64,000 nt of DNA from NCBI RefSeq assembly GCF_021129215.1, contig NZ_JAJOLP010000001.1, forward strand, positions 3,844,001 through 3,908,000, given 5' to 3'. The DNA comes from Agromyces sp. S2-1-8. GTDB lineage: Bacteria; Actinomycetota; Actinomycetes; Actinomycetales; Microbacteriaceae. A program made the translations under genes and the position numbers. Numbering within the stretch: position 1 is the stretch's first letter; each line of letters opens with the position of its first letter. Below are positions 1 to 64,000 of the stretch, one piece after another. The notes beneath the pieces were generated by a model. It saw only the letters and a program-made list of their open reading frames with translations. It searched no databases and was not told the origin of the DNA.

Positions 1-708
1 GAACGAGTCCTCGAGCAGCTTCATGACGGGGATGATGCCCGACGACTGGTTCTCGATCTGCTTGATCGGGGCGCCCGACTCGCGGATGTTCGAGAGCAGC
101 AGTGCCACGCCGCCGCCGCGCTTCGACAGCTGCAGGGCCGAGTTGATGCCGCGGGCGATCGACTCCATGTTGTCTTCGATGCGCAGCAGGAAGCACGAGA
201 CGAGCTCGCCGCGCTGCGCCTTGCCCGTGTTGAGGAAGGTCGGCGTGGCCGGCTGGAAGCGGCCGCCGATGATCTCTTCCACCAGGTCGATCGCGAGCTG
301 CTCGTCGCCCTGCGCGAGCCCGAGCGCGGTCATGACGACGCGGTCCTCGAAGCGCTCGAGGTAGCGCTTGCCGTCGAACGTCTTGAGCGTGTAGCTCGTG
401 TAGTACTTGAACGCCCCGAGGAACGTCTCGAAGCGGAACTTCTTCGAGTAGGCGAGGTCGTTGAGCTTCTGGATGAACTCGAACGAGTACTGCTCGAGCA
501 CCTGGGGCTCGTAGTACTCCTTCTCGACGAGGTAGTCGAGCCGCTCCTTCAGCGAGTGGAAGAAGACCGTGTTCTGGTTGACGTGCTGCAGGAAGTACTC
601 GCGCGCCGCCTCGCGGTCTTTGTCGAACTGGATCTCGCCGTTCGGACCGTACAGGTTCAGCATCGCGTTGAGCGAGTGATAGTCCATCGCCGTGCGCGGG
701 GCCTCCAT
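1..708 (-). CDS. nrdE: Ribonucleoside-diphosphate reductase class Ib, alpha subunit, 5' part
   Basis: Catalytic subunit of the NrdEF aerobic ribonucleotide reductase, which makes deoxyribonucleotides in the cytoplasm. The gene runs off the left edge, so only about 236 N-terminal residues are present and no stop is seen. The translation reads [13 protein letters not shown] near its start, followed by the ATP-cone-like and early barrel region with [18 protein letters not shown], typical of NrdE. The most upstream ATG (708) lies 5 bp after the nrdI stop; a second ATG at 687 gives the conserved MDYHSLNAM start and is a real alternative, with GGAGG 14 nt before it. Cotranscribed with nrdH and nrdI. 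Family assignment is firm; the exact start is not. Confidence 0.93.
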
Positions 709-713
709 GAGCG

Positions 714-1130
714 CTACGCCGTCTGCTGCAGTTGACTTGACCAAAATGCGTCCAATCCATCGTCGACGGCGCGAACGTCGTCAGGGGTTCCGAATACTTC
801 GAAGCGGTAGAGGTGCGGCACCTTGCACTTCGCGGCGATGATGTCGCCGGCGAGGCAGTAGGCCGACCCGAAATTGGTGTTGCCGGCGCTGATCACGCCG
901 CGGATGAGCGCGCGATTGCGCTCGTCGTTGAGGAACTTGATGACCTGCTTCGGCACGGCGCCCTTGCCGTCGCCTCCGCCGTAGGTCGGGACGACGAGCA
1001 CGAACGGCTCGTCGGCGTGCAGTGCCTCGTCGCGGGCGTGCAGCGGAATGCGCTCGGCCGGGCGGCCGAGCTTCTCGATGAAGCGCTTCGTGTTGCCCGA
1101 GACGCTCGAGAAGTAGACCAGGTTCGTCAT
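714..1130 (-). CDS. nrdI: NrdI flavodoxin-like protein
   Basis: NrdI is a small FMN protein that activates the dimanganese-tyrosyl radical cofactor of NrdF (known for the family). The 138-residue product starts [17 protein letters not shown], the phosphate-binding loop for FMN, and contains [18 protein letters not shown] and [12 protein letters not shown], both typical of NrdI. Length is normal. It sits between nrdH (52 bp upstream) and nrdE (5 bp downstream), the standard HIE order; nrdF would be expected further left, outside the window. Confidence 0.96.
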
Positions 1131-1182
1131 GATCGTCTCCCTTCGCGGTTCCGGTTCACTCCCCCGAGCTCACCGGACGCGA

Positions 1183-1416
1183 CTAGGCGAGACGGGCGGC
1201 GAGCTCGTCGATCTTGTCGGGGCGGAAGCCCGACCAGTGGTCTTCGTCGGTGATGACGACCGGGGCCTGCAGGTAGCCGAGCTCCTTGACCTGCGCGAGC
1301 GCGCTCTCGTCGACAGAAAGGTCGAGCACTTCGTACTCGATGCCCTTGCTGTCGAGGGCGCGATACGTCGCGTTGCACTGGACGCAAGAAGGCTTGGTGT
1401 AGACCGTGACCGTCAT
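1183..1416 (-). CDS. nrdH: NrdH glutaredoxin-like redoxin
   Basis: NrdH is the electron donor that re-reduces the NrdE active-site cysteines and is itself reduced by thioredoxin reductase. The 77-residue product has the CVQC redox motif (C11, C14) after MTVTVYTKPS, and the NrdH C-terminal signature WSGFRPDKI. It is the first gene of the leftward nrdHIE unit. A promoter (TTCAGT, 17 bp, TAGTAT) and NrdR-like palindromes lie about 65-110 bp upstream. Confidence 0.97.
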   Translation of the reverse strand: MTVTVYTKPSCVQCNATYRALDSKGIEYEVLDLSVDESALAQVKELGYLQAPVVITDEDHWSGFRPDKIDELAARLA

Positions 1417-1479
1417 TGTTTTCCCCTCGTTCTCGGGCCCTGGAGGAGCCCGTCCCCCGTGTTGCTATTTGGTACTTCA

Positions 1480-1508
1480 ATACTACATCTAGTGTCTGCC
1501 GAACTGAA
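1480..1508 (-). promoter_or_regulatory. nrdHIE promoter with NrdR-like box over the -10
   Basis: Read on the minus strand, TTCAGT (1508-1503) and TAGTAT (1485-1480) are spaced by 17 bp and make a plausible -35/-10 pair. The 16-mer ACACTAGATGTAGTAT (1495-1480) covers the -10 and resembles the NrdR box (ACACnAnATnTnGTGT). NrdR represses ribonucleotide reductase genes when dATP is high. No nrdR gene is in the window. Confidence 0.6.
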
Positions 1509-1513
1509 CCGCC

Positions 1514-1529
1514 ACAACATGCTGTAGTT
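1514..1529 (-). promoter_or_regulatory. Second NrdR-like box upstream of nrdH
   Basis: The minus strand reads AACTACAGCATGTTGT, an imperfect palindrome like the proximal box. It starts 34 bp from that box, close to three helical turns, as expected for cooperative NrdR binding to paired sites. It lies just upstream of the proposed -35. Confidence 0.5.
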
Positions 1530-1541
1530 ACATTCGTGTAG

Positions 1542-1662
1542 TTATCCACGGGGTTTTCCACCGGTTGTGAACAACGGAAGTCGCGATGATCGGCCTGTTT
1601 CCGGGCTTCGGCGCGAGGTTCTCCACAGCTGTGCCGAATCGAGATTTCTCGACTGTGGATGA
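1542..1662. promoter_or_regulatory. Cluster of five DnaA-box-like sites upstream of nrdHIE
   Basis: Near-matches to the DnaA box occur at 1542-1550 (TTATCCACG, +), 1554-1562 (TTTTCCACC, +), 1566-1574 (TTGTTCACA on the minus strand), 1619-1627 (TTCTCCACA, +) and 1654-1662 (TCATCCACA on the minus strand). The stretch is less GC-rich than its surroundings. In E. coli, DnaA-ATP regulates nrdAB, so a role in coupling dNTP supply to replication is possible. No dnaA, dnaN or gyrase gene is near, so a replication origin is unlikely. Confidence 0.45.
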
Positions 1663-1988
1663 ATCCCCGGCGTGTCGCGCTGCACGACACTTTGGGGCCT
1701 TTCGGCACCGATACCCCTACATATGGTGTTGTGCCTCCACCATGCCACCGACCACCGACATCGGGCCGGCGACGCGCGCGCGTCTCGAGCCCGACTCATG
1801 AATTCCGTCGACCGGCGTCATGATCCGGCCGCGGGCGCATCTCTTCAGTAGGGACGGTACCCGGCGTCCCCCCAAGCGACGAGCCGGGTACCGTCCCGCC
1901 TTCATCGCCCGCGTCGGCGCATCGTCGCCGCGACCGGTGGAGTCGACCGGCCCCGCGGCGTAGCCTGTGCGCGAGCATGGGAGGCCGC
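1663..1988. other. Gene-poor stretch between the nrd control region and the hydrolase
   Basis: No convincing gene. It contains a possible distal NrdR-like sequence on the minus strand at 1731-1716 (CAACACCATATGTAGG), about 300 bp upstream of nrdH. A perfect 15-bp inverted repeat spans 1851-1897. The hydrolase ribosome binding site GGGAGG lies at its right end. Confidence 0.5.
1851..1897. repeat. Perfect 15-bp inverted repeat, possible bidirectional terminator or cruciform
   Basis: The arm GGGACGGTACCCGGC (1851-1865) is repeated exactly inverted at 1883-1897, with a 17-nt loop. There is no T-tract on either side. It lies upstream of two divergently read units rather than after a gene, so a terminator role is not obvious. 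Confidence 0.6.
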
Positions 1989-2795
1989 ATGACCGAGTTC
2001 GTGACCTCAGCCGACGGCACGCGCATCGCCTACGACCGAGCAGGCTACGGGCCGCCCGTGATCCTCGTCGGCGGAGCGATGCAGTATCGCGCATTCGACC
2101 CGACGACGGTCGCAATGGCCGCGGCCCTCGCCGCCCACGGCTTCGACGTCGTGAACTTCGACCGGCGCGGGCGCGGTGAGAGTCCCGCCGCTCCCCCGAT
2201 CACCCTCGCCCAGACCGTCGACGACCTGCGGGCGATCACCGACGAACTGCGACGCGATGCCATCGCCGACGACGTCGCACTGTTCGGCAACTCCTCCGGC
2301 GGCGCGATCGCGTTGGCCGCGGCCGCGGCCGCGGCGGGCCTGCCCGTCTCGAAGCTCGTGCTGTTCGAGGTGCCGCTCGACGAGGAGCTCGGCGGTCAGG
2401 GCGACGAGTTCCTCGCGGGCCTCCGCGAGCGGATCGCGGCCGGCGACCCCGCCGCCGTCATCGAGCACTACATGGCGGACATGCCGCCCGAATGGCTTGC
2501 CGGCGCGAAGCAGAGCCCCGCATGGCCGCTCATGCTCGAGCTCGGTCCGAGCCTCGAACCCGACGCCGAGTCGCTCGCCTGGAGCCAGTCGGCACCGCGC
2601 GCCGAACTGTGGCGGGGCGTCACCGCGCCCACGCTCGCCCTCGTCGGCGAGGAGACCCTGCCGATCATGACCGCCGCTGCCGCCTCGATCGTCGCGTCGA
2701 TGCCGAACGCCGAGTCGCGCAGCATGCCCGCCGTGAACCACGCGTGGGAGCCGTCGACGATGGCGCTCGCGATCGCCGGGTTCCTCGTCGGCTGA
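1989..2795 (+). CDS. Alpha/beta hydrolase
   Basis: A 268-residue alpha/beta-hydrolase-fold protein of unknown substrate, probably cytoplasmic. The nucleophile elbow is GNSSGG (ALFGNSSGGAIAL), the oxyanion region is VILVGGAMQ and the catalytic histidine is probably in PAVNHAW near the C-terminus. NFDRRGRGES is the usual segment before the elbow. The ATG at 1989 is chosen because GGGAGG lies 4 nt upstream; an in-frame ATG at 1977 has no such site. It is a single gene, closed by a strong palindrome at 2804-2837. Families of this kind include many uncharacterised esterases and lactonases. Confidence 0.85.
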   Translation: MTEFVTSADGTRIAYDRAGYGPPVILVGGAMQYRAFDPTTVAMAAALAAHGFDVVNFDRRGRGESPAAPPITLAQTVDDLRAITDELRRDAIADDVALFGNSSGGAIALAAAAAAAGLPVSKLVLFEVPLDEELGGQGDEFLAGLRERIAAGDPAAVIEHYMADMPPEWLAGAKQSPAWPLMLELGPSLEPDAESLAWSQSAPRAELWRGVTAPTLALVGEETLPIMTAAAASIVASMPNAESRSMPAVNHAWEPSTMALAIAGFLVG

Positions 2796-2803
2796 CCCGC
2801 ATC

Positions 2804-2837
2804 GCGGATGCCTCGGGGCCGGCCCCGAGGCATCCGC
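2804..2837. terminator. Bidirectional terminator/REP, perfect 34-bp palindrome
   Basis: A perfect palindrome built on GCGGATGCCTCGGGGCC and its complement. It lies between the stop of the hydrolase (2795) and the stop of the convergent glycosylase gene (2851). It has no T-tract, as is common in high-GC actinobacteria. It is one member of the GGATGCCTCGG family seen across the window. Confidence 0.7.
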
Positions 2838-2850
2838 CGTGTTCGATGGT

Positions 2851-3426
2851 TCAGGCCCTGGCGGCCTTCGCCGCCGCCTTCATCGCCTGCTTGTGGGCGC
2901 GCACCTTCGCCAGCGACTCGGGGCTCACGATGTCGGCGACCGACGAGAACGAGCCCTCGTCGCCGTAGGCGCCCGCCGCCTCGCGCCAGCCCGGCGCCTC
3001 GAGGCCGCACTGCTTGCCGAGGAGGGCCAGGAAGATCTTCGCCTTCTGCTCGCCGAAGCCCGGCAGCGCCTTCAGGCGCTTCAGCACCTCGGCGCCCGAC
3101 GGGTCGCCCTGCGTCCAGACGGCGGCGGCGTCGCCGCCCCACTCGTCGCGCACCGCGGCGGCGAGCGCCTGCACCCGCCCGGCCATCGAGCCGGGGTACC
3201 GGTGCACCGCGGGAGTCTGCCGGAACACCTCGACGAGCGCATCGGGGTCGGTCGCGGCGATCGCCGCGGGCTCGATCGTGCCGAGCCGCTCGCGGATCTT
3301 GGCCGGGCCCGAGAACGCCGTCTCCATCGCGACCTGCTGGTCGAGCAGCATGCCCGTGAGCAGCGCGAACGCGTCGGTCGAGAGCAGTTCGTCGGCGGCC
3401 GGGTCGTCGGTGATGTGCAGAGCCAT
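2851..3426 (-). CDS. HhH-GPD type base-excision DNA repair protein
   Basis: A 191-residue member of the helix-hairpin-helix-GPD DNA glycosylase superfamily. The family removes damaged bases; the specific lesion is unknown here. It shows LLTGMLLDQQVAMETAF at the N-terminus, the hairpin LKALPGFGEQKAKIFLALLGKQ and a lysine/alanine-rich tail. There is no four-cysteine iron-sulfur cluster. The start at 3426 (MALHITDDP) is favoured because AGGA lies 8 nt upstream; a GTG at 3453 would add nine residues. It is divergent from the VOC gene. The short form is common in actinobacteria and is described as an uncharacterised HhH-GPD protein. Confidence 0.85.
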   Translation of the reverse strand: MALHITDDPAADELLSTDAFALLTGMLLDQQVAMETAFSGPAKIRERLGTIEPAAIAATDPDALVEVFRQTPAVHRYPGSMAGRVQALAAAVRDEWGGDAAAVWTQGDPSGAEVLKRLKALPGFGEQKAKIFLALLGKQCGLEAPGWREAAGAYGDEGSFSSVADIVSPESLAKVRAHKQAMKAAAKAARA

Positions 3427-3578
3427 GCGATCCATCCTCGCACCGGGGGCCACGAGCGGCCACCGGGATGCGGATGTCGGCGCCCGGTGCTGGAATGGGG
3501 GTCGAGCCCGCAGCCCGCGTCGCGAGACCCGAGATCCTTCAACGATTCAGCATCACCGACGATCAACGGAGAAGAGCC

Positions 3579-3983
3579 ATGGCCATCGAGATGGACGTCA
3601 AGATCGAACTCATCCACGTGCCCGTCACCGACGTCGACCGCGCGAAGGCGTTCTACGCCGACCGGTGCGGCTTCAACGTCGACTACGACCAGCGCGTGAG
3701 CGAGACCCTGCGCTTCGTGCAGATCACCCCACCCGGTTCGGCGTGCTCGATCGCCATCGGCGAGGGCATGGGCGCGACGATCGAGCCCGGCAGGCTCGAC
3801 GTGATCCAGGCGGTGATCCCCGACGCCGACGCCGCCCTCGCCCAGCTGCGCGCCGCCGGCGTCGACGCGCAGGGCGTCGACGAGCAGCCGTGGGGCCGGT
3901 TCGTCACGTTCGCCGACCCCGACGGCAACAAGTGGACGCTGCAGCAGCTGCCCGAGTGGTCGCAGCAGGCGCGGGCCGAGTGA
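3579..3983 (+). CDS. VOC superfamily (glyoxalase/bleomycin resistance-like) protein
   Basis: A 134-residue vicinal-oxygen-chelate fold protein. Such proteins bind a metal or a ligand and range from dioxygenases to antibiotic-binding proteins; the substrate is not evident. The halves of the fold are visible as IELIHVPVTDVDRAKAFYAD and RFVTFADPDGNKWTLQQLP, the latter with the usual FxDPDGN turn. The ATG at 3579 follows GGAGAAGAGCC. It is monocistronic, with a strong hairpin downstream. Confidence 0.88.
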   Translation: MAIEMDVKIELIHVPVTDVDRAKAFYADRCGFNVDYDQRVSETLRFVQITPPGSACSIAIGEGMGATIEPGRLDVIQAVIPDADAALAQLRAAGVDAQGVDEQPWGRFVTFADPDGNKWTLQQLPEWSQQARAE

Positions 3984-4031
3984 CCCCGGCGCGGCCGGGT
4001 CGCCGCCGACGGCCCGCCGCCCGCGCATGAC

Positions 4032-4068
4032 GACGGCCCCCGCTCCCGAAGGAGCGAGGGCCGCCGTC
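4032..4068. terminator. Bidirectional hairpin terminator
   Basis: A long GC stem (GACGGCCCCCGCTCC paired with GGAGCGAGGGCCGCCGTC, one bulge) has a CGAA tetraloop-like turn. It sits between the convergent ends of the VOC gene (3983) and the sugar-binding protein gene (4091) and would serve both. Confidence 0.75.
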
Positions 4069-4090
4069 AGTGCGTCGTCGTCCGGAGCGG

Positions 4091-5212
4091 TCAGCCCGCC
4101 TGGTTGACGATGTCGAGGAGGTTCGGGTTGTTGGCGTACGCCTCGGCCGCGTTCTCCTTGGTCACGATGACCGGGTCGAGCAGGTACGCGGGAACGACCT
4201 TCACGCCGTTGTCGTACTGCTCGGTGTCGTTGACGTCGACCTCTTCGCCGGCCTGGAGCTGCTTGATCATGTTGATCGTCTGCTCCACGAGGAGGGTCGT
4301 GTCCTTGTTGATGGTCGAGTACTGCTCACCGGCCATGATCGACTTCACCGACTCGACCTCGGAGTCCTGACCGGTGACGGTCACCTTCGAGACGTCCTTG
4401 CCGGCCTGCTTGATCGAGGTGAGGATCGCGCGGGCGAGGTTGTCGTTCGGCGAGAGCACGCCGTCGATGTTCGCCGACGCGTAGTTCGCCGCGAGCAGCG
4501 AGTCCATGCGGCTCTGCGCGTTCTCGGCCTCCCAGCCCTGCGTCGCGGTCTGCGCGATGTCGGTCTGGCCCGAGGTCACCACGAGGGTGCCGTCGTCGAT
4601 CTTCGGCTGCAGCACCTCCATCGCGCCGTTGAAGAACACGGCCGAGTTCGCGTCGTCGGGCGAGCCGCTGAAGAGCTCGATGTTGTACGGCGCCTCGTGG
4701 CCCGAACGTGCGGCGAGACCGTCGAGCAGGGCCTGGCCCTGCAGCTGGCCGACCTTGAAGTTGTCGAACGCGACGTAGTAGTCGACGTTCGGCGTGTTCT
4801 CGATGAGCCGGTCGTAGGCGATGATCTTGACGCCCGCGTCGGCGGCCTGCTGCAGCTGCGTGCCGAGCTGCTTGCCGTCCTTCGCGCCGATGACGATGAC
4901 CTTCGCGCCGTTGGTGACCATGGCCGAGATCTGGTTCTGCTGCTCGGCGACGGTGTTCGAGGCCGGGGCGTACTGCACGTCGCCCTTGAAGCCGGCCTCC
5001 TTCAGGCCGTCCTCGAAGAGGCCGCCCGCGAGCACCCAGTTCTCACTGGTCTTGTCGGGCAGGGCCACGCCGATGGTCGAGTCGGCGGCGAAACCGGCCG
5101 AGGTGGTCTCGTCGCCGCCGCCCGACGAACCGCCGCGGTCGCCGGAGCAACCCGTCAGCGCGAGGGCTGCGATCGCGGCCACGGCGGTGGCTGCGAGAGT
5201 GAGCTTCTTCAT
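4091..5212 (-). CDS. chvE: Sugar ABC transporter substrate-binding lipoprotein, ChvE/XylF type
   Basis: Extracytoplasmic monosaccharide-binding protein of a CUT2-type importer. The 373-residue product has a lipoprotein signal peptide with lipobox LALTGC (C22), then a Gly/Ser-rich linker. The type I periplasmic-binding fold follows, with typical segments KVIVIGAKDGKQLGTQLQQA, GVLSPNDNLARAI and VTVTGQDSEVESVKSI. It is the last gene of the leftward mmsA-mmsB-chvE unit, after a 112-bp gap that contains a hairpin; a separate promoter is possible. The ChvE-like multiple-monosaccharide subgroup (arabinose, xylose, galactose) is the best match by recognition, but the sugar is inferred. Confidence 0.9.
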   Translation of the reverse strand: MKKLTLAATAVAAIAALALTGCSGDRGGSSGGGDETTSAGFAADSTIGVALPDKTSENWVLAGGLFEDGLKEAGFKGDVQYAPASNTVAEQQNQISAMVTNGAKVIVIGAKDGKQLGTQLQQAADAGVKIIAYDRLIENTPNVDYYVAFDNFKVGQLQGQALLDGLAARSGHEAPYNIELFSGSPDDANSAVFFNGAMEVLQPKIDDGTLVVTSGQTDIAQTATQGWEAENAQSRMDSLLAANYASANIDGVLSPNDNLARAILTSIKQAGKDVSKVTVTGQDSEVESVKSIMAGEQYSTINKDTTLLVEQTINMIKQLQAGEEVDVNDTEQYDNGVKVVPAYLLDPVIVTKENAAEAYANNPNLLDIVNQAG

Positions 5213-5289
5213 TGATCAATCACTTTCTGGTTGGGATATTCGGACTTCTCTTGGAGGGGAAGGTCTCTGGGGCGGGCGAGGGTGCCCGT

Positions 5290-5318
5290 GGATGCCTCGG
5301 CGCGGCGCCGAGGCATCC
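5290..5318. repeat. GGATGCCTCGG palindrome between mmsB and chvE
   Basis: Two 14-bp arms (GGATGCCTCGGCGC and complement) surround one base, just after the mmsB stop at 5325. As an RNA hairpin it could terminate part of the transcripts or protect the 3' end of the mmsAB message, and so set the chvE level separately. Confidence 0.6.
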
Positions 5319-5324
5319 GTTTCG

Positions 5325-6677
5325 TCACCGCGGCAGGTCGGCCGGCTGGGACGACTCGTTCGACACGTTGGTGGGGGCGACCGCAGGGGGTTCGGTGGGA
5401 CCCTGCGACTCGAGCCTCGCCTTGCGGCGGTTCGACCAGATGCCGAAGATCGAGGCACCGCCCTGGCGCTTCGACCAGACGTCGACCGCGACCGCCAGCA
5501 GCAGCACGAGGCCCTTGATGATCTGCACGACGTCGGCGCCGGCGCCGATGAGCTGCAGGCCGTTGTTGAGGAAGGCCATGACGAGGCCACCGACGATCGA
5601 CCCGATCACGGTGCCGATGCCGCCCGAGACCGCCGCGCCGCCGATGAACACGGCCGCGATCGCGTCGAGCTCCCAGCCGTTGCCGTCCTGCGGACCGGAG
5701 GCGGTCGAGCGGGCGACGAAGATCATGCCCGCGAGGGCGGCGAGCACCGACATGTTCATCATGACGAAGAAGTCGACTCTGCGGTCCTTCACGCCCGAGA
5801 GGGTCGCCGCGAGGCGGTTGCCGCCGACTGCGTAGATGTGGCGGCCGAAGATCGTGTTGTTCGTGATGAACGAGTACACGATCACGAGGACGACGAGGAT
5901 GATGCCCGAGATCGGGAAGCTCGTGCCGGGGCGACCGGTCGCGAACAGCCACGCGGCCCAGAGGATGACGCCCGCGAGCACGACGACCTTGACGACGCTC
6001 ACCCAGACGGGCGCCATCTCGGAGCCCAGCTTCTTCTGCGTACGGCGCAGGTGGATCTCGTTCCAGACGATCCAGGCGGCGCCCGCGAGGCCGAGCAGCA
6101 TCGTGAGCACGTTGAAGTCGAGCGGCACCGAGAGCTCGGGCAGGTAGCCGGCGCCGATGAAGCTGAACTCCTGCGGCACCGGCGTCGTCGTCGACTGGCC
6201 GATGAACTGGTTGCCGCCTCGGAACACGAGCATGCCCGCCAATGTCACGATGAACGCCGGTACCCCGACGAACGCGACCCAGAAGCCCTGCCACGCACCG
6301 ATCGCGATGCCGACGGCGAGGCCGAGCAGGATGGCGAGCGGCCACGGCATGTTCCATTCGGCCATCGCCTTCGCCACGACGATGCCGGTGAACGCCGCGA
6401 CCGAGCCGACCGACAGGTCGATGTGGCCCATGATGATGACCATCACCATGCCGATCGACAGGATCAGGATGTAGGAGTACTGGTTGACGACGTTGATCAG
6501 GTTCGTCGGCGAGAGCGTCAGCCCGTCGGTCCAGATCTGGAAGATCAGGATGATGACGATCAGGCTGCCGAGGATGCCGAACTGGCGCAGGCTCGACTGG
6601 CCGCCTCCGAAGACCTTCCGGATGTCGGAGAGGCCGCCCTTCTTCTGGGGGCTCGCAGGGGTGCTCGCGGTGCTCAT
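5325..6677 (-). CDS. mmsB: Sugar ABC transporter permease, multiple-monosaccharide type
   Basis: Membrane subunit of the CUT2 importer; 450 residues with about ten hydrophobic segments. The cytoplasmic N-terminus is [23 protein letters not shown]. The CUT2 permease signature [20 protein letters not shown] is followed by [16 protein letters not shown] and, later, [20 protein letters not shown]. The start at 6677 overlaps the mmsA stop by 4 bp (ATGA), which implies translational coupling. It is longer than RbsC-type permeases, as usual for the GguB/MmsB group. Confidence 0.93.
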
Positions 6678-8218
6678 GCGTTCGCCTTCTTCTTGGCCGA
6701 GGTCATGCTGCGCATGAGCGCCTCGGGGTTCGCCTCTGATGCGGGGATGTTGTCGGTGATCTGGCCTTCGAAGACCGTGTAGATGCGGTCGGCTATGCCG
6801 AGCAGTTCGGGCAGCTCGCTCGAGATGAGGATGACGCCCTTGCCCTGCGCCGCGAGCGCCTGGATGATCGTGTAGATCTCGTACTTGGCGCCGACGTCGA
6901 TGCCGCGGGTCGGCTCGTCGAGGATGAGCAGGTCGGGGTCGGTGAACATCCACTTCGCCAGCACGACCTTCTGCTGGTTGCCGCCCGAGAGCTTCGAGAC
7001 GCCGACGTCGACGCTCGGGGTCTTGATGCGCAGCTGCTTGCGGTACTCCTCCGCGATGCCGAACTCCTGCGAGTCGTCGACGACGCCGCGCTTCGAGATT
7101 TTGGAGAGCTTCGCCGCGACGATCGACCGCTTGATCGTGTCGAGCAGGTTGAGGCCGAGCTGCTTGCGGTCCTCACTCACGTAGGCCAGGCCGTGCTCGA
7201 TCGCCGACTCGACGTCCTTCAGGACGATCTCCTTGCCGTCCTTCACGATCGTGCCGGCGAGGTAGTTGCCGTACGAGCGGCCGAAGATGCTCATCGCGAG
7301 CTCGGTCCGGCCGGCGCCCATGAGGCCCGCGAGGCCGACGATCTCGCCGCGGCGCACGTTGAAGCTCGAGCCCTTCGCGACGAGGCGCTCGGGCACCTGC
7401 GGGTGCTGGATCGTCCAGTCCTTCACCTCGAAGAACACGTCGCCGATGTGCGGGGTGCGGTCGGGGAACCGGCTCTCGAGGGAGCGGCCGACCATGCCGC
7501 GGATGATGCGGTCCTCATCGACGCCGCCGGCCTTCACGTCGAGGGTCTCGATCGTGTGGCCGTCTCGGATGATCGTGATCTCGTCGGCGATCTCCTCGAT
7601 CTCGTTGAGCTTGTGGGAGATCATGATCGAGGTGATCCCCTTGCCCTTGAGGCCGCGGATCAGGTCGAGCAGGTGCTCGGAGTCGTCCTCGTTGAGCGCC
7701 GCCGTCGGCTCGTCGAGGATGAGCAGCTTCACGTCCTTCGCGAGCGCCTTCGCGATCTCGACGAGCTGCTGCTTGCCGACGCCGAGGTGCTTGATCTGGG
7801 TGTCGGGGTCCTCCTCGAGGCCGACGCGGGCGAGCAGGTCGAGGGCGCGGATCTTGGCCTCGGCCCAGTCGATGCGGCCGCGCTTGGCGATCTCGTTGCC
7901 GAGGAAGATGTTCTCGGTGATCGACAGCTCGGGGATGAGCGCGAGCTCCTGGTGGATGATCGCGATGCCGGCCGCCTCGCTGGCGCGGATGTCCTTGAAC
8001 TGCACCTCCTCGCCGCGGAAGTAGATCTCGCCCGTGTAGGTGCCGTGCGGGTAGACGCCTGAGAGCACCTTCATGAGCGTCGACTTGCCGGCGCCGTTCT
8101 CGCCGCAGATCGCGTGGATCTCGGCCGGCATCACGGTGAGGGTGACCTCGGAGAGCGCCTTGACGCCGGGGAATTCCTTCGTGATGGAGCGCATCTCGAG
8201 GATCGGCTGCGCGCTCAT
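6674..8218 (-). CDS. mmsA: Sugar ABC transporter ATP-binding protein, duplicated ABC
   Basis: ATPase of the CUT2 monosaccharide importer, 514 residues with two ABC domains. The first has an intact Walker A (GENGAGKST), a modified signature ([15 protein letters not shown]) and Walker [12 protein letters not shown]. The second has the degenerate Walker A typical of this family (GLMGAGRTE), a good signature [15 protein letters not shown] and Walker [13 protein letters not shown]. It is the first gene of the operon. The promoter (TTGACA at 8351-8346, 18-bp spacer, ACCATT) is followed by a LacI-type operator, so it is probably repressed by the adjacent regulator. Confidence 0.95.
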
Positions 8219-8290
8219 CGGCGGCCTGCCGGTGCTGCGGTCATCGTCGACGGGTTCATCACGACCTCTGTGTCAGGATCCAGGACTCGA

Positions 8291-8351
8291 TGTGACGCGT
8301 GTGACCGTTCACATCGGAACCAATGGTGCATCCGAGATCGGCCGGTGTCAA
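8291..8351 (-). promoter_or_regulatory. mmsA promoter and LacI-type operator
   Basis: The minus strand has TTGACA (8351-8346) and ACCATT (8327-8322) with an 18-bp spacer. Just downstream lies TGTGAACGGTCACA (8313-8300), a near-palindrome, next to TGGTTCC (8322-8316). Another TGTGAC is at 8291-8296 on the plus strand. The same elements recur in front of the lacI gene at 9.45 kb, so this is probably its operator. Binding here would block transcription start. Confidence 0.65.
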
Positions 8352-8370
8352 GCGGGGCCCCGGACGGGGG

Positions 8371-9444
8371 TCAGACCCGCGACCGTCGGCCCGGTGCGCC
8401 CCCCGTGGCGTCCCCCGCCGCGCGGACGACGGGCGCCTCGGCCGTCGAGCCCCGGACGACGAGCCGGGGCACGACCTGCTCGACCTCGAGCACCCGCTCG
8501 CCGTGCACCTGGTTCAGGAGCAGCGCCACCGCGCGCCGGCCGGTCTCGCGGTAGTCCTGGTAGACCGTGGTCAGCGGCGGCCACACGTGCTGCGCGACCG
8601 GGATGTCGTCGAACCCGACGACGCTGATGTCGCCCGGCACGTCGAGGCCCATGTCGCGCACGGCATGCATGAAGCCGATCGCCATCTGGTCGTTGGCCGC
8701 GAACACCGCGGTGAAGTCGCGATGCCGCAGCAGCTCGCGCCCCGCGAAGTAGCCGAAGTCCGCGCTCCAGTCGCCGAGGATCGGCGGGCGCAGGTCGAGG
8801 TCGGCGTCGCCGATGGCGTCGAGGAACCCGCGCATCCGCGCCTCGGCCTCGATCCAGTCCTGCGGGCCCGCGAGGTGCACGATCTGGCGGTGGCCGAGGT
8901 TGATCAGGTGCTGCGTCGCGCGACGGGCGCCGGTGACCTGGTCGACCGACAGCGCGAGGTGGTCGCTGCGCCCCGTGGACTGCAGGCTCACGAACGGCAC
9001 GCCCACCGGCGAGGCGGCCAGCACCTCGAAGACGCGCACCTGCGGCGCGATCACGACGAGCCCCTCGATCGCCTGCAGCATCAGGTGCTCGAGCGCGTCG
9101 GCGATGCCCTCGGCGGACTGGTCGGCGATGTTCGCGGTGTTGACGTAGTAGCCGTGCTCGCGCGCCGCGTCCTCGATCGCGGCGATGCTCGTCGCCGGGC
9201 CGTACTCGGTGCTCGTCGAGGCGAGCACGCCGATCGTGTGCGAGCGGCTCGTGACGAGCGCGCGGGCCGCCCGATTCGGCCGGTACTGCAGCGTCTCCAT
9301 CGCGGCGAGCACGCGCTCGCGGGTCTCGGGCCGGATGCTCGGGTGATCGTTCAGCACCCGCGAGACCGTCTGGTGCGAGACCTCGGCCAGGCGCGCGACA
9401 TCGCGGATGCTGGGCGCCCGCCCCTTGGGTGTCTCAGGATTCAC
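8371..9444 (-). CDS. LacI family transcriptional regulator of the mms operon
   Basis: A 357-residue repressor. The N-terminal helix-turn-helix SIRDVARLAEVSHQTVSRVLNDH with hinge helix PNRAARAL is followed by a sugar-binding periplasmic-like core (TIGVLAST, FAANDQMAIGFMHA, SVVGFDDIPVAQHVWPPLTTV). The GTG start gives MNPETPKGRAPSIRD; no strong ribosome site is visible. It lies 152 bp upstream of mmsA on the same strand. Matching palindromes occur before both genes, so it likely represses both, with the transported sugar as inducer. The inducer is unknown. Confidence 0.93.
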   Translation of the reverse strand: MNPETPKGRAPSIRDVARLAEVSHQTVSRVLNDHPSIRPETRERVLAAMETLQYRPNRAARALVTSRSHTIGVLASTSTEYGPATSIAAIEDAAREHGYYVNTANIADQSAEGIADALEHLMLQAIEGLVVIAPQVRVFEVLAASPVGVPFVSLQSTGRSDHLALSVDQVTGARRATQHLINLGHRQIVHLAGPQDWIEAEARMRGFLDAIGDADLDLRPPILGDWSADFGYFAGRELLRHRDFTAVFAANDQMAIGFMHAVRDMGLDVPGDISVVGFDDIPVAQHVWPPLTTVYQDYRETGRRAVALLLNQVHGERVLEVEQVVPRLVVRGSTAEAPVVRAAGDATGGAPGRRSRV

Positions 9445-9457
9445 TGCCAGACCGTTC

Positions 9458-9547
9458 TGGAACCGATGTGCACGGTCACATCGAAGCTGGTTCCATTATG
9501 CACACCCGGCCGCGTCGCGGACAGGCGAATCATGTGACAGTCACATG
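9458..9547 (-). promoter_or_regulatory. lacI promoter with nested operators
   Basis: The minus strand has a good -10 CATAAT (9500-9495). Downstream of it, TGGAACC and GGTTCCA (9458-9495) flank a central TGTGCACGGTCACA (plus strand 9467-9480), the same half-sites as in front of mmsA. Upstream lies a perfect 17-bp palindrome CATGTGACAGTCACATG (9531-9547). The arrangement suggests autoregulation with a repression loop or two-site binding. Confidence 0.6.
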
Positions 9548-9650
9548 GCGGGGTCGAATCGTATCGACTTCCGGTGGTCGTCGCGCCGCGGCATCCTCGT
9601 CGCCGGGGTCGCGCTCTCACGGCCCCGTGGCACCCGGGGCAGGAGGACGC

Positions 9651-11075
9651 TTACGAGGCCCCGGATGCCTCGGGTCGGACCCTCGGCGCGAGCAGCAGCG
9701 CGACGACGGCGATGACGAGCGTGACGGCGAAGTCGGCCGAGAAGCCGCCGACGACGACCGCGCTCGAGACGAGCGCGGTGACCGCGAGCGCGACCGACGC
9801 GCCGAGCGATTCGGCGATCGAGAGGGCCGCGCTGTTGAAGCCCTGCTCCGACACCTTCGACATGCCGAGCACCGAGACCGAGTGACGCGGGTACATGAAG
9901 CCCATCGCGCCGCCCGCGAGCGTCCACGCGACGAAGGCGACCGCGGGCGGCAGGTGGAACGCGGCCACGGCGAGCACGACGGCGAGCGCCACCACGAGCA
10001 GGCCCGAGCCGATCAGGACGGCCCGGGCGTTCGAGACGCGGTCGCCGAGGCGGCCCTGCAGCCACGAGGCGGCGGCCCAGCTGATGCCGGCACCGGTGAG
10101 CACGGCTCCGGCCGCGCTCGCACTGAACTCGTAGTCCTCCATCAGCAGGTAGGGCAGGTAGATCTCGCTGCCGAAGAACGCACCGGCGACGACGAAGCGC
10201 GACAGCACGGTCGCGGGAAGCCCGCGAGCGGCGCGGACCGCGCCGGCCGGCAGCAGCGGCCGCACCGCCACGACGACGAGCACGATCGCGACGGCGGCGA
10301 CGATCCAGCGCCACGGGTCGCTGAACTCCTTCGCGAGCGAGATCCCGAGGGCGCCGACCGCGGTGAGCACGGCCCAGCCCACGCGGCCGAGGCTCCACGA
10401 CACCGACGGGTCGCCGGCGATCTCGCCGCGCACCCGGAGGATCGGCGGGAGGATCATGGCCGCCGCCGGGACGAGCAGGCCGATCACCCCGAGGAAGACC
10501 CAGTGCCAGCTCCAGGTCTCGGCGATCACGCCCGCGACCGCCGGCCCGACCATCGACGGGATGACCCACGCCGCCGCGAATCCGGCGAAGACGCGGGCGC
10601 GCAGCGCTTCGGGATACACCCGCGCGACGATGACGTAGAGCGGCACGATCACGGCGGCGCCCGACAGGCCGTGCACGAACCGGCCCACGATGAGCACGTT
10701 CATGTCGGTCGCGGTGCCCGCGATGACGAGTCCGACGACGAAGAGCCCCGCGGCCGTCACGAGCGACGGCAGCGGGCCCGAGCGGTCGGTCCAGTTGCCG
10801 GCGATGACCATGCCGATGATGCCCGCGGCGAGCGGCACCGCGAATGCGAGCGCGTAGAGCGCCTCGCCGTGCAGGTCGCTCGCGACGAGCGGCATGATCG
10901 TCGTGACCGCCATGGCCTCGAACGCCGCGAGGAAGATGAGTGCGAACATGCCGATCGACAGCCACCGGTACGGCGGGGACAGCGGGCTGCGGGCCTCGAT
11001 CGGCGTGGCCGCCGGTGCGTCGATCTCCCCGTTCTCGCGGGTCGGCATCGGGGTCTCGGCGGTCGGATCACTCAC
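9651..11075 (-). CDS. MFS transporter
   Basis: A 474-residue major facilitator protein with about 12-14 hydrophobic helices. It has the motif-A-like loop NWTDRSGPLPSLV after helix 2 and GRFVHGLSGAAVIVPLYVIVARVYP in the next helices. The look is that of a drug/metabolite proton antiporter; the substrate is unknown. The GTG start at 11075 follows TAGGCT by 7 nt with no ribosome site, which suggests a leaderless message. It lies 93 bp after the second lacI gene but has its own promoter with a CTTGA-type palindrome. Confidence 0.87.
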   Translation of the reverse strand: MSDPTAETPMPTRENGEIDAPAATPIEARSPLSPPYRWLSIGMFALIFLAAFEAMAVTTIMPLVASDLHGEALYALAFAVPLAAGIIGMVIAGNWTDRSGPLPSLVTAAGLFVVGLVIAGTATDMNVLIVGRFVHGLSGAAVIVPLYVIVARVYPEALRARVFAGFAAAWVIPSMVGPAVAGVIAETWSWHWVFLGVIGLLVPAAAMILPPILRVRGEIAGDPSVSWSLGRVGWAVLTAVGALGISLAKEFSDPWRWIVAAVAIVLVVVAVRPLLPAGAVRAARGLPATVLSRFVVAGAFFGSEIYLPYLLMEDYEFSASAAGAVLTGAGISWAAASWLQGRLGDRVSNARAVLIGSGLLVVALAVVLAVAAFHLPPAVAFVAWTLAGGAMGFMYPRHSVSVLGMSKVSEQGFNSAALSIAESLGASVALAVTALVSSAVVVGGFSADFAVTLVIAVVALLLAPRVRPEASGAS

Positions 11076-11080
11076 CCGGT

Positions 11081-11114
11081 CGAGCCTACGACCTCAAGGG
11101 CACTTGAACTCAAG
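11081..11114 (-). promoter_or_regulatory. MFS gene promoter with palindromic operator
   Basis: On the minus strand CTTGAGTTCAAG (11114-11103) is a palindrome of two 5-bp arms. It is followed by a third half-site CTTGAG at 11098-11093. TAGGCT, 7 nt before the GTG start, is a likely -10. Three half-sites over the -35 region suggest a local repressor, but no candidate other than the LacI protein is adjacent. Confidence 0.4.
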
Positions 11115-11168
11115 CCGCGGCGTGCCGACGCGCCGGGGACGGCACGCCCATGCCCGTGCGGCGGGCGG

Positions 11169-12194
11169 TCACCAGGTCGACGGCGCCCGGACCACGAGGC
11201 GCATCGGCAGCGACACGCGCTCGGGGGCGCGGGACCGATCGATCAGCCGCGTCATCGCGAGCCCGGCGGCTCGCCGGCCGAGGGCGTCGACATCCCCCGC
11301 GACCACCGTGATGCCGAGCACGCGAGCCCACTCGACGTCGTCGAATCCGACCAGCGTCGGGCGGGCGGCACGGTCGCGGGTGGCGAGTTCCTCGACCGCG
11401 CCGAGCAGGATGCGGTTGTTGCCGGCGACGATCGCCGTGGGCGGCTCGCGGAGTGCGAGCAGCTCGGCGGTCTGGGCGCGTGCCGATGCCACGTCGTGCG
11501 CGTCGGTGCGCAGCAGTGCGCGCCAGTGCGACGCCGCGCCCTCGTCGAGGACGTCGCCCATGCCGGCCAGGCGCTCGACGTGGGTGGGCAGCCAGCTGTA
11601 GTCGCCGATGAACGCGATCCGCCGATGGCCCGCCCCACGGAGGTGCTGTGCGGCGATCCGGCCGCCCGCCCGGTTGTCGAACACGACCGAGTCGGCGTCG
11701 AGGTGCTCTGCCGGGCGGTCGACGAACACGACCGGGATGCCGCGGGCCTGCAGGCGCGCGTACTCGGAGTGGTCGGGCATGGCGGACACGACGATCAGCG
11801 CCTTCGTCTTGCGATCGGCGAGATCCTGCACCGTCCGTCGTTCCTGCTCGGCCGACTCGCGCGAGTTCGCGACCGCGAGGTGGATCCCGTGCGGCCGCAG
11901 CTCGTCCTCGACGGCCTGCGCGAGTGCCGAGTAGAACGGGTTGCTGAAGTCGCCGGTGACCAGCCCGATCGAGTCGGCCAGGCGTCCGCTCGCGAGCAGG
12001 CTCGCCGCGGTGTTGCGCTGGTAGTCGAGCTCGCGCGCGGCCGCGAGCACCCGGGCGAGCGTCGCCTCGCTGACGTAGGACTCTCCCCCGAGGGCCCGCG
12101 ACGCCGTCTTCAGGCTGACGCCGGCGCGCTCCGCGACCTGCGCGAGCGTCGCGCGAGCCGCGGGCGACGCGGGCGGCCCCGCTGGTGATTCCAT
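11169..12194 (-). CDS. LacI family regulator, divergent from the GH92 gene
   Basis: A 341-residue repressor. The HTH segment is TLAQVAERAGVSLKTASRALGG and the core has LVTGDFSNPFYSALAQAVEDEL, VVFVDRPAEH and LVGFDDVEWARVLGITVV. The ATG at 12194 is preceded by GAGGAG and CGCC; longer upstream frames lack a ribosome site. It is divergent from the large alpha-mannosidase gene, whose promoter holds a perfect TATGACA/TGTCATA palindrome. Control of mannan or N-glycan use is therefore likely, by inference from position. Confidence 0.92.
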   Translation of the reverse strand: MESPAGPPASPAARATLAQVAERAGVSLKTASRALGGESYVSEATLARVLAAARELDYQRNTAASLLASGRLADSIGLVTGDFSNPFYSALAQAVEDELRPHGIHLAVANSRESAEQERRTVQDLADRKTKALIVVSAMPDHSEYARLQARGIPVVFVDRPAEHLDADSVVFDNRAGGRIAAQHLRGAGHRRIAFIGDYSWLPTHVERLAGMGDVLDEGAASHWRALLRTDAHDVASARAQTAELLALREPPTAIVAGNNRILLGAVEELATRDRAARPTLVGFDDVEWARVLGITVVAGDVDALGRRAAGLAMTRLIDRSRAPERVSLPMRLVVRAPSTW

Positions 12195-12317
12195 GGCGCT
12201 CCTCGTGACCGATCGGTAGGCCCATTCTCCCGGTCCGGAGCGATCCGTCCACTCGTGGCACTCGGGTGCACCACGGTCTTCCGGACGGGACGGCAACCGT
12301 GGTAGCTTCCATCAGTG

Positions 12318-12335
12318 TATGACAGCGGTGTCATA
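12318..12335. promoter_or_regulatory. Palindromic operator upstream of GH92
   Basis: TATGACAGCGGTGTCATA has perfect 7-bp arms around GCGG. This is the usual size and CG-containing centre of a LacI-family operator. It is 30 bp upstream of the proposed GTG start of the alpha-mannosidase. Confidence 0.6.
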
Positions 12336-12364
12336 ACTTCGCAGTGCAGCGAGAGGGAGCGACG

Positions 12365-15300
12365 GTGAAGCAATTCATCCGGTCGGGCAACGCCCGCCGA
12401 ACGCGGGCGACCGCAACAGCAGTGATCACGTTGGCGATGGCCGCGGCGGCGTTGACGCCGATCTCGGCCGCAGCGGCGCCCGGGGAGGTGACGTTCCAGT
12501 CCTCCTTCGAGGCGGGCGACGCCGTTCCGGCCCTCGCCGGAACCGGCGAGTCGGTGAACGTCAGCGGCGATCGCAACGTGCCCGGCAGCCTGCTGCCGCA
12601 GGTGGCGGCGGTCACCGCCTCGGGCGAGAACCCGCCCAACGAGACCGCCGGCAACCTCGCCGACGGCAATCCCGGATCGAAGTGGCTGGTCTTCAGCGCC
12701 ACCGGCTGGGCGCAGTACGAACTGGCCGAGGCGCAGCCGATGGAGGCCTACACGCTCACCTCCGGCAACGACGCGCCCGAGCGCGATCCCCGCGACTTCC
12801 GCGTCCTCGGCTCGAACGACGGGTCCGACTGGACCGTCGTCGACACGCGCAGCGGCGAGTCGTTCTCCGCGCGCGGGCAGACCCGGAGTTTCGCGCTCGC
12901 CGCCCCGAGCGCCCCGTATCGCTACTACCGCCTCGACATCACCGCGAACCACTCGGGCGGCCTCATCCAGCTCGCCGGCTGGGAGCCGATCTCCGACGCC
13001 GACGCCGAGCCCGTCGCCTCCGACCTCGCACTCGAGGTCGACTCGGGCCCGACGAGCTCGTACACCGCGAAGACCAACGTCGGCTTCTCGGGCACGCACG
13101 CCCTCCGCTACGCCGGCAGCCACCTCGGCGCCGGGCCCGCGGCGTCGACGTCGGTGCTCTACGACGACCTCGACATCGCCATCCAGGCCGACAGCCGACT
13201 CTCGTACACCGTCTTCCCCGTGCTCGACTCGGGGCAGACGTACGCATCGACGTTCGTCGCCGTCGACCTCGTGCTCGACGACGGCACGACCCTCGCCGCC
13301 GCCGACCTGACCGACACGTACGGCTACGGGGCCGACGCGCGCTCGCAGGGTCTCGCGAACGTGCTCTGGCCCGACCAGTGGAACAAGGTGACCGTCGACC
13401 TCGGCTCGCTCGCCGGACGCACCGTCACCGGCGTCCTGCTCGACTACGACCACCCGGGCGACGGCGTCACCGGCGTCGAGACGCCTGCCGCCGGCACGAC
13501 CGTCCTCGGATGGCTCGACGACATCAGCATCGAGGAGGCCGAGCCGCTCGACACCGCAGCCGGTCTCGTCTCCTACGTCGACACGCGCCGCGGCACGAAC
13601 TCCACCGGCGGGTTCTCACGCGGCAACAACATCCCGGCGGTCGGCTGGCCGAACGGCTTCAACTTCATCACCCCGATGACGAACGCCGACAACACCGGCA
13701 CGATCTACCAGTACCAGGGCGCCAACACCGCGCAGAACCTCCCGGCACTGGAGGGCATCGGCTTCTCGCACCAGCCGAGCATCTGGATGGGCGACCGCAA
13801 CCAGCTCGCCGTCCTGCCCGCGGTGGGTGCGAACCCCACCTCGACGCTCGACGACCGGCGCCTCACGTTCCACCACGAGAACGAGCTCGCGCGGCCCGAC
13901 GTCTACGGGGTCGAGTTCGACAACGGGATCACGACCGAGGTCACCGCGACCGATCACGGCGCCATCTACCGGTTCGGCTTCACCGGGGACCGGAACTCGG
14001 TGATCGTCGACCAGCTGGTGAACTCCTCCAAGCTCACGATCACCGGCGACACGGTCACCGGCTGGGTCGACGGCGGCTCCGGCTGGCCGGGCCGCACCCG
14101 CATGTTCGTGTACGGCACCTTCGACGCCCGGCCGACGACGGCCGGGCCGACGACGCAGGGCAATCGCAACGGCAGCGCACGCTTCGCCGCCTTCGACACC
14201 TCGGGCGACCGCACCGTCGAGCTGCGCATCGCATCGTCGTTCATCTCGCAGGAGCAGGCGCAGCGCAACCACGGGCTCGAGCTCGACGGTGTCTCGTTCG
14301 AAGACGCCCACTCCGCCGTGCAGCAGGCCTGGAACGACCGCCTCGGCGTCATCCACGACGTGGAGGGGGCGACCGAGACGCAGCTCGTGACCCTGTACTC
14401 GAGCCTCTACCGCCTGAACCTCTACCCGAACTCGCAGTTCGAGAACGTCGGCACGGCGGGCGACCCCGAGTACCGGTACGCGAGCCCCGTGTCGGCCACG
14501 ACCGGCTCGGCGACCGACACCACGACCAACGCGAAGATCGTCGACGGAAAGATCTTCGTCAACAACGGGTTCTGGGACACGTACCGGACGGCGTGGCCGC
14601 TCTACTCGCTGCTCTACCCCGACGTCACCGAGGACCTCGTCGACGGCTTCGTTCAGCAGTACCGCGACGGCGGATGGATCGCCCGTTGGTCGTCGCCCGG
14701 CTACGCCGACCTCATGACCGGCACGAGCTCGGACGTCGCCTTCGCCGAGGCCTACCTCGCGGGCGCCCTCGACACCGAGACCGCGCTCGAGGCCTACGAC
14801 GCCGCGGTGAAGAACGCCACGGTGCTCCCCGTGTCGAACGCCGTCGGCCGCAAGGGCCTCGCGCAGTCGATCTTCCTCGGCTACACCGAGGAGAGCACCC
14901 ACGAGAGTGCGTCGTGGGGCCTCGAGGGCTTCATCAACGACTTCGGCATCGGCGAGATGGCGGCGGCGCTCGCCGACGACCCGAACACGCCGGCCGACCG
15001 CGTCGAGCGGCTCCTCGAGGAGGCCGACTACTTCGCGGCACGTGCCGGCCACTACGCCGAGATGTTCAACCCGGAGGCCGGAACCTTCACCGCCCGCAAC
15101 GCCGACGGCACCTGGCCGGTCGGCGCCGACTTCGACCAGAAGGCCTGGGGCGGCGCGTTCACCGAGGCGAGCGCGAAGACCTTCGGCTTCCACGCGCCGC
15201 ACGACGTCGCGGGGCTCGCCGCGCTGTACGGCGGGCGGCAGGGGCTGATCGACGAGCTCGACGAGTTCCTCACGGTCCGCGAGAAGGCCGACTACTCCGG

Positions 15301-18300
15301 CATCCACGAGGCGCGGGAGGCGCGCGACGTGCGGCTCGGCATGCTCGGCATGTCGAACCAGGTCGCCCACCACATCCCGTACGTGCTCGCCGAGGCGGGC
15401 GACCCCGCCGAGGCGCAGGCGCTGATCCGCGACATCCAGCAGCGGCTCTTCGTCGGCTCCGACATCGGCCAGGGCTACCCCGGCGACGAGGACAACGGCG
15501 AATTCTCGGCCTGGTACGTCTTCTCGGCCCTCGGCCTCTACCCGCTCGAGGTGGGATCGGGCGACTACACGATCGGCACGCCGCTGTTCGATCGCGCCAC
15601 GCTCCGCATCGGCGACCGCGACCTCGTGATCTCGGCCCCCGGCGCCTCCGCGGGCAAGACGTACGTCTCCGGGGTCTCGCTCAACGGCGCGCCGATCGAC
15701 GAGACCACCCTCGACGGCGACCTGCTGCGCGACGGGGGCGAGCTCGAGTTCGCGATGAGCGACGAGCCGAGCGACTGGGCGGCGAAGGACCTCGGCGAGG
15801 AGCTCGACGTTCCGCGCACCCTGGTCGACGCCACCAAGGTCGGCCGCGGCACGCTCTCGGCGGGCGACGCGACCTCGACCGCCGCGCTCGTCGACGACAG
15901 CATGAACACGACGACGACCTTCGACTCGGGCAGCGCCGAACTGACCTGGACGTCGCAGTCCGGGCCGGTCACGGTCGGCCAGTACACGCTGACGGGCGCC
16001 GCGCTCGACACCGCACCCGCGGCGTGGACCCTCTCGGGCTCGACCGACGGGGAGAACTGGACCGAGCTCGACCACCGCGACGGCGAGGCCTTCGACTGGC
16101 CGACCCAGACGCGCCCGTTCTCCACCGACGCCGATGGCGTGTTCACGAGCCTCCGGCTCGACGTGGAGTCCGGCGGCGGGCCGCTGACCCTCTCGGAGGT
16201 CGAGCTGTTCGCCTCGGCCGGCACGGCCGAGGGCCTGACGGTCAGTCCGGCGGCGGCGCAGTCGGTCGCGGTCGGCACCGAGTTCACGGGCGCCGTCGCG
16301 ACGATCGTCGGCACCGAGACCTCCGCCTCCGGGTACCAGGTCACCGTCGACTACGGCGACGGCGCCGGCCCGGTCGAGTCGACGCTCACCCGCGACGACC
16401 TCGGCGGCTGGCGCGTCTCGGCACCGCACACCTTCGCGGCCCCCGGCGTGTACACGGCCGCGGTGATCGTGCAGGACTCGACCGGGGCCGTCGCCTCGGC
16501 GGCCTCGAACGTCGCGGTCGCCCGTGACGAGTCCCTGGTCGGCTCGTTCGGCTCCGTCTGCATCGGCGACCTCGGCACGACGGCCGCGAACTGCGACGGC
16601 CAGGGCTTCGGGTACTTCCGCGACAAGCTCGCCGCCGACGGCTTCGTGCAGGGCTCGACCCTCGCGATCCCCGGCACCGAGCTGACCTACGACCTCCCCG
16701 CGGTGGCGGCCGGCGAGGCCGACAACATCACGGGCGAGGGGCAGACCGTGCGCATCGACCTCGGCACCGGCGCGACGCAGCTCGCGTTCGTCGGCACGGC
16801 GACCGAGAGCGCGCGCCAGCCCGAGGCGGTGCTGCACTTCACCGACGGCACGTCGCAGACCGTGCAGATCTCGTTCGGCGACTGGGTCGGTGCCTCCGGC
16901 AACCCGGCCTTCGGCAACACCGTGCTCGCGATCTCGGAGGGCCGGCTCTCCGGTACCGCGGCGGAGTCGCAGGTCAAGAACACCGCGATCTACGCGACGG
17001 CGCCGATCACGATCGACACCGATGCCGATGGTGCCCCGAAGGTGGTCGAGTCGCTGACGATGCCCACCGAGGAGGGCACGCTCAGGGACGGCCGGGTGCA
17101 CGTGTTCGCCGTCGCCTCCGACGGCGACCGCTCCGCAGCGACGCCGCTCGACGTGCAGCCGCAGGCGGTCGACGCGCAGGTCGCGGGCGAGGCCTTCGAG
17201 GCGACGCTCGCGACCACGACGGGCGGTGCGCCCGACCAGACGGCCATCGTCAACTGGGGCGACGGCACCTCGGTGTCGTCGGTGCCGGTGGTCGGGGGCG
17301 ACGTCGTCGGCGAGCACACCTACGCCGTCGCCGGCGAGTACACGGTCTCCGTGACGGTGGACGACGGCATCCGATCGGCGACGACCACGCTCGAGATCGT
17401 CGTGGAAGAGCCCGCGCCCGTGTACACGCCAGAGATCGCGGTCGAACCGACCCAGTCGGCTCCGGGCGGCACGATCCGCATCACCGGCGACGGGTTCGCC
17501 CCCGGCGAGTCCGTCGAACTCCGGTTCGCCGACGGTGCGCCGGTGCAGACGACCGCGAGCGGCGAGGGCGCGATCGATGCCGAGCTCACCGTCCCGGGCG
17601 ACGTCGTCGACGGCGAGTACCCGGTGACGGCCGTCGGAGCCGTTTCGGCGGTCGAGGCGTCGGCCACGCTCACCGTGCTCACGCCCGCGGTGGCCACCAC
17701 CGTGACGCTCGGCTCCGAGGCCGCCGAGCCGGTGGCGGGCGACCTCGTGCCGTTCACCGCCACCGTCGCGCCGGCCGAGGCCGGGGGGTTGGTGGAGCTG
17801 CTCGAGGGCGACGTCGTCGTCGGCACCGCGACCGTCACGGCGGGCACGGCGACCGTGGACGTGCGTGTGGAGACCTCGGGCACCCACACCTACACGGCGC
17901 GCTTCACCCCGGACAACCCGGGAGCCTACCTCGGGTCGGTCTCGGAGCCGTTCTCGATCGAGGTCGGCGACGCCCCGGTGGCCGAGGCCGAGCTCGTGCT
18001 GGGCGACGACCACGTCGTCCAGGGCGGAACGCTCCAGATCACCGGCCGCGGCTTCGGCCCGGGAGAACTCGTGACGGTCAGGCTGCACTCGGAGCCGATC
18101 CGGATCGCTGAGATCACCGCCGACGAGGAGGGCGCATTCGAGGCCGTGGTCACCATCCCGGCGACCGCGGAGCTCGGCGACCACACCCTCATCGCCGAGG
18201 GCGCCACCTCGGGCCTGAGCGCCCAGGCGACGCTGACGGTCACGCGCGCGACCGTCGAGGTCCCGACCTTCGCCGTCGGTGCACCGAACAAGCTGCTCGC

Positions 18301-18553
18301 GAAGTCGGGGTCGACGATCCGGTTCGTGGCGAAGGTCGTCGCGCTCGACGGCAGCTCGCCGCTGGGCACGTTCACGGTGTACGACGGCGACGACGTGATC
18401 GCCGAGGTCCCGATGACCGCGGCGGCCGACGGCAGCGTGAGCGTGAAGCTGCCGAAGCTGGGTGCCGGGCTCCATCTCGTGCACGGCGAGTTCACGGGCG
18501 ACGGCGGATTCGGCGATTCGGGGACCGTGACGGTGCCGCTGATCCTCTGGTGA
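12365..18553 (+). CDS. Secreted multidomain GH92 alpha-mannosidase
   Basis: A 2062-residue secreted exo-alpha-mannosidase (GH92 enzymes are Ca-dependent and act on mannan or N-glycan mannose). There is a signal peptide up to about residue 37 (ISAAAA). A discoidin-like (F5/8C, CBM32-type) domain lies near 78-212 and the GH92 region spans about 400-1110. The latter has VDTRRGTNSTGGFSRGNN, GFWDTYRTAWPLYSLLYP and GDEDNGEFSAWYVFSALG, which holds the acidic active-site/metal residues of the family. A second discoidin-like domain (1160-1283), two PKD-like domains, an NPCBM-like region (about 1391-1588) and four Ig-like modules follow. No LPXTG or membrane anchor is seen. The GTG at 12365 follows GGGAG; an upstream GTG at 12344 is less likely. 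Confidence 0.93.
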   Translation: MKQFIRSGNARRTRATATAVITLAMAAAALTPISAAAAPGEVTFQSSFEAGDAVPALAGTGESVNVSGDRNVPGSLLPQVAAVTASGENPPNETAGNLADGNPGSKWLVFSATGWAQYELAEAQPMEAYTLTSGNDAPERDPRDFRVLGSNDGSDWTVVDTRSGESFSARGQTRSFALAAPSAPYRYYRLDITANHSGGLIQLAGWEPISDADAEPVASDLALEVDSGPTSSYTAKTNVGFSGTHALRYAGSHLGAGPAASTSVLYDDLDIAIQADSRLSYTVFPVLDSGQTYASTFVAVDLVLDDGTTLAAADLTDTYGYGADARSQGLANVLWPDQWNKVTVDLGSLAGRTVTGVLLDYDHPGDGVTGVETPAAGTTVLGWLDDISIEEAEPLDTAAGLVSYVDTRRGTNSTGGFSRGNNIPAVGWPNGFNFITPMTNADNTGTIYQYQGANTAQNLPALEGIGFSHQPSIWMGDRNQLAVLPAVGANPTSTLDDRRLTFHHENELARPDVYGVEFDNGITTEVTATDHGAIYRFGFTGDRNSVIVDQLVNSSKLTITGDTVTGWVDGGSGWPGRTRMFVYGTFDARPTTAGPTTQGNRNGSARFAAFDTSGDRTVELRIASSFISQEQAQRNHGLELDGVSFEDAHSAVQQAWNDRLGVIHDVEGATETQLVTLYSSLYRLNLYPNSQFENVGTAGDPEYRYASPVSATTGSATDTTTNAKIVDGKIFVNNGFWDTYRTAWPLYSLLYPDVTEDLVDGFVQQYRDGGWIARWSSPGYADLMTGTSSDVAFAEAYLAGALDTETALEAYDAAVKNATVLPVSNAVGRKGLAQSIFLGYTEESTHESASWGLEGFINDFGIGEMAAALADDPNTPADRVERLLEEADYFAARAGHYAEMFNPEAGTFTARNADGTWPVGADFDQKAWGGAFTEASAKTFGFHAPHDVAGLAALYGGRQGLIDELDEFLTVREKADYSGIHEAREARDVRLGMLGMSNQVAHHIPYVLAEAGDPAEAQALIRDIQQRLFVGSDIGQGYPGDEDNGEFSAWYVFSALGLYPLEVGSGDYTIGTPLFDRATLRIGDRDLVISAPGASAGKTYVSGVSLNGAPIDETTLDGDLLRDGGELEFAMSDEPSDWAAKDLGEELDVPRTLVDATKVGRGTLSAGDATSTAALVDDSMNTTTTFDSGSAELTWTSQSGPVTVGQYTLTGAALDTAPAAWTLSGSTDGENWTELDHRDGEAFDWPTQTRPFSTDADGVFTSLRLDVESGGGPLTLSEVELFASAGTAEGLTVSPAAAQSVAVGTEFTGAVATIVGTETSASGYQVTVDYGDGAGPVESTLTRDDLGGWRVSAPHTFAAPGVYTAAVIVQDSTGAVASAASNVAVARDESLVGSFGSVCIGDLGTTAANCDGQGFGYFRDKLAADGFVQGSTLAIPGTELTYDLPAVAAGEADNITGEGQTVRIDLGTGATQLAFVGTATESARQPEAVLHFTDGTSQTVQISFGDWVGASGNPAFGNTVLAISEGRLSGTAAESQVKNTAIYATAPITIDTDADGAPKVVESLTMPTEEGTLRDGRVHVFAVASDGDRSAATPLDVQPQAVDAQVAGEAFEATLATTTGGAPDQTAIVNWGDGTSVSSVPVVGGDVVGEHTYAVAGEYTVSVTVDDGIRSATTTLEIVVEEPAPVYTPEIAVEPTQSAPGGTIRITGDGFAPGESVELRFADGAPVQTTASGEGAIDAELTVPGDVVDGEYPVTAVGAVSAVEASATLTVLTPAVATTVTLGSEAAEPVAGDLVPFTATVAPAEAGGLVELLEGDVVVGTATVTAGTATVDVRVETSGTHTYTARFTPDNPGAYLGSVSEPFSIEVGDAPVAEAELVLGDDHVVQGGTLQITGRGFGPGELVTVRLHSEPIRIAEITADEEGAFEAVVTIPATAELGDHTLIAEGATSGLSAQATLTVTRATVEVPTFAVGAPNKLLAKSGSTIRFVAKVVALDGSSPLGTFTVYDGDDVIAEVPMTAAADGSVSVKLPKLGAGLHLVHGEFTGDGGFGDSGTVTVPLILW

Positions 18554-18559
18554 CGCTTC

Positions 18560-18647
18560 GGCCCGGTGGCCCCGTCGGGGGCACCGGGCCGGACACCGTC
18601 GAGCACCTGCGGGATGCCGCGGCCGGGCGCCGGTCGCGGCATCCCGC
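18560..18647. terminator. Double hairpin after GH92
   Basis: A first stem, GGCCCGGTG with CACCGGGCC, lies at 18560-18590, 7 bp after the stop. A second, GCGGGATGCCGCG with its exact complement, spans 18609-18647. They separate the convergent GH92 and aldo/keto reductase genes. Confidence 0.65.
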
Positions 18648-18694
18648 TTCGCTGCCCGAGTCCGCGGAGGCCGCGGCAACCGGCGGACCCCGCC

Positions 18695-19525
18695 CTAGAA
18701 CTCCTCGTGCGTCGCCGGGTCGGCGCCCCAGATGCGCCCCCGCTCGAGCGCCGAGATGGCGTCGACCTGGTCGGCGCTGAGCGAGAAGCCGAAGATGTCG
18801 AGGTTCGCGCGGCGCCGTTCGGGATCGGACGACTTCGGGATCGGCACGGTCTCGAGCTCGACGTGCCAGCGCAGCACGACCTGCGCCGGCTCGACGCCGT
18901 GCGCGGCGGCGATGTCGACGATCACCGGCTCGCGCAGCAGGTCGGTGCGGCGGGCGAGCGGGCTCCAGCTCTCGGTGCGGATCTCGTGCTCGTCATGGAA
19001 CGCGCGGAGCTCGGCCTGCGGGAAGTACGGGTGCAGCTCGACCTGGTTGACGACGGGGGTGACCCCCGTCTCGTCGATGAGCCGGCTGAGCATCTCGGGC
19101 GTGAAGTTCGAGACGCCGATCGAGCGCACGAGCCCCTTCTCGCGCAACGAGATCATCGCCCGCCAGCTCTCGACGTACTTGTCGATGCGCGGCAGCGGCC
19201 AGTGGATCAGGTAGAGGTCGACCCACTCGAGCCCGAGCCGCTTCCGCGACTCCTCGAAGCTCGCGATCGTCTCGTCGTAGCCGTGGTGGCGGCCGGGCAG
19301 CTTCGTCGTGATCACGAGGTCGCTGCGGTCGACCGCGGTGCGTTGGATCGCCTCGCCCACCGCGTCTTCGTTGCCGTAGTTGTAGGCGGTGTCGATGAGG
19401 CGGTAGCCGTCGGCGATCGCCGAGACGATCGCGTCGATGCCGAGCTGGTCGTTGAGGCCGTACGTGCCCAAACCGATCGCGGGAATCGTGTTGCCGTCGC
19501 GAAGGGAGTAGGCCGGTGCGCTCAT
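18695..19525 (-). CDS. Aldo/keto reductase
   Basis: A 276-residue NADPH-dependent carbonyl reductase of the aldo/keto reductase superfamily, 2,5-diketo-gluconate reductase-like. The catalytic tetrad is visible: D45 and Y50 (DTAYNYGNE), K75 (TTKLPGRHH) and H108 (LIHWP). The cofactor site IPIPKSS-like segment reads VPIPKSSDPERRRANL. The start at 19525 gives MSAPAYSLRDGNTIPAIGLGTYG, the family N-terminus. No clear ribosome site precedes it, so translation may be leaderless. It is monocistronic, and the substrate is unknown. Confidence 0.93.
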   Translation of the reverse strand: MSAPAYSLRDGNTIPAIGLGTYGLNDQLGIDAIVSAIADGYRLIDTAYNYGNEDAVGEAIQRTAVDRSDLVITTKLPGRHHGYDETIASFEESRKRLGLEWVDLYLIHWPLPRIDKYVESWRAMISLREKGLVRSIGVSNFTPEMLSRLIDETGVTPVVNQVELHPYFPQAELRAFHDEHEIRTESWSPLARRTDLLREPVIVDIAAAHGVEPAQVVLRWHVELETVPIPKSSDPERRRANLDIFGFSLSADQVDAISALERGRIWGADPATHEEF

Positions 19526-19573
19526 CCCCCAATACTCACGCACACCGGGCGCGTGCGCCACAACCCGCGCGGC

Positions 19574-20506
19574 TCAATCGGCGGAAGCGATGGGCAGTTC
19601 CGCGAACGCGCGCACCGGGAAGGTGCCGAACCCCTCGACGCGGGGCGGCACGGCGGTGAACCGCGCCCCGCGCGGCGGCACCTGCTCGAGGCCGGTGAGA
19701 TGCTCGACGACGTGCACCCCCGCGTCGAGCAGGATCGAGTGCGCCGGCCGCTCGCCGCCCGACTCGGTGTCGTCGATGTTCAGCGCGTCGATGCCGACGA
19801 TCGCGACCCCGGCGTCGGCGAGGTGCCGCGCGCCCGCCTCGGTGAGGAACGGCGACCCGTTCGCGTACTCGGGTCGGCCGAAGTGGCGGCTCCATCCGGT
19901 GTGCAGCAGCACCGCGGAGCCCGCGAGGTCGCGGTCGAAGAACACCTCGGCCGGGATGCCTCGCTCCGAGGCATCCGCCAGCCTGAAGACCTCGGCGGGG
20001 ACGCCGGCCAGGGTGTCGAGCGACAGGCTCGCGAGATCGCCGCCCTCGGCGTACCGGTGGAACGGGCTGTCGAGATAGGTGCCGGTGTTGCCGATCATCG
20101 AGATCACGTCCATCGCGAACTCGGTGCCGGGCGCGTAGCGCTCGCGCGAGGCCTCGCGCGTGAGGAACGGCGTGATGGCGGGCGCCGGCAGCCCCGGGTA
20201 GGTCACCAGCCCCGCCGAGATCGTGTGGCTGAGGTCGACGAGGCGGCCGCGAGCGGCCCCGGCCGACCGACCGCCGTCGCCCTCGCCGACGCCGCGCGAC
20301 CCGCGGTGCGGCTCTTCGACGACGGCGAGGTTCGACAGCTCCACGCTCGCGACGAGCGCGAGGCCCAGGTGCCGCACGAGCAGTTCGGCGATCTCGGCCT
20401 CGGTCACCTCGTTCGACGGCAGGTCGAGGCGGAAGCCCGTCGTGCGGAGATCGCCCCCGTTGGCGAAGGCGATCTCGGCGTCGAAGTGGGCGCGGTACTC
20501 GGTCAT
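19574..20506 (-). CDS. Cyclase family protein with N-terminal extension
   Basis: A 310-residue protein. Residues of about 90 onward are a cyclase/kynurenine formamidase-like metal hydrolase (RLVDLSHTISAGLVTYPGLP). Its metal motif reads NTGTYLDSPFH: relative to the classical HxGTHxDxPxH two histidines are N and Y, as in some groups of the family. The first 70 residues (YRAHFDAEIAFANGGDLRTTGFRLD to EEPHRGSRG) look like a separate small domain, joined by a Gly/Arg linker. The start overlaps the permease stop by 4 bp (ATGA), so the two are coupled. A role in amide or lactone hydrolysis of an imported compound is inference. Confidence 0.8.
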   Translation of the reverse strand: MTEYRAHFDAEIAFANGGDLRTTGFRLDLPSNEVTEAEIAELLVRHLGLALVASVELSNLAVVEEPHRGSRGVGEGDGGRSAGAARGRLVDLSHTISAGLVTYPGLPAPAITPFLTREASRERYAPGTEFAMDVISMIGNTGTYLDSPFHRYAEGGDLASLSLDTLAGVPAEVFRLADASERGIPAEVFFDRDLAGSAVLLHTGWSRHFGRPEYANGSPFLTEAGARHLADAGVAIVGIDALNIDDTESGGERPAHSILLDAGVHVVEHLTGLEQVPPRGARFTAVPPRVEGFGTFPVRAFAELPIASAD

Positions 20507-21867
20507 GCGGGTTGCTCCTCGGGGATCGTCGGGTGGTCGGTGGCGGTCTCGGTGCTCGACTCGGACGCCCGGCCTGCACGCCGGTCGCGGGCACGGCGCA
20601 CGACGGTGACGGCGACCGCGGCGAGCGCGAGCAGCGCGGGAACGAGCAGGTTCGACCACGCGAGCACGAGCAGGGCGACCGTCATGATCGTGGCGACGAC
20701 CGCGAGCCACCACCCGAACGACCAGGTGCGCAGCAGCAACGTCGCCGCGAGCATGCCGGCGGCGTAGATCGCGACCATGTTGCTCGTGTGGATGAGGATG
20801 AACCCCGTGAGGTCGAGGTCGTTGAGCAGCATGAGCCCGTAGTAGGCCAGGATGAGCACGCCCGTGAGCGCGAGGGCGCGACGCGGCACCTCGCCGTCGG
20901 CGGCGCCCTTGGCGAGGAAGCGCGGCAGGTCGCCGTCGCGGCCGAGCGCGGCGCCGAGCTTGCCGAAGGCGGGCAGGTAGGCGTTCATGACGCCGACGGT
21001 GACGATCGCCGCGATGATCGCGACGAGCACTGGCCCGATGCCGGGAGCGGTCGTCTCGACGAGGTCGAGCAGCGGCACCTGGCCGTCGCCCGCGCGGTCG
21101 CCGAGCACGGCGACCGTGACGAACTGCAGCGCCAGGTACCCGATGCCGACGACGACGACCGCGATCGCCGTGGCGATCGGGATGGTGCGCCGGGGGTTCT
21201 TGAACTCGCCGGCGATGTGGGTGCCGACCTCCCACCCGGCGAAGGCCCACACGAAGAGGCTGATCGCCACGCCCACGCCCGCCCAGCCGTGCGGCAGGAA
21301 CGGCTGGAAGTTCGCCGCGTCGGCCGCCGGGAAGGTGACCGCGACGACGCCGACCACGACCGAGATGAGGAGCCCGGTGAGCACGAACTGCACCCAGCCC
21401 GCGACGCGCACGCCGAACCAGTTGGCGACGAACGGCGGCACGAACACCGCGAGGCCGATGATCGGCACGGCCGACCGGTCGACGCCGAGCACGGCGACGA
21501 CGTACTCGCCGCCGAGCACGGCGAGCACCGGCGCCCCGATGCACACGCCGAAGTAGAACCAGTAGCCGGCCATGCGCGCAGCCGTGTCGCCGAGCGCGCG
21601 CCGCACGTAGCTCGCCACGCCGCCCGCGTCGGGGTAGCGGGCTGCGAGCGCGGCGAACGTGCCGGCGAGCGGGATCGAGAGCACGAGCACCGCGGCGACC
21701 GCGACGATCGAGGCCGGGCCGGCCGCCTCGGCGGCGAGGCCCGGCAGCACGAGGATGCCGGTGCCGAGCACGCTCGCGATGTAGAGCGCCGTGCCCTGGC
21801 CGAGGCCGAGCGTGCCGTGCGGCTGTTCGGTCTCGGGTACGAGCGCGGGAGTCGGGGTCGAAGTCAC
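20503..21867 (-). CDS. APC superfamily amino acid permease
   Basis: A 454-residue transporter with about 12 helices. The first helix contains GQGTALYIASVLGTGILVLPGLAAEAAGP, the APC substrate-binding unwound helix. Later segments are YPDAGGVASYVRRALGD and FAGWEVGTHIAGEFKNPRRTIP. It likely imports an amino acid or related amine. It is the first gene of a two-gene unit with the cyclase-family hydrolase, so the hydrolase may act on the imported compound (inference). Confidence 0.92.
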   Translation of the reverse strand: MTSTPTPALVPETEQPHGTLGLGQGTALYIASVLGTGILVLPGLAAEAAGPASIVAVAAVLVLSIPLAGTFAALAARYPDAGGVASYVRRALGDTAARMAGYWFYFGVCIGAPVLAVLGGEYVVAVLGVDRSAVPIIGLAVFVPPFVANWFGVRVAGWVQFVLTGLLISVVVGVVAVTFPAADAANFQPFLPHGWAGVGVAISLFVWAFAGWEVGTHIAGEFKNPRRTIPIATAIAVVVVGIGYLALQFVTVAVLGDRAGDGQVPLLDLVETTAPGIGPVLVAIIAAIVTVGVMNAYLPAFGKLGAALGRDGDLPRFLAKGAADGEVPRRALALTGVLILAYYGLMLLNDLDLTGFILIHTSNMVAIYAAGMLAATLLLRTWSFGWWLAVVATIMTVALLVLAWSNLLVPALLALAAVAVTVVRRARDRRAGRASESSTETATDHPTIPEEQPA

Positions 21868-21947
21868 CCGCTCATTCTGCTGGATGCCTCGGACACCCGC
21901 CGCTGGCAGTCAGGACACCGTTCGTCGATATCCTGCCGCATCGCGCG

Positions 21948-22733
21948 TCACCGCATTCGGGCGAGCGCCGCCTCGCGCTCGATGAAGGTCGTGAGGTCGC
22001 CGATCGATCCCATGAGCGGCGCCGGGAACAGCACGAGCGTGTTCTTGTCGACGCCCACCTCCACGAGGGTCTGCAGCGTGCGCAGTTGCAGCGCGAGCGG
22101 GTGCGCCATCATCGTGTCGCTCGCCACGCCGAGCTGCGTCGCGGCGAGCGACTCGCCCTCGGCGGCGATGATCTTGGCCCGCTTCTCCCGCTCGGCCTCG
22201 GCCTGCTTCGCCATCGCGCGCTTCATCGAGTCGGGCAGGAGGATGTCCTTCAGCTCGACGAGCGTGACCTCGACGCCCCAGTCGAGCGTCGTGACATCGA
22301 GGATCTCGCGGATGTTCGCGTTGAGCGCGGCCGTGTCGGCGAGCGTCTCGTCGAGATGGTGCTGTCCGACGACCCGGCGCAGCGTGGTCTGCGCGATCTG
22401 CTCGATCGCCGCCTTCACGTTCTCGATCGCGATCACCGACTTCACCGCGTCGGCCACCCGGTAGTAGGCCACGGCGGACACCCCGACGGTGACGTTGTCC
22501 TTCGTGATGATGCCCTGCGACTGGATCGGCAGGGTCACGATGCGCAGCGAGACCTTCGTCATCACGTCGACGATCGGGATGATGAAGCGGAGCCCGGGGT
22601 CGCGCACGATGTGCAGCCGGCCGAATCGCAGCACCACGCCGCGCTCGTACTGCTTCACGATCTTCACCGACATGAAGAAGAGGACGATCGCGAGGATGGC
22701 GACGACGATCAGGGTGATCCAGAGCCAGACCAT
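21948..22733 (-). CDS. SPFH/Band 7 domain membrane protein (slipin-like)
   Basis: A 261-residue membrane-anchored scaffold protein. One N-terminal helix (MVWLWITLIVVAILAIVLFF) is followed by the SPFH domain from about residue 27 (YERGVVLRFGRLHIVRDPGLRF), a charged helical stretch (AKQAEAEREKRAKIIAAEGE) and a short tail. Slipins organise membrane microdomains and often partner with an NfeD protein; none is adjacent. The start at 22733 is chosen because GGAG lies 9 nt upstream; an ATG at 22742 overlaps that site. Confidence 0.92.
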   Translation of the reverse strand: MVWLWITLIVVAILAIVLFFMSVKIVKQYERGVVLRFGRLHIVRDPGLRFIIPIVDVMTKVSLRIVTLPIQSQGIITKDNVTVGVSAVAYYRVADAVKSVIAIENVKAAIEQIAQTTLRRVVGQHHLDETLADTAALNANIREILDVTTLDWGVEVTLVELKDILLPDSMKRAMAKQAEAEREKRAKIIAAEGESLAATQLGVASDTMMAHPLALQLRTLQTLVEVGVDKNTLVLFPAPLMGSIGDLTTFIEREAALARMR

Positions 22734-22844
22734 GGGAATCATCTCCTGCGGCGCCGGTGACGTGCCGTGCGTCACCTCCATTGTCCCACCGCGGGGACGT
22801 CGACGGCCGTGCTCGCGATCCGCGTCACCCGACGGGCGTCGGGG

Positions 22845-24005
22845 TCACAACCGGTCGAGCGTCTGATCGATGTCGGCGAGCAGGTCGTCGACGTCCTCGA
22901 TGCCGACCGAGAGCCGCACGACCGACTCGGGCACCTCGGCCTCGGTGCCGCGCACCGAGGCGTGCGTCATCTCCGAGGGGTAGTTGACGAGCGACTCGAC
23001 CCCGCCGAGCGACTCGGCGAGCTGGAACAGGGTGGTCGACTCCGCGAAGCGGCGTGCCGCCTCGCCGCCGCCGGCGAGCGCGATCGACAGCATGCCGCCG
23101 AACCCCGACATCTGGCGCGCGGCGAGCTCGTGGCCCGGGTGCGACTCGAGCCCCGGGTAGTAGACCTGCTCGATCGCCGCATGCTCCTCGAGACGCCGGG
23201 CGATGGCGAGGGCGTTCTGGCTGTGCCGCTGCATCCTGACCCCCAGCGTCTTGATGCCGCGCGAGGTGAGGAACGCGTCGAACGGCCCCGACACGGCACC
23301 CGCCGCGAACTGGGTGAACTTCACGCGGTCGTGCAACTCGTCGCGGCCGGCCGCGAACACGAGCGCACCGCCCACGACGTCGGAGTGCCCGCCGAGGTAC
23401 TTCGTCGTCGAGTGCACGACGACGTCGGCGCCGAGCGCGAGCGGCTGCTGCAGCGCGGGCGAGGCGAACGTGTTGTCGACGACGACCACGAGTCCTGCCT
23501 CGTGGCCGAGCTCGGCGAGCGCCGCGACATCCGAGATCTTCATCAGCGGGTTCGAGGGGGTCTCGATCCAGAGCACCCCGGTGGCCGGCTCGATCGCTGC
23601 GCGAACGGCGTCGAGGTCGCTCGTGTCGACCGTGGTGTCGCGCACGTCCCATGCGCCGAAGACGCGGCGGATGAGGCGGTGCGTGCCGCCGTAGACGTCG
23701 TTGCCGATGATGACGTGGTCGCCAGGCGCGAGCACCGTGCGCAGCAGCGCGTCCTCCGCGGCGAGGCCCGAGGCGAACGAGAGGCCGTGGGCGCCGCCCT
23801 CGAGCGCAGCGAGCTGCGCCTCGAGCGCATCGCGGGTCGGGTTGCCGCCGCGCGAGTACTCGTAGCCGCCGCGGAGCCCGCCGATGCCGTCCTGCACGTA
23901 GGTCGAGGTCTGGTAGATCGGCGGGATCACGGCCCCCGTCGTCGGGTCGAAGGCCTGGCCGGCGTGGATCGCGCGGGTGTCGAAGCGGGCGTGGTCGGTG
24001 TTCAT
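22845..24005 (-). CDS. Cystathionine gamma-synthase/gamma-lyase family enzyme
   Basis: A 386-residue PLP enzyme of the Cys/Met metabolism family. The Schiff-base lysine is K202 in HSTTKYLGGHSD; EYSRGGNPTRDALE and FASGLAAEDALL are cofactor-site segments, and SLGGVESLVNYPSEMTH is the C-terminal signature. It lies 26 bp downstream of cbs on the same strand. With cystathionine beta-synthase as partner, a gamma-lyase role in reverse transsulfuration (cystathionine to cysteine) fits better than synthesis, but the sequence alone does not separate the two. Confidence 0.93.
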   Translation of the reverse strand: MNTDHARFDTRAIHAGQAFDPTTGAVIPPIYQTSTYVQDGIGGLRGGYEYSRGGNPTRDALEAQLAALEGGAHGLSFASGLAAEDALLRTVLAPGDHVIIGNDVYGGTHRLIRRVFGAWDVRDTTVDTSDLDAVRAAIEPATGVLWIETPSNPLMKISDVAALAELGHEAGLVVVVDNTFASPALQQPLALGADVVVHSTTKYLGGHSDVVGGALVFAAGRDELHDRVKFTQFAAGAVSGPFDAFLTSRGIKTLGVRMQRHSQNALAIARRLEEHAAIEQVYYPGLESHPGHELAARQMSGFGGMLSIALAGGGEAARRFAESTTLFQLAESLGGVESLVNYPSEMTHASVRGTEAEVPESVVRLSVGIEDVDDLLADIDQTLDRL

Positions 24006-24031
24006 GGGGTGGTGCCTTACGTGAGGGGAGG

Positions 24032-25405
24032 TCAGTGGGAGAGGTAGGTGAGCAGGTCGGTGCGCGTGATCACGCCGAGCGCCTTGCCCCCGTCGGTCAC
24101 GAGCATCGCGGGCGCGTCGGTGAAGGCGGTGCGCGCGGCGGCGACCGGCTCCTGCACGCCGATGAGCGGCAGCGGCTCGCCGACCACGCTGCCGACCTCG
24201 TCGGTCAGCTTCGCGACGCCCGTGAAGACCTGCTCGAGCAGCACCTCTTCGTGGAGCGCCCCGAGCACCTCGCCCAGCACGACGGGCGGCTCGTGCCCGA
24301 CGACCACGAGCTGCGAGACGCCCGTCTCGGTCATGCGGTCGATCGCCTCGCGCACGGTGTCGTTCGGGTGCACGTACACGAGCGGCGCCGTGCGGTCGGC
24401 CTTCGCCGCGAGCAGGTCGGCGATCGTGTGACCGGAGGGCGCGTTGCCGAAGCCGTACGCGCGCATCCATTTGTCGTTGAAGATCTTTCCGAGGTAGCCG
24501 CGGCCGCCGTCGGGCAGCAGCACGACGAACACGTCGTCGGCCGTGACCCCCGGCGCGGAGGCCGCGCGCAGGGCTGCGACGACGGCCATGCCGCTCGACC
24601 CGCCGACGAGGATGCCCTCCTCGCGCGCGAGGCGACGGGTCATCGCGAACGAGTCGGCATCGCTCACGGCGATGATCTCGTGCGGCACCGCCGGGTCGTA
24701 GGCGTCGGGCCAGAAGTCCTCGCCCACACCCTCGACGAAGTACGGGCGCCCGGTGCCGCCCGAGTACACCGATCCCTCGGGGTCGGCGCCGATGATGCGC
24801 ACCCGGTCGCCCGAGACCTCGCGCAGGTACCGTCCGGTGCCGGTGATCGTGCCGCCCGTGCCGACGCCCGCGACGAAGTGCGTGACCCGTCCATCGGTGT
24901 CGCGCCAGATCTCGGGCCCCGTCGTCTCGTAGTGCGACCGCGGCCCGTTCGGGTTGGCGTACTGGTTCGGCTTGAACGCACCCGGGATCTCGCGGGCGAG
25001 CCGGTCGGAGACGCCGTAGTACGACTCGGGGCTGTCGGGCGCGACCGCGGTGGGCGTGACGACGACCTCGGCGCCGTAGGCGGTGAGCACGTTGCGCTTG
25101 TCTTCGCCCACCTTGTCGGGGCAGACGAAGACGCAGCGGTAGCCGCGCTGCTGCGCGACGAGGGCGAGGCCGACCCCGGTGTTGCCGCTCGTCGGCTCGA
25201 CGATCGTGCCGCCCGGCTTCAGCAGGCCGTCGCGCTCGGCGGCGTCGATGATGCGTCCGGCGATGCGGTCCTTCGACGATCCGCCCGGGTTGAAGTACTC
25301 GAGCTTCACGAGCACGGTCGCCTCGGTCACCCCGGCGGTGACGCGGTTGAGCTTGACGAGCGGGGTGTCGCCGACGAGGTCGACGATCGATTCTGCGTAC
25401 TTCAT
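24032..25405 (-). CDS. cbs: Cystathionine beta-synthase
   Basis: Joins serine and homocysteine to cystathionine with PLP. The 457-residue product has the fold-type II core with the PLP lysine K45 (PGGSSKDR), the substrate loop EPTSGNTGVGLALV and the glycine loop GVGTGGTITGTGRY. Two C-terminal CBS-motif repeats from about residue 330 could bind an adenosyl ligand. The start MKYAESIVDLVGDTPLVKL is typical, with GGAC as a modest ribosome site. It is first in an operon with the cystathionine gamma enzyme; no riboswitch is evident. Confidence 0.95.
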   Translation of the reverse strand: MKYAESIVDLVGDTPLVKLNRVTAGVTEATVLVKLEYFNPGGSSKDRIAGRIIDAAERDGLLKPGGTIVEPTSGNTGVGLALVAQQRGYRCVFVCPDKVGEDKRNVLTAYGAEVVVTPTAVAPDSPESYYGVSDRLAREIPGAFKPNQYANPNGPRSHYETTGPEIWRDTDGRVTHFVAGVGTGGTITGTGRYLREVSGDRVRIIGADPEGSVYSGGTGRPYFVEGVGEDFWPDAYDPAVPHEIIAVSDADSFAMTRRLAREEGILVGGSSGMAVVAALRAASAPGVTADDVFVVLLPDGGRGYLGKIFNDKWMRAYGFGNAPSGHTIADLLAAKADRTAPLVYVHPNDTVREAIDRMTETGVSQLVVVGHEPPVVLGEVLGALHEEVLLEQVFTGVAKLTDEVGSVVGEPLPLIGVQEPVAAARTAFTDAPAMLVTDGGKALGVITRTDLLTYLSH

Positions 25406-25563
25406 GCGGTGTCCTTGCGAGTCGGCCACGGCTCGGCCGGGGTGCGGCGAACGATCGGGCGTGCGTGCGGGGTCGGTGGAGGACGTCAGCGACAACACAG
25501 CGAGAGGAGCACGGCTCAACTCTAGCCCGCCGGCGCGCGGCATGTCACGGCGGCAGGGTGCAT

Positions 25564-25577
25564 GTGACCTTGGTCCC
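25564..25577 (+). promoter_or_regulatory. DevR/DosR-type box A, upstream of the first USP gene
   Basis: GTGACCTTGGTCCC closely matches the mycobacterial DosR core GGGACTWWAGTCCC. Its centre is 41.5 bp upstream of the USP start codon at 25612. It should control the USP-alcohol dehydrogenase pair. Confidence 0.75.
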
Positions 25578-25611
25578 GGTGGTCGCCGACGGATCGCCCG
25601 AGAGTCGGAGC

Positions 25612-26064
25612 ATGCAGGAACAACGAAGCAGTGATCGCATCCTCGTCGGCGTCGACGGCTCGGCCTCGTCGGTCGAGGCGCTCCGGTATGCGGCGCGCAT
25701 CGCGGACGCGTTCGGCGCACCGCTCGAGGTTCTGACCACTTGGACCTTCCCGCCGATCGCCGGCGCGTACGTCATCGACGGCTGGTCCCCCGAGGAGGAT
25801 GCCCGGAGCGCCCAGGACGCCGCGATCGAGGAGGCGTTCGACGGCGAGCCTCCCGCCGGACTGCGGCGCGCCGTGCTCGCGGGACCGGCCGCGCGCACGC
25901 TCATCGAGGAGAGCCGTCGCGCGGGCATGCTCGTGCTCGGCAGCAGGGGGCACGGCGGCTTCGCGGGTCTCCTCCTCGGCTCGGTGAGCGCGACCTGCGC
26001 CGAGCACGCGCGCTGCCCCGTGCTCGTGGTGCGCTCCGGCGGCGACCGACCGGAGGGCGCCTGA
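25612..26064 (+). CDS. Universal stress protein, single domain
   Basis: A 150-residue cytoplasmic UspA-fold protein. It starts MQEQRSSDRILVGVDGS; the C-terminal ATP-binding motif G-2x-G-9x-G-S is intact (GSRGHGGFAGLLLGS). ATP-binding USPs of the mycobacterial DosR regulon slow growth under stress (for example Rv2623). The ATG at 25612 fits the USP N-terminus; GGAG abuts it too closely to be a good ribosome site. With box A centred at -41.5, a leaderless message is likely. It probably forms an operon with the alcohol dehydrogenase 39 bp downstream. Confidence 0.93.
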   Translation: MQEQRSSDRILVGVDGSASSVEALRYAARIADAFGAPLEVLTTWTFPPIAGAYVIDGWSPEEDARSAQDAAIEEAFDGEPPAGLRRAVLAGPAARTLIEESRRAGMLVLGSRGHGGFAGLLLGSVSATCAEHARCPVLVVRSGGDRPEGA

Positions 26065-26103
26065 ACCGGCGGACACCACCCCATCTCCCAGATCGGAGCA
26101 CGC

Positions 26104-27087
26104 ATGCTGGCATGGAGGACGGGCGCTCCAGGTGAGCTGGTCCGCGTGGACGCACCCGCGCCCGAGCCGCTCGACGACGAGGTGGTCGTGCGGGTCGAGG
26201 CATGCGGCGTCTGCCGGACGGACCTGCACGTCATCGACCGCGAACTGCCGGTGCACCGCCCCGGCGTGATCCCCGGACACCAGGTCGTGGGTGTCGTGAC
26301 CGGCACGGGTGCCTCGGTCCGCCGGCTCAGGCCAGGCGACCGGGTCGGCATCGCATGGCTGCGACGCACGTGCGGCGCCTGCCGATGGTGCCGCGAAGGG
26401 CGGGAGAACCTCTGCCCGGCTTCCGAGTACACCGGCTGGGACGCCGACGGCGGGTTCGCCGAGTCCGCCACGGTTCCCGAGTCGTTCGCGTACCCCCTCC
26501 CCGCGGGTGCCGACCCCGTCACCACGGCGCCGCTGCTCTGCGCGGGCATCATCGGCTACCGTGCGCTGACCCGCGCGAACCTGCCGGCGGGAGGCAGGCT
26601 CGGGATCTACGGGTTCGGATCGAGCGCGCACCTCACGGCGAAGCTGGCACTCGCCGGCGGCGCCGAACTGCACGTCATGAGCCGAGGGCGCGAGAATCGC
26701 GCCCTCGCCACCCGACTGGGCGCCGTCTTCGTCGGCGACGCCACCGCGACCCCGCCGCAACCGCTCGACTCGGCCATCGTCTTCGCACCCGCGGGCGAGC
26801 TCGTCCCGCTCGCGCTGCGGGCGACCGCGCCCGGCGGCACCGTCGTGCTCGCGGGCATCCACATGACCGACGTTCCGGCCATGAGCTACGGCGAGCACCT
26901 GTTCGGCGAGCGGGACCTGCGCACCGTCACCGCCAACACCCGCGCAGACGGCGCCGCGTTCCTCCGGCTGAGCGGAGCGCTCGACCTCGTGCCGAGCGTC
27001 ACCCGCTACGACCTCGCGCGAGCCGACGCCGCCGTCGACGCGTTGCGTGCCGGCGAGGCATCCGGATCGATCGTGCTGGTGCCGTGA
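26104..27087 (+). CDS. Zinc-dependent alcohol dehydrogenase family protein
   Basis: A 327-residue medium-chain dehydrogenase. Catalytic-zinc ligands are C37 (CGVCRTD) and H59 (PGHQ); structural-zinc cysteines are C90, C93, C96 and C104 (CGACRWCREGRENLC). The nucleotide-binding loop GIYGFGSSAHLTAKLAL is present. It belongs with the zinc-binding alcohol dehydrogenase subgroup found in mycobacteria and in the Streptomyces dormancy island. It has a proper ribosome site (GGAG-CACGC-ATG), as expected for a downstream gene. It may reduce aldehydes and recycle NADH under low oxygen; this is inference. Confidence 0.93.
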   Translation: MLAWRTGAPGELVRVDAPAPEPLDDEVVVRVEACGVCRTDLHVIDRELPVHRPGVIPGHQVVGVVTGTGASVRRLRPGDRVGIAWLRRTCGACRWCREGRENLCPASEYTGWDADGGFAESATVPESFAYPLPAGADPVTTAPLLCAGIIGYRALTRANLPAGGRLGIYGFGSSAHLTAKLALAGGAELHVMSRGRENRALATRLGAVFVGDATATPPQPLDSAIVFAPAGELVPLALRATAPGGTVVLAGIHMTDVPAMSYGEHLFGERDLRTVTANTRADGAAFLRLSGALDLVPSVTRYDLARADAAVDALRAGEASGSIVLVP

Positions 27088-27103
27088 CGCGACGGCGCAC
27101 GAT

Positions 27104-27117
27104 GTGACCTATGGCCC
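27104..27117 (+). promoter_or_regulatory. DevR/DosR-type box B, upstream of the beta-CASP gene
   Basis: GTGACCTATGGCCC is centred exactly 41.5 bp upstream of the start codon at 27152, the same distance as for box A. No ribosome site lies between box and start. Confidence 0.75.
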
Positions 27118-27151
27118 AAGCGGCGAAGCCCGGCACGACGAGGCTGTCGGC

Positions 27152-28513
27152 ATGAACGCGACGCTGCGATTCCTCGGTGCTGCCGACACCGTCACCGGCT
27201 CCCGCTACCTCATCGACACCGGGGCGGCCCGCGTCCTCGTGGACTGCGGGCTCTTCCAGGGCTACAAGGTGCTGCGCGAACGCAACCGCGCCCCGTTCCC
27301 GGTGCCGCCCGAGTCGATCGACGCCGTCGTCCTCAGCCATGCGCACCTCGACCACACCGGGTACTTGCCGGCGCTCGTTCGCGACGGGTTCGCCGGCCGG
27401 GTCCATGCGACCTCGGGCACTGCCGACCTCAGCGAGATCATGCTGCGCGACAGCGCCCACCTGCTGGAGGAGGAGGCGCGACACGCCGCGCACGGGCACT
27501 GGTCGAGGCACACCGACCCGAGGCCCCTGTACACCGTCGCCGATGTCGAGCGAGCCCTCGACCGGCTCCGGCCGGTGGGCTTCGACGAGGAGATCGACCT
27601 CGGCGATCGGTTGTCGGCGACGCTCGTACCCGCCGGGCACATTCTCGGTGCCTCATCCGTGCGGATCGCCGTGGGAGGTCGCATCACCCATTTCACCGGC
27701 GACCTCGGTCGCGACGACGACCCGCTCATGCGACCGCCGCGCCGGTTCGCCGGCGCCGCGGTGCTCGTCACCGAGTCGACGTACGGCAACCGACGACACG
27801 CGCCGATCGATCCCGAGGCGCCGCTCGGCGAGATCATCCGCCGGGTGAGCGCCCGGGGCGGGGTCACGCTCATTCCGGCCTTCGCCGTCGGACGGACGGA
27901 GAGCATCCTCCTGCACCTCTCCCGCCTTCGCGATCGAGGCGAGCTCCCCGACGTGCCGATCTACCTCAACAGCCCGATGGCGGTCGACGTCAGCGCGGTC
28001 TACCAGCGCCATGCAGAGGAGCACCGGATGCCGCCCGACGAACTCGCGAGGATGTACGCGATCGCCACGCCGGTGCACGAGGTCGACGACTCGAAGCTGC
28101 TCAACCTGCGCGGCGGCCCGATGGTCATCATCTCGGCGAGCGGCATGCTGACCGGCGGCCGGATCCTGCACCACCTCGTCGCGTACGGCCCGGACCCCCG
28201 CAACGCCGTCGTGCTGACCGGCTTCCAGGCCGGCGGCACGCGCGGCGCCGCACTCGTCGCCGGCGAACGCTCGCTGCGGATCTTCGGCGAGGACGTCCCG
28301 ATCCGGGCCGAGGTCGTGAACATCGACACGATGTCGGCCCACGCCGACGCCGATGGTGTGATCGCGTGGATGCGCCGGGGGCCGGCGGCCCCCGAGCAGG
28401 TGTACGTCACCCACGGCGAGCCGGCTGCGGCCGATGCACTGCGAGTGCGCATCGAGCGCGAACTCGGGTGGCCCGCCCGTGTGCCGGAGCACGGCGAGCT
28501 CGTCGGGCTCTGA
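27152..28513 (+). CDS. MBL-fold beta-CASP RNase-like protein
   Basis: A 453-residue metallo-beta-lactamase protein of the beta-CASP, CPSF73-like group, which are mostly RNA nucleases. Metal ligands H63, H65, D67 and H68 are in LSHAHLDHTG; further ligands are in PAGHILGAS and FTGDLGRD. The beta-CASP insert shows LIPAFAVGRTESILLHL and VIISASGMLTGGRI; the RMMBL end has DTMSAHAD and YVTHGEP. The start lacks a ribosome site but is set by box B spacing. In a dormancy regulon it could degrade mRNA or rRNA during growth arrest. That role is inference. Confidence 0.92.
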   Translation: MNATLRFLGAADTVTGSRYLIDTGAARVLVDCGLFQGYKVLRERNRAPFPVPPESIDAVVLSHAHLDHTGYLPALVRDGFAGRVHATSGTADLSEIMLRDSAHLLEEEARHAAHGHWSRHTDPRPLYTVADVERALDRLRPVGFDEEIDLGDRLSATLVPAGHILGASSVRIAVGGRITHFTGDLGRDDDPLMRPPRRFAGAAVLVTESTYGNRRHAPIDPEAPLGEIIRRVSARGGVTLIPAFAVGRTESILLHLSRLRDRGELPDVPIYLNSPMAVDVSAVYQRHAEEHRMPPDELARMYAIATPVHEVDDSKLLNLRGGPMVIISASGMLTGGRILHHLVAYGPDPRNAVVLTGFQAGGTRGAALVAGERSLRIFGEDVPIRAEVVNIDTMSAHADADGVIAWMRRGPAAPEQVYVTHGEPAAADALRVRIERELGWPARVPEHGELVGL

Positions 28514-28557
28514 TCCGTGCGCCGACCGGTTCACCGTAACGGGGGCGCCGTGGCCGT

Positions 28558-29205
28558 TCACTCGACGCGGTGCGTCGTCTCGCCGCGCGCGAGCTGGTAG
28601 ACAGCGGCCTGGGTGCGTCGCTCGAAGCCGAGCTTGCGCAGCAGCCCCGAGACGTAGTTCTTCACTGTCTTCTCGGCGAGCGACAGCCGGTCGCCGATCT
28701 GCCGGTTGGTGAGGCCCTCGGCGATGAGGCCCAGGACCTGGCGCTCGCGGAGGTTGAGTGAGCCGAATCGGGGGTCGTTCCGGTCGTCGGCTTCGACGGG
28801 AGGGCGCAGCCGGGCGGCGACGGTCGGGTGGATGAGCGACCTGCCGGCGGCGACCGCCCGGACGGCATCGACGAGGCCGGAGCCGGCGATCGTCTTCAGC
28901 ACGTAGCCCGAGGCACCGGCCATCACGGCCGCCGCCGCCGCGGCGTCGTCGTCGTACGCCGTCAGCATGAGGCACTGGACCTCGGGATGCCTCGACCGGA
29001 TCTCGCGGCAGAGCGCGATCCCGTCGTCGTCCTGGAGGCGCACGTCGAGGACTGCGACGTCGGGCAGGAGCGCGGCGATCCGCACGAGCGCCCGGTCCGC
29101 GCTCGGTGCTTCGCCCACCACTTCGAGGTCGTGCTCGCGCTCGAGCAGCTGCGCCACCCCTCGGCGGACGATCTCGTGGTCGTCGACGAGGAACACCCGG
29201 GTCAT
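28558..29205 (-). CDS. devR: DevR/DosR-like NarL-family response regulator
   Basis: A 215-residue response regulator. The receiver has phospho-acceptor D54 (LDVRLQDDDG), T82 and K104, the same numbers as in M. tuberculosis DosR. The C-terminal LuxR-type HTH reads LAEKTVKNYVSGLLRKLG followed by ERRTQAAVY. K179, K182 and N183, which contact DNA in DosR, are all present at the same positions. Its start overlaps the devS stop by 4 bp (ATGA). DosR-type boxes surround the gene, so it is the likely activator of the 25.5-35.4 kb island. The Streptomyces counterpart is OsdR. Confidence 0.93.
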   Translation of the reverse strand: MTRVFLVDDHEIVRRGVAQLLEREHDLEVVGEAPSADRALVRIAALLPDVAVLDVRLQDDDGIALCREIRSRHPEVQCLMLTAYDDDAAAAAAVMAGASGYVLKTIAGSGLVDAVRAVAAGRSLIHPTVAARLRPPVEADDRNDPRFGSLNLRERQVLGLIAEGLTNRQIGDRLSLAEKTVKNYVSGLLRKLGFERRTQAAVYQLARGETTHRVE

Positions 29206-30920
29206 GGGGCCTCCCGTTCGAAGGGCGCCCGCCAGGCGGCCGTCGTCCGTCCGGCGATCGAATCGATCGCGAATGTGCCCCCGCGTGCCCTCGCCCGGGC
29301 CGCGATGTTCTCGATGCCGCTTCGACGCCCGCCTTCCGGCAGGCCCACCCCGTCGTCCTCCACTTTCACGCCGACCCCGAGGTCGTCGGCCGCGACGGCG
29401 ACGCTCACGCGATGGGCGGACGCGTGCCTGACCGCGTTCGTGAGCAGCTCGCGCACCGTGGCGGTGACGTCGTCGGCGAGCGCCCCGTCGACCGTCAGGT
29501 CGACCGGCCCGTCGAAACTCACGGTGATCGGCTGCGACAGCCCGGGCGAGCACTCGGAGGCGATGTCGAGGACTCGGTGCCGCAGCGACTCGTCCTGCCC
29601 GGGCCGCGGGGTCATCGCGAAGACGATCGTCCGGATCTGCATGATGTCCTCGTCCAGCGTCGCCACCGCCTTGCGGATGCGCTCGGAGAGACGGGCGTCG
29701 TTGATGGTCTCGGCGATCGACTGGAGCTCGAGCCCGGTGCCGAACAGCTGCTGGATCACGTGGTCGTGCAGGTCGCGCGCGATCCGCGAACGGTCCTCGA
29801 CGAGGAGGGCGCGCTGCTGCCGCTCGCGAGCCCTGGCGAGTTCGAGCGCGAGGGCGACCCGGTCGACGAGGTCGGCGGCGATGTCGAGTTCCGCGGCGCT
29901 GAACGCCGGGCGGCTCGGATGCCTCGCGACCGCGAGCACGCCCCAGGTGCCGGAATCGCTGCGGAGCGGCAGGAACATGACGGCGCCCGCGCTCGAGCCG
30001 TCGAGGATGGCAAGCGCGTCGGGGGCGGGATCGTGCCGGCCGCCCGGTCGGACCGCCGGCTCGCCGCGTTCGAACACCTCGCCGGCGCCGGTGGTCGCGG
30101 CGGGGACGACCCGCCCGGTGATCTCCGCTGCGCCGTCGCCCCGTGCCTCCGCGACCCGAACCGTCGGCGGCTCGTCTCCATCGGGCAGGATGACGCAGAC
30201 GCGGTTCGCCGTGGTGCGCGTGATGAGCTCGTCGGCGAGCATCGCCGGCGCCGACCCGTCGACGGACTCGAGGAGTGCAGCGGTGATGTGCGCCGACGCG
30301 GCCATCCACCGCTGCCGCTGGCGGGTCTCCTCGAGCAGGCGGGCATTCGCGATGACGAAGCCCGCTGTGGCTGCGAGCGCGGTCACGAGCTGCTCGTCCT
30401 CCTCGGTGAAGAGTCCGCGCCGCGGGTTCGAGAGATAGAGGTTGCCGTACACCTCCGCTCGCACGCGGATCGGCACACCGAGGAAGGCGTCCATGCTCGG
30501 ATGCCCCGCCGGGAACCCGACCGACCGCGGGTGATCGGAGATGTGCTGCAGGCGGATCGGGCGCGGGTCGTCGATCAGGGCCCCGAGCACGCCCCGGCCT
30601 TCGGGGAGGTGCCCGATGGCCGCCGCCGCGTCGTCCGAGATCCCGACATGGATGAACGCCTCGAGCCCGTCGCCGTCGGCGGCGATCACGCCGAGCGCGC
30701 CGTACTCCGCGTCGACCAGCTCGACGGCCGACTGGGCGATGCGCTCGAGCACCACCGGGAGCTCGGCATGCTCGACGACGGCCTGCGTGGCACGGAGCAG
30801 CGCTTGGAGACGGCCCTGGGTGTGGACCATGGCGTCGGCCCGCTCGGCCAACTCGCGCATGGCGCGATCCAACTCCGACCGCGGCCGGTCGGCGAAGGGC
30901 AACGACGACCGGTCCGACAT
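29202..30920 (-). CDS. devS: DevS/DosS-like GAF-GAF sensor histidine kinase
   Basis: A 572-residue cytoplasmic kinase. GAF-A (about 45-195) has VDAEYGALGV, LPEGRGVLGALIDDPRPIRL and GHPSMDAFLGVP. H140 and Y162 (GNLYL) align with the haem ligand H149 and Y171 of M. tuberculosis DosS, so haem-based O2/NO/CO or redox sensing is likely. GAF-B follows (about 210-365). The HisKA_3 dimerisation helix carries the phospho-acceptor H385 (ARDLHDHVIQQLFGTGL), and the ATPase has ELLTNAVRHA and DDGVGLPEGG. GGAGGAGCC precedes the ATG. Transcribed first, with devR coupled. Haem binding is inferred from alignment by eye. Confidence 0.92.
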   Translation of the reverse strand: MSDRSSLPFADRPRSELDRAMRELAERADAMVHTQGRLQALLRATQAVVEHAELPVVLERIAQSAVELVDAEYGALGVIAADGDGLEAFIHVGISDDAAAAIGHLPEGRGVLGALIDDPRPIRLQHISDHPRSVGFPAGHPSMDAFLGVPIRVRAEVYGNLYLSNPRRGLFTEEDEQLVTALAATAGFVIANARLLEETRQRQRWMAASAHITAALLESVDGSAPAMLADELITRTTANRVCVILPDGDEPPTVRVAEARGDGAAEITGRVVPAATTGAGEVFERGEPAVRPGGRHDPAPDALAILDGSSAGAVMFLPLRSDSGTWGVLAVARHPSRPAFSAAELDIAADLVDRVALALELARARERQQRALLVEDRSRIARDLHDHVIQQLFGTGLELQSIAETINDARLSERIRKAVATLDEDIMQIRTIVFAMTPRPGQDESLRHRVLDIASECSPGLSQPITVSFDGPVDLTVDGALADDVTATVRELLTNAVRHASAHRVSVAVAADDLGVGVKVEDDGVGLPEGGRRSGIENIAARARARGGTFAIDSIAGRTTAAWRAPFEREAP

Positions 30921-30981
30921 GGCTCCTCCGTACGGATGGCGGCAGGTTACCACTCGGGCCCGACGACGGACACCGCGCGAC

Positions 30982-30995
30982 GGGACCAATGGCCC
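30982..30995. promoter_or_regulatory. DevR/DosR-type box C between devS and a two-domain USP gene
   Basis: GGGACCAATGGCCC lies in the divergent region, centred 68.5 bp from the devS ATG and 83.5 bp from the USP GTG. It does not fit the -42 spacing of the other boxes, so it could act on devSR with a leader or work with the weaker site at 31026-31039. Confidence 0.7.
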
Positions 30996-31025
30996 GGTCG
31001 CGTACGACTCCCGTCCGCGAACCTG

Positions 31026-31039
31026 AGAGGGCCGGTCCC
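31026..31039 (+). promoter_or_regulatory. Weak DevR-type site before the USP gene
   Basis: AGAGGGCCGGTCCC keeps a good right half (GGTCCC) but a poor left half. Its centre is 39.5 bp from the GTG at 31072, close to the -42 rule. It may be a secondary site filled cooperatively with box C. Confidence 0.3.
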
Positions 31040-31071
31040 GGATGTGCGGGGCCGAGGAAGGGGCGGAGCGG

Positions 31072-31950
31072 GTGAAGCCGGTACTGGTCGGAGTCGACGG
31101 CTCGATCGCGAGCCGGGCGGCCGTGAGCTGGGCCGTCGAACGCGCCCGCGCGGACGGCCGCGAGGTGGAGTTGCGCTTCGTCGTCGACGACGAATGGGGC
31201 GTCGTCGGGGCTCCTGCGCGCGATGAGCTGCGTGCGGGCGCCGAGGCCCTGGTCCAGCGCGAGCTGGCGTTCGCACGCGGCCCCGCCGGCGCGGTCCCCG
31301 TGCGGGCCGGATTCTCCGTCGGGCCGCCCATCCTCACCCTCGCCGATGCCGCTCGCGACGCCGACGTCGTCGTCGTCGGCACGCACAAGGTCGGTGTCTT
31401 CCACGGAATGGCGCTCGGATCCCGCTCACTGCAGCTCGCCGCGATCTCACCGGTGCCGGTCGCCATCGTGCCCGCACCGTCCGGCGAGTCCCGGAGCGGC
31501 ATCGTCATGGGCGTCGGCGGCGGCATCGACGAAGACGTGGTCGTTCGAGCGGCGGTCGCCGAGTCGAATCGGTCGGGCGAGCCGTTGGTGCTCGTGCGCT
31601 CCTTCACCGACCGCGTGGCCCTCGGCGAGCAGGCGCTCGACCACGCGACGCGGCTCGCCGAGACGCTCGCACCGTCGGCGGGAGTGTCCCGGCGACGGTC
31701 GAGCACATCGGCCGGGGAAGCCCTCGCGGTCATGTCCGGCCAAGCGGTGCTCACGGTGGTCGGGCGGCCGACCGCACCGGGCCAGCACGGGTACCGGCCG
31801 CTCGGACGCGCCGTCTCCGACCTGCTCATGAACCTCCGCGGCCCCGCCCTCGTCGTCCCGTTCCCGCACACCGACGAACGGCGCGAGCGATCGACTTTCT
31901 CAGCGCACCACGATGAACGGAGACCCCATGCGATCCCTGGTCCTGTATGA
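31072..31950 (+). CDS. Universal stress protein, two domains
   Basis: A 292-residue tandem UspA protein. The first domain begins MKPVLVGVDGSIASRAAVSWA; its ATP loop is altered (GTHKVGVFHGMALGS, second glycine replaced by lysine). The second domain is degenerate (VVGRPTAPGQHGYRPLG). The GTG at 31072 gives the standard USP N-terminus and has GGAGCGG nearby; an ATG at 31042 would add ten residues. The 3' end overlaps the flavodoxin gene by 23 bp. It is divergent from devS, much as Rv3134c accompanies devRS in mycobacteria. Confidence 0.88.
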   Translation: MKPVLVGVDGSIASRAAVSWAVERARADGREVELRFVVDDEWGVVGAPARDELRAGAEALVQRELAFARGPAGAVPVRAGFSVGPPILTLADAARDADVVVVGTHKVGVFHGMALGSRSLQLAAISPVPVAIVPAPSGESRSGIVMGVGGGIDEDVVVRAAVAESNRSGEPLVLVRSFTDRVALGEQALDHATRLAETLAPSAGVSRRRSSTSAGEALAVMSGQAVLTVVGRPTAPGQHGYRPLGRAVSDLLMNLRGPALVVPFPHTDERRERSTFSAHHDERRPHAIPGPV

Positions 31951-32479
31951 ATCGATGTTCGGCGTCACCCGTCGCGTCGGAGAGGCCATCGCCGACGGGC
32001 TGCGGGCCTTCGGCGACGCCGACGCCGTGCCCGTGTCGACGGGCGCCGGCGAGGCGGACGACGCGGATCTGGTCGTGATCGGGGTGCCGACCCATGCGCA
32101 CTCCATCCCCGGGCCGAGATCGCGCGCGGAAGCCGCCGAGTGGGCGGCAGATCCCGAACGCGGTCTCGCACTCGAGCCCGGTGCGACCGGGCCGGGCGTC
32201 CGCGAATGGATCAAGGCGCTGGACGCACCGCCGCGGCACTGGGCCGCGTTCGCCACGCGCGCCGATCTCCCGCGGATCCTGGCCGGCGACGGTGCGGTCG
32301 GGATCGAGCGGCGCATGCGGCGCTTGGGCGTTCCCCCGCTGCACGACGGCGAGTGCTTCATCGTGTCCGTCGACAACGCGCTGCTGCCGGGCGAACTCGA
32401 CCGCGCCCGAGCGTGGGGCGGCACCCTCGGTCGCGCGGCGGCCGAGGCGGATCGTGATCGCCGGACCGACGCCGGCTGA
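31928..32479 (+). CDS. Flavodoxin-domain protein
   Basis: A 183-residue flavodoxin-like protein. The FMN phosphate loop is SMFGVTRRVGEAI after the first strand RSLVLYE; DLVVIGVPTHAHSIPGPRS is the second FMN loop. The start at 31928 is chosen because GGAG-ACCCC precedes it, giving MRSLVLYESMFG; the gene starts inside the USP coding end, so the two are translationally linked. It may carry electrons to an unknown partner under low oxygen. Similar flavodoxins accompany USPs in other actinobacterial stress islands. Confidence 0.85.
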   Translation: MRSLVLYESMFGVTRRVGEAIADGLRAFGDADAVPVSTGAGEADDADLVVIGVPTHAHSIPGPRSRAEAAEWAADPERGLALEPGATGPGVREWIKALDAPPRHWAAFATRADLPRILAGDGAVGIERRMRRLGVPPLHDGECFIVSVDNALLPGELDRARAWGGTLGRAAAEADRDRRTDAG

Positions 32480-32496
32480 GCGGAAGGAAGAACGAC

Positions 32497-33330
32497 ATGT
32501 TCGAACGAATCGTGGTCGGTGCCGACGGCTCCCCCGCCTCGGCGGCGGCGGTCGACTGGGCGGCCGCCCGAGCCGGCGAGGCCCAGCTCGTCCTCGTCCA
32601 CGTCGAACGCGACCGCGAGCGGGGCAGCGAGTACCTGAGCGCCACCTCGGAGCGCGCGGGAGCGAGAGTCCGGCTGATCGACGAGGCGGAACGCGTGCGC
32701 GAGGCCCACCCGGGCCTGCACGTCGTGACGTCGACCGAGACCGGACCGGTCGTCGACGTGCTGCGATCGTTCCTGCGACGAGGAACCCTCGTCGTGGTCG
32801 GCCGCGACTCCGATCGGCCCGGGCGCTGGTCGGCCGGCGTCCGACTCGCGGGCTCGCACGGCGGCGGCGGCGTCGCCGTCATCCCGCCCGGAGGTCGGCC
32901 CGGCGGCGGCGAGCTCGGCGTGGTCGTCGGCATCGACGGCTCCGCGCTCGGCGACGCGGTCGTCCGCGTCGCCGCCGACCTCGCGGCGATGACCGGCGAG
33001 CCGTTGACGCTCCTGCACGCGTGGACTGCACCGGCGATGTGGGAGGCGGACCTGAAGCAGTTCGCCGGCGAGTTCGGCGAGTACGAGCAGATGCATCGCG
33101 ACACGCTCGCGGCCGCGATCGATGCGAGCATCGCCTCGGGCGCACAGCCGCATGGCCGGCTCGTGCACGGACGTCCGACCGACGAACTGCTCGAGGCGGC
33201 CGAGCGCGCATCACTGCTCGTCGTGGGCAGCCACAGCGGATCTTCGGTGGCCCGCTTCCTCCTGGGGTCGGTCAGTCACGAGCTCCTGCTCCGAGCCACG
33301 ATCCCCGTGCTCGTCGTGCTCCCCGAATGA
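32497..33330 (+). CDS. Universal stress protein, two domains
   Basis: A 277-residue tandem UspA protein. Domain 1 starts MFERIVVGADGSPASAAAV and has a poor nucleotide loop (VVGRDSDRPGRWSAG). Domain 2 starts VVVGIDGSALGDAV and has GSHSGSSVARFLLGS, where the second glycine of G-2x-G-9x-GS is serine. GGAAGGAAG lies before the ATG, and the gene is 17 bp after the flavodoxin, so the three genes from 31072 form one unit. It is closed by a 32-bp perfect palindrome. Confidence 0.92.
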   Translation: MFERIVVGADGSPASAAAVDWAAARAGEAQLVLVHVERDRERGSEYLSATSERAGARVRLIDEAERVREAHPGLHVVTSTETGPVVDVLRSFLRRGTLVVVGRDSDRPGRWSAGVRLAGSHGGGGVAVIPPGGRPGGGELGVVVGIDGSALGDAVVRVAADLAAMTGEPLTLLHAWTAPAMWEADLKQFAGEFGEYEQMHRDTLAAAIDASIASGAQPHGRLVHGRPTDELLEAAERASLLVVGSHSGSSVARFLLGSVSHELLLRATIPVLVVLPE

Positions 33331-33342
33331 CGTCTGCGCCAC

Positions 33343-33374
33343 GCGCTCACGTGATGCATGCATCACGTGAGCGC
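33343..33374. terminator. 32-bp perfect palindrome between convergent USP genes
   Basis: The sequence is its own complement over 32 bp and contains TCACGTGA twice around a central GCATGC. It lies 12 bp after one USP stop and 4 bp before the other, so a bidirectional terminator is the simple reading. It is less GC-rich than other terminators here and has no T-tract; a protein site is an alternative. Confidence 0.6.
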
Positions 33375-33378
33375 ACCG

Positions 33379-34224
33379 TCATGCGTCGTGCTCCGTTGCG
33401 GCAGTCGGCTCCGACTCCGCCGACGGAACGACCTCCGTCACGACGAGGACCGGGCACGGCGGGTCCAGCAGCAGCATCACGCTCACGGACCCGAGGAAGA
33501 AGCGCCGGATGCGTCCATAGCCGTGGCTCGCGACGACGACGGCCGATGCAGAAGCCCCGAGTTCGTCGAGCAGCTGCGCCGCATCGGCGCGGTGCAGGCG
33601 ACCGCTGCACTCCGCACCGAGTTCTCGGGCGCGCCCGACCGCCTCGTCGAGCGCACGCCGATGCATCGACTCGAAGACCTCGAGGTCGTCGGTGACCTCG
33701 CCGAAGACCGGCGTCCACGTCGACGGCGGGTGCCAGGCATGGACGATCTCGAGGGGCGCTCCGCGCAGACGGGCCTCATCGGCGGCGACCTCGACCGCGG
33801 CGAGCGCCGCCGCCGACCCGTCGATGCCGATCACGACCGGTCGCCCGTCCTCGGGCGGCGGTCCGGGCGGCACGACCGCCACCGTCCCTCCCCCATGACG
33901 GCCCGCCAGCCGGGCGGCGAGGCTCCAGCGCGATCCGCGCTTGTGCGCAGGCGCTCCGACGACGACGAGCGACCCGGGTCGCACCTGTTCGGCGAGCACC
34001 TGCTCGGGCGCCCCTTCGACGACCCGCGTCTCGACGTTCCAGCGCTCGCGGGAGCCATGGCGGGCGAGGACCGCTTCGACGCGCTCCTCGTTGAATCGCG
34101 AGTCGGGGTCTTCGAGCACGTGGAGGAGCACGATCGGAAGACGGTCTCCACGACGCAGCGCCCAGTCCAATGCCGCTTCGGCCTCGGGCGCCCCGTTCCA
34201 GCCGACGATGATCCTGGTGAACAT
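33379..34224 (-). CDS. Universal stress protein, two domains
   Basis: A 281-residue tandem UspA protein, starting MFTRIIVGWNGAPEAEAALDWA. In domain 2 the nucleotide loop is SHGYGRIRRFFLGS, with the first glycine of the motif replaced by alanine (VVASHG). Domain 1 has VVGAPAHKRGSRWSLAARLAG, which is degenerate. There is no ribosome site before the ATG at 34224; box E is centred 42.5 bp upstream, so a leaderless transcript is likely. It reads away from the DUF1003 gene. Confidence 0.92.
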   Translation of the reverse strand: MFTRIIVGWNGAPEAEAALDWALRRGDRLPIVLLHVLEDPDSRFNEERVEAVLARHGSRERWNVETRVVEGAPEQVLAEQVRPGSLVVVGAPAHKRGSRWSLAARLAGRHGGGTVAVVPPGPPPEDGRPVVIGIDGSAAALAAVEVAADEARLRGAPLEIVHAWHPPSTWTPVFGEVTDDLEVFESMHRRALDEAVGRARELGAECSGRLHRADAAQLLDELGASASAVVVASHGYGRIRRFFLGSVSVMLLLDPPCPVLVVTEVVPSAESEPTAATEHDA

Positions 34225-34259
34225 GTGCCACAGCTTCGCGCGTCGCCGCGAGCGACGGC

Positions 34260-34273
34260 GGGTCGAAAGTCAC
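34260..34273 (-). promoter_or_regulatory. DevR/DosR-type box E, upstream of the leftward USP gene
   Basis: On the minus strand GTGACTTTCGACCC, a near match to the mycobacterial DosR core. Its centre is 42.5 bp from the start codon at 34224. Confidence 0.7.
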
Positions 34274-34282
34274 ATCGGATCA

Positions 34283-34296
34283 GGGACCGTTCCTCG
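34283..34296 (+). promoter_or_regulatory. Possible weak DevR-type site before the DUF1003 gene
   Basis: GGGACCGTTCCTCG has a good left half and poor right half. Its centre is 40.5 bp from the ATG at 34330, close to the spacing of the stronger boxes. Position, more than sequence, supports it. Confidence 0.3.
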
Positions 34297-34329
34297 CCGC
34301 GGGCGGTGCGGCGTGCTTTGATTCGGCTC

Positions 34330-34806
34330 ATGGACGACATCGAGGGTGGCGGCCCCGCTCGGGCCGAACGCCCGCTCACGAACTGGCACGAAGAGAACGC
34401 CCGAGGGCTGTCGCGCGGGCAGCGGTCGGCCGACCTCCTCCGCAACGGCATGGGAAGCTGGCCGTTCGTCGCCGGCTTCCTGGCGTTCATGGGGGTGTGG
34501 GCGCTGCTCAACATCACGGCAGCGGCCTGGGATCCGTACCCCTACATCCTGCTCAACCTCTTCCTCAGCATGCTCGCCGGCCTGCAGGGCGCGATCCTGC
34601 TCATCGCCGCGAAACGGCAGGACGCCGTGGCGGCCGCGCTCGCCCAGCACGACTACGAGACCAATCTCGCCGCGAAGACCGAGATCGAGGAGCTCATGGC
34701 CCTCAACCGCACCCAGCTCGCGCTGATCGAGGAACTGCGCGAGCTCTCGCAGGAGCGCGTGGTGCCGGCGTCCCCCCGCCGTCGTCTCCGCCGGTCGCGC
34801 GGCTGA
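34330..34806 (+). CDS. DUF1003 family membrane protein
   Basis: A 158-residue protein of the DUF1003 family. Two hydrophobic helices (WPFVAGFLAFMGVWALLNI and YILLNLFLSMLAGLQGAILLIA) flank WDPYPYILLN, the family hallmark. They are followed by AKRQDAVAAALAQHDYETNLAAKTEIEELM and an Arg-rich tail. The molecular role is not known. The ATG at 34330 lacks a ribosome site and follows TTGATT by 6 nt, so it may be leaderless. It lies in the DevRS island next to two boxes. Confidence 0.88.
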   Translation: MDDIEGGGPARAERPLTNWHEENARGLSRGQRSADLLRNGMGSWPFVAGFLAFMGVWALLNITAAAWDPYPYILLNLFLSMLAGLQGAILLIAAKRQDAVAAALAQHDYETNLAAKTEIEELMALNRTQLALIEELRELSQERVVPASPRRRLRRSRG

Positions 34807-34812
34807 TCCCGC

Positions 34813-34826
34813 GGGACCAAGGTCCC
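34813..34826 (+). promoter_or_regulatory. DevR/DosR-type box D, upstream of a small membrane protein gene
   Basis: GGGACCAAGGTCCC is a perfect 14-bp palindrome except at the two central bases and the best match to the DosR core in the window. Its centre is 42.5 bp from the ATG at 34862. Confidence 0.8.
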
Positions 34827-34861
34827 CGCGGTCGCCGGTCGGGCCGCCGCACGCTGGGCTC

Positions 34862-35347
34862 ATGGAAGACCACCCTCGGATCCGTCTCGCTCTGGTGTGG
34901 ACGCAGGTGTTCGTCGCCGTGACCGCGGTCGCGGGCGGCGTCGCCCTCGCGATCGGTTCGCTCTCCACCGAGCTCATGACGTTGTTGAGCCCACCCGCCG
35001 AGTACCTCGCCGGCTCGCCCTTCGGCAGCTATCTCGTCCCCGGTCTGATCCTCGCCGTCGTCCTGGGCGGCGTTCACGTCGCCGCATTCGTCGCCGTGGT
35101 GCGGCTCAGCGGCTCGGCGCTCGTGCTGTCGGCCGCCGCAGGCTACGCGACGCTCATCTGGATCTTCGTGCAGATGATGTTCATCCCGTTCAGCCCGTTG
35201 CAGCTCCTGTATTTCGCGGTCGGTTCGTTCGAGCTCGGCTTGGTGATGCTCCTGCTCGGCCTCCTCCCCACCCGTGGGACCCTCCATCGCGCGGCGGATG
35301 CCCGGGCGGACCGCGGACTCGGAGGGTCGGCCGCGTTCGAGCGGTAG
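34862..35347 (+). CDS. Small four-helix membrane protein of the DevRS island
   Basis: A 161-residue protein without a family I recognise. Four hydrophobic segments are seen: about 10-32, 55-77, 83-102 and 105-130. The first loop contains SLSTELMTLLSPPAEYLAGSP, and the tail is charged and cytoplasmic. There is no ribosome site before the ATG, which is placed 42.5 bp from the centre of box D. The context makes it a probable hypoxia-induced membrane protein; nothing shows its function. Confidence 0.8.
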   Translation: MEDHPRIRLALVWTQVFVAVTAVAGGVALAIGSLSTELMTLLSPPAEYLAGSPFGSYLVPGLILAVVLGGVHVAAFVAVVRLSGSALVLSAAAGYATLIWIFVQMMFIPFSPLQLLYFAVGSFELGLVMLLLGLLPTRGTLHRAADARADRGLGGSAAFER

Positions 35348-35468
35348 GAACCGCGGGTCCGGCGTGTCGCCGCGACGATGCGGCGTTCTCCCAGCCGCAT
35401 GCATTCGTATTGGTATCGGCGCCGGCGCACGGCACCGCCCCCGACGTCCCCATCGAGAGAGGCCCCGC

Positions 35469-36176
35469 GTGAGCGCGACCCCGCCCGTTCCCCCGAAGGC
35501 GAAGCAGCAGGCACAGCGACAGAGCGCGAAGCAGCAGCGCGCGGCCGAGCGGCAACGGCAGCTCGAGGAGTTCAAGAAGCGCGAGGCGCGCTCGAAGCGC
35601 AACCGCCGCATCCTCACCTGGGCGGGCGTCGCCGTCGGCGTCGCCGCGGTCGCGCTGCTCATCACCGCGATCGTGGTCGCCCCGAAGGACACGTCGCCCG
35701 CGGCGGGCGGTGAGGGCGGCTCCGGCACGGGCGCGATCGAAGGCGTGCAGACCTTCTCGTACCAGGGCGGAGGGCACGTCGAGGGCGAGGTCGACTACGC
35801 CGAGACGCCGCCGGCGGGCGGCGACCACAACGCGGTGTGGCTCAACTGCGGCGTGTACGGCCAGCCGGTGCCGAACGAGAACGCCGTGCACTCGCTCGAG
35901 CACGGCGCCGTGTGGGTGACGGTCGACCCCGACCTGCCGGCCGACGAGCTCGGCAAGCTCACCGCCGAACTTCCGACGTCGTACGTCGTGCTGTCGCCGT
36001 ACGACGGCCTGCCCTCCCCCATCGTGCTCAGCGCCTGGAACGCGCAGCTGCAGGTCGACGACGCCGCCGACCCGCGCATCGCGCAGTTCATCGAGCAGTA
36101 CTGGCAGAGCTCGGCGGCCCCCGAACCGGGCGCTCCCTGCTCGGGCGCCTACGACGCGCCCGGCAAGCTGTCGTGA
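35469..36176 (+). CDS. DUF3105 family membrane-anchored protein
   Basis: A 235-residue protein. A Lys/Gln/Arg-rich cytoplasmic N-terminus of about 50 residues precedes one helix (ILTWAGVAVGVAAVALLITAIVV). An extracellular DUF3105 domain follows with AGGDHNAVWLNCGVYGQPV and HSLEHGAVWVT, whose conserved His and Cys suggest metal or redox chemistry. The GTG at 35469 follows GAGAGG. It overlaps the DUF305 gene by 4 bp (GTGA); the pair is common in actinobacteria. The function is not established. Confidence 0.9.
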   Translation: MSATPPVPPKAKQQAQRQSAKQQRAAERQRQLEEFKKREARSKRNRRILTWAGVAVGVAAVALLITAIVVAPKDTSPAAGGEGGSGTGAIEGVQTFSYQGGGHVEGEVDYAETPPAGGDHNAVWLNCGVYGQPVPNENAVHSLEHGAVWVTVDPDLPADELGKLTAELPTSYVVLSPYDGLPSPIVLSAWNAQLQVDDAADPRIAQFIEQYWQSSAAPEPGAPCSGAYDAPGKLS

Positions 36177-36901
36177 GCGCGCCGGCCGACGCTCCCGCCG
36201 GCGCGGTCGAGTCGGCCGACGCCTTTCCCTCGGCCGACCGTGCCGGGCTCGACGGCGAGCGACGCGGCAGCCGGATCGCGGCGGTGGTCGCGGCATCCGT
36301 CGCCGTCGTGGTGGTCGCGATCGCCGCGTTCTCGATCGGGCGGCTCTCGGCCCTCGGCGACCCGACGCCGACCGGCACGAGCGCCGAAGCCGGCTTCGCG
36401 CGCGACATGCAGGTGCACCACCAGCAGGGCGTCGAGCTCGCGATGATCGTTCGCGACGCGACCGACGACGACGAGGTGCGCCTGCTCGCGTACGACATGG
36501 CGACGACGCAGGCGCAGCAGGCCGGCCAGATGTACGGCTGGCTGAGCGCATGGGGCCTCCCGCAGGCGGGCGACGAGCCGTCGATGACGTGGATGACGCG
36601 TGCCGCGCCCGGCGGCGTGCACGACAGGCACTCGGCCGGGGTGGACCACGAGCCGGGCGCGCCGATGCCCGGCCTCGCGACGAGCGAGCAGGTGGCCGAA
36701 CTCCGTACGCTGTCCGGCGCGGCGGCGGAGCGGCGGTTCCTCGAACTCATGATCGCGCACCATCAGGGCGCCGTCGAGATGGCCGACGCGCTGCTCGAGC
36801 GATCGTCGAACGAGGCGGCGACCGCACTCGCGCGCTCGATCGTCACGAGCCAGACGAGCGAGATCGAACTCATGCAGCAGATGCTCGCCGACCGCTCCTG
36901 A
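36173..36901 (+). CDS. DUF305 family membrane-anchored protein
   Basis: A 242-residue protein with one N-terminal helix (IAAVVAASVAVVVVAIAAFSIG) and an extracellular DUF305 domain of the ferritin-like type. It shows FARDMQVHHQQGVELAM in the first half and FLELMIAHHQGAVEMADALL in the second, the paired HHQ motifs of the family. DUF305 proteins are often linked to copper or other metals. The GTG start at 36173 overlaps the DUF3105 stop, so the two are coupled. The gene ends just before the convergent MFS gene. Confidence 0.92.
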   Translation: MSAPADAPAGAVESADAFPSADRAGLDGERRGSRIAAVVAASVAVVVVAIAAFSIGRLSALGDPTPTGTSAEAGFARDMQVHHQQGVELAMIVRDATDDDEVRLLAYDMATTQAQQAGQMYGWLSAWGLPQAGDEPSMTWMTRAAPGGVHDRHSAGVDHEPGAPMPGLATSEQVAELRTLSGAAAERRFLELMIAHHQGAVEMADALLERSSNEAATALARSIVTSQTSEIELMQQMLADRS

Positions 36902-36904
36902 CCC

Positions 36905-38461
36905 TCAACCCGCTCGCGTCGCGCGGCGCTTCGCCGAACCCTTCGGCGGGAACAGGGTCTCGGACTGCTCGAGCGACATGCCGTTCGTCTCGGGCACCTT
37001 CGCGAGCACGAAGAAGAACGAGAGCGCGGCGAACGTCGCGTACATGCCGTAGGTGAACACGAGCGAGTAGTCGCTCAGCACGGGGAACGTGACCGTCACG
37101 AGGAAGTTCGCGATCCACTGCGCGGCCGCGGCCAGCCCGAGGGCGCGCGCCCGGATGCTGTTCGGGAAGATCTCGCCGAGCAGCACCCACACGAGCGGAC
37201 CCCACGAGAACCCGAAGGCGACGACGAACACGTTCGCCGCGACGAGCGCCGTCGGACCCCACCCGCCCGGCAGCGACAACGCCCCGTCGACCGTCACGGC
37301 GTTGCCGAACGCGACGGCCATGACTGCGAGCGCGACCGTCATGCCGACCGAGCCGACGAGCAGCAGCGGCCGCCGCCCCACCCGGTCGACGAGCGCGATC
37401 GCCACGAACGTGACGGCGATGTTCGTCACCGAGGTGAGCACGCTGATCAGCAGCGAGTTCGACTCGTCGAAGCCGACGGCGCTCCACAGCGTCGTCGAGT
37501 AGTAGAAGATCACGTTGATGCCGACGAACTGCTGGAACACCGACAGCAGGATGCCGATCCACACGATCGGCCGGAGCCCGAGCACTGGGCCGCGGAGCGC
37601 GCCCTTGCGGGTCGAGAGCTTGTCGTTCGCGATCGAGTCGTGGATCTCGCGAACCGACCGGTCGATCTCATCGGCGGGCTGGATCTGCGCGAGCACGCCG
37701 CGCGCGACCTCCTCCTTGCCCTGCTTCACCAGGAACCGGGGCGACTCGGGCAATCGCAGCGCGAGCAGTCCGTAGACGACCGACGGCACGATGCACGCGA
37801 GGAACATCCAGCGCCACGCCTCGAGCCCGAACCAGAACGGCTCGCTCGCTCCGCCCGCGGCGGTCGCGAAGAGCGCGTCCGACAGCAGCGCCGCGAAGAT
37901 GCCGAAGACGATCGCGAGCTGCTGCAGGGAGGCGAGCCGCCCGCGCACCTTGCGCGGCGAGATCTCGGCGATGTAGGCGGGCGCCACGACCGAGGCGATG
38001 CCGATGCCGACACCGCCGATGATCCGCCAGATCGTGAGGTCCCAGCCCGAGAACGCGAAGCCCGAGCCGATCGACGAGATGAAGAACAGCGCCGCCCCGA
38101 GCAGCATCACGGGGATACGGCCGAACCGGTCGGCGAGCCGACCGGCGAGCTCCGACCCGAGCGCGCAGCCGAGCAGCGCGCTCGCGATCGCGAAGCCGGT
38201 CGCCGCCGCCGAGAGCCCGAACTGCTGCTCGATCGCGTCCACCGCGCCGTTGACGACCGACGAGTCGAATCCGAAGAGGAACCCGCCGACGGCTCCCGAC
38301 GCCGCGAGTGCGACGACCCTGCGGTTCAGGGCCCGTGCGGTCGGAGAGGTCGCGGTCGCCGACCCCGTCGCGGTGCTCGCCGCGGCATCCATGCCCGTGC
38401 TCTCGGCCCCGGTCGGCTGGCGCCCTCCGGTGCCCGAATTCTGCTCCGCCCGATCGTCCAT
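36905..38461 (-). CDS. MFS sugar porter
   Basis: A 518-residue sugar/proton symporter-type MFS protein with 12 helices. Family signatures are GFDSSVVNGAV in helix 1, GRLADRFGRIP, ISPRKVRGRLASLQQL, LPESPRFLVKQGK before the central loop and VDRVGRRPLLL. The N-terminal 45 residues are Thr/Ala/Ser-rich and cytoplasmic. GGGGGAGATC precedes the ATG. Gene ends with the DUF305 gene are only a few bases apart. The substrate, probably a hexose, pentose or inositol, is not visible. Confidence 0.93.
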   Translation of the reverse strand: MDDRAEQNSGTGGRQPTGAESTGMDAAASTATGSATATSPTARALNRRVVALAASGAVGGFLFGFDSSVVNGAVDAIEQQFGLSAAATGFAIASALLGCALGSELAGRLADRFGRIPVMLLGAALFFISSIGSGFAFSGWDLTIWRIIGGVGIGIASVVAPAYIAEISPRKVRGRLASLQQLAIVFGIFAALLSDALFATAAGGASEPFWFGLEAWRWMFLACIVPSVVYGLLALRLPESPRFLVKQGKEEVARGVLAQIQPADEIDRSVREIHDSIANDKLSTRKGALRGPVLGLRPIVWIGILLSVFQQFVGINVIFYYSTTLWSAVGFDESNSLLISVLTSVTNIAVTFVAIALVDRVGRRPLLLVGSVGMTVALAVMAVAFGNAVTVDGALSLPGGWGPTALVAANVFVVAFGFSWGPLVWVLLGEIFPNSIRARALGLAAAAQWIANFLVTVTFPVLSDYSLVFTYGMYATFAALSFFFVLAKVPETNGMSLEQSETLFPPKGSAKRRATRAG

Positions 38462-38529
38462 GATCTCCCCCTCGGCGTCGTGCGACCACGCTACTGCGCG
38501 GGTCGACCGACGGTCGAGAGGCGGTGAGG

Positions 38530-40470
38530 TCAGTCGGCGGCCTCGCCGACCTGCACCGGCCGCTCCTCCTGCTGCCGGTAGAGCGATGCGTAGACGCCGC
38601 CCGCCTCGACGAGCTCGGCGTGCGTCCCGCGTTCGACGACGCGGCCCGCGACGACGACGAAGATGACGTCGGCGGCGACCACGGTCGAGAGCCGGTGCGC
38701 GATCGCGATCGTCGTGCGGCCGCGCGCGGCATCGTCGAGCGCCTGCTGCACGACCCGCTCGGAGATCGTGTCGAGCGCGCTCGTCGCCTCGTCGAGCACG
38801 AGCACCGCCGGGTCCTTCAGCAGCACCCGCGCGATGGCGATGCGCTGCTTCTCGCCGCCCGAGAGCCGGTACCCCCGCTCGCCGACGACGGTGTCGTACC
38901 CCTCGGGGAAGGAGGCGATCGTCTCGTGGATGTTGGCGGCCCGGGCCGCGGCCTCGAGCTCGGCGTCCGAGGCATCGGGGTTCGCGTACCGCAGGTTGTC
39001 GGCGATGGAGGCGTGGAAGAGGTAGGTCTCCTGGCTGACGATGCCGATGTGCGACATCAGGGAGTCGCGGCGGAGGTCGCGCACGTCGACGCCCGCGAAC
39101 CGCACCGCACCGCTCGTCGCCTCGTAGAGCCGTGGCACGAGGTACGACACCGTCGTCTTGCCGGCGCCGCTCGGCCCGACGAACGCCGCGAACTGGCCCG
39201 GCTCGATCGTGAAGCTCACTCCGTCGAGCGTGGGACGGGGCTCGTCGCCCTCCGTGCGCACGGCATCGGGGTAGTGGAACGAGACGTCGTCGAACTCGAC
39301 CCGGCCGAGCGCCCCGTCGGTCGGCACGTCGCGCGCATCGGGCGCGTCGGTGATCGCCGGTCGCAGGTCGAGGTACTCGAAGATGCGGGCGAAAAGTGCG
39401 CTCGAGGTCTGCAGGTCGAGCGCGACGCGCATGAGCCCCATGAGCGGGAACAGGAGGCGAGCCTGCACCGTCGTGAAGGCGACGATCGTGCCCGCGGTGA
39501 CGTCGGTGTTGCCGCCCGCGATGAGCCAGCCCGAGACGAGGTAGACGATCGCGGGGATCGACGACATGAAGATGTTCACCATCGCGAAGAACCACTGGCC
39601 GGTCATCTGCTGCCTGACCTGCAGGCCGATCTGGTTGCGGTTCTCGTCGGAGTACCGCTCGATCTCGCTCTGCTGGCGGCTGAAGCTCTTCGACAGCAGG
39701 ATGCCCGAGACCGAGAGCGTCTCCTGCGTGATCGCCGTCATCTCCGACAGCGACTCCTGCGTCCGCCCGGCCAGCCGCGCCCGCACCTGGCCGACCCGCC
39801 GCTGCGCGATGACCATGAACGGCATGAGCACGAGGGCGACCACCGTGAGCTGCCAGTTGAGCAGCAGCATCGCGACGAACGCGCTGATCACGGTGACCGT
39901 GTTGCCGAGCACGCTCGACACCGTGTTCGTCAGCACGCCGGCGACGCCGCCGACGTCGTTCTGCAGGCGCGACTGGATGATGCCCGTCTTCGTGCGGGTG
40001 AAGAAGCTCAGCTCCATCGCCTGCAGGTGGCTGAACAGCCGCACCCGCAGCGCGCCCATGACCTTGTTGCCGATGGTCGAGGTGAGCCAGGTCTGCCAGA
40101 CGCCGAGCAGGGCGGCGACGACGAAGACCGCGATCATGGCGAGCACGAGGGTCGTCAGCACGGGCAGGTTCGGCGGGGATGCCTCGCCGCCGGCGCCCGT
40201 CGGGAAGAGGCCGTCGTCGAAGGCCCGCTGGGTGAGCAGCGGCGGGATGACGCTGAGCGCGGCGCCGATGAGCACGAGTACGACCGTCGTCACGAGGGCC
40301 GCCTTGTGCGGGGCGAACAGTTCGGAGATGCGGCGCAGGAGGTGCGGGATCTTCGGAGCGTCGGCGTTCTCGGCCCGCTGGGCCGCCTCGTCGGCCGAGG
40401 CGATGCGCGTGCGCGCCTTGCCGTAGCGGCCGACCTGCGCGCCGCCGCCTCCCCCGCCGTGCATGCTCAT
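38530..40470 (-). CDS. ABC exporter, fused membrane and ATPase domains
   Basis: A 646-residue half-transporter that works as a dimer. A glycine-rich N-terminus precedes six helices (about 60-340) and a nucleotide-binding domain from about 390: Walker A GPSGAGKTT, signature LSGGEKQR, Walker B VLVLDEATSALD and switch HR in IAHRLST. The domain order is that of MsbA/LmrA-type lipid or drug exporters. The first ATG at 40470 is used; the next, two codons on, is equally possible. It is a single gene; the cargo is unknown. Confidence 0.93.
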   Translation of the reverse strand: MSMHGGGGGGAQVGRYGKARTRIASADEAAQRAENADAPKIPHLLRRISELFAPHKAALVTTVVLVLIGAALSVIPPLLTQRAFDDGLFPTGAGGEASPPNLPVLTTLVLAMIAVFVVAALLGVWQTWLTSTIGNKVMGALRVRLFSHLQAMELSFFTRTKTGIIQSRLQNDVGGVAGVLTNTVSSVLGNTVTVISAFVAMLLLNWQLTVVALVLMPFMVIAQRRVGQVRARLAGRTQESLSEMTAITQETLSVSGILLSKSFSRQQSEIERYSDENRNQIGLQVRQQMTGQWFFAMVNIFMSSIPAIVYLVSGWLIAGGNTDVTAGTIVAFTTVQARLLFPLMGLMRVALDLQTSSALFARIFEYLDLRPAITDAPDARDVPTDGALGRVEFDDVSFHYPDAVRTEGDEPRPTLDGVSFTIEPGQFAAFVGPSGAGKTTVSYLVPRLYEATSGAVRFAGVDVRDLRRDSLMSHIGIVSQETYLFHASIADNLRYANPDASDAELEAAARAANIHETIASFPEGYDTVVGERGYRLSGGEKQRIAIARVLLKDPAVLVLDEATSALDTISERVVQQALDDAARGRTTIAIAHRLSTVVAADVIFVVVAGRVVERGTHAELVEAGGVYASLYRQQEERPVQVGEAAD

Positions 40471-40543
40471 GGGTTCACCCTACGGCGGCGCGCCGACGAG
40501 CCCGCGGGCGTTCGCCCCGGGCGCATCGGGTACTGCGCGCCGG

Positions 40544-41536
40544 TCAGCCCTTCGTCGAGCCGGCGAGCAGGCCGCGAACGAAGTACCGCTGCAGGCTGAA
40601 GAAGACGATCAACGGGACGATGAGCGAGATGAACGCGGCCGCGGTCAGCCGCTGCCACGTCTGTCCGCGCTGGCCCGCGAGTTCTGCGAGGCGCTGCGTG
40701 AGCGGCGCGACGTCGGCGGTGCCGCCCGAGAACACGAGGGCGACGAGCAGGTCGTTCCACACCCAGAGGAACTCGAAGATCGCGAACGAGGCGAGGATCG
40801 GCACCGAGAGCGGCACGACGATGCGCATGAAGATCTGCCCGTGCGTCGCCCCGTCGACGCGCGCCGCCTCCATGAGCTCACGCGGAATCTCGGAGATGAA
40901 GTTGTGCAGCAGGAAGATCGCGAGCGGCAGGCCGAAGATCACGTGGGCGATCCAGACCTGCACGTACGTCTCGTCGGGGATGATCGGCACGAGGCCGTGG
41001 ACCCATTCCTGCGCCGGCTTGAGGGTCGACGTGAAGATCTGCAGCAGCGGGATGAGCGCCATCTGCAGCGGCACGATCTGCAGCGCGAAGATGCCGATGA
41101 ACACCCAGTCGACGAAGGGGAACTTGATCCACGCGAGCGCGTAGGCCGCCATGGCCGCGAGCACCGTGCAGAACACGACGACGGGGATGGTGATCGCGAG
41201 GGAGTTCACGAAGTACGACCCGAGCTGCGGTGCGCTGGACGACGCCGAGAGCAGCACCTCGCTGTAGTTGTCGAGGGTCCAGCCCCAGTTCTGGAAGACC
41301 GTCCACCAACCGGTGGTGTTGATGAGCTCGGCCGGCCGGAACGAGGAGATGAGCAGCCCGAAGGTCGGGAGCGTCCACAACACGGCGATGAGCAGCGCGA
41401 AGACCGTCGCCGGGCGCGAGGTCAGGCGCCGTTTGACCCTCATCGCCTTGGTGCCGTCGAGGTTGTAGCCGCGACGCGCGGCCGCGTCGAGCTCTTTCAC
41501 GATCGCCTTGTCGGTCGAGCCGGTGGCCTGGCTCAT
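40544..41536 (-). CDS. Sugar ABC transporter permease, MalG type
   Basis: Membrane subunit of a CUT1 carbohydrate importer; 330 residues with six helices after a 40-residue cytoplasmic N-terminus. The EAA loop, which docks the ATPase, reads LMEAARVDGATHGQIFMRIVVPLSVP. The start overlaps the MalF-type gene by 4 bp (ATGA). No ATPase gene is in this cluster, so a shared MsiK-like ATPase encoded elsewhere is likely, as is usual in actinobacteria. Alpha-glucosides are possible substrates by resemblance to Agl systems; this is inference. Confidence 0.93.
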   Translation of the reverse strand: MSQATGSTDKAIVKELDAAARRGYNLDGTKAMRVKRRLTSRPATVFALLIAVLWTLPTFGLLISSFRPAELINTTGWWTVFQNWGWTLDNYSEVLLSASSSAPQLGSYFVNSLAITIPVVVFCTVLAAMAAYALAWIKFPFVDWVFIGIFALQIVPLQMALIPLLQIFTSTLKPAQEWVHGLVPIIPDETYVQVWIAHVIFGLPLAIFLLHNFISEIPRELMEAARVDGATHGQIFMRIVVPLSVPILASFAIFEFLWVWNDLLVALVFSGGTADVAPLTQRLAELAGQRGQTWQRLTAAAFISLIVPLIVFFSLQRYFVRGLLAGSTKG

Positions 41537-42504
41537 CGGATCTCCCTCTGCTTGCGGAGCACGCGGATGTTGTAGACCACGATCGGCACGACGAGCAGGA
41601 ACAGCACGAGCGCGAGCGCGGCGCCGCGCCCCGCCTCGGCGGCTCGGAAGGCCTGCGTGTACATCTCGTTGGCGATCACGCTCGTGTTGAAGTTGCCGCC
41701 GGTCATGACGCGCACGATGTCGAACACCTTGAGCGTCGCGATCGTGATCGTCGTGACGACGACGACCAGACCGCCTCGGATGCCGGGCAGCGTCACGTTG
41801 CGGAACCGCTGCCAGTTCGTCGCGCCGTCGAGCTCGGCGGCCTCGAGCTGCTCGGACGGGATGCCCTTGATCGACGCGGAGAGCACGACGACGGCGAACC
41901 CGACCTGCACCCAGATCATCACGACGATGAGCAGCAGGGTGTTGATGAACGGCTCCTGCAGCCAGAGCACGGGCTCGCCGCCGAACCAGACCACGATCTG
42001 GTTGAGCAGGCCGATCTGGGGGCGGCTCGCCGGGCGGTACTCGTAGATGAACTTCCAGATGATGCCGGCCCCGACGAACGAGATCGCGACGGGCATGAAG
42101 ACGAGCGACTTGTAGATGCGTTCACCGCGCGAGCGGTCGATGAACACCGCGTACGCGAGCCCGATGCCGGTCGAGATCGTCGGCACGAGCACGACCCAGA
42201 GGATGGTGTTGCCGAGCGTCAGCAGCGCCTCGGGCTGGGTGAACATCCAGACGTAGTTGTCGATTCCGACGAACTCGCCCGCCCGGTTGGTGAACGAGGT
42301 GAAGGCGGTGCGCACCGCCGGGTAGAGCAGCCCCACCGCCAGCAGGATGCAGGCGGGCGCGAGGAACAGCACGAGCTGGTACCACTCTCGGCCGCGCTTC
42401 GGCGCGCGGTCGATGAGGAACAGGATCAACCCGATCACGGCCGCGAAGATCGCGAGCCCGAGCAGGATCTGGAAGATCTTGCCGATGAGGTCGGCGGTGG
42501 TCAC
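41533..42504 (-). CDS. Sugar ABC transporter permease, MalF type
   Basis: Partner permease of the CUT1 importer, 323 residues with seven or eight helices; the first two precede the core (IFQILLGLAIFAAVIGLILFL). The EAA loop is LEAAELDGATNWQRFRNVTLPGI. The GTG at 42504 is chosen because GGAGG lies 8 nt upstream; a longer upstream frame crosses a hairpin and is unlikely. It is between the binding-protein gene (108 bp upstream, with a hairpin in the gap) and the coupled MalG-type gene. Confidence 0.92.
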   Translation of the reverse strand: MTTADLIGKIFQILLGLAIFAAVIGLILFLIDRAPKRGREWYQLVLFLAPACILLAVGLLYPAVRTAFTSFTNRAGEFVGIDNYVWMFTQPEALLTLGNTILWVVLVPTISTGIGLAYAVFIDRSRGERIYKSLVFMPVAISFVGAGIIWKFIYEYRPASRPQIGLLNQIVVWFGGEPVLWLQEPFINTLLLIVVMIWVQVGFAVVVLSASIKGIPSEQLEAAELDGATNWQRFRNVTLPGIRGGLVVVVTTITIATLKVFDIVRVMTGGNFNTSVIANEMYTQAFRAAEAGRGAALALVLFLLVVPIVVYNIRVLRKQREIR

Positions 42505-42574
42505 GTCGATGGCCTCCGATCGCAGGGGATACAGACGGGCCGGCGCACGGCGCGGCAGGGGTGGGGAGCGGGAA

Positions 42575-42607
42575 GCCTCGGGGCCGCGCGCGGCGCGGCC
42601 CCGAGGC
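42575..42607. repeat. Hairpin between the CUT1 binding-protein and permease genes
   Basis: GCCTCGGGGCCGCGC pairs exactly with GCGCGGCCCCGAGGC across a 3-nt loop, 5 bp after the binding-protein stop. Such intercistronic hairpins often leave the binding protein more abundant than the permeases by stopping RNA polymerase or 3' decay. Confidence 0.65.
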
Positions 42608-42612
42608 ATCCA

Positions 42613-43962
42613 TCACTCCTGCGGCCAGCTCGCCTCGATGAAGTCGAGCGTGTCTGCCGTGCTCTTGCCGCCGATCCAGTCGACCATCCCCGTCCAGAAC
42701 GTGCCCGAGCCCACCGCGGCGGGCATCACGTCGGAACCGTCGAAACGGAACGTCGTGTTCGGGTCCTGCAGCAGGGCGACCGACGCCTTCAGCAGTTCGC
42801 TGCCGGCGTTCTCGGGGTCGAGCCCGGTGTTGGCGCTGATGACGCCGCCGAGGCTGACGCGCGAGTTCGCCCACTCGGGGCTCGACAGGTACGTCTGCGT
42901 GGCCACGACCTCGTCGCTGTCGGCGAACGCGGCGACGATCTCACCGCCGCCCGTGACCGCGTTGGCCCCGGCCTCGGTGCCCGGCAGCATGAACGCCCAG
43001 ACGTCGCCGTCCTCTGCGACCGTCGTGCCCTCGGGCCAGAAGCCCTCGTAGAACGAGGCCTGGTGGTGCAGCGCGCACGCGCCGTCGAGGATCGGCAGGC
43101 CCGCGTCACCGAAGTCGGTCGTCGCGATCGAGCGCACGTCGCCGAGCCCGCCGTTGACGTTGTCGTCGGCGCGGATGTAGTCGCCGACCGAGTCGAACGC
43201 CTCGGCGATCTTCGGGTCGTTGAACGGGATGTCGTGCGCGACCCACTCGTCGTACACGTCGGCGCCCTGCTGGCGGAGCACGAAGTCCTCCACCCAGTCG
43301 GTGCCGGGCCATCCGGTTGCGACGCCCGAGGCGAAGCCGACGCACCAGGGCTTGTCGACCGCGCCCGATTCGCGGATGTCGTCGGTCAGCGTCGCCAGCT
43401 CGTCGAGCGTCGTCGGCACCTCCCAGCCGTTCTCCTCGAACATCGACGGCGAGTACCAGACCCAGCCCTTGATGTTCGCCATCAGTGGCGCACCGTAGAG
43501 CGTGTCGTCGACGGTGCCGTAGGCGGCCCAGTCTTCGGACCAGTACTCGGCGACGTTGTCGGCCACCGCCTTCGGCGCCGGCAGCAGGTCGCCCTGCTGG
43601 GCGAGACGGGCGATGAGGCCCGGCTGCGGCGTGATGCCGAGGTCGGGCGGGTTGCCGCCCTCGATGCGCACGTTCAGCTGTTCTTCGTACTGGTCGGAGC
43701 CCTCGTAGACGATGTCGATGCCGGTGCAGTTCTCGAAGTCGACCCACGACTCGTTCAGGAGGTCGGCCTCGGCGTCGAGGATCGTGCCGTAGACGTTGAC
43801 CTCGGTGCCGTCGTCGAAGGTGCCGTAGGTCTCGTACGGGCCGCAGTCGCCCGTGGCGGAGTCGTCGTTCGCGATGTCGCCCGTGCAGGCCGTGAGCGTG
43901 AGGCCGACCGCCGCGGCCACCACGACGGGGGCCATCAAACGGCGATGCCGTGTGAATCTCAT
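42613..43962 (-). CDS. Sugar ABC transporter substrate-binding lipoprotein, CUT1 type
   Basis: A 449-residue extracellular binding protein. The lipobox LTACTG (C26) ends the signal peptide. The mature part has VNVYGTILDAEADLLNESWVDFENCTGIDIVYEGSDQYEEQL and later ANIKGWVWYSPSMFEENGWEVP, both typical of cluster B sugar-binding proteins, close in look to alpha-glucoside-binding AglE. AGGAG lies 5 nt before the ATG. First gene of the operon; the promoter is covered by a GGAACCGGTTCC operator. The sugar is not certain. Confidence 0.92.
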   Translation of the reverse strand: MRFTRHRRLMAPVVVAAAVGLTLTACTGDIANDDSATGDCGPYETYGTFDDGTEVNVYGTILDAEADLLNESWVDFENCTGIDIVYEGSDQYEEQLNVRIEGGNPPDLGITPQPGLIARLAQQGDLLPAPKAVADNVAEYWSEDWAAYGTVDDTLYGAPLMANIKGWVWYSPSMFEENGWEVPTTLDELATLTDDIRESGAVDKPWCVGFASGVATGWPGTDWVEDFVLRQQGADVYDEWVAHDIPFNDPKIAEAFDSVGDYIRADDNVNGGLGDVRSIATTDFGDAGLPILDGACALHHQASFYEGFWPEGTTVAEDGDVWAFMLPGTEAGANAVTGGGEIVAAFADSDEVVATQTYLSSPEWANSRVSLGGVISANTGLDPENAGSELLKASVALLQDPNTTFRFDGSDVMPAAVGSGTFWTGMVDWIGGKSTADTLDFIEASWPQE

Positions 43963-43998
43963 GTCTTCTCCTCGTTGAGTGTGGTGCAGGGCGGAGCC

Positions 43999-44047
43999 GG
44001 AACCGGTTCCAGATTCCACGCTATGGCAGGGCGAGCGGCTCCCACAA
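43999..44047 (-). promoter_or_regulatory. CUT1 operon promoter with GGAACCGGTTCC operator
   Basis: The minus strand has TTGTGG (44047-44042) and TAGCGT (44023-44018) with an 18-bp spacer. The perfect 12-bp palindrome GGAACCGGTTCC (43999-44010) lies just downstream, at the start of the transcript. A half-site GGTTCC at 44163-44168 is nearer the divergent lacI gene. This is the usual layout for LacI-family repression plus autoregulation. Confidence 0.65.
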
Positions 44048-44127
44048 GGGGGCGGCCGGTCACGATCCGGCACCGATCGCACGGCCTGCGAACATTGCGA
44101 GAGAGCGCTCCCCTGCGCATCGGGACG

Positions 44128-44157
44128 GATGCCTCGGGGCGGGCGCCGAGGCATCCG
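44128..44157. repeat. GGATGCCTCGG hairpin in the divergent CUT1/lacI region
   Basis: Arms of 11 bp (GGATGCCTCGG and complement) surround an 8-nt loop. It does not follow any gene end, so it cannot be a simple terminator. It may insulate the two divergent promoters or be a REP-like element. Confidence 0.5.
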
Positions 44158-44228
44158 CAATCGGTTCCAATCACGGGTCGGCCCGCAGTATGCTCGGCAC
44201 CGGGACTGCCCGACGGAGGGGGTTGCTG

Positions 44229-45290
44229 ATGGCGGCGATCGGCGATGTCGCCCGCCTGGCCGGAGTGTCGAAGGCGACCGCGTCGCGAGCACTCTCGGGC
44301 CGCGGTCACGTCGCGGTCGACACGCGCCGGCGGGTCGAGGCGGCTGCAGCCGAGATCGGCTACATCGCCTCGCCCGATGCGGCGAGCCTCGTCACCGGCC
44401 GCACGAAGAACGTCGGCGTCGTCATCCCGTTCGTCAACCGCTGGTTCTTCGGCGAGGTGCTCGAGGGCATCGAGCGGGCGCTCCTGGCCGCCGGCTACGA
44501 CCTCACGCTCTACAACGTCGGCGACACGGGGCCGGTGCGCGACCGCGTGTTCGAGTTCTTCCTCGCGCGCAAGCGCGTCGACGCGGTCATCGCCGTCGGC
44601 GTCGACCTCACGAGTCGCGAGGCGGAAGGGCTCGAGCAGCGGGGCAAGCCGCTCGTGCGCCTCGGCGGCGGCGAGCCGGGCGGCGCCAGGCTCTCGATCG
44701 ACGACCGGGCGGTCGGCGCGCTCGCGACCGAGCACCTGCTGCACCTCGGCCACACCCGCGTCGCGCATCTCGCCGGCGCGGGCGCGGCCGCAGCGCCGTG
44801 GAGCGTGCACGGCCAGCGTCGGCTGGGCTATCTCGACGCCATCGCGGCGGCCGGGCTCGGCGATGCGGTCGCCGGGAGCGCCGCGGCGGGCGCCGCGTCG
44901 GGCGCCGCGGCGACGCTCCTCGAAGGCGAGATGACCATGCCGGGGGGTTACACGGCCGCGCTGCAGCTGCTCGGCAGGCCCGGGCCGCGCGCGACGGCGG
45001 TGTTCGCCGCCTCCGACGAGATGGCGTTCGGGGTGATCCGCGCCGCCGAGCGGCTCGGCCTCTCGGTGCCGCGCGACCTCTCGGTGATCGGCGTCGACGG
45101 CCACGAGTACGGCGAGATGTTCGGTCTCACGACGATCTCGCAGTCGCCGGGCGACCAGGGCCGGCTGGCCGTCGACGTCGTGCTGCGGCTGCTCGGCGAG
45201 GGCGAGCACGCCGACCCGCTGCCCGATTCGGGTGCCCCGCTGCCGACGCGCCTCGTCGTGCGCGCGAGCACGACCGCCCCGGAGCGCTGA
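44229..45290 (+). CDS. LacI family regulator of the CUT1 operon
   Basis: A 353-residue repressor. The HTH is AIGDVARLAGVSKATASRALSG and the effector core has VGVVIPFVNRWFFGEVLEGIERAL, FAASDEMAFGVIRAAERLG and SVIGVDGHEYGEMFGLTTI. The ATG at 44229 follows GGAGGGGG; upstream in-frame starts lack a site. It is divergent from the CUT1 transporter genes and shares a control region with GGTTCC half-sites, so local repression released by the transported sugar is the likely mode. Confidence 0.93.
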   Translation: MAAIGDVARLAGVSKATASRALSGRGHVAVDTRRRVEAAAAEIGYIASPDAASLVTGRTKNVGVVIPFVNRWFFGEVLEGIERALLAAGYDLTLYNVGDTGPVRDRVFEFFLARKRVDAVIAVGVDLTSREAEGLEQRGKPLVRLGGGEPGGARLSIDDRAVGALATEHLLHLGHTRVAHLAGAGAAAAPWSVHGQRRLGYLDAIAAAGLGDAVAGSAAAGAASGAAATLLEGEMTMPGGYTAALQLLGRPGPRATAVFAASDEMAFGVIRAAERLGLSVPRDLSVIGVDGHEYGEMFGLTTISQSPGDQGRLAVDVVLRLLGEGEHADPLPDSGAPLPTRLVVRASTTAPER

Positions 45291-45343
45291 CACCGGCCGG
45301 CTCTCCGCGCCTCGTCACGGACGGGATCGGGTCGTGGCGCGGT

Positions 45344-46600
45344 TCACGCCGCGTCGCCGACCGAGATCGCCTCGGCCTCGACGAGGGATGACTCGGGTTC
45401 GGACTCGACCCGGTCGACCCGGCGCAGCGCGCGGTGCCCGGCGACGACGATCACGAGCGCGACGCCGACCGAGATCGCCGCCGCGTAGTACGGCGCGTCG
45501 GGCGAGATGAGGTGGGCGAGCTCGGCCGCCGCGGGCGGGGCGACCGCACCGCCCAGGAACCGCACCGCCGAGTAGGCGCTCGACGCGACCGAGCGCTGCA
45601 GGTCGGTCGCCTCCATGACGCACTCGGTGAGCACGGTGTTGAGCACGCCGAGCACGAGACCGCCGATGACGATGCAGACGACGAGCGCCGCGGGGTCGGA
45701 GATGAACAGGCCCGCCGCGACGAGGTCGAGCGAGAGCAGCGGCAACCCGATCCAGAGCACGCGGGTGCGCGGCATCCTCGCCGTGAGCAGGGGCGCCACG
45801 AAGACCGAGGTGATCGCGAGCGCGAGGCCCCAGCCGAAGAACGTGAAGCCGAGGCCGAGCGCGTCGAAGCCGAGCGGGAACGGCGAGTACGCGAGCAGCA
45901 CGAAGAAGCCGATGTTGTAGAACAGCGCGGCGGCGGCGAGCACCGCCAGTGCGGGCTGGCGCAGCGCCCGGATGGGCGCCGACAGCCTGGTGGGCTCAGG
46001 CCCGGCGGTGGCACCCGCGTCGTCCTTCAGGAACGCGACGATCGCGATGAAGCCGACCGCCATCAGCGCGGCGGTGCCGAAGAACGGGCCCCGCCAGCTG
46101 ACGTGCCCGAGCAGTCCGCCGAGCAGCGGGCCGATCGCGATGCCGAGACCGAGCGCCGCCTCGTAGAGGATGATCGCCGAGCCGGTGCCGCCCGCTGCGG
46201 CGCCGACGATCGTCGCGAGCGCCGTCGAGATGAACAGTGCGTTGCCGAGTCCCCACCCGGCGCGGAACCCGATGACCTCCTCGACGTTCTGCGAGAGGCC
46301 GGCCGCCGCGGCGAACACGATGATGAGGCCGAGCCCGATGAGCAGCGTCTTCTTCGCGCCGATGCGGCTCGACAGCCAGCTCGTGCCGAGCATCGCGAGC
46401 CCCGTGATGAGCAGGTAGCTCGTGAAGAGCATCTCGGTCTCGGTCGGGGTCGCCTTGAGGCTCTCGGCGATCGCGGGCAGGATCGGGTCGACGAGGCCGA
46501 TGCCCATGAACGCGATCACGCACGCGAACGCGACGGCCCAGACGGCCTTCGGCTGCTTCAGGATCGATGCGGATGTCTCGTGGCTGGCGTGGCTGGTCAC
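45344..46600 (-). CDS. MFS transporter next to MarR
   Basis: A 418-residue DHA1-type drug-proton antiporter candidate with 12 helices. It has FACVIAFMGIGLVDPILPAIAESL in helix 1, the motif-A loop SWLSSRIGAKKTLLIG and GYEAALGLGIAIGPLLGG-like motif C (LYEAALGLGIAIGPLLGG). The GTG start at 46600 overlaps the MarR stop by 4 bp (GTGA), so it is translated with its likely regulator. Export of a toxic compound is inferred from family and context. Confidence 0.9.
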   Translation of the reverse strand: MTSHASHETSASILKQPKAVWAVAFACVIAFMGIGLVDPILPAIAESLKATPTETEMLFTSYLLITGLAMLGTSWLSSRIGAKKTLLIGLGLIIVFAAAAGLSQNVEEVIGFRAGWGLGNALFISTALATIVGAAAGGTGSAIILYEAALGLGIAIGPLLGGLLGHVSWRGPFFGTAALMAVGFIAIVAFLKDDAGATAGPEPTRLSAPIRALRQPALAVLAAAALFYNIGFFVLLAYSPFPLGFDALGLGFTFFGWGLALAITSVFVAPLLTARMPRTRVLWIGLPLLSLDLVAAGLFISDPAALVVCIVIGGLVLGVLNTVLTECVMEATDLQRSVASSAYSAVRFLGGAVAPPAAAELAHLISPDAPYYAAAISVGVALVIVVAGHRALRRVDRVESEPESSLVEAEAISVGDAA

Positions 46601-47070
46601 GCGGTCGCTGCTCCATTCCGCGCGGTGTCGTCCGCGCGCTCGATGCGGGTACGGATGACGGCGACCGCTCGGGCGAGCGTCTCGCGCTCGTCGATCGAGA
46701 GGTCGTCGAAGTAGGGGGCCATCGCGCCGACGAGCTCGTCGCGCCACGCGTCGAGCGCCTCGAGGCCCGACGGGTCGGCCGAGATGAGCCACGCGCGAGC
46801 GTCGTTCGCGTCGGCGATACGGCGGATCCACCCCCGGTCGTCGAGGGTGTGCACGAGCTTCGTCATGGTCGGCTGGCTGACCCGACTGACGCGGGCGAGT
46901 TCGCCGAGGCGCATGGGGCCGAGGTCGCGCAGCACCGCGATCGTGCGCCAGACGGCGGGTGACTCGGCGGACGCCGTCGACGCGGCGGCGAGGCGGGTGA
47001 GGCGGTGGTTCACCGAGACGAGATCGCCGATGAGCGCGGTCAGGCTCGACGTGTCGGTGGAAGAATGCAT
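46597..47070 (-). CDS. MarR family transcriptional regulator
   Basis: A 157-residue winged-helix repressor. The recognition region reads LGELARVSRVSQPTMTKLVHTLDDRGWIRRIADANDARAWLI. The ATG at 47070 has no ribosome site; TATAGT lies a few bases upstream, so the message is probably leaderless. A TAGCC/GGCTA inverted repeat covers start and -10, suggesting autorepression of this marR-MFS operon with release by a ligand. Confidence 0.92.
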   Translation of the reverse strand: MHSSTDTSSLTALIGDLVSVNHRLTRLAAASTASAESPAVWRTIAVLRDLGPMRLGELARVSRVSQPTMTKLVHTLDDRGWIRRIADANDARAWLISADPSGLEALDAWRDELVGAMAPYFDDLSIDERETLARAVAVIRTRIERADDTARNGAATA

Positions 47071-47093
47071 AGCCCAACTATATAGCTAGGCTA
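47070..47093 (-). promoter_or_regulatory. MarR operator over promoter and start codon
   Basis: TAGCC (47070-47074) and GGCTA (47089-47093) form an inverted repeat around the AT-rich centre CAACTATATAGCTA. The -10 TATAGT on the minus strand is inside it. The 24-bp size suits a MarR dimer. Confidence 0.5.
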
Positions 47094-47137
47094 AGCAATT
47101 GTCGAATGCGTTGCTCCCCGATTGGGCCCGAGAACGA

Positions 47138-47176
47138 CGGATGCCCCGTGGTCGATGATCGACCACGGGGCATCCG
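47138..47176. terminator. Terminator of the rplJL operon
   Basis: A long perfect stem, CGGATGCCCCGTGGTCGAT with its complement, follows the rplL stop (47231, read leftward) by about 55 bp. It also lies upstream of the marR promoter and separates the two units. Confidence 0.75.
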
Positions 47177-47230
47177 TGTGTTCAGGTGACGCGGTCACCT
47201 CAAGCAGCGCGCCCGAAGCGGGCGCCCTGA

Positions 47231-47614
47231 TTACTTGAGGGTGACGGTTGCGCCGGCTTCCTCGAGGGCAGCCTTCGCCTTCTCGGCGGTCTCCTTGTTC
47301 GCGCCCTCGAGCACGGCCTTGGGAGCACCGTCGACGACGGCCTTGGCCTCGCCGAGACCGAGCGAGGTGAGCTCGCGGACGGTCTTGATGACCTGGATCT
47401 TCTTGTCGCCGGCAGCCTCGAGGATGACGTCGAACGAGTCCTTCTCCTCCTCGGCCTCAGCGGCACCGGCGCCACCGGCAGCGCCGGCGACGGCGACCGG
47501 GGCGGCCGCGGTGACTTCGAACTTCTCCTCGAACGCCTTCACGAACTCGCTGAGCTCGACAAGCGTGAGACCAGCGAACTGCTCGAGCAGCTCTTCGGTG
47601 GTGAGCTTCGCCAT
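47231..47614 (-). CDS. rplL: Ribosomal protein bL12 (L7/L12)
   Basis: A 127-residue stalk protein that recruits translational GTPases. The N-terminal dimerisation domain is [32 protein letters not shown]. An Ala/Gly hinge follows, then the C-terminal domain with [28 protein letters not shown] and ending VTLK. The gene is 48 bp after rplJ and AGGAG is close to the ATG. The usual ratio of four or six copies per ribosome requires strong translation. Confidence 0.98.
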
Positions 47615-47662
47615 GATGTTTCTCCTAATGGGTGGGGTTTGTAGAACGAGATCGTCGGGCGC

Positions 47663-48151
47663 TTACGCGGCCTCGGCGGTCTCCAGCTTTTCGCGAAGCG
47701 CGTCGATGGTGGCGGCAGCCTTGCCCATCGTCGCCTTCATCATTCCCGCAGCCTTCGCAAGCAGAACCTCACGGCTCTCGAGCGAGGCGTACTTGTTGAC
47801 CTCGTCGGCGCTGAGGGTCTTGCCCTCGAAGACGCCGCTCTTGATCACGAGATGCGGGTTCGCCTTGGCGAAGTCACGCACGGCCTTGGCGGTGGCGACG
47901 AAGTCGCCGTGCACGAAGGCGACGGCGGACGGACCGTTGAGGTCGTCGTCCAGCGTCGTGATCCCCGCGTTGTTGGCGGCGATCTTGGTCAGCGTGTTCT
48001 TCACCACGGCGTAGTTCGCGTCCTGACGGATGCTGTTGCGCAGCTCCTTGAGCTGTGCAACCGTCAGGCCGCGGTATTCGGTCAGCAGAACGGCAGTCGA
48101 GCTCTCGAACAGGTTCGTGAGTTCGGCAACCGAGGCTTCCTTGTTCGCCAT
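47663..48151 (-). CDS. rplJ: Ribosomal protein uL10
   Basis: A 162-residue stalk base protein that binds 23S rRNA and the bL12 dimers. It has [44 protein letters not shown] and a C-terminal helix for bL12 binding ([16 protein letters not shown]). The ATG at 48151 follows GGAGTGGCC. uL10 with bL12 usually represses its own mRNA through the leader. rplK and rplA are not next to it, as the upstream gene is a peptidase. Confidence 0.97.
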
Positions 48152-48218
48152 GGCCACTCCTTGTGTACTCAACGCGCATCGCGGAGGCGATGCACGGCCT
48201 GGGAGCGCTGGAAGCATG

Positions 48219-48376
48219 GGGAGAAAGAAAAGAGCTCCGGCGCAGTTGCGCGGAGCTCGGCCGATCACTCGGAAGTCTTCGTCACACCTGCGCGGGCCCT
48301 TGCTTTCGCAAGACTTCGGTCGCATGCGCCCGCTTTCACGAGCGCGCACGACAACCAGCGGTCTTCGGCTCCGTCA
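48219..48376 (-). ncRNA. L10 leader with attenuator hairpin
   Basis: The rplJ transcript would start near 48370 and carry about 220 nt of leader. Within it a stem-loop GAGCTCCG-CGCAACTGCGC-CGGAGCTC (48258-48232) is followed on the minus strand by TTTTCTTTCTC (48231-48221). This is a classical intrinsic terminator lying before the gene, so it looks like the attenuator of an L10 leader. The L10-binding kink-turn was not resolved by eye. Confidence 0.6.
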
Positions 48377-48405
48377 AGATTAGCGGATGCCTCGGCCCTC
48401 GCCAA
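48377..48405 (-). promoter_or_regulatory. rplJL promoter
   Basis: TTGGCG (48405-48400) and TAATCT (48382-48377) on the minus strand are separated by exactly 17 bp. The word GGATGCCTCGG lies inside the spacer. The 48152-48516 interval otherwise holds only the leader and the peptidase terminator. Confidence 0.65.
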
Positions 48406-48434
48406 ATCGGCGGGGCGCACCGGCGCACGCGGAA

Positions 48435-48468
48435 GGGGCACCCGGGGCCCTTCGGCCCCGGGTGCCCC
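48435..48468. terminator. Terminator after the M64 peptidase gene
   Basis: A 15-bp perfect stem (GGGGCACCCGGGGCC and complement) with a 4-nt loop, about 50 bp after the peptidase stop in the leftward direction. It has no T-tract. Confidence 0.75.
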
Positions 48469-48516
48469 TGCGCGATCAGCCGGACGAGGATGCGCCGATG
48501 CGGCGCGTCAGCCCGT

Positions 48517-50448
48517 TCAGGGGCGCACCTCGACGGTGAACGCCTCGACCGGACCGATGTTGCCCGCGGCATCCGTCGACCGGTACTCGACGCGGTGCTC
48601 GCCGTAACCCGGCTCGCGCGCCTGGAACGGCGAGAGCGACATGCCGCCCGTGCCGAGGTTGCCGTAGATGAGGTCGTCGACGTTCGTGCCGGTCGGCGTG
48701 AACAGGAACGGCGCATCCGCGTCGGTCGGCCAGCCGTAGTAGTTGTGCCACCCGTCTCCGTCGAGGCGGAACTCGGTCACGAGCGCGCCGGCCTGGTCGT
48801 CGCTCGCCGTCAGCTTCATCGTGAACGACTCGTCGACGACGTAGTGCGGCTCGCCGTTCGCGCCGGTCGAGGTCTCGACCGGGGTTCCGACGACCGCCTC
48901 GACGGTCGGACCGGTCGCGTCGACCGTCCAGGCGCGGGTCTCGGTCGCCGCGGCGGCCCGCTTCGAGTCGCCGACGGACGCGGTGACCGTGTGCGTACCG
49001 GCGGAGAGGTCGAGGTCTGCGAGCTCGAGGGTGCGCGCGTTGTGCGGATTCGGCTGACGCTCGCCGTCGACCGTCCAGATCACGTCGAACACCCGGTCGG
49101 GGCGATGCGTGGTCTCGACGTAGAGCACGTCGTCGGAGCCGACGGGGCGCTCGGTCTGGGTCGACTCGGTGAACGCCGGCTCGACGTCGGTCGCCGTTGC
49201 GCGGCCGGTGCCCACGGTCCACGAACGCGTCTGGGTCATCGACGCCGAGTCGCGCAGCGCGGGGTCGCGCACGAACGGCGTGTTGTCGACGACGGTGACG
49301 GTCACCGTGTCGCCGGGCTTCGCCCTGGTCTTCGCGAGCTCGAGCTGCGTCGTGTTGTGCGGGTTCGGCACCGCCTTGCCGTTGATCGCCCAGGCGACGT
49401 CCAGCTCGTGGTAGACGGGGTGGGCGACATCGATCGAGATCACTTCGTCGGCCGCGACCGGCGTCGCCTCGTCGGGCGCGTCCGCGATGAGCGGGATCTT
49501 CGACGAGATGCGCTCGGTCATGATCTCGCGGGAGACCTGGTCCATCTGGTATCCGAGGGTCTTCATCATCGAGTGGCGGCTCGGACGGAAGATGCCGGTC
49601 GAGTAGTACTGGCCGCCCTCGTAGGCGCCGATGATGCCGCCGGCCTCGCTCGGCTCGCCGAGCCACCGCCACCACTTGGCCTGCTGCGCGGCCATCTCCT
49701 CGACGGTCATGATCGTGTGGTGCTTCGAGCGGGGCTCGCCGCCAGTGTAGTCGCCGGTCGTGATGCCGCGCGTGTAGTAGTCGTACTCGTCGGCGAGGCC
49801 GCCGAGCGAGTGCCCGATCTCGTGCGGCGAGATGAGGGCCGAGAGCGAGTTGCCGCCGCTCGCCGTCGCATAGCTGCCGCCCGCGCCGCCGTAGGTGTCG
49901 CTGTTCGCGAGGGCGAGCACCTGGTCGACCTTGGGCGCGGCCTTCGCGTACTCGCGGGCCTTCGCGCCGTCCATCGTGATCAGCCGCTGCACGCTGTTCG
50001 GGTTGCAGCCGCCCCAGAACGACATCTTGAGCGGAGTGTTCCGTCGGGGCGAGCCGAGCGACGAGTCGCAGCTGATGCCGGACTCGCCCGAGATGATCTC
50101 GACCGCGTAGACGTTGAAGTAGTTGCGGTAGCTCTTGTACGGTTCGATGCTCCACATCGTCTCGAGGTGCTTCTCGACCTGCTCGCGGAAGAGCGGCTGC
50201 TCGTCGGCGGTGTAGCCGTCGCCGAGGATCACGAGCGAGAACCGCTCGGAGGGGTCGCCCGTCACCTGGATCGGGACGAGCGTCGAGCTGCCGACGGCGG
50301 GCTCGTCGGCGTTCGCGGACTGGGCCGTGGCGACGGTCAGGCCGGTGGCGAGCACTGCGGCGAGCGCGAGGGCGCCGGCGCGACGACGCGCCGGGCGCGA
50401 CGTGACGGCTCGCGGCACGGCCGGCGGGGCGAGCGGTTGGGCGTTCAT
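48517..50448 (-). CDS. Secreted M64 family metallopeptidase
   Basis: A 643-residue exported zinc peptidase (IgA-peptidase M64 fold). The signal peptide ends near residue 47 (AQSANA). The catalytic region has FSLVILGDGYTADEQ and the zinc motif HEIGHSLGGLADEY (H209, E210, H213), then RHSMMKTLG. Two copies of a beta-sandwich repeat of about 105 residues follow, each with (V/A)W.(V/I)(D/N)G and NPHN, and a last OmpL47-like/Ig-like domain. AAGGGAA precedes the ATG. Despite the family name, the substrate in a soil-type actinobacterium is unknown. Confidence 0.92.
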   Translation of the reverse strand: MNAQPLAPPAVPRAVTSRPARRRAGALALAAVLATGLTVATAQSANADEPAVGSSTLVPIQVTGDPSERFSLVILGDGYTADEQPLFREQVEKHLETMWSIEPYKSYRNYFNVYAVEIISGESGISCDSSLGSPRRNTPLKMSFWGGCNPNSVQRLITMDGAKAREYAKAAPKVDQVLALANSDTYGGAGGSYATASGGNSLSALISPHEIGHSLGGLADEYDYYTRGITTGDYTGGEPRSKHHTIMTVEEMAAQQAKWWRWLGEPSEAGGIIGAYEGGQYYSTGIFRPSRHSMMKTLGYQMDQVSREIMTERISSKIPLIADAPDEATPVAADEVISIDVAHPVYHELDVAWAINGKAVPNPHNTTQLELAKTRAKPGDTVTVTVVDNTPFVRDPALRDSASMTQTRSWTVGTGRATATDVEPAFTESTQTERPVGSDDVLYVETTHRPDRVFDVIWTVDGERQPNPHNARTLELADLDLSAGTHTVTASVGDSKRAAAATETRAWTVDATGPTVEAVVGTPVETSTGANGEPHYVVDESFTMKLTASDDQAGALVTEFRLDGDGWHNYYGWPTDADAPFLFTPTGTNVDDLIYGNLGTGGMSLSPFQAREPGYGEHRVEYRSTDAAGNIGPVEAFTVEVRP

Positions 50449-50743
50449 GCGATGGTTCCCTTCATCTGGATGTCCCGCGGCGCGACGTTGCGTCGCGGTC
50501 GGAAGATCGGCGCATGGGTGGCGCGACGAACCGCTCCCCCGCCGCGGTGACGGCGGGTGGTGCTCTCCTCGTCGGGCGACGCGGCCGGCCTTCAGCCCGT
50601 GCTGGATCCGCCGCGTGCCCGTTCTTGCCCGTGTCAGGTGACTCACAGCCTAGGAACCCCTCGGCGCCCGGTCATCGATCAACTGTCGAGCAACCACGAG
50701 CTCCGGTGCGACGATCGTCGTACGAGACCGGAGACGGATCCCG

Positions 50744-51958
50744 TCAGGCCGTGAGGTTCGGCTCGATGGCCGCCGCGACCTCGATGCGGCGCAGGAGCAG
50801 CGCGAGATGGAGCCCGAGGTGCTCGAGCCCGTCGTGCAGGTCGATGCCGAGGATGCGCTCGACGCGGGCGAGCCGGTGGTAGACCGTCGCCCGGTGCACG
50901 TTCAGCCGTCCCGCGACGTCGCGAAGCCGACCTCCGTGCCGGAAGTACGCCTCGAGCGTCTCGAGGAGCACGTCTCCGTCGCGCTCATCGAGAAGGCTCG
51001 CGAGCCCGGTCGAGAAGTCCGCCGAGCGCACGCCCAGCGCGGCCGCGGACTGCAGGCCGCGGTACACGCCGAGCTCGTCCCAGGCGACGGCGGGCCCCCG
51101 CAGTCGGAAGGCCGTGGCGATCGCGAGCGCGCGCTGCGCCTCGCGGTGGCTCCGGGCCGAGTCGGGCAGGTGCACGACGGCGCCGCCGATCGCGACGAGC
51201 GGGTCGCCCAGGGGGCCGCCGCCGCGCGCAGCGGCCGACCGCAGTCGCTCGACGACGGCGTCCACGGCCGGGTGCAGCCGCCCGCCGTCGTCCGGCACGA
51301 TGAGCACCACGCCGCCGGCGGTCACGAGGGTGAGCGGGCCGAGGTCCGCGAGCGCCCGGCGGATGCGGCGCTCGGCAGCCTCGAGGTCCTCGCGGCTGAG
51401 CGCGCCGGGATCGCGGGTGGTCAGGAGGTAGGCGCGGAGGGCGCCCGAGGCGTCGATGTCGCCCGACGCGACCAGCTCGTCGGCCGCGAGGAGGCGCTCG
51501 CGCGCCTCGCCCATGAGAAGCACGCGAGTGCGCTCCGCCCTGCGGGCCGACTCGTCGTCGCGCAACGAGAGCACGCGGGCCCATTCCTCGGCCAGGCGCA
51601 CGGCGAGCTCACCGGCTCGAGCGACCTCCTCCGGCGACATCGCGTCGGGCTCCTCGATGAGCCAGAGATGCGCGCGCGCACCGTCCTGGGTGCGGATCGG
51701 GACGTAGAGCCGCTGCAGCATGCCGAGGCCGGGATTGCGCGGCACGTGCATGGCCTCCTCGGAGCGGTAGACCCCGAGTCCCGCGAGCCAGGAATGCACG
51801 CCCGGACCGGCGTGGTGCTCGAGGATCGAGCGGCGCCGCACCTCGTCGATGACCTCGGACTGCGGGCTGAAGGCGACGACGCGATACCGGCCGTCCTCGA
51901 GGAGCGCCGGCCGGCCGAGTTCGCGGGCGATGAGATTGACGAGCTGACTGACGGTCAC
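50744..51958 (-). CDS. PucR-type transcriptional regulator
   Basis: A 404-residue regulator. The N-terminal half (SQLVNLIARELGRPALLEDGRYRVVAFSP onward) looks like a GAF-like sensor region. A central degenerate nucleotide-cyclase-like part leads to the C-terminal PucR HTH: LLETLEAYFRHGGRLRDVAGRLNVHRATVYHRLARVERILGIDL. The GTG start at 51958 is preceded by GGAGG at 6 nt; longer frames lack this. It is divergent from the DHA2 pump, which it might control, although that gene also has MarR-type operators. The ligand is unknown. Confidence 0.9.
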   Translation of the reverse strand: MTVSQLVNLIARELGRPALLEDGRYRVVAFSPQSEVIDEVRRRSILEHHAGPGVHSWLAGLGVYRSEEAMHVPRNPGLGMLQRLYVPIRTQDGARAHLWLIEEPDAMSPEEVARAGELAVRLAEEWARVLSLRDDESARRAERTRVLLMGEARERLLAADELVASGDIDASGALRAYLLTTRDPGALSREDLEAAERRIRRALADLGPLTLVTAGGVVLIVPDDGGRLHPAVDAVVERLRSAAARGGGPLGDPLVAIGGAVVHLPDSARSHREAQRALAIATAFRLRGPAVAWDELGVYRGLQSAAALGVRSADFSTGLASLLDERDGDVLLETLEAYFRHGGRLRDVAGRLNVHRATVYHRLARVERILGIDLHDGLEHLGLHLALLLRRIEVAAAIEPNLTA

Positions 51959-52068
51959 CGGCTGCCTCCGAGGTGCACCGCGCAGGGGGATTCCCACGGG
52001 GGTACGCGACGCATCTGGGATCTCAGGATACCGGCCGGATCCTGAGGAATAGTTGACCTGAGTCGATA

Positions 52069-52113
52069 GTTGATAAAGATCAACGAAATGTATATAGTTG
52101 ACCGTAATCAACT
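52069..52113 (+). promoter_or_regulatory. Promoter and paired MarR-type operators of the DHA2 pump
   Basis: Two palindromes occur: GTTGATAAAGATCAAC (52069-52084) and AGTTGACCGTAATCAACT (52096-52113), with another AGTTGAC at 52051-52057. TTGATA (52071-52076) and TATAGT (52093-52098), spaced 16 bp, are a good promoter inside them. The MarR gene after the pump is the likely repressor. The region is markedly AT-rich for this genome. Confidence 0.65.
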
Positions 52114-52131
52114 TTCTGTGAGGATCTCCCC

Positions 52132-53853
52132 TTGACTGCAACACTCCCGAACGACACCGAGGCGCAGCGCTCGCCGCGCGAGGTGTTCACGGCCCTCTCG
52201 GGCCTCATCATGGGCATGTTCGTCGCCGTGCTCTCGGGCACGGTCGTCTCGACCTCGATGCCCGTCATCATCGCCGACCTCGGCGGCGACCAGGCCGCCT
52301 ACACCTGGGTCATCACGGCGAGCCTGCTCGCCACCGCCGTCTCGACCCCGATCTGGGGCAAGCTCGCCGACCTCGTCGACCGCAAGATGCTGCTGCAGCT
52401 CGCGCTCGGCCTCTTCGTCGCGGGCACCGTCATCGCCGGCTTCTCGCAGGACACGGGCATGCTCATCGCCGTGCGCGTCGTACAGGGCCTCGGCGCCGGC
52501 GGCCTGATGTCGCTCGTCATGATCGCCGTCGCGCTCATCATCTCGCCGCGCGAGCGCGGCAAGTACATGGGTGTCGTCGGCGGCATCATGGCGCTCGCCA
52601 CGATCGGCGGGCCGCTGCTCGGCGGCGTCATCACCGACGCGTTCGGCTGGCGCGCCAACTTCTTCATCGGCGTGCCCTTCGCCGTGCTCGCGATCATCCT
52701 CATCCAGCGCACGCTGCACCTGCCGAAGCCGAACCGCGAGCGGGTCAAGATCGACTACCTCGGCGCCATCCTGCTCACCGTCGGCGTCTCGCTGCTGCTC
52801 ATCTGGGTGTCGATGGGCGGCAACCAGTTCGACTGGGACTCGGTCGAGAGCTTCGTCGTCATCGGCATCTCCGCCGCCGCGATCATCGGCTTCGTCATCG
52901 CCGAGTTCTTCGTCGAGGAGCCCATCGTGCCGATGAGCCTCTTCGCGAACCGCACCTTCACCCTCGCCGTGATCGCGTCGATCTCGGTCGGCGTCGCGAT
53001 GTTCGCGACGAGCGTCTTCCTCGCGCAGTACTTCCAGCTGGCGCGCGGCGCCACCCCGACCGAGTCGGGCCTCATGACCATCCCGATGATCGTCGGCCAG
53101 ATGGGCGCCTCGATCGGCATCGGCGCGCTCGTGAGCCGCTTCGGCAAGTGGAAGGGCTGGATGCTGCTCGGCTCCGTGCTCGTGACCGCCGGCGTGACCG
53201 CCATGGCGACCCTGCAGTACGACACCGAGTTCGCGCTCGTCTCGGTCTACATGTTCGTGCTCGGCGCCGGCCTCGGCATGGTCATGCAGAACCTGACCCT
53301 GATCGTGCAGAACGACACGCCCGCCTCGCAGCTCGGCGCCGCGAGCTCGAACGTGAACTTCTTCCGCTCGATCGCCGGCACCATCGGCGTGACGGTCATG
53401 GGCTCGGTGCTCGCCACCCAGGTGACGACGCACATCACGAGCAGCCTCGCGAAGTTCACGCCGACCTCGCCCGACGAGATCGATGCGCTCAAGTCGCTCG
53501 CGACCGGCGACCTGCCCAAGGTCTCGGAGCTGCCCGACACGATCCGCGTGATCGTGGAGAGCTCGTACGGCCAGGGCATCGCCGACGTGTTCATCATCGC
53601 GATCCCCCTCGCCGTGCTGAGCCTCATCGCGATCGCGTTCCTGCCGAACAAGCCGCTGTCGACGAAGAATGCCGCGCAGACCCTCGCCGAGGAGGCGGAG
53701 CAGGTCGCCATCGACCTCGCCGAGGCCGAGATCGGCGCGCCGGTCACCTCGTCGCTGCAGGTCGTCGAGGGCTCGGATGCCGCGACCGGCGCCGACCGCG
53801 AGGCATCCGCCCGCTCGTCGGCGACGGCCACGGCGCAGGAGGCGCGCAAGTAG
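52132..53853 (+). CDS. DHA2 family MFS drug exporter
   Basis: A 573-residue, 14-helix proton antiporter of the EmrB/QacA group. It has FVAVLSGTVVSTSMPVIIADL in helix 1, motif A GKLADLVDRKMLLQ, RVVQGLGAGGLMSLVMIAVA and motif C VVGGIMALATIGGPLLGGVI. A long hydrophilic Ala/Glu-rich tail follows the last helix. The TTG start at 52132 is chosen because GAGGA lies 7 nt before it and translation opens with the usual N-terminus; no ATG fits. Transcribed with marR, one base apart. Confidence 0.93.
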   Translation: MTATLPNDTEAQRSPREVFTALSGLIMGMFVAVLSGTVVSTSMPVIIADLGGDQAAYTWVITASLLATAVSTPIWGKLADLVDRKMLLQLALGLFVAGTVIAGFSQDTGMLIAVRVVQGLGAGGLMSLVMIAVALIISPRERGKYMGVVGGIMALATIGGPLLGGVITDAFGWRANFFIGVPFAVLAIILIQRTLHLPKPNRERVKIDYLGAILLTVGVSLLLIWVSMGGNQFDWDSVESFVVIGISAAAIIGFVIAEFFVEEPIVPMSLFANRTFTLAVIASISVGVAMFATSVFLAQYFQLARGATPTESGLMTIPMIVGQMGASIGIGALVSRFGKWKGWMLLGSVLVTAGVTAMATLQYDTEFALVSVYMFVLGAGLGMVMQNLTLIVQNDTPASQLGAASSNVNFFRSIAGTIGVTVMGSVLATQVTTHITSSLAKFTPTSPDEIDALKSLATGDLPKVSELPDTIRVIVESSYGQGIADVFIIAIPLAVLSLIAIAFLPNKPLSTKNAAQTLAEEAEQVAIDLAEAEIGAPVTSSLQVVEGSDAATGADREASARSSATATAQEARK

Positions 53854-53854
53854 C

Positions 53855-54301
53855 ATGATCGCCATGACCTCCCCCTCCCTCGACGAGGCCATCGCCCGCG
53901 TCGAAGAGCAACTCGGCCTCGTCTTCAACCGTGCCCGCACGGTCTGGAAGGAGGCGGCGCAGCAGATCCACCCCGAGCTGAACCCGGCCGGGTACAAGCT
54001 GCTCTCGACGATCGTGCGACTGGGCTCGTCGAACGCGCATCAGCTCGCGGAGCTCTTCGACATGGACAAGAGCGTCGTGAGCCGCCAGGTGCGCATCCTC
54101 GAGGAGGACGGGCTGGTCGTGAGCCGCCCCGACGAGCGAGACGGCCGGGTGCGGGTGCTCGAGCCCACCCCGTTCGCGGTCGAGCGGGTCGCGGCCCTGC
54201 GGGTGAAGAACCAGGCACGGCTGCACGAAGCGCTCAGCGAGCGCTCCGTGTCCGAGCTCGAGACCTTCGCCGAGATGCTGAAGGTGCTGTCGGAGGCCTG
54301 A
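53855..54301 (+). CDS. MarR family regulator of the DHA2 pump
   Basis: A 148-residue winged-helix protein. The DNA-binding part reads LGSSNAHQLAELFDMDKSVVSRQVRILEEDGLVVSRPDERDGRVRVLE. The ATG at 53855 begins one base after the pump stop; GGAGG lies 12 nt upstream inside the pump gene. A second ATG at 53864 is possible. By position and by the AGTTGA palindromes in front of the pump gene, it likely represses this operon until a pump substrate binds. Confidence 0.92.
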   Translation: MIAMTSPSLDEAIARVEEQLGLVFNRARTVWKEAAQQIHPELNPAGYKLLSTIVRLGSSNAHQLAELFDMDKSVVSRQVRILEEDGLVVSRPDERDGRVRVLEPTPFAVERVAALRVKNQARLHEALSERSVSELETFAEMLKVLSEA

Positions 54302-54371
54302 ACCTCCGGGCGGACCTCCCCCCGCCGCCCGGACCGCGCCGGACGGACTCCCCCGCCGTTCCGGCCGCGAC

Positions 54372-54415
54372 GAAGGAGCGTATCGAGACCCGCCGGGGTC
54401 CCGATACGCTCCTTC
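54372..54415. terminator. Bidirectional terminator
   Basis: GAAGGAGCGTATCG pairs with CGATACGCTCCTTC, with a second short GACCC/GGGTC stem inside. It lies between the convergent marR (54301) and peptidase (54432) genes. The flanking GAAGG/CCTTC gives short A/T-poor ends. Confidence 0.78.
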
Positions 54416-54431
54416 TGCGTCTCCGTCGCGC

Positions 54432-56276
54432 TCAGCCCGCGTGCAGCGACGCCTGCAGGGCCTCCATGCCGCCGACGAGCGGCAGGTGCACGGTCGACTT
54501 CGACGGGTCGAGCGTGAGCGTCGTGCCCGGCGCCGGGCGCACCGTGTACTCCTGGTCGCTCGAGAGCACGACGACGCCGATCTGCGAGCCCGCCGAGAAC
54601 ACGTAGTCCTTCGGCTGCAGGTCGAACGCGAAGTCGTACGCCACCCCGGGAGCGACGGGCGTCGTCACCGCGTCGGAGTCGCGGTTCTCGACGTCCATCC
54701 AGCCCCGCGTGATGATCTTCGGGGCTCCCGTCAGCGGGTACTCGACGAGGAGGGCGGTGAGGTTCGCCTTCGGCCGGTCGACCGCGATCCGCAGCGAGAC
54801 CGTCGGCGTGCCCGAGAGCCGCAGCGGCTCGCCGAGCGCCGCCGTGCGGTACGCGAGCCGGTTCGGCGACGATGCGGCGGCGGCCAGGTCGGCGGCGCGG
54901 ATGCCCGCGTCGTCGACGAGGTCCTCGGTCGCCTTCGATCCGTTGCGCGACGCGGCGAGCGCGCCGACGCCGTCGGCCTCGACGGCGGGCGCGAGCTTGA
55001 GCTTCACGTCCTCCGTCGCCGGGTCGGGCCACTCGGGGTACTCGGTGAGGGTGCGGTCCTCGCGCACGACGTACGCCTTCGGCAACTGCTCGACGCCGTT
55101 CTCGACGTCGTACAGGTACCGCGTGAACCAGCGGTTGAGCAGCGTGTCGTTCGGGTTGCCGCCGTGGCCGCCCTGGTGCAGGTAGATCTGGTGCGGCACG
55201 CCGTTCGCCTTGAGCTCCTCGTAGAGCGCGGAGGCGTTCTTCGTCATGACGTTCCAGTCGTTGAGCCCGTGCGCGACGAGGGTCGCCGCGCTGATGCGGT
55301 CGGCGTTCGCGAGGTAGTTCCGCTCCTCCCAGAACGCGCTGCGGTCGCCGGTCGCGCGGTCCTGGTTCGCCCGCAGCTCGTCGATGACCGGCTGGCAGAT
55401 CTCCTGGTCGAACCGGGTGTACACGTAGTCGGCGAGCACGTCGAGGTCCTCGCCCTGGTATCCGCCCGGTGCGCGGACCGCGCCGTTCGCGCGGTAGTAG
55501 TCGTACCAGTCGGAGATCGCCGAGACGGGCACGATCGCGTCGAGTCCCTCGACGCCCGTCGACGCGACGCCGATCGGCAGCGTGCCGTTGTACGACGTCC
55601 CGATCATGCCGACGCTGCCGGTCGTCCAGTCGGCCGCGACCTCGGTTGCGCGGTCGGGCTTCGTGTACGCCTTCGCGCGGCCGTTCAGCCAGTCGACGAC
55701 GGCCTTGCCGGCGAGCGACTCGTTCACCCCGCCCGAGGTGGGGCAGCCCTCCGACCAGCCGCTGCCGAAGCCCTCGGCGTGCACGACGGCGAAGCCGCGG
55801 GGCACCCACGTGTTCTCGAGCGAACGAGAGATGGTCGGGCTCGTGCGGTTCGTCGGCTGGTACGCGGGCCACGGGTCCTTCGTCGAGGGCGGATCTCCGA
55901 TCTCGTGGTCGACCGACCAGTTCGTCACCTGCGAGCCGCCTGCGTAGTACGGGCTCAGCTCCATGATGACCGGCACGTCGAGGCCGTCGGTCTCGGTCTC
56001 GGGCACTCGGCTGACGTCGATGTGCACGAGGTCGGGCCGCCCGTCGCGGTCGGAGTCGACCTCGCTCTCGACCCAGGCCTCCTCGTTGACCCACTCGGCC
56101 GAGTTCTTCGTGAAGACGGCTTGCGAGAGTCCGTCGACGAAGGTCGGATCAGTCTGGTCGGGGCTCGCGTACGCGGGCGAGGCGGCCGCGAGGCCGGCGC
56201 CGGCGATCACGGCGGTGAGCAGGGCTGCGGTGCGGATGGTGCGTCGTCGTGCGGTGGTGGGTACCGCTGAAGACAT
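54432..56276 (-). CDS. Secreted S15/CocE-type Xaa-Pro dipeptidyl-peptidase-like hydrolase
   Basis: A 614-residue exported serine hydrolase. The signal peptide ends at about residue 37 (SPAYA). The alpha/beta-hydrolase core has the nucleophile S228 in GMIGTSYNGTLP, a likely acid in HGLNDWNV and the histidine in HQGGHGGNP. The C-terminal jelly roll (from about 400) is of the PepX_C type. EWVNEEAWVESEVDSDRDGRPDLVHIDV is the usual N-terminal strand region of actinobacterial Xaa-Pro dipeptidyl-peptidases. AAGGAG lies 7 nt before the ATG. It likely trims proline peptides outside the cell. Confidence 0.92.
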   Translation of the reverse strand: MSSAVPTTARRRTIRTAALLTAVIAGAGLAAASPAYASPDQTDPTFVDGLSQAVFTKNSAEWVNEEAWVESEVDSDRDGRPDLVHIDVSRVPETETDGLDVPVIMELSPYYAGGSQVTNWSVDHEIGDPPSTKDPWPAYQPTNRTSPTISRSLENTWVPRGFAVVHAEGFGSGWSEGCPTSGGVNESLAGKAVVDWLNGRAKAYTKPDRATEVAADWTTGSVGMIGTSYNGTLPIGVASTGVEGLDAIVPVSAISDWYDYYRANGAVRAPGGYQGEDLDVLADYVYTRFDQEICQPVIDELRANQDRATGDRSAFWEERNYLANADRISAATLVAHGLNDWNVMTKNASALYEELKANGVPHQIYLHQGGHGGNPNDTLLNRWFTRYLYDVENGVEQLPKAYVVREDRTLTEYPEWPDPATEDVKLKLAPAVEADGVGALAASRNGSKATEDLVDDAGIRAADLAAAASSPNRLAYRTAALGEPLRLSGTPTVSLRIAVDRPKANLTALLVEYPLTGAPKIITRGWMDVENRDSDAVTTPVAPGVAYDFAFDLQPKDYVFSAGSQIGVVVLSSDQEYTVRPAPGTTLTLDPSKSTVHLPLVGGMEALQASLHAG

Positions 56277-56524
56277 GCGGATGCTCCTTCGGTCATGCCG
56301 GGGCCACGGCCTCCACCCGCGTCTCTGCGCGGTGCCACGACCCCGTGGCTCCTCCACACGCTAGGGGTGCGGGCGCGCGACACGCCAGAGATGGTCGGAT
56401 GTCTGTCCGGCGGCCGCACCCGTCGCCTCCGGTCCTCGTGTCGCGACGGGCACGTTCGCACGACACCCGTCGCACGGCGCCCGCACGCCGTGTTCCGGTG
56501 AGGACTGCCGGTCGTTCGATCGGG

Positions 56525-58114
56525 CTACGACGCGGGCGTCGCCCCGGCGAGCGGCAGATCGACCGTGAAGACCGTGCGGCCGGGCTTCGACTCGACCGAC
56601 ACCGTGCCGTGCTGCGCCTCGACCACCGCGCGCACGATCGCGAGCCCGAGGCCGGTCGACCCGGCGCGGCGCGAGCGCGAGGCATCCCCTCGTGCGAAGC
56701 GCTCGAACAGGCGGTCGCGCAGCCCCTCGTCGATGCCTGGGCCGTCGTCGGCGATCTGGAGCCTCGCGCGCCCGTCGACCTCGGTGAGGGTCGCCGACAC
56801 GGCGGTGCCGGCGGGCGTGTGCACGCGCGCGTTCGCGAGCAGGTTGGCCAGCACCTGGCGCAGTCGTGCGTCGTCGCCCGAGACCTCGACGGGCGACTCC
56901 CCCGCGTCGACCGACCAGTCGTGATCGGGTCCTGCGGCCTGGGCGTCGCCGACGGCGTCGACGACGATCGCCCGCAGGTCGACGGTCGAGTGCACGAGTT
57001 CGCGCCCCTCGTCGAGCCGGGCGAGCAGCAGCAGGTCCTCGACGAGCTCGGTCATGCGCACCGACTCCGACTCGATGCGCGAGAGCGCATGCATCACGTC
57101 CTCGGGCAGCTGGCCGCCGTGCAGCCGCGTGAGCTCGGCGTACCCGCGGATCGATGCGAGCGGCGTGCGCAGCTCGTGCGAGGCGTCGGCGACGAAGCGG
57201 CGCACCTTCTGCTCGCTCTGCTCGCGCGCCGTCAGGGCGGATGCCACGTGCCCCAGCATGCGGTTGAAGGCGGCGCCGAGCCGGCCGACCTCGGTGCGCT
57301 CGTCGCCGACGTCAACCCGCTCGGCGAGCGCGACGTCGCCGCGGTCGAGCGGCAGTTCCGACACTCGCTGGGCGGTCTCGGTGACGCGCGCGAGCGGGCT
57401 GAGGGCACGGGTGACGATGAGCGAGCCGAGCGCGAGCGCGGCGGCGAGCCCCGCGAGCGCGACGATCGTGATCGTGATCGCGAGCTGCGAGGTCGCGGCG
57501 CCGACCTCGGCGAGGGGCAGTGCGAGGACGATCGAGACGCCGTCCCACTCGGCCTCCTCGACGGCGAGCGCACGGTAGTCACCGTACTCGCCGACCTTGA
57601 TCGAATGGGGCTGCCCGTCGGCCGGCACCGCCGCGAGGGCGTTCGCCACGTGGTCGGGAAGGTCGAGCACGCGACCGCCCTCGGTGATGTAGCCGGCCCG
57701 TGCCTCGCCCTCGCGCGGCACGAGGGCGGCGAGCGTGCCGGCCTCCTGGCCGGGAACGTTCAGCACGAGTCCCGGTGCGGCGTCGGGGTCGCCGGGGAAC
57801 CCGGGCGGCTGCCCGGCGATGGCGACGTTCGCGCGCGAGATCGCCGAGTCGAGGTTGGCGTCGAGCCGGGCGACCGACGAGCTGTGGAACACCGCGACGC
57901 TCACGACACCGACGACGGCGCTCACCGCGACGAGCAGCGATGCGACGATGACGAGGAGCCGGCGACGCAGGGTCCAGGGGCGGCGGTGCGCGGCATCCGC
58001 GTCGTTCGTCGCCGTGTCGTCGCCCTGGCCGGCCGACCCGCCGGCGCCGTGGTCGCGGGCGGTGGCCTCCCGGCGAGCCGCCGCCGCGTATCCGGGATCG
58101 CCGGGGCGCGTCAT
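56525..58114 (-). CDS. OmpR-partner sensor histidine kinase
   Basis: A 529-residue membrane kinase. A 45-residue cytoplasmic N-terminus precedes helix 1 (LLVIVASLLVAVSAVVGVVSVAV), an extracellular sensor of about 140 residues and helix 2 (LAITITIVALAGLAAALALGSLIV). HAMP, HisKA (FVADASHELRTPLASIRGYAELTR, phospho-acceptor His) and HATPase (NLLANARVHTPAG, DDGPGI, GSTGLGLAIV) follow. The start overlaps the regulator stop (ATGA). It resembles actinobacterial TrcS/CutS kinases; the signal is unknown. It may control the divergent exporter. Confidence 0.93.
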   Translation of the reverse strand: MTRPGDPGYAAAARREATARDHGAGGSAGQGDDTATNDADAAHRRPWTLRRRLLVIVASLLVAVSAVVGVVSVAVFHSSSVARLDANLDSAISRANVAIAGQPPGFPGDPDAAPGLVLNVPGQEAGTLAALVPREGEARAGYITEGGRVLDLPDHVANALAAVPADGQPHSIKVGEYGDYRALAVEEAEWDGVSIVLALPLAEVGAATSQLAITITIVALAGLAAALALGSLIVTRALSPLARVTETAQRVSELPLDRGDVALAERVDVGDERTEVGRLGAAFNRMLGHVASALTAREQSEQKVRRFVADASHELRTPLASIRGYAELTRLHGGQLPEDVMHALSRIESESVRMTELVEDLLLLARLDEGRELVHSTVDLRAIVVDAVGDAQAAGPDHDWSVDAGESPVEVSGDDARLRQVLANLLANARVHTPAGTAVSATLTEVDGRARLQIADDGPGIDEGLRDRLFERFARGDASRSRRAGSTGLGLAIVRAVVEAQHGTVSVESKPGRTVFTVDLPLAGATPAS

Positions 58115-58857
58115 CCCGCCGCCTTCAGCATGTAGCCGGCGCCGCGAACCGTGTGGATCATGGGTGCCCGGCCCGCGTCGATCTTCTTGCGCAGGTACGA
58201 GATGTAGAGCTCGACCACCGTCTCCTTGCCGCCGAAGTCGTACGACCACACGCGATCGAGGATCTGCGCCTTCGAGAGCACGCGGCGGGGATTGCGCATG
58301 AGGTAGCGCAGCAGCTCGAACTCGGTCGCGGTGAGCTCGATCGGCTCTCCCGCGCGGGCGACCTCGTAGGAGTCCTCGTCGAGGGTGAGGTCGCCGACGG
58401 TCAGCACCGGGTCCTTCGCCTGCGCGAGGGTGAGCGTCGAGCGGCGGATGAGCCCGCGCAGCCGGGCGACGACCTCTTCGAGGCTGAACGGCTTCGTGAC
58501 GTAGTCGTCGCCGCCCGCGGTGAGCCCGGCGATGCGGTCGTCGAGCGAGTCCTTCGCGGTGAGGAACAGCACGGGGGTCTCGGTGCCGTCGGCGCGCACC
58601 CGCTGCAGCACCTCGAGCCCGTCGATGTCGGGCAGCATGATGTCGAGCACGATCGCATCGGGACGGAACTCGCGCGCGATCCGCACGGCGCTCTGGCCGT
58701 CGGCGGCGGTGCGCACGTCCCAGCCCTCGTACTTGAGCGCCATCCTGAGCAGCTCGGTGAGCGAGTGCTCGTCGTCGACGACGAGCACCCGCACCATCGA
58801 CCCGTCGCCCTTGGCGATCGCGGGGGCACGGTGCGGGGCGGCGGGCGTCGAGCTCAT
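58111..58857 (-). CDS. OmpR-family response regulator
   Basis: A 248-residue regulator: receiver with D72 in VLDIMLPD and lysine in YVTKPFS, and a winged-helix effector ending KIDAGRAPMIHTVRGAGYML. The first 20 residues are not conserved, and a start at MVRVLVVDDE is possible. GATACT lies 6 nt before the ATG, so a leaderless message may start here. It is first in the operon with the kinase and divergent from the FtsX/ATPase genes; paired TGCGATTCC repeats in between are candidate binding sites. Confidence 0.93.
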   Translation of the reverse strand: MSSTPAAPHRAPAIAKGDGSMVRVLVVDDEHSLTELLRMALKYEGWDVRTAADGQSAVRIAREFRPDAIVLDIMLPDIDGLEVLQRVRADGTETPVLFLTAKDSLDDRIAGLTAGGDDYVTKPFSLEEVVARLRGLIRRSTLTLAQAKDPVLTVGDLTLDEDSYEVARAGEPIELTATEFELLRYLMRNPRRVLSKAQILDRVWSYDFGGKETVVELYISYLRKKIDAGRAPMIHTVRGAGYMLKAAG

Positions 58858-58880
58858 GGTTCCAGTATCCGCACCGAGCT

Positions 58881-58913
58881 ATGCGATTCCTATGGCTCGC
58901 CTGTGCGATTCCG
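58881..58913. promoter_or_regulatory. Direct repeats likely bound by the OmpR-type regulator
   Basis: TATGCGATTCC (58881-58891) and TGTGCGATTCC (58903-58913) are direct repeats with a 22-bp period, two helical turns, as in OmpR-family sites. They lie just upstream of the regulator gene; similar TATGCGTC and CATGCATC words follow to 58950 on the other strand. Confidence 0.5.
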
Positions 58914-59020
58914 GATGCCTCGGCCCCGGCCGATGCATGGCCGACGCATAGCGGCGCCAAAGCGACGCCACAGCGCGCGCTCCTAGCGTCGGTCCCGACC
59001 CCATCGACGAGAGGACCCCC

Positions 59021-60535
59021 ATGTTCTTCACCTACCTCCGGCGCGAGCTCGCGGGCCGCCGCAGGCAGACCGCGATCATCGCGATCGGCATGGCGCTCGC
59101 CATCGCCCTCGTCATGATCGTGAACGCCGTCTCGACGGGCGTGCGCGATGCGCAGGCCCAGGTGCTGCAGTCGGTCTACGGCGTCGGCACCGACCTCACG
59201 GTGACGGCGACCCCCGCCGCACCGGGCGAGGGGGACGGGCCGCAGCGCTTCGAGTTCGGCGCCGACGACGGCGAGACCGCCGACGGCTCGACCTCGATCA
59301 GCCAGTCGCGCCTCACCTCGGGCCCGGGCTCGCAGACATTCGACGCGTCGTCGCTCGACACCGTGCAGGGCCTCGGCGGCGTCTCGGCGGCCGCGGCGAC
59401 GCTCGCGCTCGAGAACGTCACGTTCTCGGGCGAGCTGCCCGACTTCTCGGCGCAGCAGGACGGCACCGACCGGGTGGCACCGGGCGACGGCACCGGCGAG
59501 CAGCCCCCGCAGGGCGGGTTCGACGGCGCCGGCGGCAGCGCCTTCGACGTCGACCGGGTCAGCGTGCTCGGCGTCGATCCGGCCGGCGCCGCGGTCGGCC
59601 CGCTGTCGTCGGTCGAACTGGCCGACGGCCGCGGCCTCGAGTCGGGCGACACCGGTCAGGCCGTCGTCGTGCTCGACGCGACCTACGCGACGAGCGCCGA
59701 ACTCGCGGTCGGCGACACGATCGACCTCGGGGGCACGGACTTCGAGGTGGTCGGCACGGTCGCCTCGACGTCGGCCGACGCGACGACCGCGTCGAACGCG
59801 TACATCCCGCTCGACCTCGCCCAGTCGATCTCGGGCCAGGACGGCATGATCAGCGACCTCTACGTGCAGGCGGACTCGTCGGATCGGATCGACGCCGTGC
59901 AGGCCGAGATCGAGGAGGCGCTGCCCGACGCCACGGTGTCGACGCAGGCCGACCTCGCCTCGCAGGTCTCGGGATCGCTGTCGACCGCGTCGAGCCTCAT
60001 CTCGAACCTCGGCCTGTGGGTCTCGCTCGCCGTGCTGGTCGCCGCGTTCCTCATCGCGATCCTCTTCACGATCCAGGGGGTCACCCGGCGCACCCGCGAG
60101 TTCGGCACGCTCAAGGCGATCGGCTGGCGAAACGGCCGGATCGTCGGGCAGGTCGCGGGCGAGTCGCTCGTGCAGGGCCTCATCGGCGGGGCCGCGGGCC
60201 TCGTCATCGGCCTCGCCGGCATCTGGATCGTGAACCTCATGGGGCTCACGCTCGGCGGCAGCGCCGGCGGCATCACGGCCGGCGGCCCGGGCGGTGCGGC
60301 GATGCAGGGGGCGGATGCCTCGGGCGCGATGCCCGGCGGCATGGCCGGCGGCCCGTTCGGCGCCGCCGCGGCGACCCAGACGACCACCGAGGTCGTGCTG
60401 AACGCGCCGGTGACGGTGGGCGTCATCGCGATCGCGATCGGCCTCGCCGTGCTCGGGGGCCTCGCCGCCGGCGCGATCGGCGGCTGGCGGGCCTCGCGCC
60501 TGCGCCCGGCGGAAGCGCTGCGGAGCGTCGCATGA
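59021..60535 (+). CDS. FtsX/MacB-like ABC transporter permease
   Basis: A 504-residue membrane protein. The layout is helix 1 (TAIIAIGMALAIALVMIVNAV), a large extracellular MacB-like domain (about 45-320) and three C-terminal helices. The FtsX motif GVTRRTREFGTLKAIGWRNGRIVGQV is between helices 2 and 3. A Gly/Met-rich insert (GGAAMQGADASGAMPGGMAGG) lies before the last helix. It pairs with the ATPase gene, overlapping by 4 bp. Such systems move peptides or lipids or act mechanically at the cell envelope; the divergent two-component system suggests envelope-stress induction. Confidence 0.92.
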   Translation: MFFTYLRRELAGRRRQTAIIAIGMALAIALVMIVNAVSTGVRDAQAQVLQSVYGVGTDLTVTATPAAPGEGDGPQRFEFGADDGETADGSTSISQSRLTSGPGSQTFDASSLDTVQGLGGVSAAAATLALENVTFSGELPDFSAQQDGTDRVAPGDGTGEQPPQGGFDGAGGSAFDVDRVSVLGVDPAGAAVGPLSSVELADGRGLESGDTGQAVVVLDATYATSAELAVGDTIDLGGTDFEVVGTVASTSADATTASNAYIPLDLAQSISGQDGMISDLYVQADSSDRIDAVQAEIEEALPDATVSTQADLASQVSGSLSTASSLISNLGLWVSLAVLVAAFLIAILFTIQGVTRRTREFGTLKAIGWRNGRIVGQVAGESLVQGLIGGAAGLVIGLAGIWIVNLMGLTLGGSAGGITAGGPGGAAMQGADASGAMPGGMAGGPFGAAAATQTTTEVVLNAPVTVGVIAIAIGLAVLGGLAAGAIGGWRASRLRPAEALRSVA

Positions 60536-61293
60536 CCGCCGTCGAGACCGGGGCCGTGCACGCCGCCGGCGCCGAGGCATCCACCGAAACCGGGCCGGCG
60601 ACGCCCGCCCGACCGAAGGGAACCCACATGTACGTGCTCGAGAACGTCACGAAGCAGTACGCCGGCAAGCGCACGGTCACCGCGCTGAAGGACGTCAGCC
60701 TCGAGATCGCGGCCGGCCAGATGGTCGCGATCCAGGGGCCGACGGGCGGCGGCAAGTCCACGCTGCTGCAGATGCTCGGCGCGCTCGACCGGCCGACCTC
60801 CGGCCGGGTGCGGCTCGGCGAGTCCGACATCTCGCATCTGCCCGACGCGAAGCTCGCCCGGGTTCGCGCGAAGGAGGTGGGCTTCGTCTTCCAGGGGTTC
60901 AACCTCATTCCGACGCTCACGGCGCAGGAGAACGTCGAGACCGCCCTCGAGCCGCTCGGCGTGCCGGGGCCGGAGCGGCGCCGGCGCGCCGCCGAGGCGC
61001 TCGCCGCCGTGGGGCTCGCCGACCGCGCGACGCACGTGCCCGGTGAGCTCTCGGGCGGGCAGCAGCAGCGGGTCGCGATCGCCCGCGCCCTGGTGAAGGA
61101 GCCCGACGTGCTGCTCGCCGACGAGCCGACGGGCGCGCTCGACGAGGAGACCCGCGACGAGATCCTGGGCCTGCTCGAGGGGTTGTGGCGCGACCGCGGG
61201 CTCACGCTCGTCATCGTCACGCACGACTCGGCCGTCGCGCGGCGGGCCGAGCGGCGCCTGCACATCAAGCACGGCACGGTCACCGAGCGCTGA
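60532..61293 (+). CDS. ABC transporter ATP-binding protein, MacB/LolD type
   Basis: A 253-residue ATPase for the adjacent FtsX-like permease. Walker A is GPTGGGKST, signature LSGGQQQRVAIARAL, Walker B VLLADEPTGALDEET and switch VTHD. The ATG at 60532 overlaps the permease stop (ATGA) and adds a 32-residue Ala/Thr-rich tail; an internal ATG at 60628 with AAGGGAA gives the compact family start MYVLENVTKQYAG and may be used instead. A hairpin closes the unit at 61310-61352. Confidence 0.93.
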   Translation: MTAVETGAVHAAGAEASTETGPATPARPKGTHMYVLENVTKQYAGKRTVTALKDVSLEIAAGQMVAIQGPTGGGKSTLLQMLGALDRPTSGRVRLGESDISHLPDAKLARVRAKEVGFVFQGFNLIPTLTAQENVETALEPLGVPGPERRRRAAEALAAVGLADRATHVPGELSGGQQQRVAIARALVKEPDVLLADEPTGALDEETRDEILGLLEGLWRDRGLTLVIVTHDSAVARRAERRLHIKHGTVTER

Positions 61294-61309
61294 TGCGACG
61301 TCCGTCGAT

Positions 61310-61352
61310 GCGCGGATGCCTCGCCGGGAGCACTCCCGCGAGGCGTCCGCGC
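61310..61352. terminator. Terminator of the FtsX-ATPase operon
   Basis: A long hairpin, GCGCGGATGCCTCGC with a near-exact complement and inner GGGAG/CTCCC, starts 17 bp after the ATPase stop. It is a member of the GGATGCCTCGG family. Confidence 0.7.
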
Positions 61353-61402
61353 ACTCGTCCGTTCGGATGGAACGCGGAGGAAGACCGCCTACGGTCGAAT
61401 CG

Positions 61403-62110
61403 ATGTCGCAGCCACCGCACCCCCGCGCCCTCCCCCGCCGAGCCGTGCTGATCGGCGGCGGCGTCGCCGCCGTCGCGGCCACCGGCGGCGCCCTCGCCTG
61501 GCTCTTCGGGCAGTCGCCCGCCCCCTCGGCCGCGTCGGCCGACTCGATCGACGCCGCGACCGCCCGGCCGACGCCGGGCGCCGACGCGAGGGCCGACTCG
61601 ACGGTCGCCGCGGCCGCGGTGAGCCCCGCGGTCGCGGCCCAGCTCGCCTACCTGCGCGCCCACTGGCAGGACACGTCGAGCGAGGAGTTCGGCTACATCG
61701 ACGAGAACGACTGCGTGAACTTCGCGAGCCAGGGGCTGCTCGCCCGCGGCTGGACCGAGGACGACGAGTGGTGGTACTCGGCCGACGGCGACCCGTGGGC
61801 CTCGAGCGACGCCTGGATCAGCTCGACCGTGCTGCGCGACTACCTCGAGCTGCACCCCGAGCGGGCGACCGCCCTCGACGACACGCAACGTTCCCTCGTG
61901 AAGCCCGGCGACCTCGTGCAGTTCGACTGGGACGGCACCGGCGACCGCGATCACACGGGCACCGTGACGGCCGTCGTCGTCGGCGCCGACGGCGCGGTCT
62001 CGATCGAGTACGCCGGCCACACCGACGCCACCTGGGACCGCACGGTCGACGAGGCGATCACCGAGATCCATCCCGGCGGCGTCGCGTACTACTGGAGCAT
62101 CCCCGAGTAG
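61403..62110 (+). CDS. Exported amidase-domain (Amidase_6-like) protein 1
   Basis: A 235-residue exported protein. A Tat- or Sec-like signal (RRAVLIGGGVAAVAATGGALAW) leads to an NlpC/P60-related putative amidase domain. The presumed catalytic cysteine is in ENDCVNFASQGLL. Further hallmarks are EWWYSADGDP, VKPGDLVQFDWDG, DHTGTVTAV and YAGHTDATWDR. Cell-wall peptide cleavage is a plausible role. The ATG at 61403 follows TACGGT by 7 nt without a ribosome site, which suggests leaderless transcription. It is a tandem paralogue of the next gene. Confidence 0.85.
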   Translation: MSQPPHPRALPRRAVLIGGGVAAVAATGGALAWLFGQSPAPSAASADSIDAATARPTPGADARADSTVAAAAVSPAVAAQLAYLRAHWQDTSSEEFGYIDENDCVNFASQGLLARGWTEDDEWWYSADGDPWASSDAWISSTVLRDYLELHPERATALDDTQRSLVKPGDLVQFDWDGTGDRDHTGTVTAVVVGADGAVSIEYAGHTDATWDRTVDEAITEIHPGGVAYYWSIPE

Positions 62111-62169
62111 CGCCCGACGATGCGCGTGCCCTCCGGCCGACCGTCGACGCACGACGTAGCGTGGAACCG

Positions 62170-62874
62170 ATGAGCCAGCCGACCCCGCGACCCTCTCCCG
62201 GCGTGTACCTGCGCCGGCGCCTCGTCGTGGGCGGCGCGCTGCTCGTCGCCGTCGGGCTCGTCGTGTGGCTCGTCGTGGCGATCGTGACCGCGGCGGTCGC
62301 CGCCGCCACGCCGCCCGGCCCGACCGGGCCGGGAACGCAGGGCGGCCACGGCAGCCGTCCGAACGCGGCGGCGCTCGAGCTCGACCCCGAGCTGCCGGCC
62401 CCCGTGCTGCGCCAGCTCGAGTACGTGCGCGAGCACTGGGACGGCGCGAACGAGCAGTACGGCGTGCTCGGCGACGACGACTGCGTGAACTTCGCCTCGC
62501 AGTCGCTCGTCGAGCGCGGCTGGCAGCCCGACGCCGAGTGGTGGTACTCGGCGGACGGCGACCCGTACGCGTCGAGCGACGCGTGGCGATCGTCGACCGT
62601 GTTCCGCGACTACCTCACGGCGCACCCCGAGCGGGCGACGCCGCTCTCCGACGCGCAGCGAGCGAAGGTGAAGCCCGGCGACATCGTGCAGTTCGACTGG
62701 GACGCCTCGGGCGATCGCGACCACACCGCCATCGTCACGGCCGTCATCGAGGACGAGGACGGCGACGTGCACGTCTACTACGCGGGGCACACCGACGCGA
62801 CGTGGGATCGGTCGGTCGACGACCACCCGAAGCACCCCGAGACGAAGGTGTACTTCTGGAGCGTGACGGGCTGA
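62170..62874 (+). CDS. Exported amidase-domain (Amidase_6-like) protein 2
   Basis: A 234-residue paralogue of the preceding gene. One N-terminal helix (LLVAVGLVVWLVVAIVTAAVAAA) acts as signal or anchor. The domain has DDCVNFASQSLVERGW, EWWYSADGDPYASSDAW, VKPGDIVQFDWD, DHTAIVTAV and YAGHTDATWDRSVDD. The ATG at 62170 follows TAGCGT by exactly 7 nt, again with no ribosome site, so it has its own leaderless promoter. It arose by local duplication. The substrate is unknown. Confidence 0.85.
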   Translation: MSQPTPRPSPGVYLRRRLVVGGALLVAVGLVVWLVVAIVTAAVAAATPPGPTGPGTQGGHGSRPNAAALELDPELPAPVLRQLEYVREHWDGANEQYGVLGDDDCVNFASQSLVERGWQPDAEWWYSADGDPYASSDAWRSSTVFRDYLTAHPERATPLSDAQRAKVKPGDIVQFDWDASGDRDHTAIVTAVIEDEDGDVHVYYAGHTDATWDRSVDDHPKHPETKVYFWSVTG

Positions 62875-62899
62875 CGCCCGTGGCGGTCGCGACCGCCGG

Positions 62900-63196
62900 T
62901 CAGGCCGGTTCGAAGTCGAACTCCTGGAAGTCGGCGACCTCGGGCACCCAGCGCTCCTCCACGAAGCCGACGTGAGCGGGATGGCGGTTGTAGGCGTCAT
63001 ACGCCGCGGCATCCGCGAACACCATGCGGAACTGGTGGGTGAACGGGCTCCCGGGGCTGACCTGACGCATGACCGCGAAGCCCGTCACCCCGGGGATCGC
63101 CGTCAGCGTGTCGCGGCCGGCGCGCAGGAACGCCGACTCCTCGTCGGAGCCGGCCTCGTGCACGAGGCGGAAGACGACGGTGTGCTCGATCGGCAT
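62900..63196 (-). CDS. Dabb (stress-responsive A/B barrel) domain protein
   Basis: A 98-residue dimeric alpha-beta barrel protein. It starts MPIEHTVVFRLVHE and has VTGFAVMRQVSPGSPFTHQFRMVFADAAAYDAYNRHPAHVGFVEE, the family core. Dabb proteins are often found beside sugar or polyketide enzymes and their chemistry varies. The gene starts 8 bp after the sugar isomerase/epimerase, so the two are cotranscribed and probably work in one catabolic step. No specific reaction can be assigned. Confidence 0.9.
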   Translation of the reverse strand: MPIEHTVVFRLVHEAGSDEESAFLRAGRDTLTAIPGVTGFAVMRQVSPGSPFTHQFRMVFADAAAYDAYNRHPAHVGFVEERWVPEVADFQEFDFEPA

Positions 63197-63204
63197 GCGA
63201 GCCC

Positions 63205-64000
63205 CTACTGGTTCGAGAACGCCGCGTCGAACGAGGCGGTCGGGCGCGGGAAGAGCTTCGAGCGGATGAACCCGACCGCCTCGGCGGCACCGTGCAGCCG
63301 GTCCATGCCGGCGTCCTCCCACTCGACCGAGATCGGGCCCGTGTAGCCGATCGCGTCGAGCGCGCGGAACGCGTCCTCCCACGGCACGTCGCCGTGCCCC
63401 GTCGAGACGAAGTCCCAGCCGCGCCGCGGGTCGCCCCACGGCAGGTGCGAGCCGAGGATTCCCGGCCGGCCGGTCGCGGGCCGCATCCTCGTGTCCTTGC
63501 AGTCGACGTGGTAGATCCGGTCCTGGAAGTCCCAGATGAAGCCGACGGGGTCGATGCCCTGCCACATCATGTGCGAGGGGTCCCAGTTGAAGCCGAACGC
63601 GGCGCGGCGGTCGATCGCCTCGAGCGTGCGCACGCTCGTCCAGTAGTCGTAGGCGATCTCGGAGGGGTGGACTTCGTGGGCGAAGCGCACGCCCTCGGCG
63701 TCGAACACGTCGAGGATGGGGTTCCAGCGGTTCGCGAAGTCCTCGTAGCCGGCGTCGATAACGCTCGCCGGCACGGGCGGGAACATGGCCACGTACGGCC
63801 AGATCGCCGAGCCCGTGAACCCGACGACGGTGTCGACGCCGAGCGCGCGGGCGACCCGCGCCGCCCGCTTCATGTCGTCGGCGGCACGCTGCCGCACCCC
63901 CTCGGGGTCGCCGTCGCCCCACGTGTACGGGCGCACGATCGCCTCGTGGCGGAAGTCGATCGGATCGTCGCAGACGGCCTGGCCCGTCAGGTGGTTCGAG
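63205..64000 (-). CDS. Sugar phosphate isomerase/epimerase family protein, 3' part
   Basis: A xylose-isomerase-like TIM barrel enzyme. The reading frame stays open to the window edge ([22 protein letters not shown] before the GTG at 63936), so the 5' end lies outside and that GTG is not the start. Metal-site segments are [30 protein letters not shown] and [11 protein letters not shown]. Enzymes of this group isomerise or epimerise sugars or inositols. It is followed directly by the Dabb gene. Confidence 0.9.

Follow-up and report, generated by a model that had tools for sequence, protein, structure and literature searches.

The described systems that come closest to the locus reported here are the DevR/DosR-DevS/DosT regulon of Mycobacterium and the OsdKR regulon of Streptomyces coelicolor. 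As far as the available portions of the cited papers report, the Dev box nearest the start overlaps the -35 region in M. tuberculosis (PMC3029386), the stringent M. smegmatis consensus GGGACTTNNGNCCCT carries T at box position 6 (PMC6448022), and the S. coelicolor pyridoxamine oxidase gene SCO0214 has a predicted OsdR site at -50 (PMC5069765). Leaderless mRNAs account, by the same kind of source, for nearly 25% in M. tuberculosis (PMC10799931) and for 38 to 40% of primary starts in M. marinum (PMC8022548).

Here, we describe, in a GC-rich and apparently actinobacterial genome, an island of USP and redox genes surrounding a DevR-like regulator and a DevS-like kinase. The window, by which we mean the whole 64-kb stretch of DNA analysed, contains what we consider, at a probability of roughly 0.85, to be a DevRS (DosRS/OsdKR-type) dormancy regulon gathered in one island, with class II, mostly leaderless promoters. 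A DevR/DosR-type regulon had been proposed in a first-pass annotation of this DNA, and the regulator, the kinase, the box and the gene set lend it support, as does the box number, which tracks devS in the genus.

Gene content, regulator and kinase

The features of the island are collected in Table 1. Its target set is USP-rich, with four USP genes, three of these box-led, and the alcohol dehydrogenase gene is probably co-transcribed with usp1. RNase TTHA0252 is the closest solved relative of the beta-CASP protein (residues 8-426, E 3.4e-73); assignments of this protein as Cas14 (348.6 bits versus 800 required) and as aCPSF1 (249.1 versus 580.2 bits) were rejected. Pfam and NCBIfam searches gave no match for the membrane-type protein. 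No HspX-type HSP20, a common but not defining DevR/DosR target, occurs among the island genes; box-led HSP20 genes are present in the islands of three relatives.

Table 1. Genes, DevR-type boxes and -10-like hexamers of the island, in window coordinates
Feature	Position	Strand	Remarks
DevR-type box 1	25564..25577	+	GTGACCTTGGTCCC
-10-like hexamer GAGAGT (usp1)	25600..25605	+	T 7 nt ahead of ATG
usp1, USP gene	25612-26064	+	Pfam Usp, 3.9e-30; box start to ATG, 48 nt; leaderless by prediction
Zinc-type alcohol dehydrogenase (TIGR02822)	26104-27087	+	39 nt downstream of usp1
DevR-type box 2	27104..27117	+	GTGACCTATGGCCC
-10-like hexamer GAGGCT (beta-CASP)	27140..27145	+	T 7 nt ahead of ATG
MBL/beta-CASP/RMMBL protein	27152-28513	+	Box start to ATG, 48 nt; leaderless by prediction
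DevR/DosR-like response regulator	28558-29205	-	Response_reg and GerE
DevS-like GAF-GAF-HisKA_3 histidine kinase	29202-30920	-	Pfam domains, structure matches
DevR-type box 3	30982..30995	+	GGGACCAATGGCCC; between devS and usp2
-10-like hexamer GAACCT (usp2)	31019..31024	+	Predicted transcription start 31031
usp2, USP gene	31042-31950	+	Start ATG 31042 (60 nt from box start) or GTG 31072
fld, flavodoxin-like	31928-32479	+	Weak: Pfam score under cut-off; homologues behind same promoter elsewhere
usp3, tandem USP gene	32497-33330	+	Pfam
usp4, tandem USP gene	33379-34224	-	Box start to ATG, 49 nt; leader of 1 nt predicted
-10-like hexamer GAAGCT (usp4)	34232..34237	-	Spacing to ATG one base off
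DevR-type box 4	34260..34273	-	GTGACTTTCGACCC
DUF1003 protein	34330-34806	+	Start 34330 re-checked
DevR-type box 5	34813..34826	+	GGGACCAAGGTCCC, perfect palindrome
-10-like hexamer CACGCT (membrane protein)	34850..34855	+	T 7 nt ahead of ATG
161-aa membrane-type protein	34862-35347	+	Box start to ATG, 49 nt; leaderless by prediction

The gene list of the first-pass annotation was largely recovered: USPs, dehydrogenase, beta-CASP, flavodoxin-like and DUF1003 genes were found, whereas its "four-helix protein" corresponds to no single gene. It had further counted several members as not standard in the mycobacterial set. This holds for the beta-CASP protein but not for the flavodoxin, whose genes are preceded by this promoter at five loci in two further genera of the order, nor for the DUF1003 gene, which is rejected as a promoter-led gene because no promoter of the box/-10 layout faces it.

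The best PDB match of the regulator is DevR (3c3w, over residues 1-204, E 7.7e-64), with VraR next (4.4e-42), and Asp54 lies in ungapped register with 3c3w. The first GAF domain of the kinase, GAF-A, matches 2vzw, which we take to be DosT (3.7e-44), and, at values around 1e-40 to 1e-39, entries for DevS. The kinase and regulator proposed in the first pass are thus confirmed by domains and PDB matches. His140 of the kinase is aligned with chain position 92 of 2w3d, presumably residue 149, the heme-ligand His of DosS GAF-A, if the construct begins at 63; together with Tyr162 (counted by eye), it lines up with the His and the Tyr of the DosS pocket. GAF-A may therefore be a heme-binding, oxygen/NO-sensing domain. 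With heme binding read from aligned residues, it is conceivable that DevS instead responds to redox, CO or another ligand and that the locus is a stress island rather than an oxygen/NO dormancy regulon. This is the alternative that we take most seriously, yet we regard it as unlikely in view of the GAF-A matches and the aligned pocket residues.

Promoter layout

A pattern scan of the window found exact GKGACYWWNGNCCC matches at the five boxes that the first-pass annotation had placed there, and no sixth. Read forward, all five have a -10-like A...T core 37-38 nt past the box start, the gap between box and -10 being 22-23 nt; read in reverse, none is (0/5), which rejects the boxes as two-way elements. 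Relative to the predicted start, the palindromic box ends near -35 in front of the members. At usp1, the beta-CASP gene, usp4 and the membrane protein gene, four promoters of five in the window, 48 or 49 nt separate the box start from the ATG, which coincides with the predicted start of transcription or follows it by one base. "Leaderless" is used here as a prediction from -10/ATG spacing, with the -10 T placed 7 nt upstream of the first base of the start codon; this applies to usp1, the beta-CASP gene and the membrane protein gene and not to usp2, which has a predicted leader of 11 nt from the ATG or 41 nt from the GTG.

The same layout was found in relatives. Loci were taken from 22 of the 23 devS-bearing relatives, omitting one whose devS match ends at a contig edge. 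In this island set of 53 box matches, the ATG lies at 48/49 nt in 35; 28 of these have A...T at +37 and the remaining 7 have it at +38. Among the other 18 matches, 15 have A...T at +37. Alignment of 34 promoters at their ATG or GTG (36 initially, two being removed for frames below 60 aa) gave A-11 in 29, T-7 in 29, G-6 in 25, G-13 in 23 and C-1 in 32, none of these bases having played a part in selection. A matrix built from 29 promoters taken from relatives scored the four window promoters at 22.6-28.6, the next score being -0.6 and the reversed control 1.1.

The distance between box and ATG was also examined across the genus, in a histogram covering 150 of 165 matches. Among the matches listed, 36 of the 130 in devS-positive genomes have a spacing of 34/35 nt (P 5e-14 if an even spread is assumed), layout P values of this kind being too small because related promoters are not independent. 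The corresponding share in devS-negative genomes, 4 of 20 among the matches listed, is not different by Fisher's test (P 0.59), and the contrast between the two groups therefore rests in the number per genome. Among the matches listed there are also peaks of 12 at both 23 nt and 26 nt and of 8 at 25 nt; by our own reading, the 23- and 26-nt peaks fit ATGs within the -10 element.

Could the same DevRS regulon, with the same layout, produce mRNAs that are not functionally leaderless, the start codons lying downstream or transcription beginning a few bases upstream, with promoter and coding start simply pressed together? The usp2 gene and the Hsp20 genes of the relatives combine the same core with leaders, and an ATG at 49 nt with A...T at +37 predicts a 1-nt leader, as for usp4. 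This reading is nevertheless improbable, and more so than another DevS signal, given the ATG position in the island set and the C that precedes the start codon in nearly all aligned promoters; in addition, the next start codons of usp1 and the beta-CASP gene fall within the homologous domain.

Distribution of devS, boxes and the full motif

In the genus, devS is present in 24 of 60 genomes, our own counted. The pattern "box, 20-50 nt, ATG" occurs on average 5.9 times per genome with devS versus 0.64 without, with a reversed control of 0.33 in both groups. Narrowed to 34-35 nt, it totals 47 in the 24 devS-positive versus 4 in the 36 devS-negative genomes and is present in 21/24 versus 4/36, missing from three devS-positive genomes; one of the four sites in devS-negative genomes has both A-11 and T-7.

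This dependence on devS bears on whether a different regulator, or a sigma factor reading the box as a -35 element, drives the island, with the DevRS pair as a bystander. The genome holds 23 further matches to the regulator at E<=1e-10, but the best paralogue is only 44% identical and the regulator has AEKTVKNYVS in common with DevR 3c3w. A gap of 22-23 nt is, moreover, too long for a single sigma factor. We therefore consider an unrelated driver very improbable and retain DevR as the putative activator.

Across the order, 39 of 297 genomes carry the full promoter motif, with 53 matches between them (38 genomes and 50 matches once our own is removed). The reversed control had none, and a gap 6 nt shorter gave three. 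With devS presence defined as a match at E<=1e-70, the motif was found in 27 of 75 devS-positive versus 12 of 222 devS-negative genomes, so that 12 of the 39 motif-bearing genomes have no such match. Genes behind the full motif include USPs, flavodoxins, WS/DGAT and nitroreductases, and 7 of 81 motif matches lead into complete frames below 80 aa.

Two genome-wide scans for fuller promoters added no accepted member from elsewhere in the genome. One, allowing one mismatch and using the +37 core, is blind to boxes 3 and 5, whose core lies at +38; it returned three island sites and five others versus four reversed matches. The other, requiring A...T plus ATG, is blind to usp2 and usp4 and returned three island sites only. 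Weak or differently spaced members may thus be missed, and the description of the regulon as compact in the first-pass annotation holds within these two scans, neither of which covers every allowed spacing or weak box.

The whole 4.10-Mb genome has 11 exact box matches at 10 distinct sites, the palindromic box 5 being counted on both strands. Five of the 10 sites lie in the island (binomial P 1.5e-11), which answers the call of the first-pass annotation to compare the boxes with random placement: they are clustered. With one mismatch tolerated, the window has 8 matches versus a shuffle mean of 2.37, and 8 were reached in 1 of 100 shuffles. That the boxes are chance or codon-driven matches can be dismissed, for although 15 devS-negative genus genomes total 43 exact matches (about 3 each), 10 devS-positive genomes of the same sample total 98, and clustering and fixed layout contradict chance.

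Proposed mechanism and implications

Starting from what the sequence itself offers, namely the related regulator and kinase, the boxes, the fixed promoter layout and the link to devS, we infer the heme signal, DevR binding, start sites, leaderless translation and product roles as follows. The DevS kinase would sense low oxygen or NO via heme in its first GAF domain and phosphorylate DevR. A DevR dimer would then occupy the 14-bp palindrome and activate in class II fashion, with the box end at about -35 and the -10 A...T at a fixed distance, and transcription would begin 48-49 nt from the box start. With transcription predicted to begin on the first base of the start codon or the base ahead of it, the mRNAs of usp1, the beta-CASP gene and the membrane protein gene would be leaderless and that of usp4 would have a 1-nt leader; usp2 would combine the same core with an ordinary leader. 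The USPs may protect resting cells, the alcohol dehydrogenase and flavodoxin may handle redox, and the beta-CASP protein may process RNA.

It is tempting to go further and to speculate that DevR-family regulons follow a promoter grammar throughout the phylum (one box, a 22-23 nt gap, an A...T -10 and a start codon at the transcription start), with dormancy messages leaderless by design and the box-led beta-CASP RNase reshaping other mRNA. We hold this extension tentatively and at less than even odds; the full motif was found in just 16 of 396 phylum genomes. If it were true, a resting cell could translate its dormancy messages with leader-dependent initiation shut down. In M. tuberculosis reporters, leaderless translation was less affected by NO and starvation, according to the available part of that study (PMC8485053), which makes a link between switch and leaderless translation directly testable. 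Independently of such a grammar, the island offers a DevR/DosR-type switch with local targets and, in the genus, natural absences of devS usable as controls, and it replaces a loose box by a countable rule of box, gap, -10 and start codon that predicts members from sequence.

Comparison with known systems

Within the literature available to us, our search found no paper joining DosR with Microbacteriaceae. In the accessible parts of that literature it also found no statement that a dormancy regulon is leaderless as a rule, although one may exist in print. Mycobacterial leaderless genes share the -10-like element and the start placed on the ATG. Unlike in those genes, one regulator's box is tied here to the start codon at a fixed spacing, for which the accessible texts gave no counterpart.

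The locus resembles the Mycobacterium DevR regulon in its regulator, closest to DevR 3c3w, in its GAF-A domain, closest to DosT/DevS structures, in the palindromic GGGAC...CCC box, in the USPs and, judging from the available part of PMC3029386, in a start-proximal box overlapping -35. Box-led HSP20 is a further likeness confined to the islands of the relatives. It differs in being a single local island with five boxes and in having a beta-CASP protein and an alcohol dehydrogenase as members; in contrast to RNase TTHA0252, the beta-CASP protein sits in a DevR-box island. Boxes of the window type, GKGACC, usually have C at position 6, unlike GGGACTTNNGNCCCT.

The remaining comparison, with OsdKR of S. 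coelicolor, draws on the available part of PMC5069765. The OsdR consensus, AGGGCCGATCGGCCCT, differs from the window boxes, though GGGACCTTCGGCCC, a sequence compatible with the window pattern, occurs in some sites (those predicted for SCO5979, SCO0167 and SCO0216). Predicted OsdR sites are scattered between -391 and +36, which shows that S. coelicolor does not follow a fixed spacing throughout, and the word "leaderless" is absent from the OsdKR paper. Several predicted sites nevertheless lie at -47 to -53, USPs are found close to the two-component genes, and a USP and alcohol dehydrogenase unit (SCO0200-SCO0198) stands under the regulator, as proposed here for usp1 and its neighbour.

Boxes and promoter layout in the island

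The five 14-bp boxes on which the first-pass annotation had based a DevR/DosR-type dormancy regulon proved exact at every position, and the window has no further exact match. Five of the 10 distinct box sites genome-wide are packed in 9.3 kb (P 1.5e-11), in the gene order usp1-adh, beta-CASP, devR and devS (-), usp2-fld-usp3, usp4 (-), DUF1003, and membrane protein gene. Among solved structures, RNase TTHA0252 is nearest to the beta-CASP protein.

Coordinates of boxes and side features (window positions unless a genome or locus is named)
Feature	Position	Strand	Box start to ATG (nt)	Predicted leader (nt)	Observation
Box 1, usp1	25564	+	48	none	
Box 2, beta-CASP gene	27104	+	48	none	
Box 3, usp2	30982	+	60	11 or 41	
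Box 4, usp4	34260	-	49	1	
Box 5, membrane protein gene	34813	+	49	none	
161-aa protein	34862-35347				no Pfam/NCBIfam match; relatives' homologs box-led too
Two genes right of island	35469-36901				second with DUF305; DevR-type box absent upstream in exact-match window scan
Long open frame	12422-18553				one frame, 2043 codons
Match outside island	G000:C1:1343405-1343446	-			promoter core with one mismatch; may be chance
Relative's DevS, L057	G060:C1:785733-786872				534-aa frame; box upstream
Pyridox_ox_2 gene	L040 7916-8338				box-led, with homologs, repeatedly in genus, order, and phylum samples
HSP20 genes of three relatives' islands	L041 7302-7772; L042 12034-12471; L048 11450-11914				box-led, ordinary leader

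The promoter set comprised devS surroundings of up to 20 kb from 22 relatives, plus the window. Promoters were selected solely by box and spacing and then aligned at the start codon; 36 were found and two dropped. In the remaining 34, A-11 (29), T-7 (29), G-6 (25), G-13 (23), and C-1 (32) were conserved, which, judged by sequence, looks like a -10 element with transcription starting on the ATG. Of 18 matches without ATG at 48/49 nt, an ATG-independent set, 15 had the A...T pair at +37 and one had it at +38; no other offset between +20 and +59 had more than two. All five window boxes carried it at +37 or +38 in their annotated orientation and none in the reverse direction. With a matrix trained on 29 relatives' promoters, four window promoters scored 22.6 to 28.6, the next window candidate -0.6, and reversed sequence at most 1.1. 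Box and -10 element lie too far apart for an ordinary sigma-dependent promoter, and their spacing suits class II activation from a site centered near -41.5; in M. tuberculosis, the Dev box nearest to the start site overlaps the -35 region (PMC3029386). From the layout, we infer start sites that would entail leaderless translation.

Regulator and sensor kinase

Over residues 1 to 204, the regulator aligned with DevR (3c3w; 7.7e-64), followed by VraR (4.4e-42), and its closest paralog in the same genome is 44% identical. The kinase contains two GAF domains, HisKA_3, and HATPase. Its first GAF domain matched 2vzw (3.7e-44), which we take to be DosT, and DevS structures (about 1e-40 to 1e-39). Kinase His140 aligned to chain position 92 of 2w3d, which is residue 149, the heme-ligand histidine, provided that the construct begins at residue 63. 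At the sequence level, the kinship of both proteins with DevR/DevS, the boxes, their layout, and the link to devS are evident; DevR would bind the boxes, and the kinase would sense oxygen or NO via heme. In one relative's DevS, L057, the match within a single frame is confined to window-kinase residues 27-203 and 365-571, so the second GAF domain seems to be absent.

Occurrence in relatives and larger samples

In 17 of the 22 relatives, a box separates devS from its divergent neighbor. At least 7 of the 22 islands include beta-CASP (72 to 79% identity); both counts depend on a simple gene caller that can choose antisense frames.

Across 60 genus genomes, own included, 24 had a DevS match (E<=1e-60), two of them partial. 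The pattern of box, 20 to 50 nt, and ATG averaged 5.9 per genome with devS versus 0.64 without (reversed control, 0.33 in either group). Its 34- to 35-nt form gave 47 sites in 21 of 24 devS-positive genomes versus 4 sites in 4 of 36 devS-negative ones (reversed matches, 3), and one of these four sites, in G040, had the -10-like A...T. Among the matches listed, 34/35-nt spacing accounted for 36 of 130 with devS and 4 of 20 without, no difference by Fisher test; the devS-positive matches also peaked at 23 nt (12), 25 nt (8), and 26 nt (12).

The full motif (box, fixed gap, A...T, and ATG) occurred 53 times in 39 of 297 order genomes (50 in 38 excluding the own genome; reversed, 0), and a gap 6 nt shorter gave 3 matches (reversed, 1). 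By devS status (E<=1e-70), 27 of 75 genomes with devS carried it versus 12 of 222 without. In the phylum sample, it occurred in 16 of 396 genomes (reversed, 1 match).

In the loci analyzed, 37 of 81 distinct sites precede a gene whose product is homologous to one encoded in the window (USPs, 25; flavodoxins, 5; membrane proteins, 4; beta-CASP from the own genome, devS, and devR, 1 each) and 44 do not. Seven run into complete frames below 80 aa, their ATGs probably being chance. A Pfam search of products from 20 of the 81 sites returned Pyridox_ox_2 (5 proteins), nitroreductase (2), E1-E2 ATPase (2), WS/DGAT, phosphoribosyltransferase, flavodoxin, Band_7, phosphoketolase, CoA-binding, carboxylesterase, and response regulator; no family matched two of the products, and another gave a weak match. 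It was the phylum sample that yielded WS/DGAT and nitroreductase. Several of the families returned also belong to the M. tuberculosis DosR set.

Comparison with known systems

Mycobacteria commonly have leaderless mRNAs (PMC10799931, PMC8022548), and no statement that the dormancy regulon is leaderless as a rule was found in the excerpts of the literature on dormancy regulon and leaderless mRNA. The USP-alcohol dehydrogenase pairing is common to the island and OsdKR of S. coelicolor. According to PMC5069765, the OsdR consensus there is AGGGCCGATCGGCCCT, but GGGACCTTCGGCCC occurs within some of the predicted sites. Their predicted positions range from -391 to +36, among them those of SCO0214 (pyridoxamine oxidase; -50), SCO6041 (-51), SCO0216 (-53), and SCO2637 (-53). 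SCO0214 is of the same kind as the Pyridox_ox_2 members. If positions are counted from the first base, a point on which PMC5069765 is silent, the 14-nt core of a 16-nt site at -50 would fall near -49, as in the island. The DevR-type regulon is known and the island is a further example of it; what merits testing is the promoter rule.
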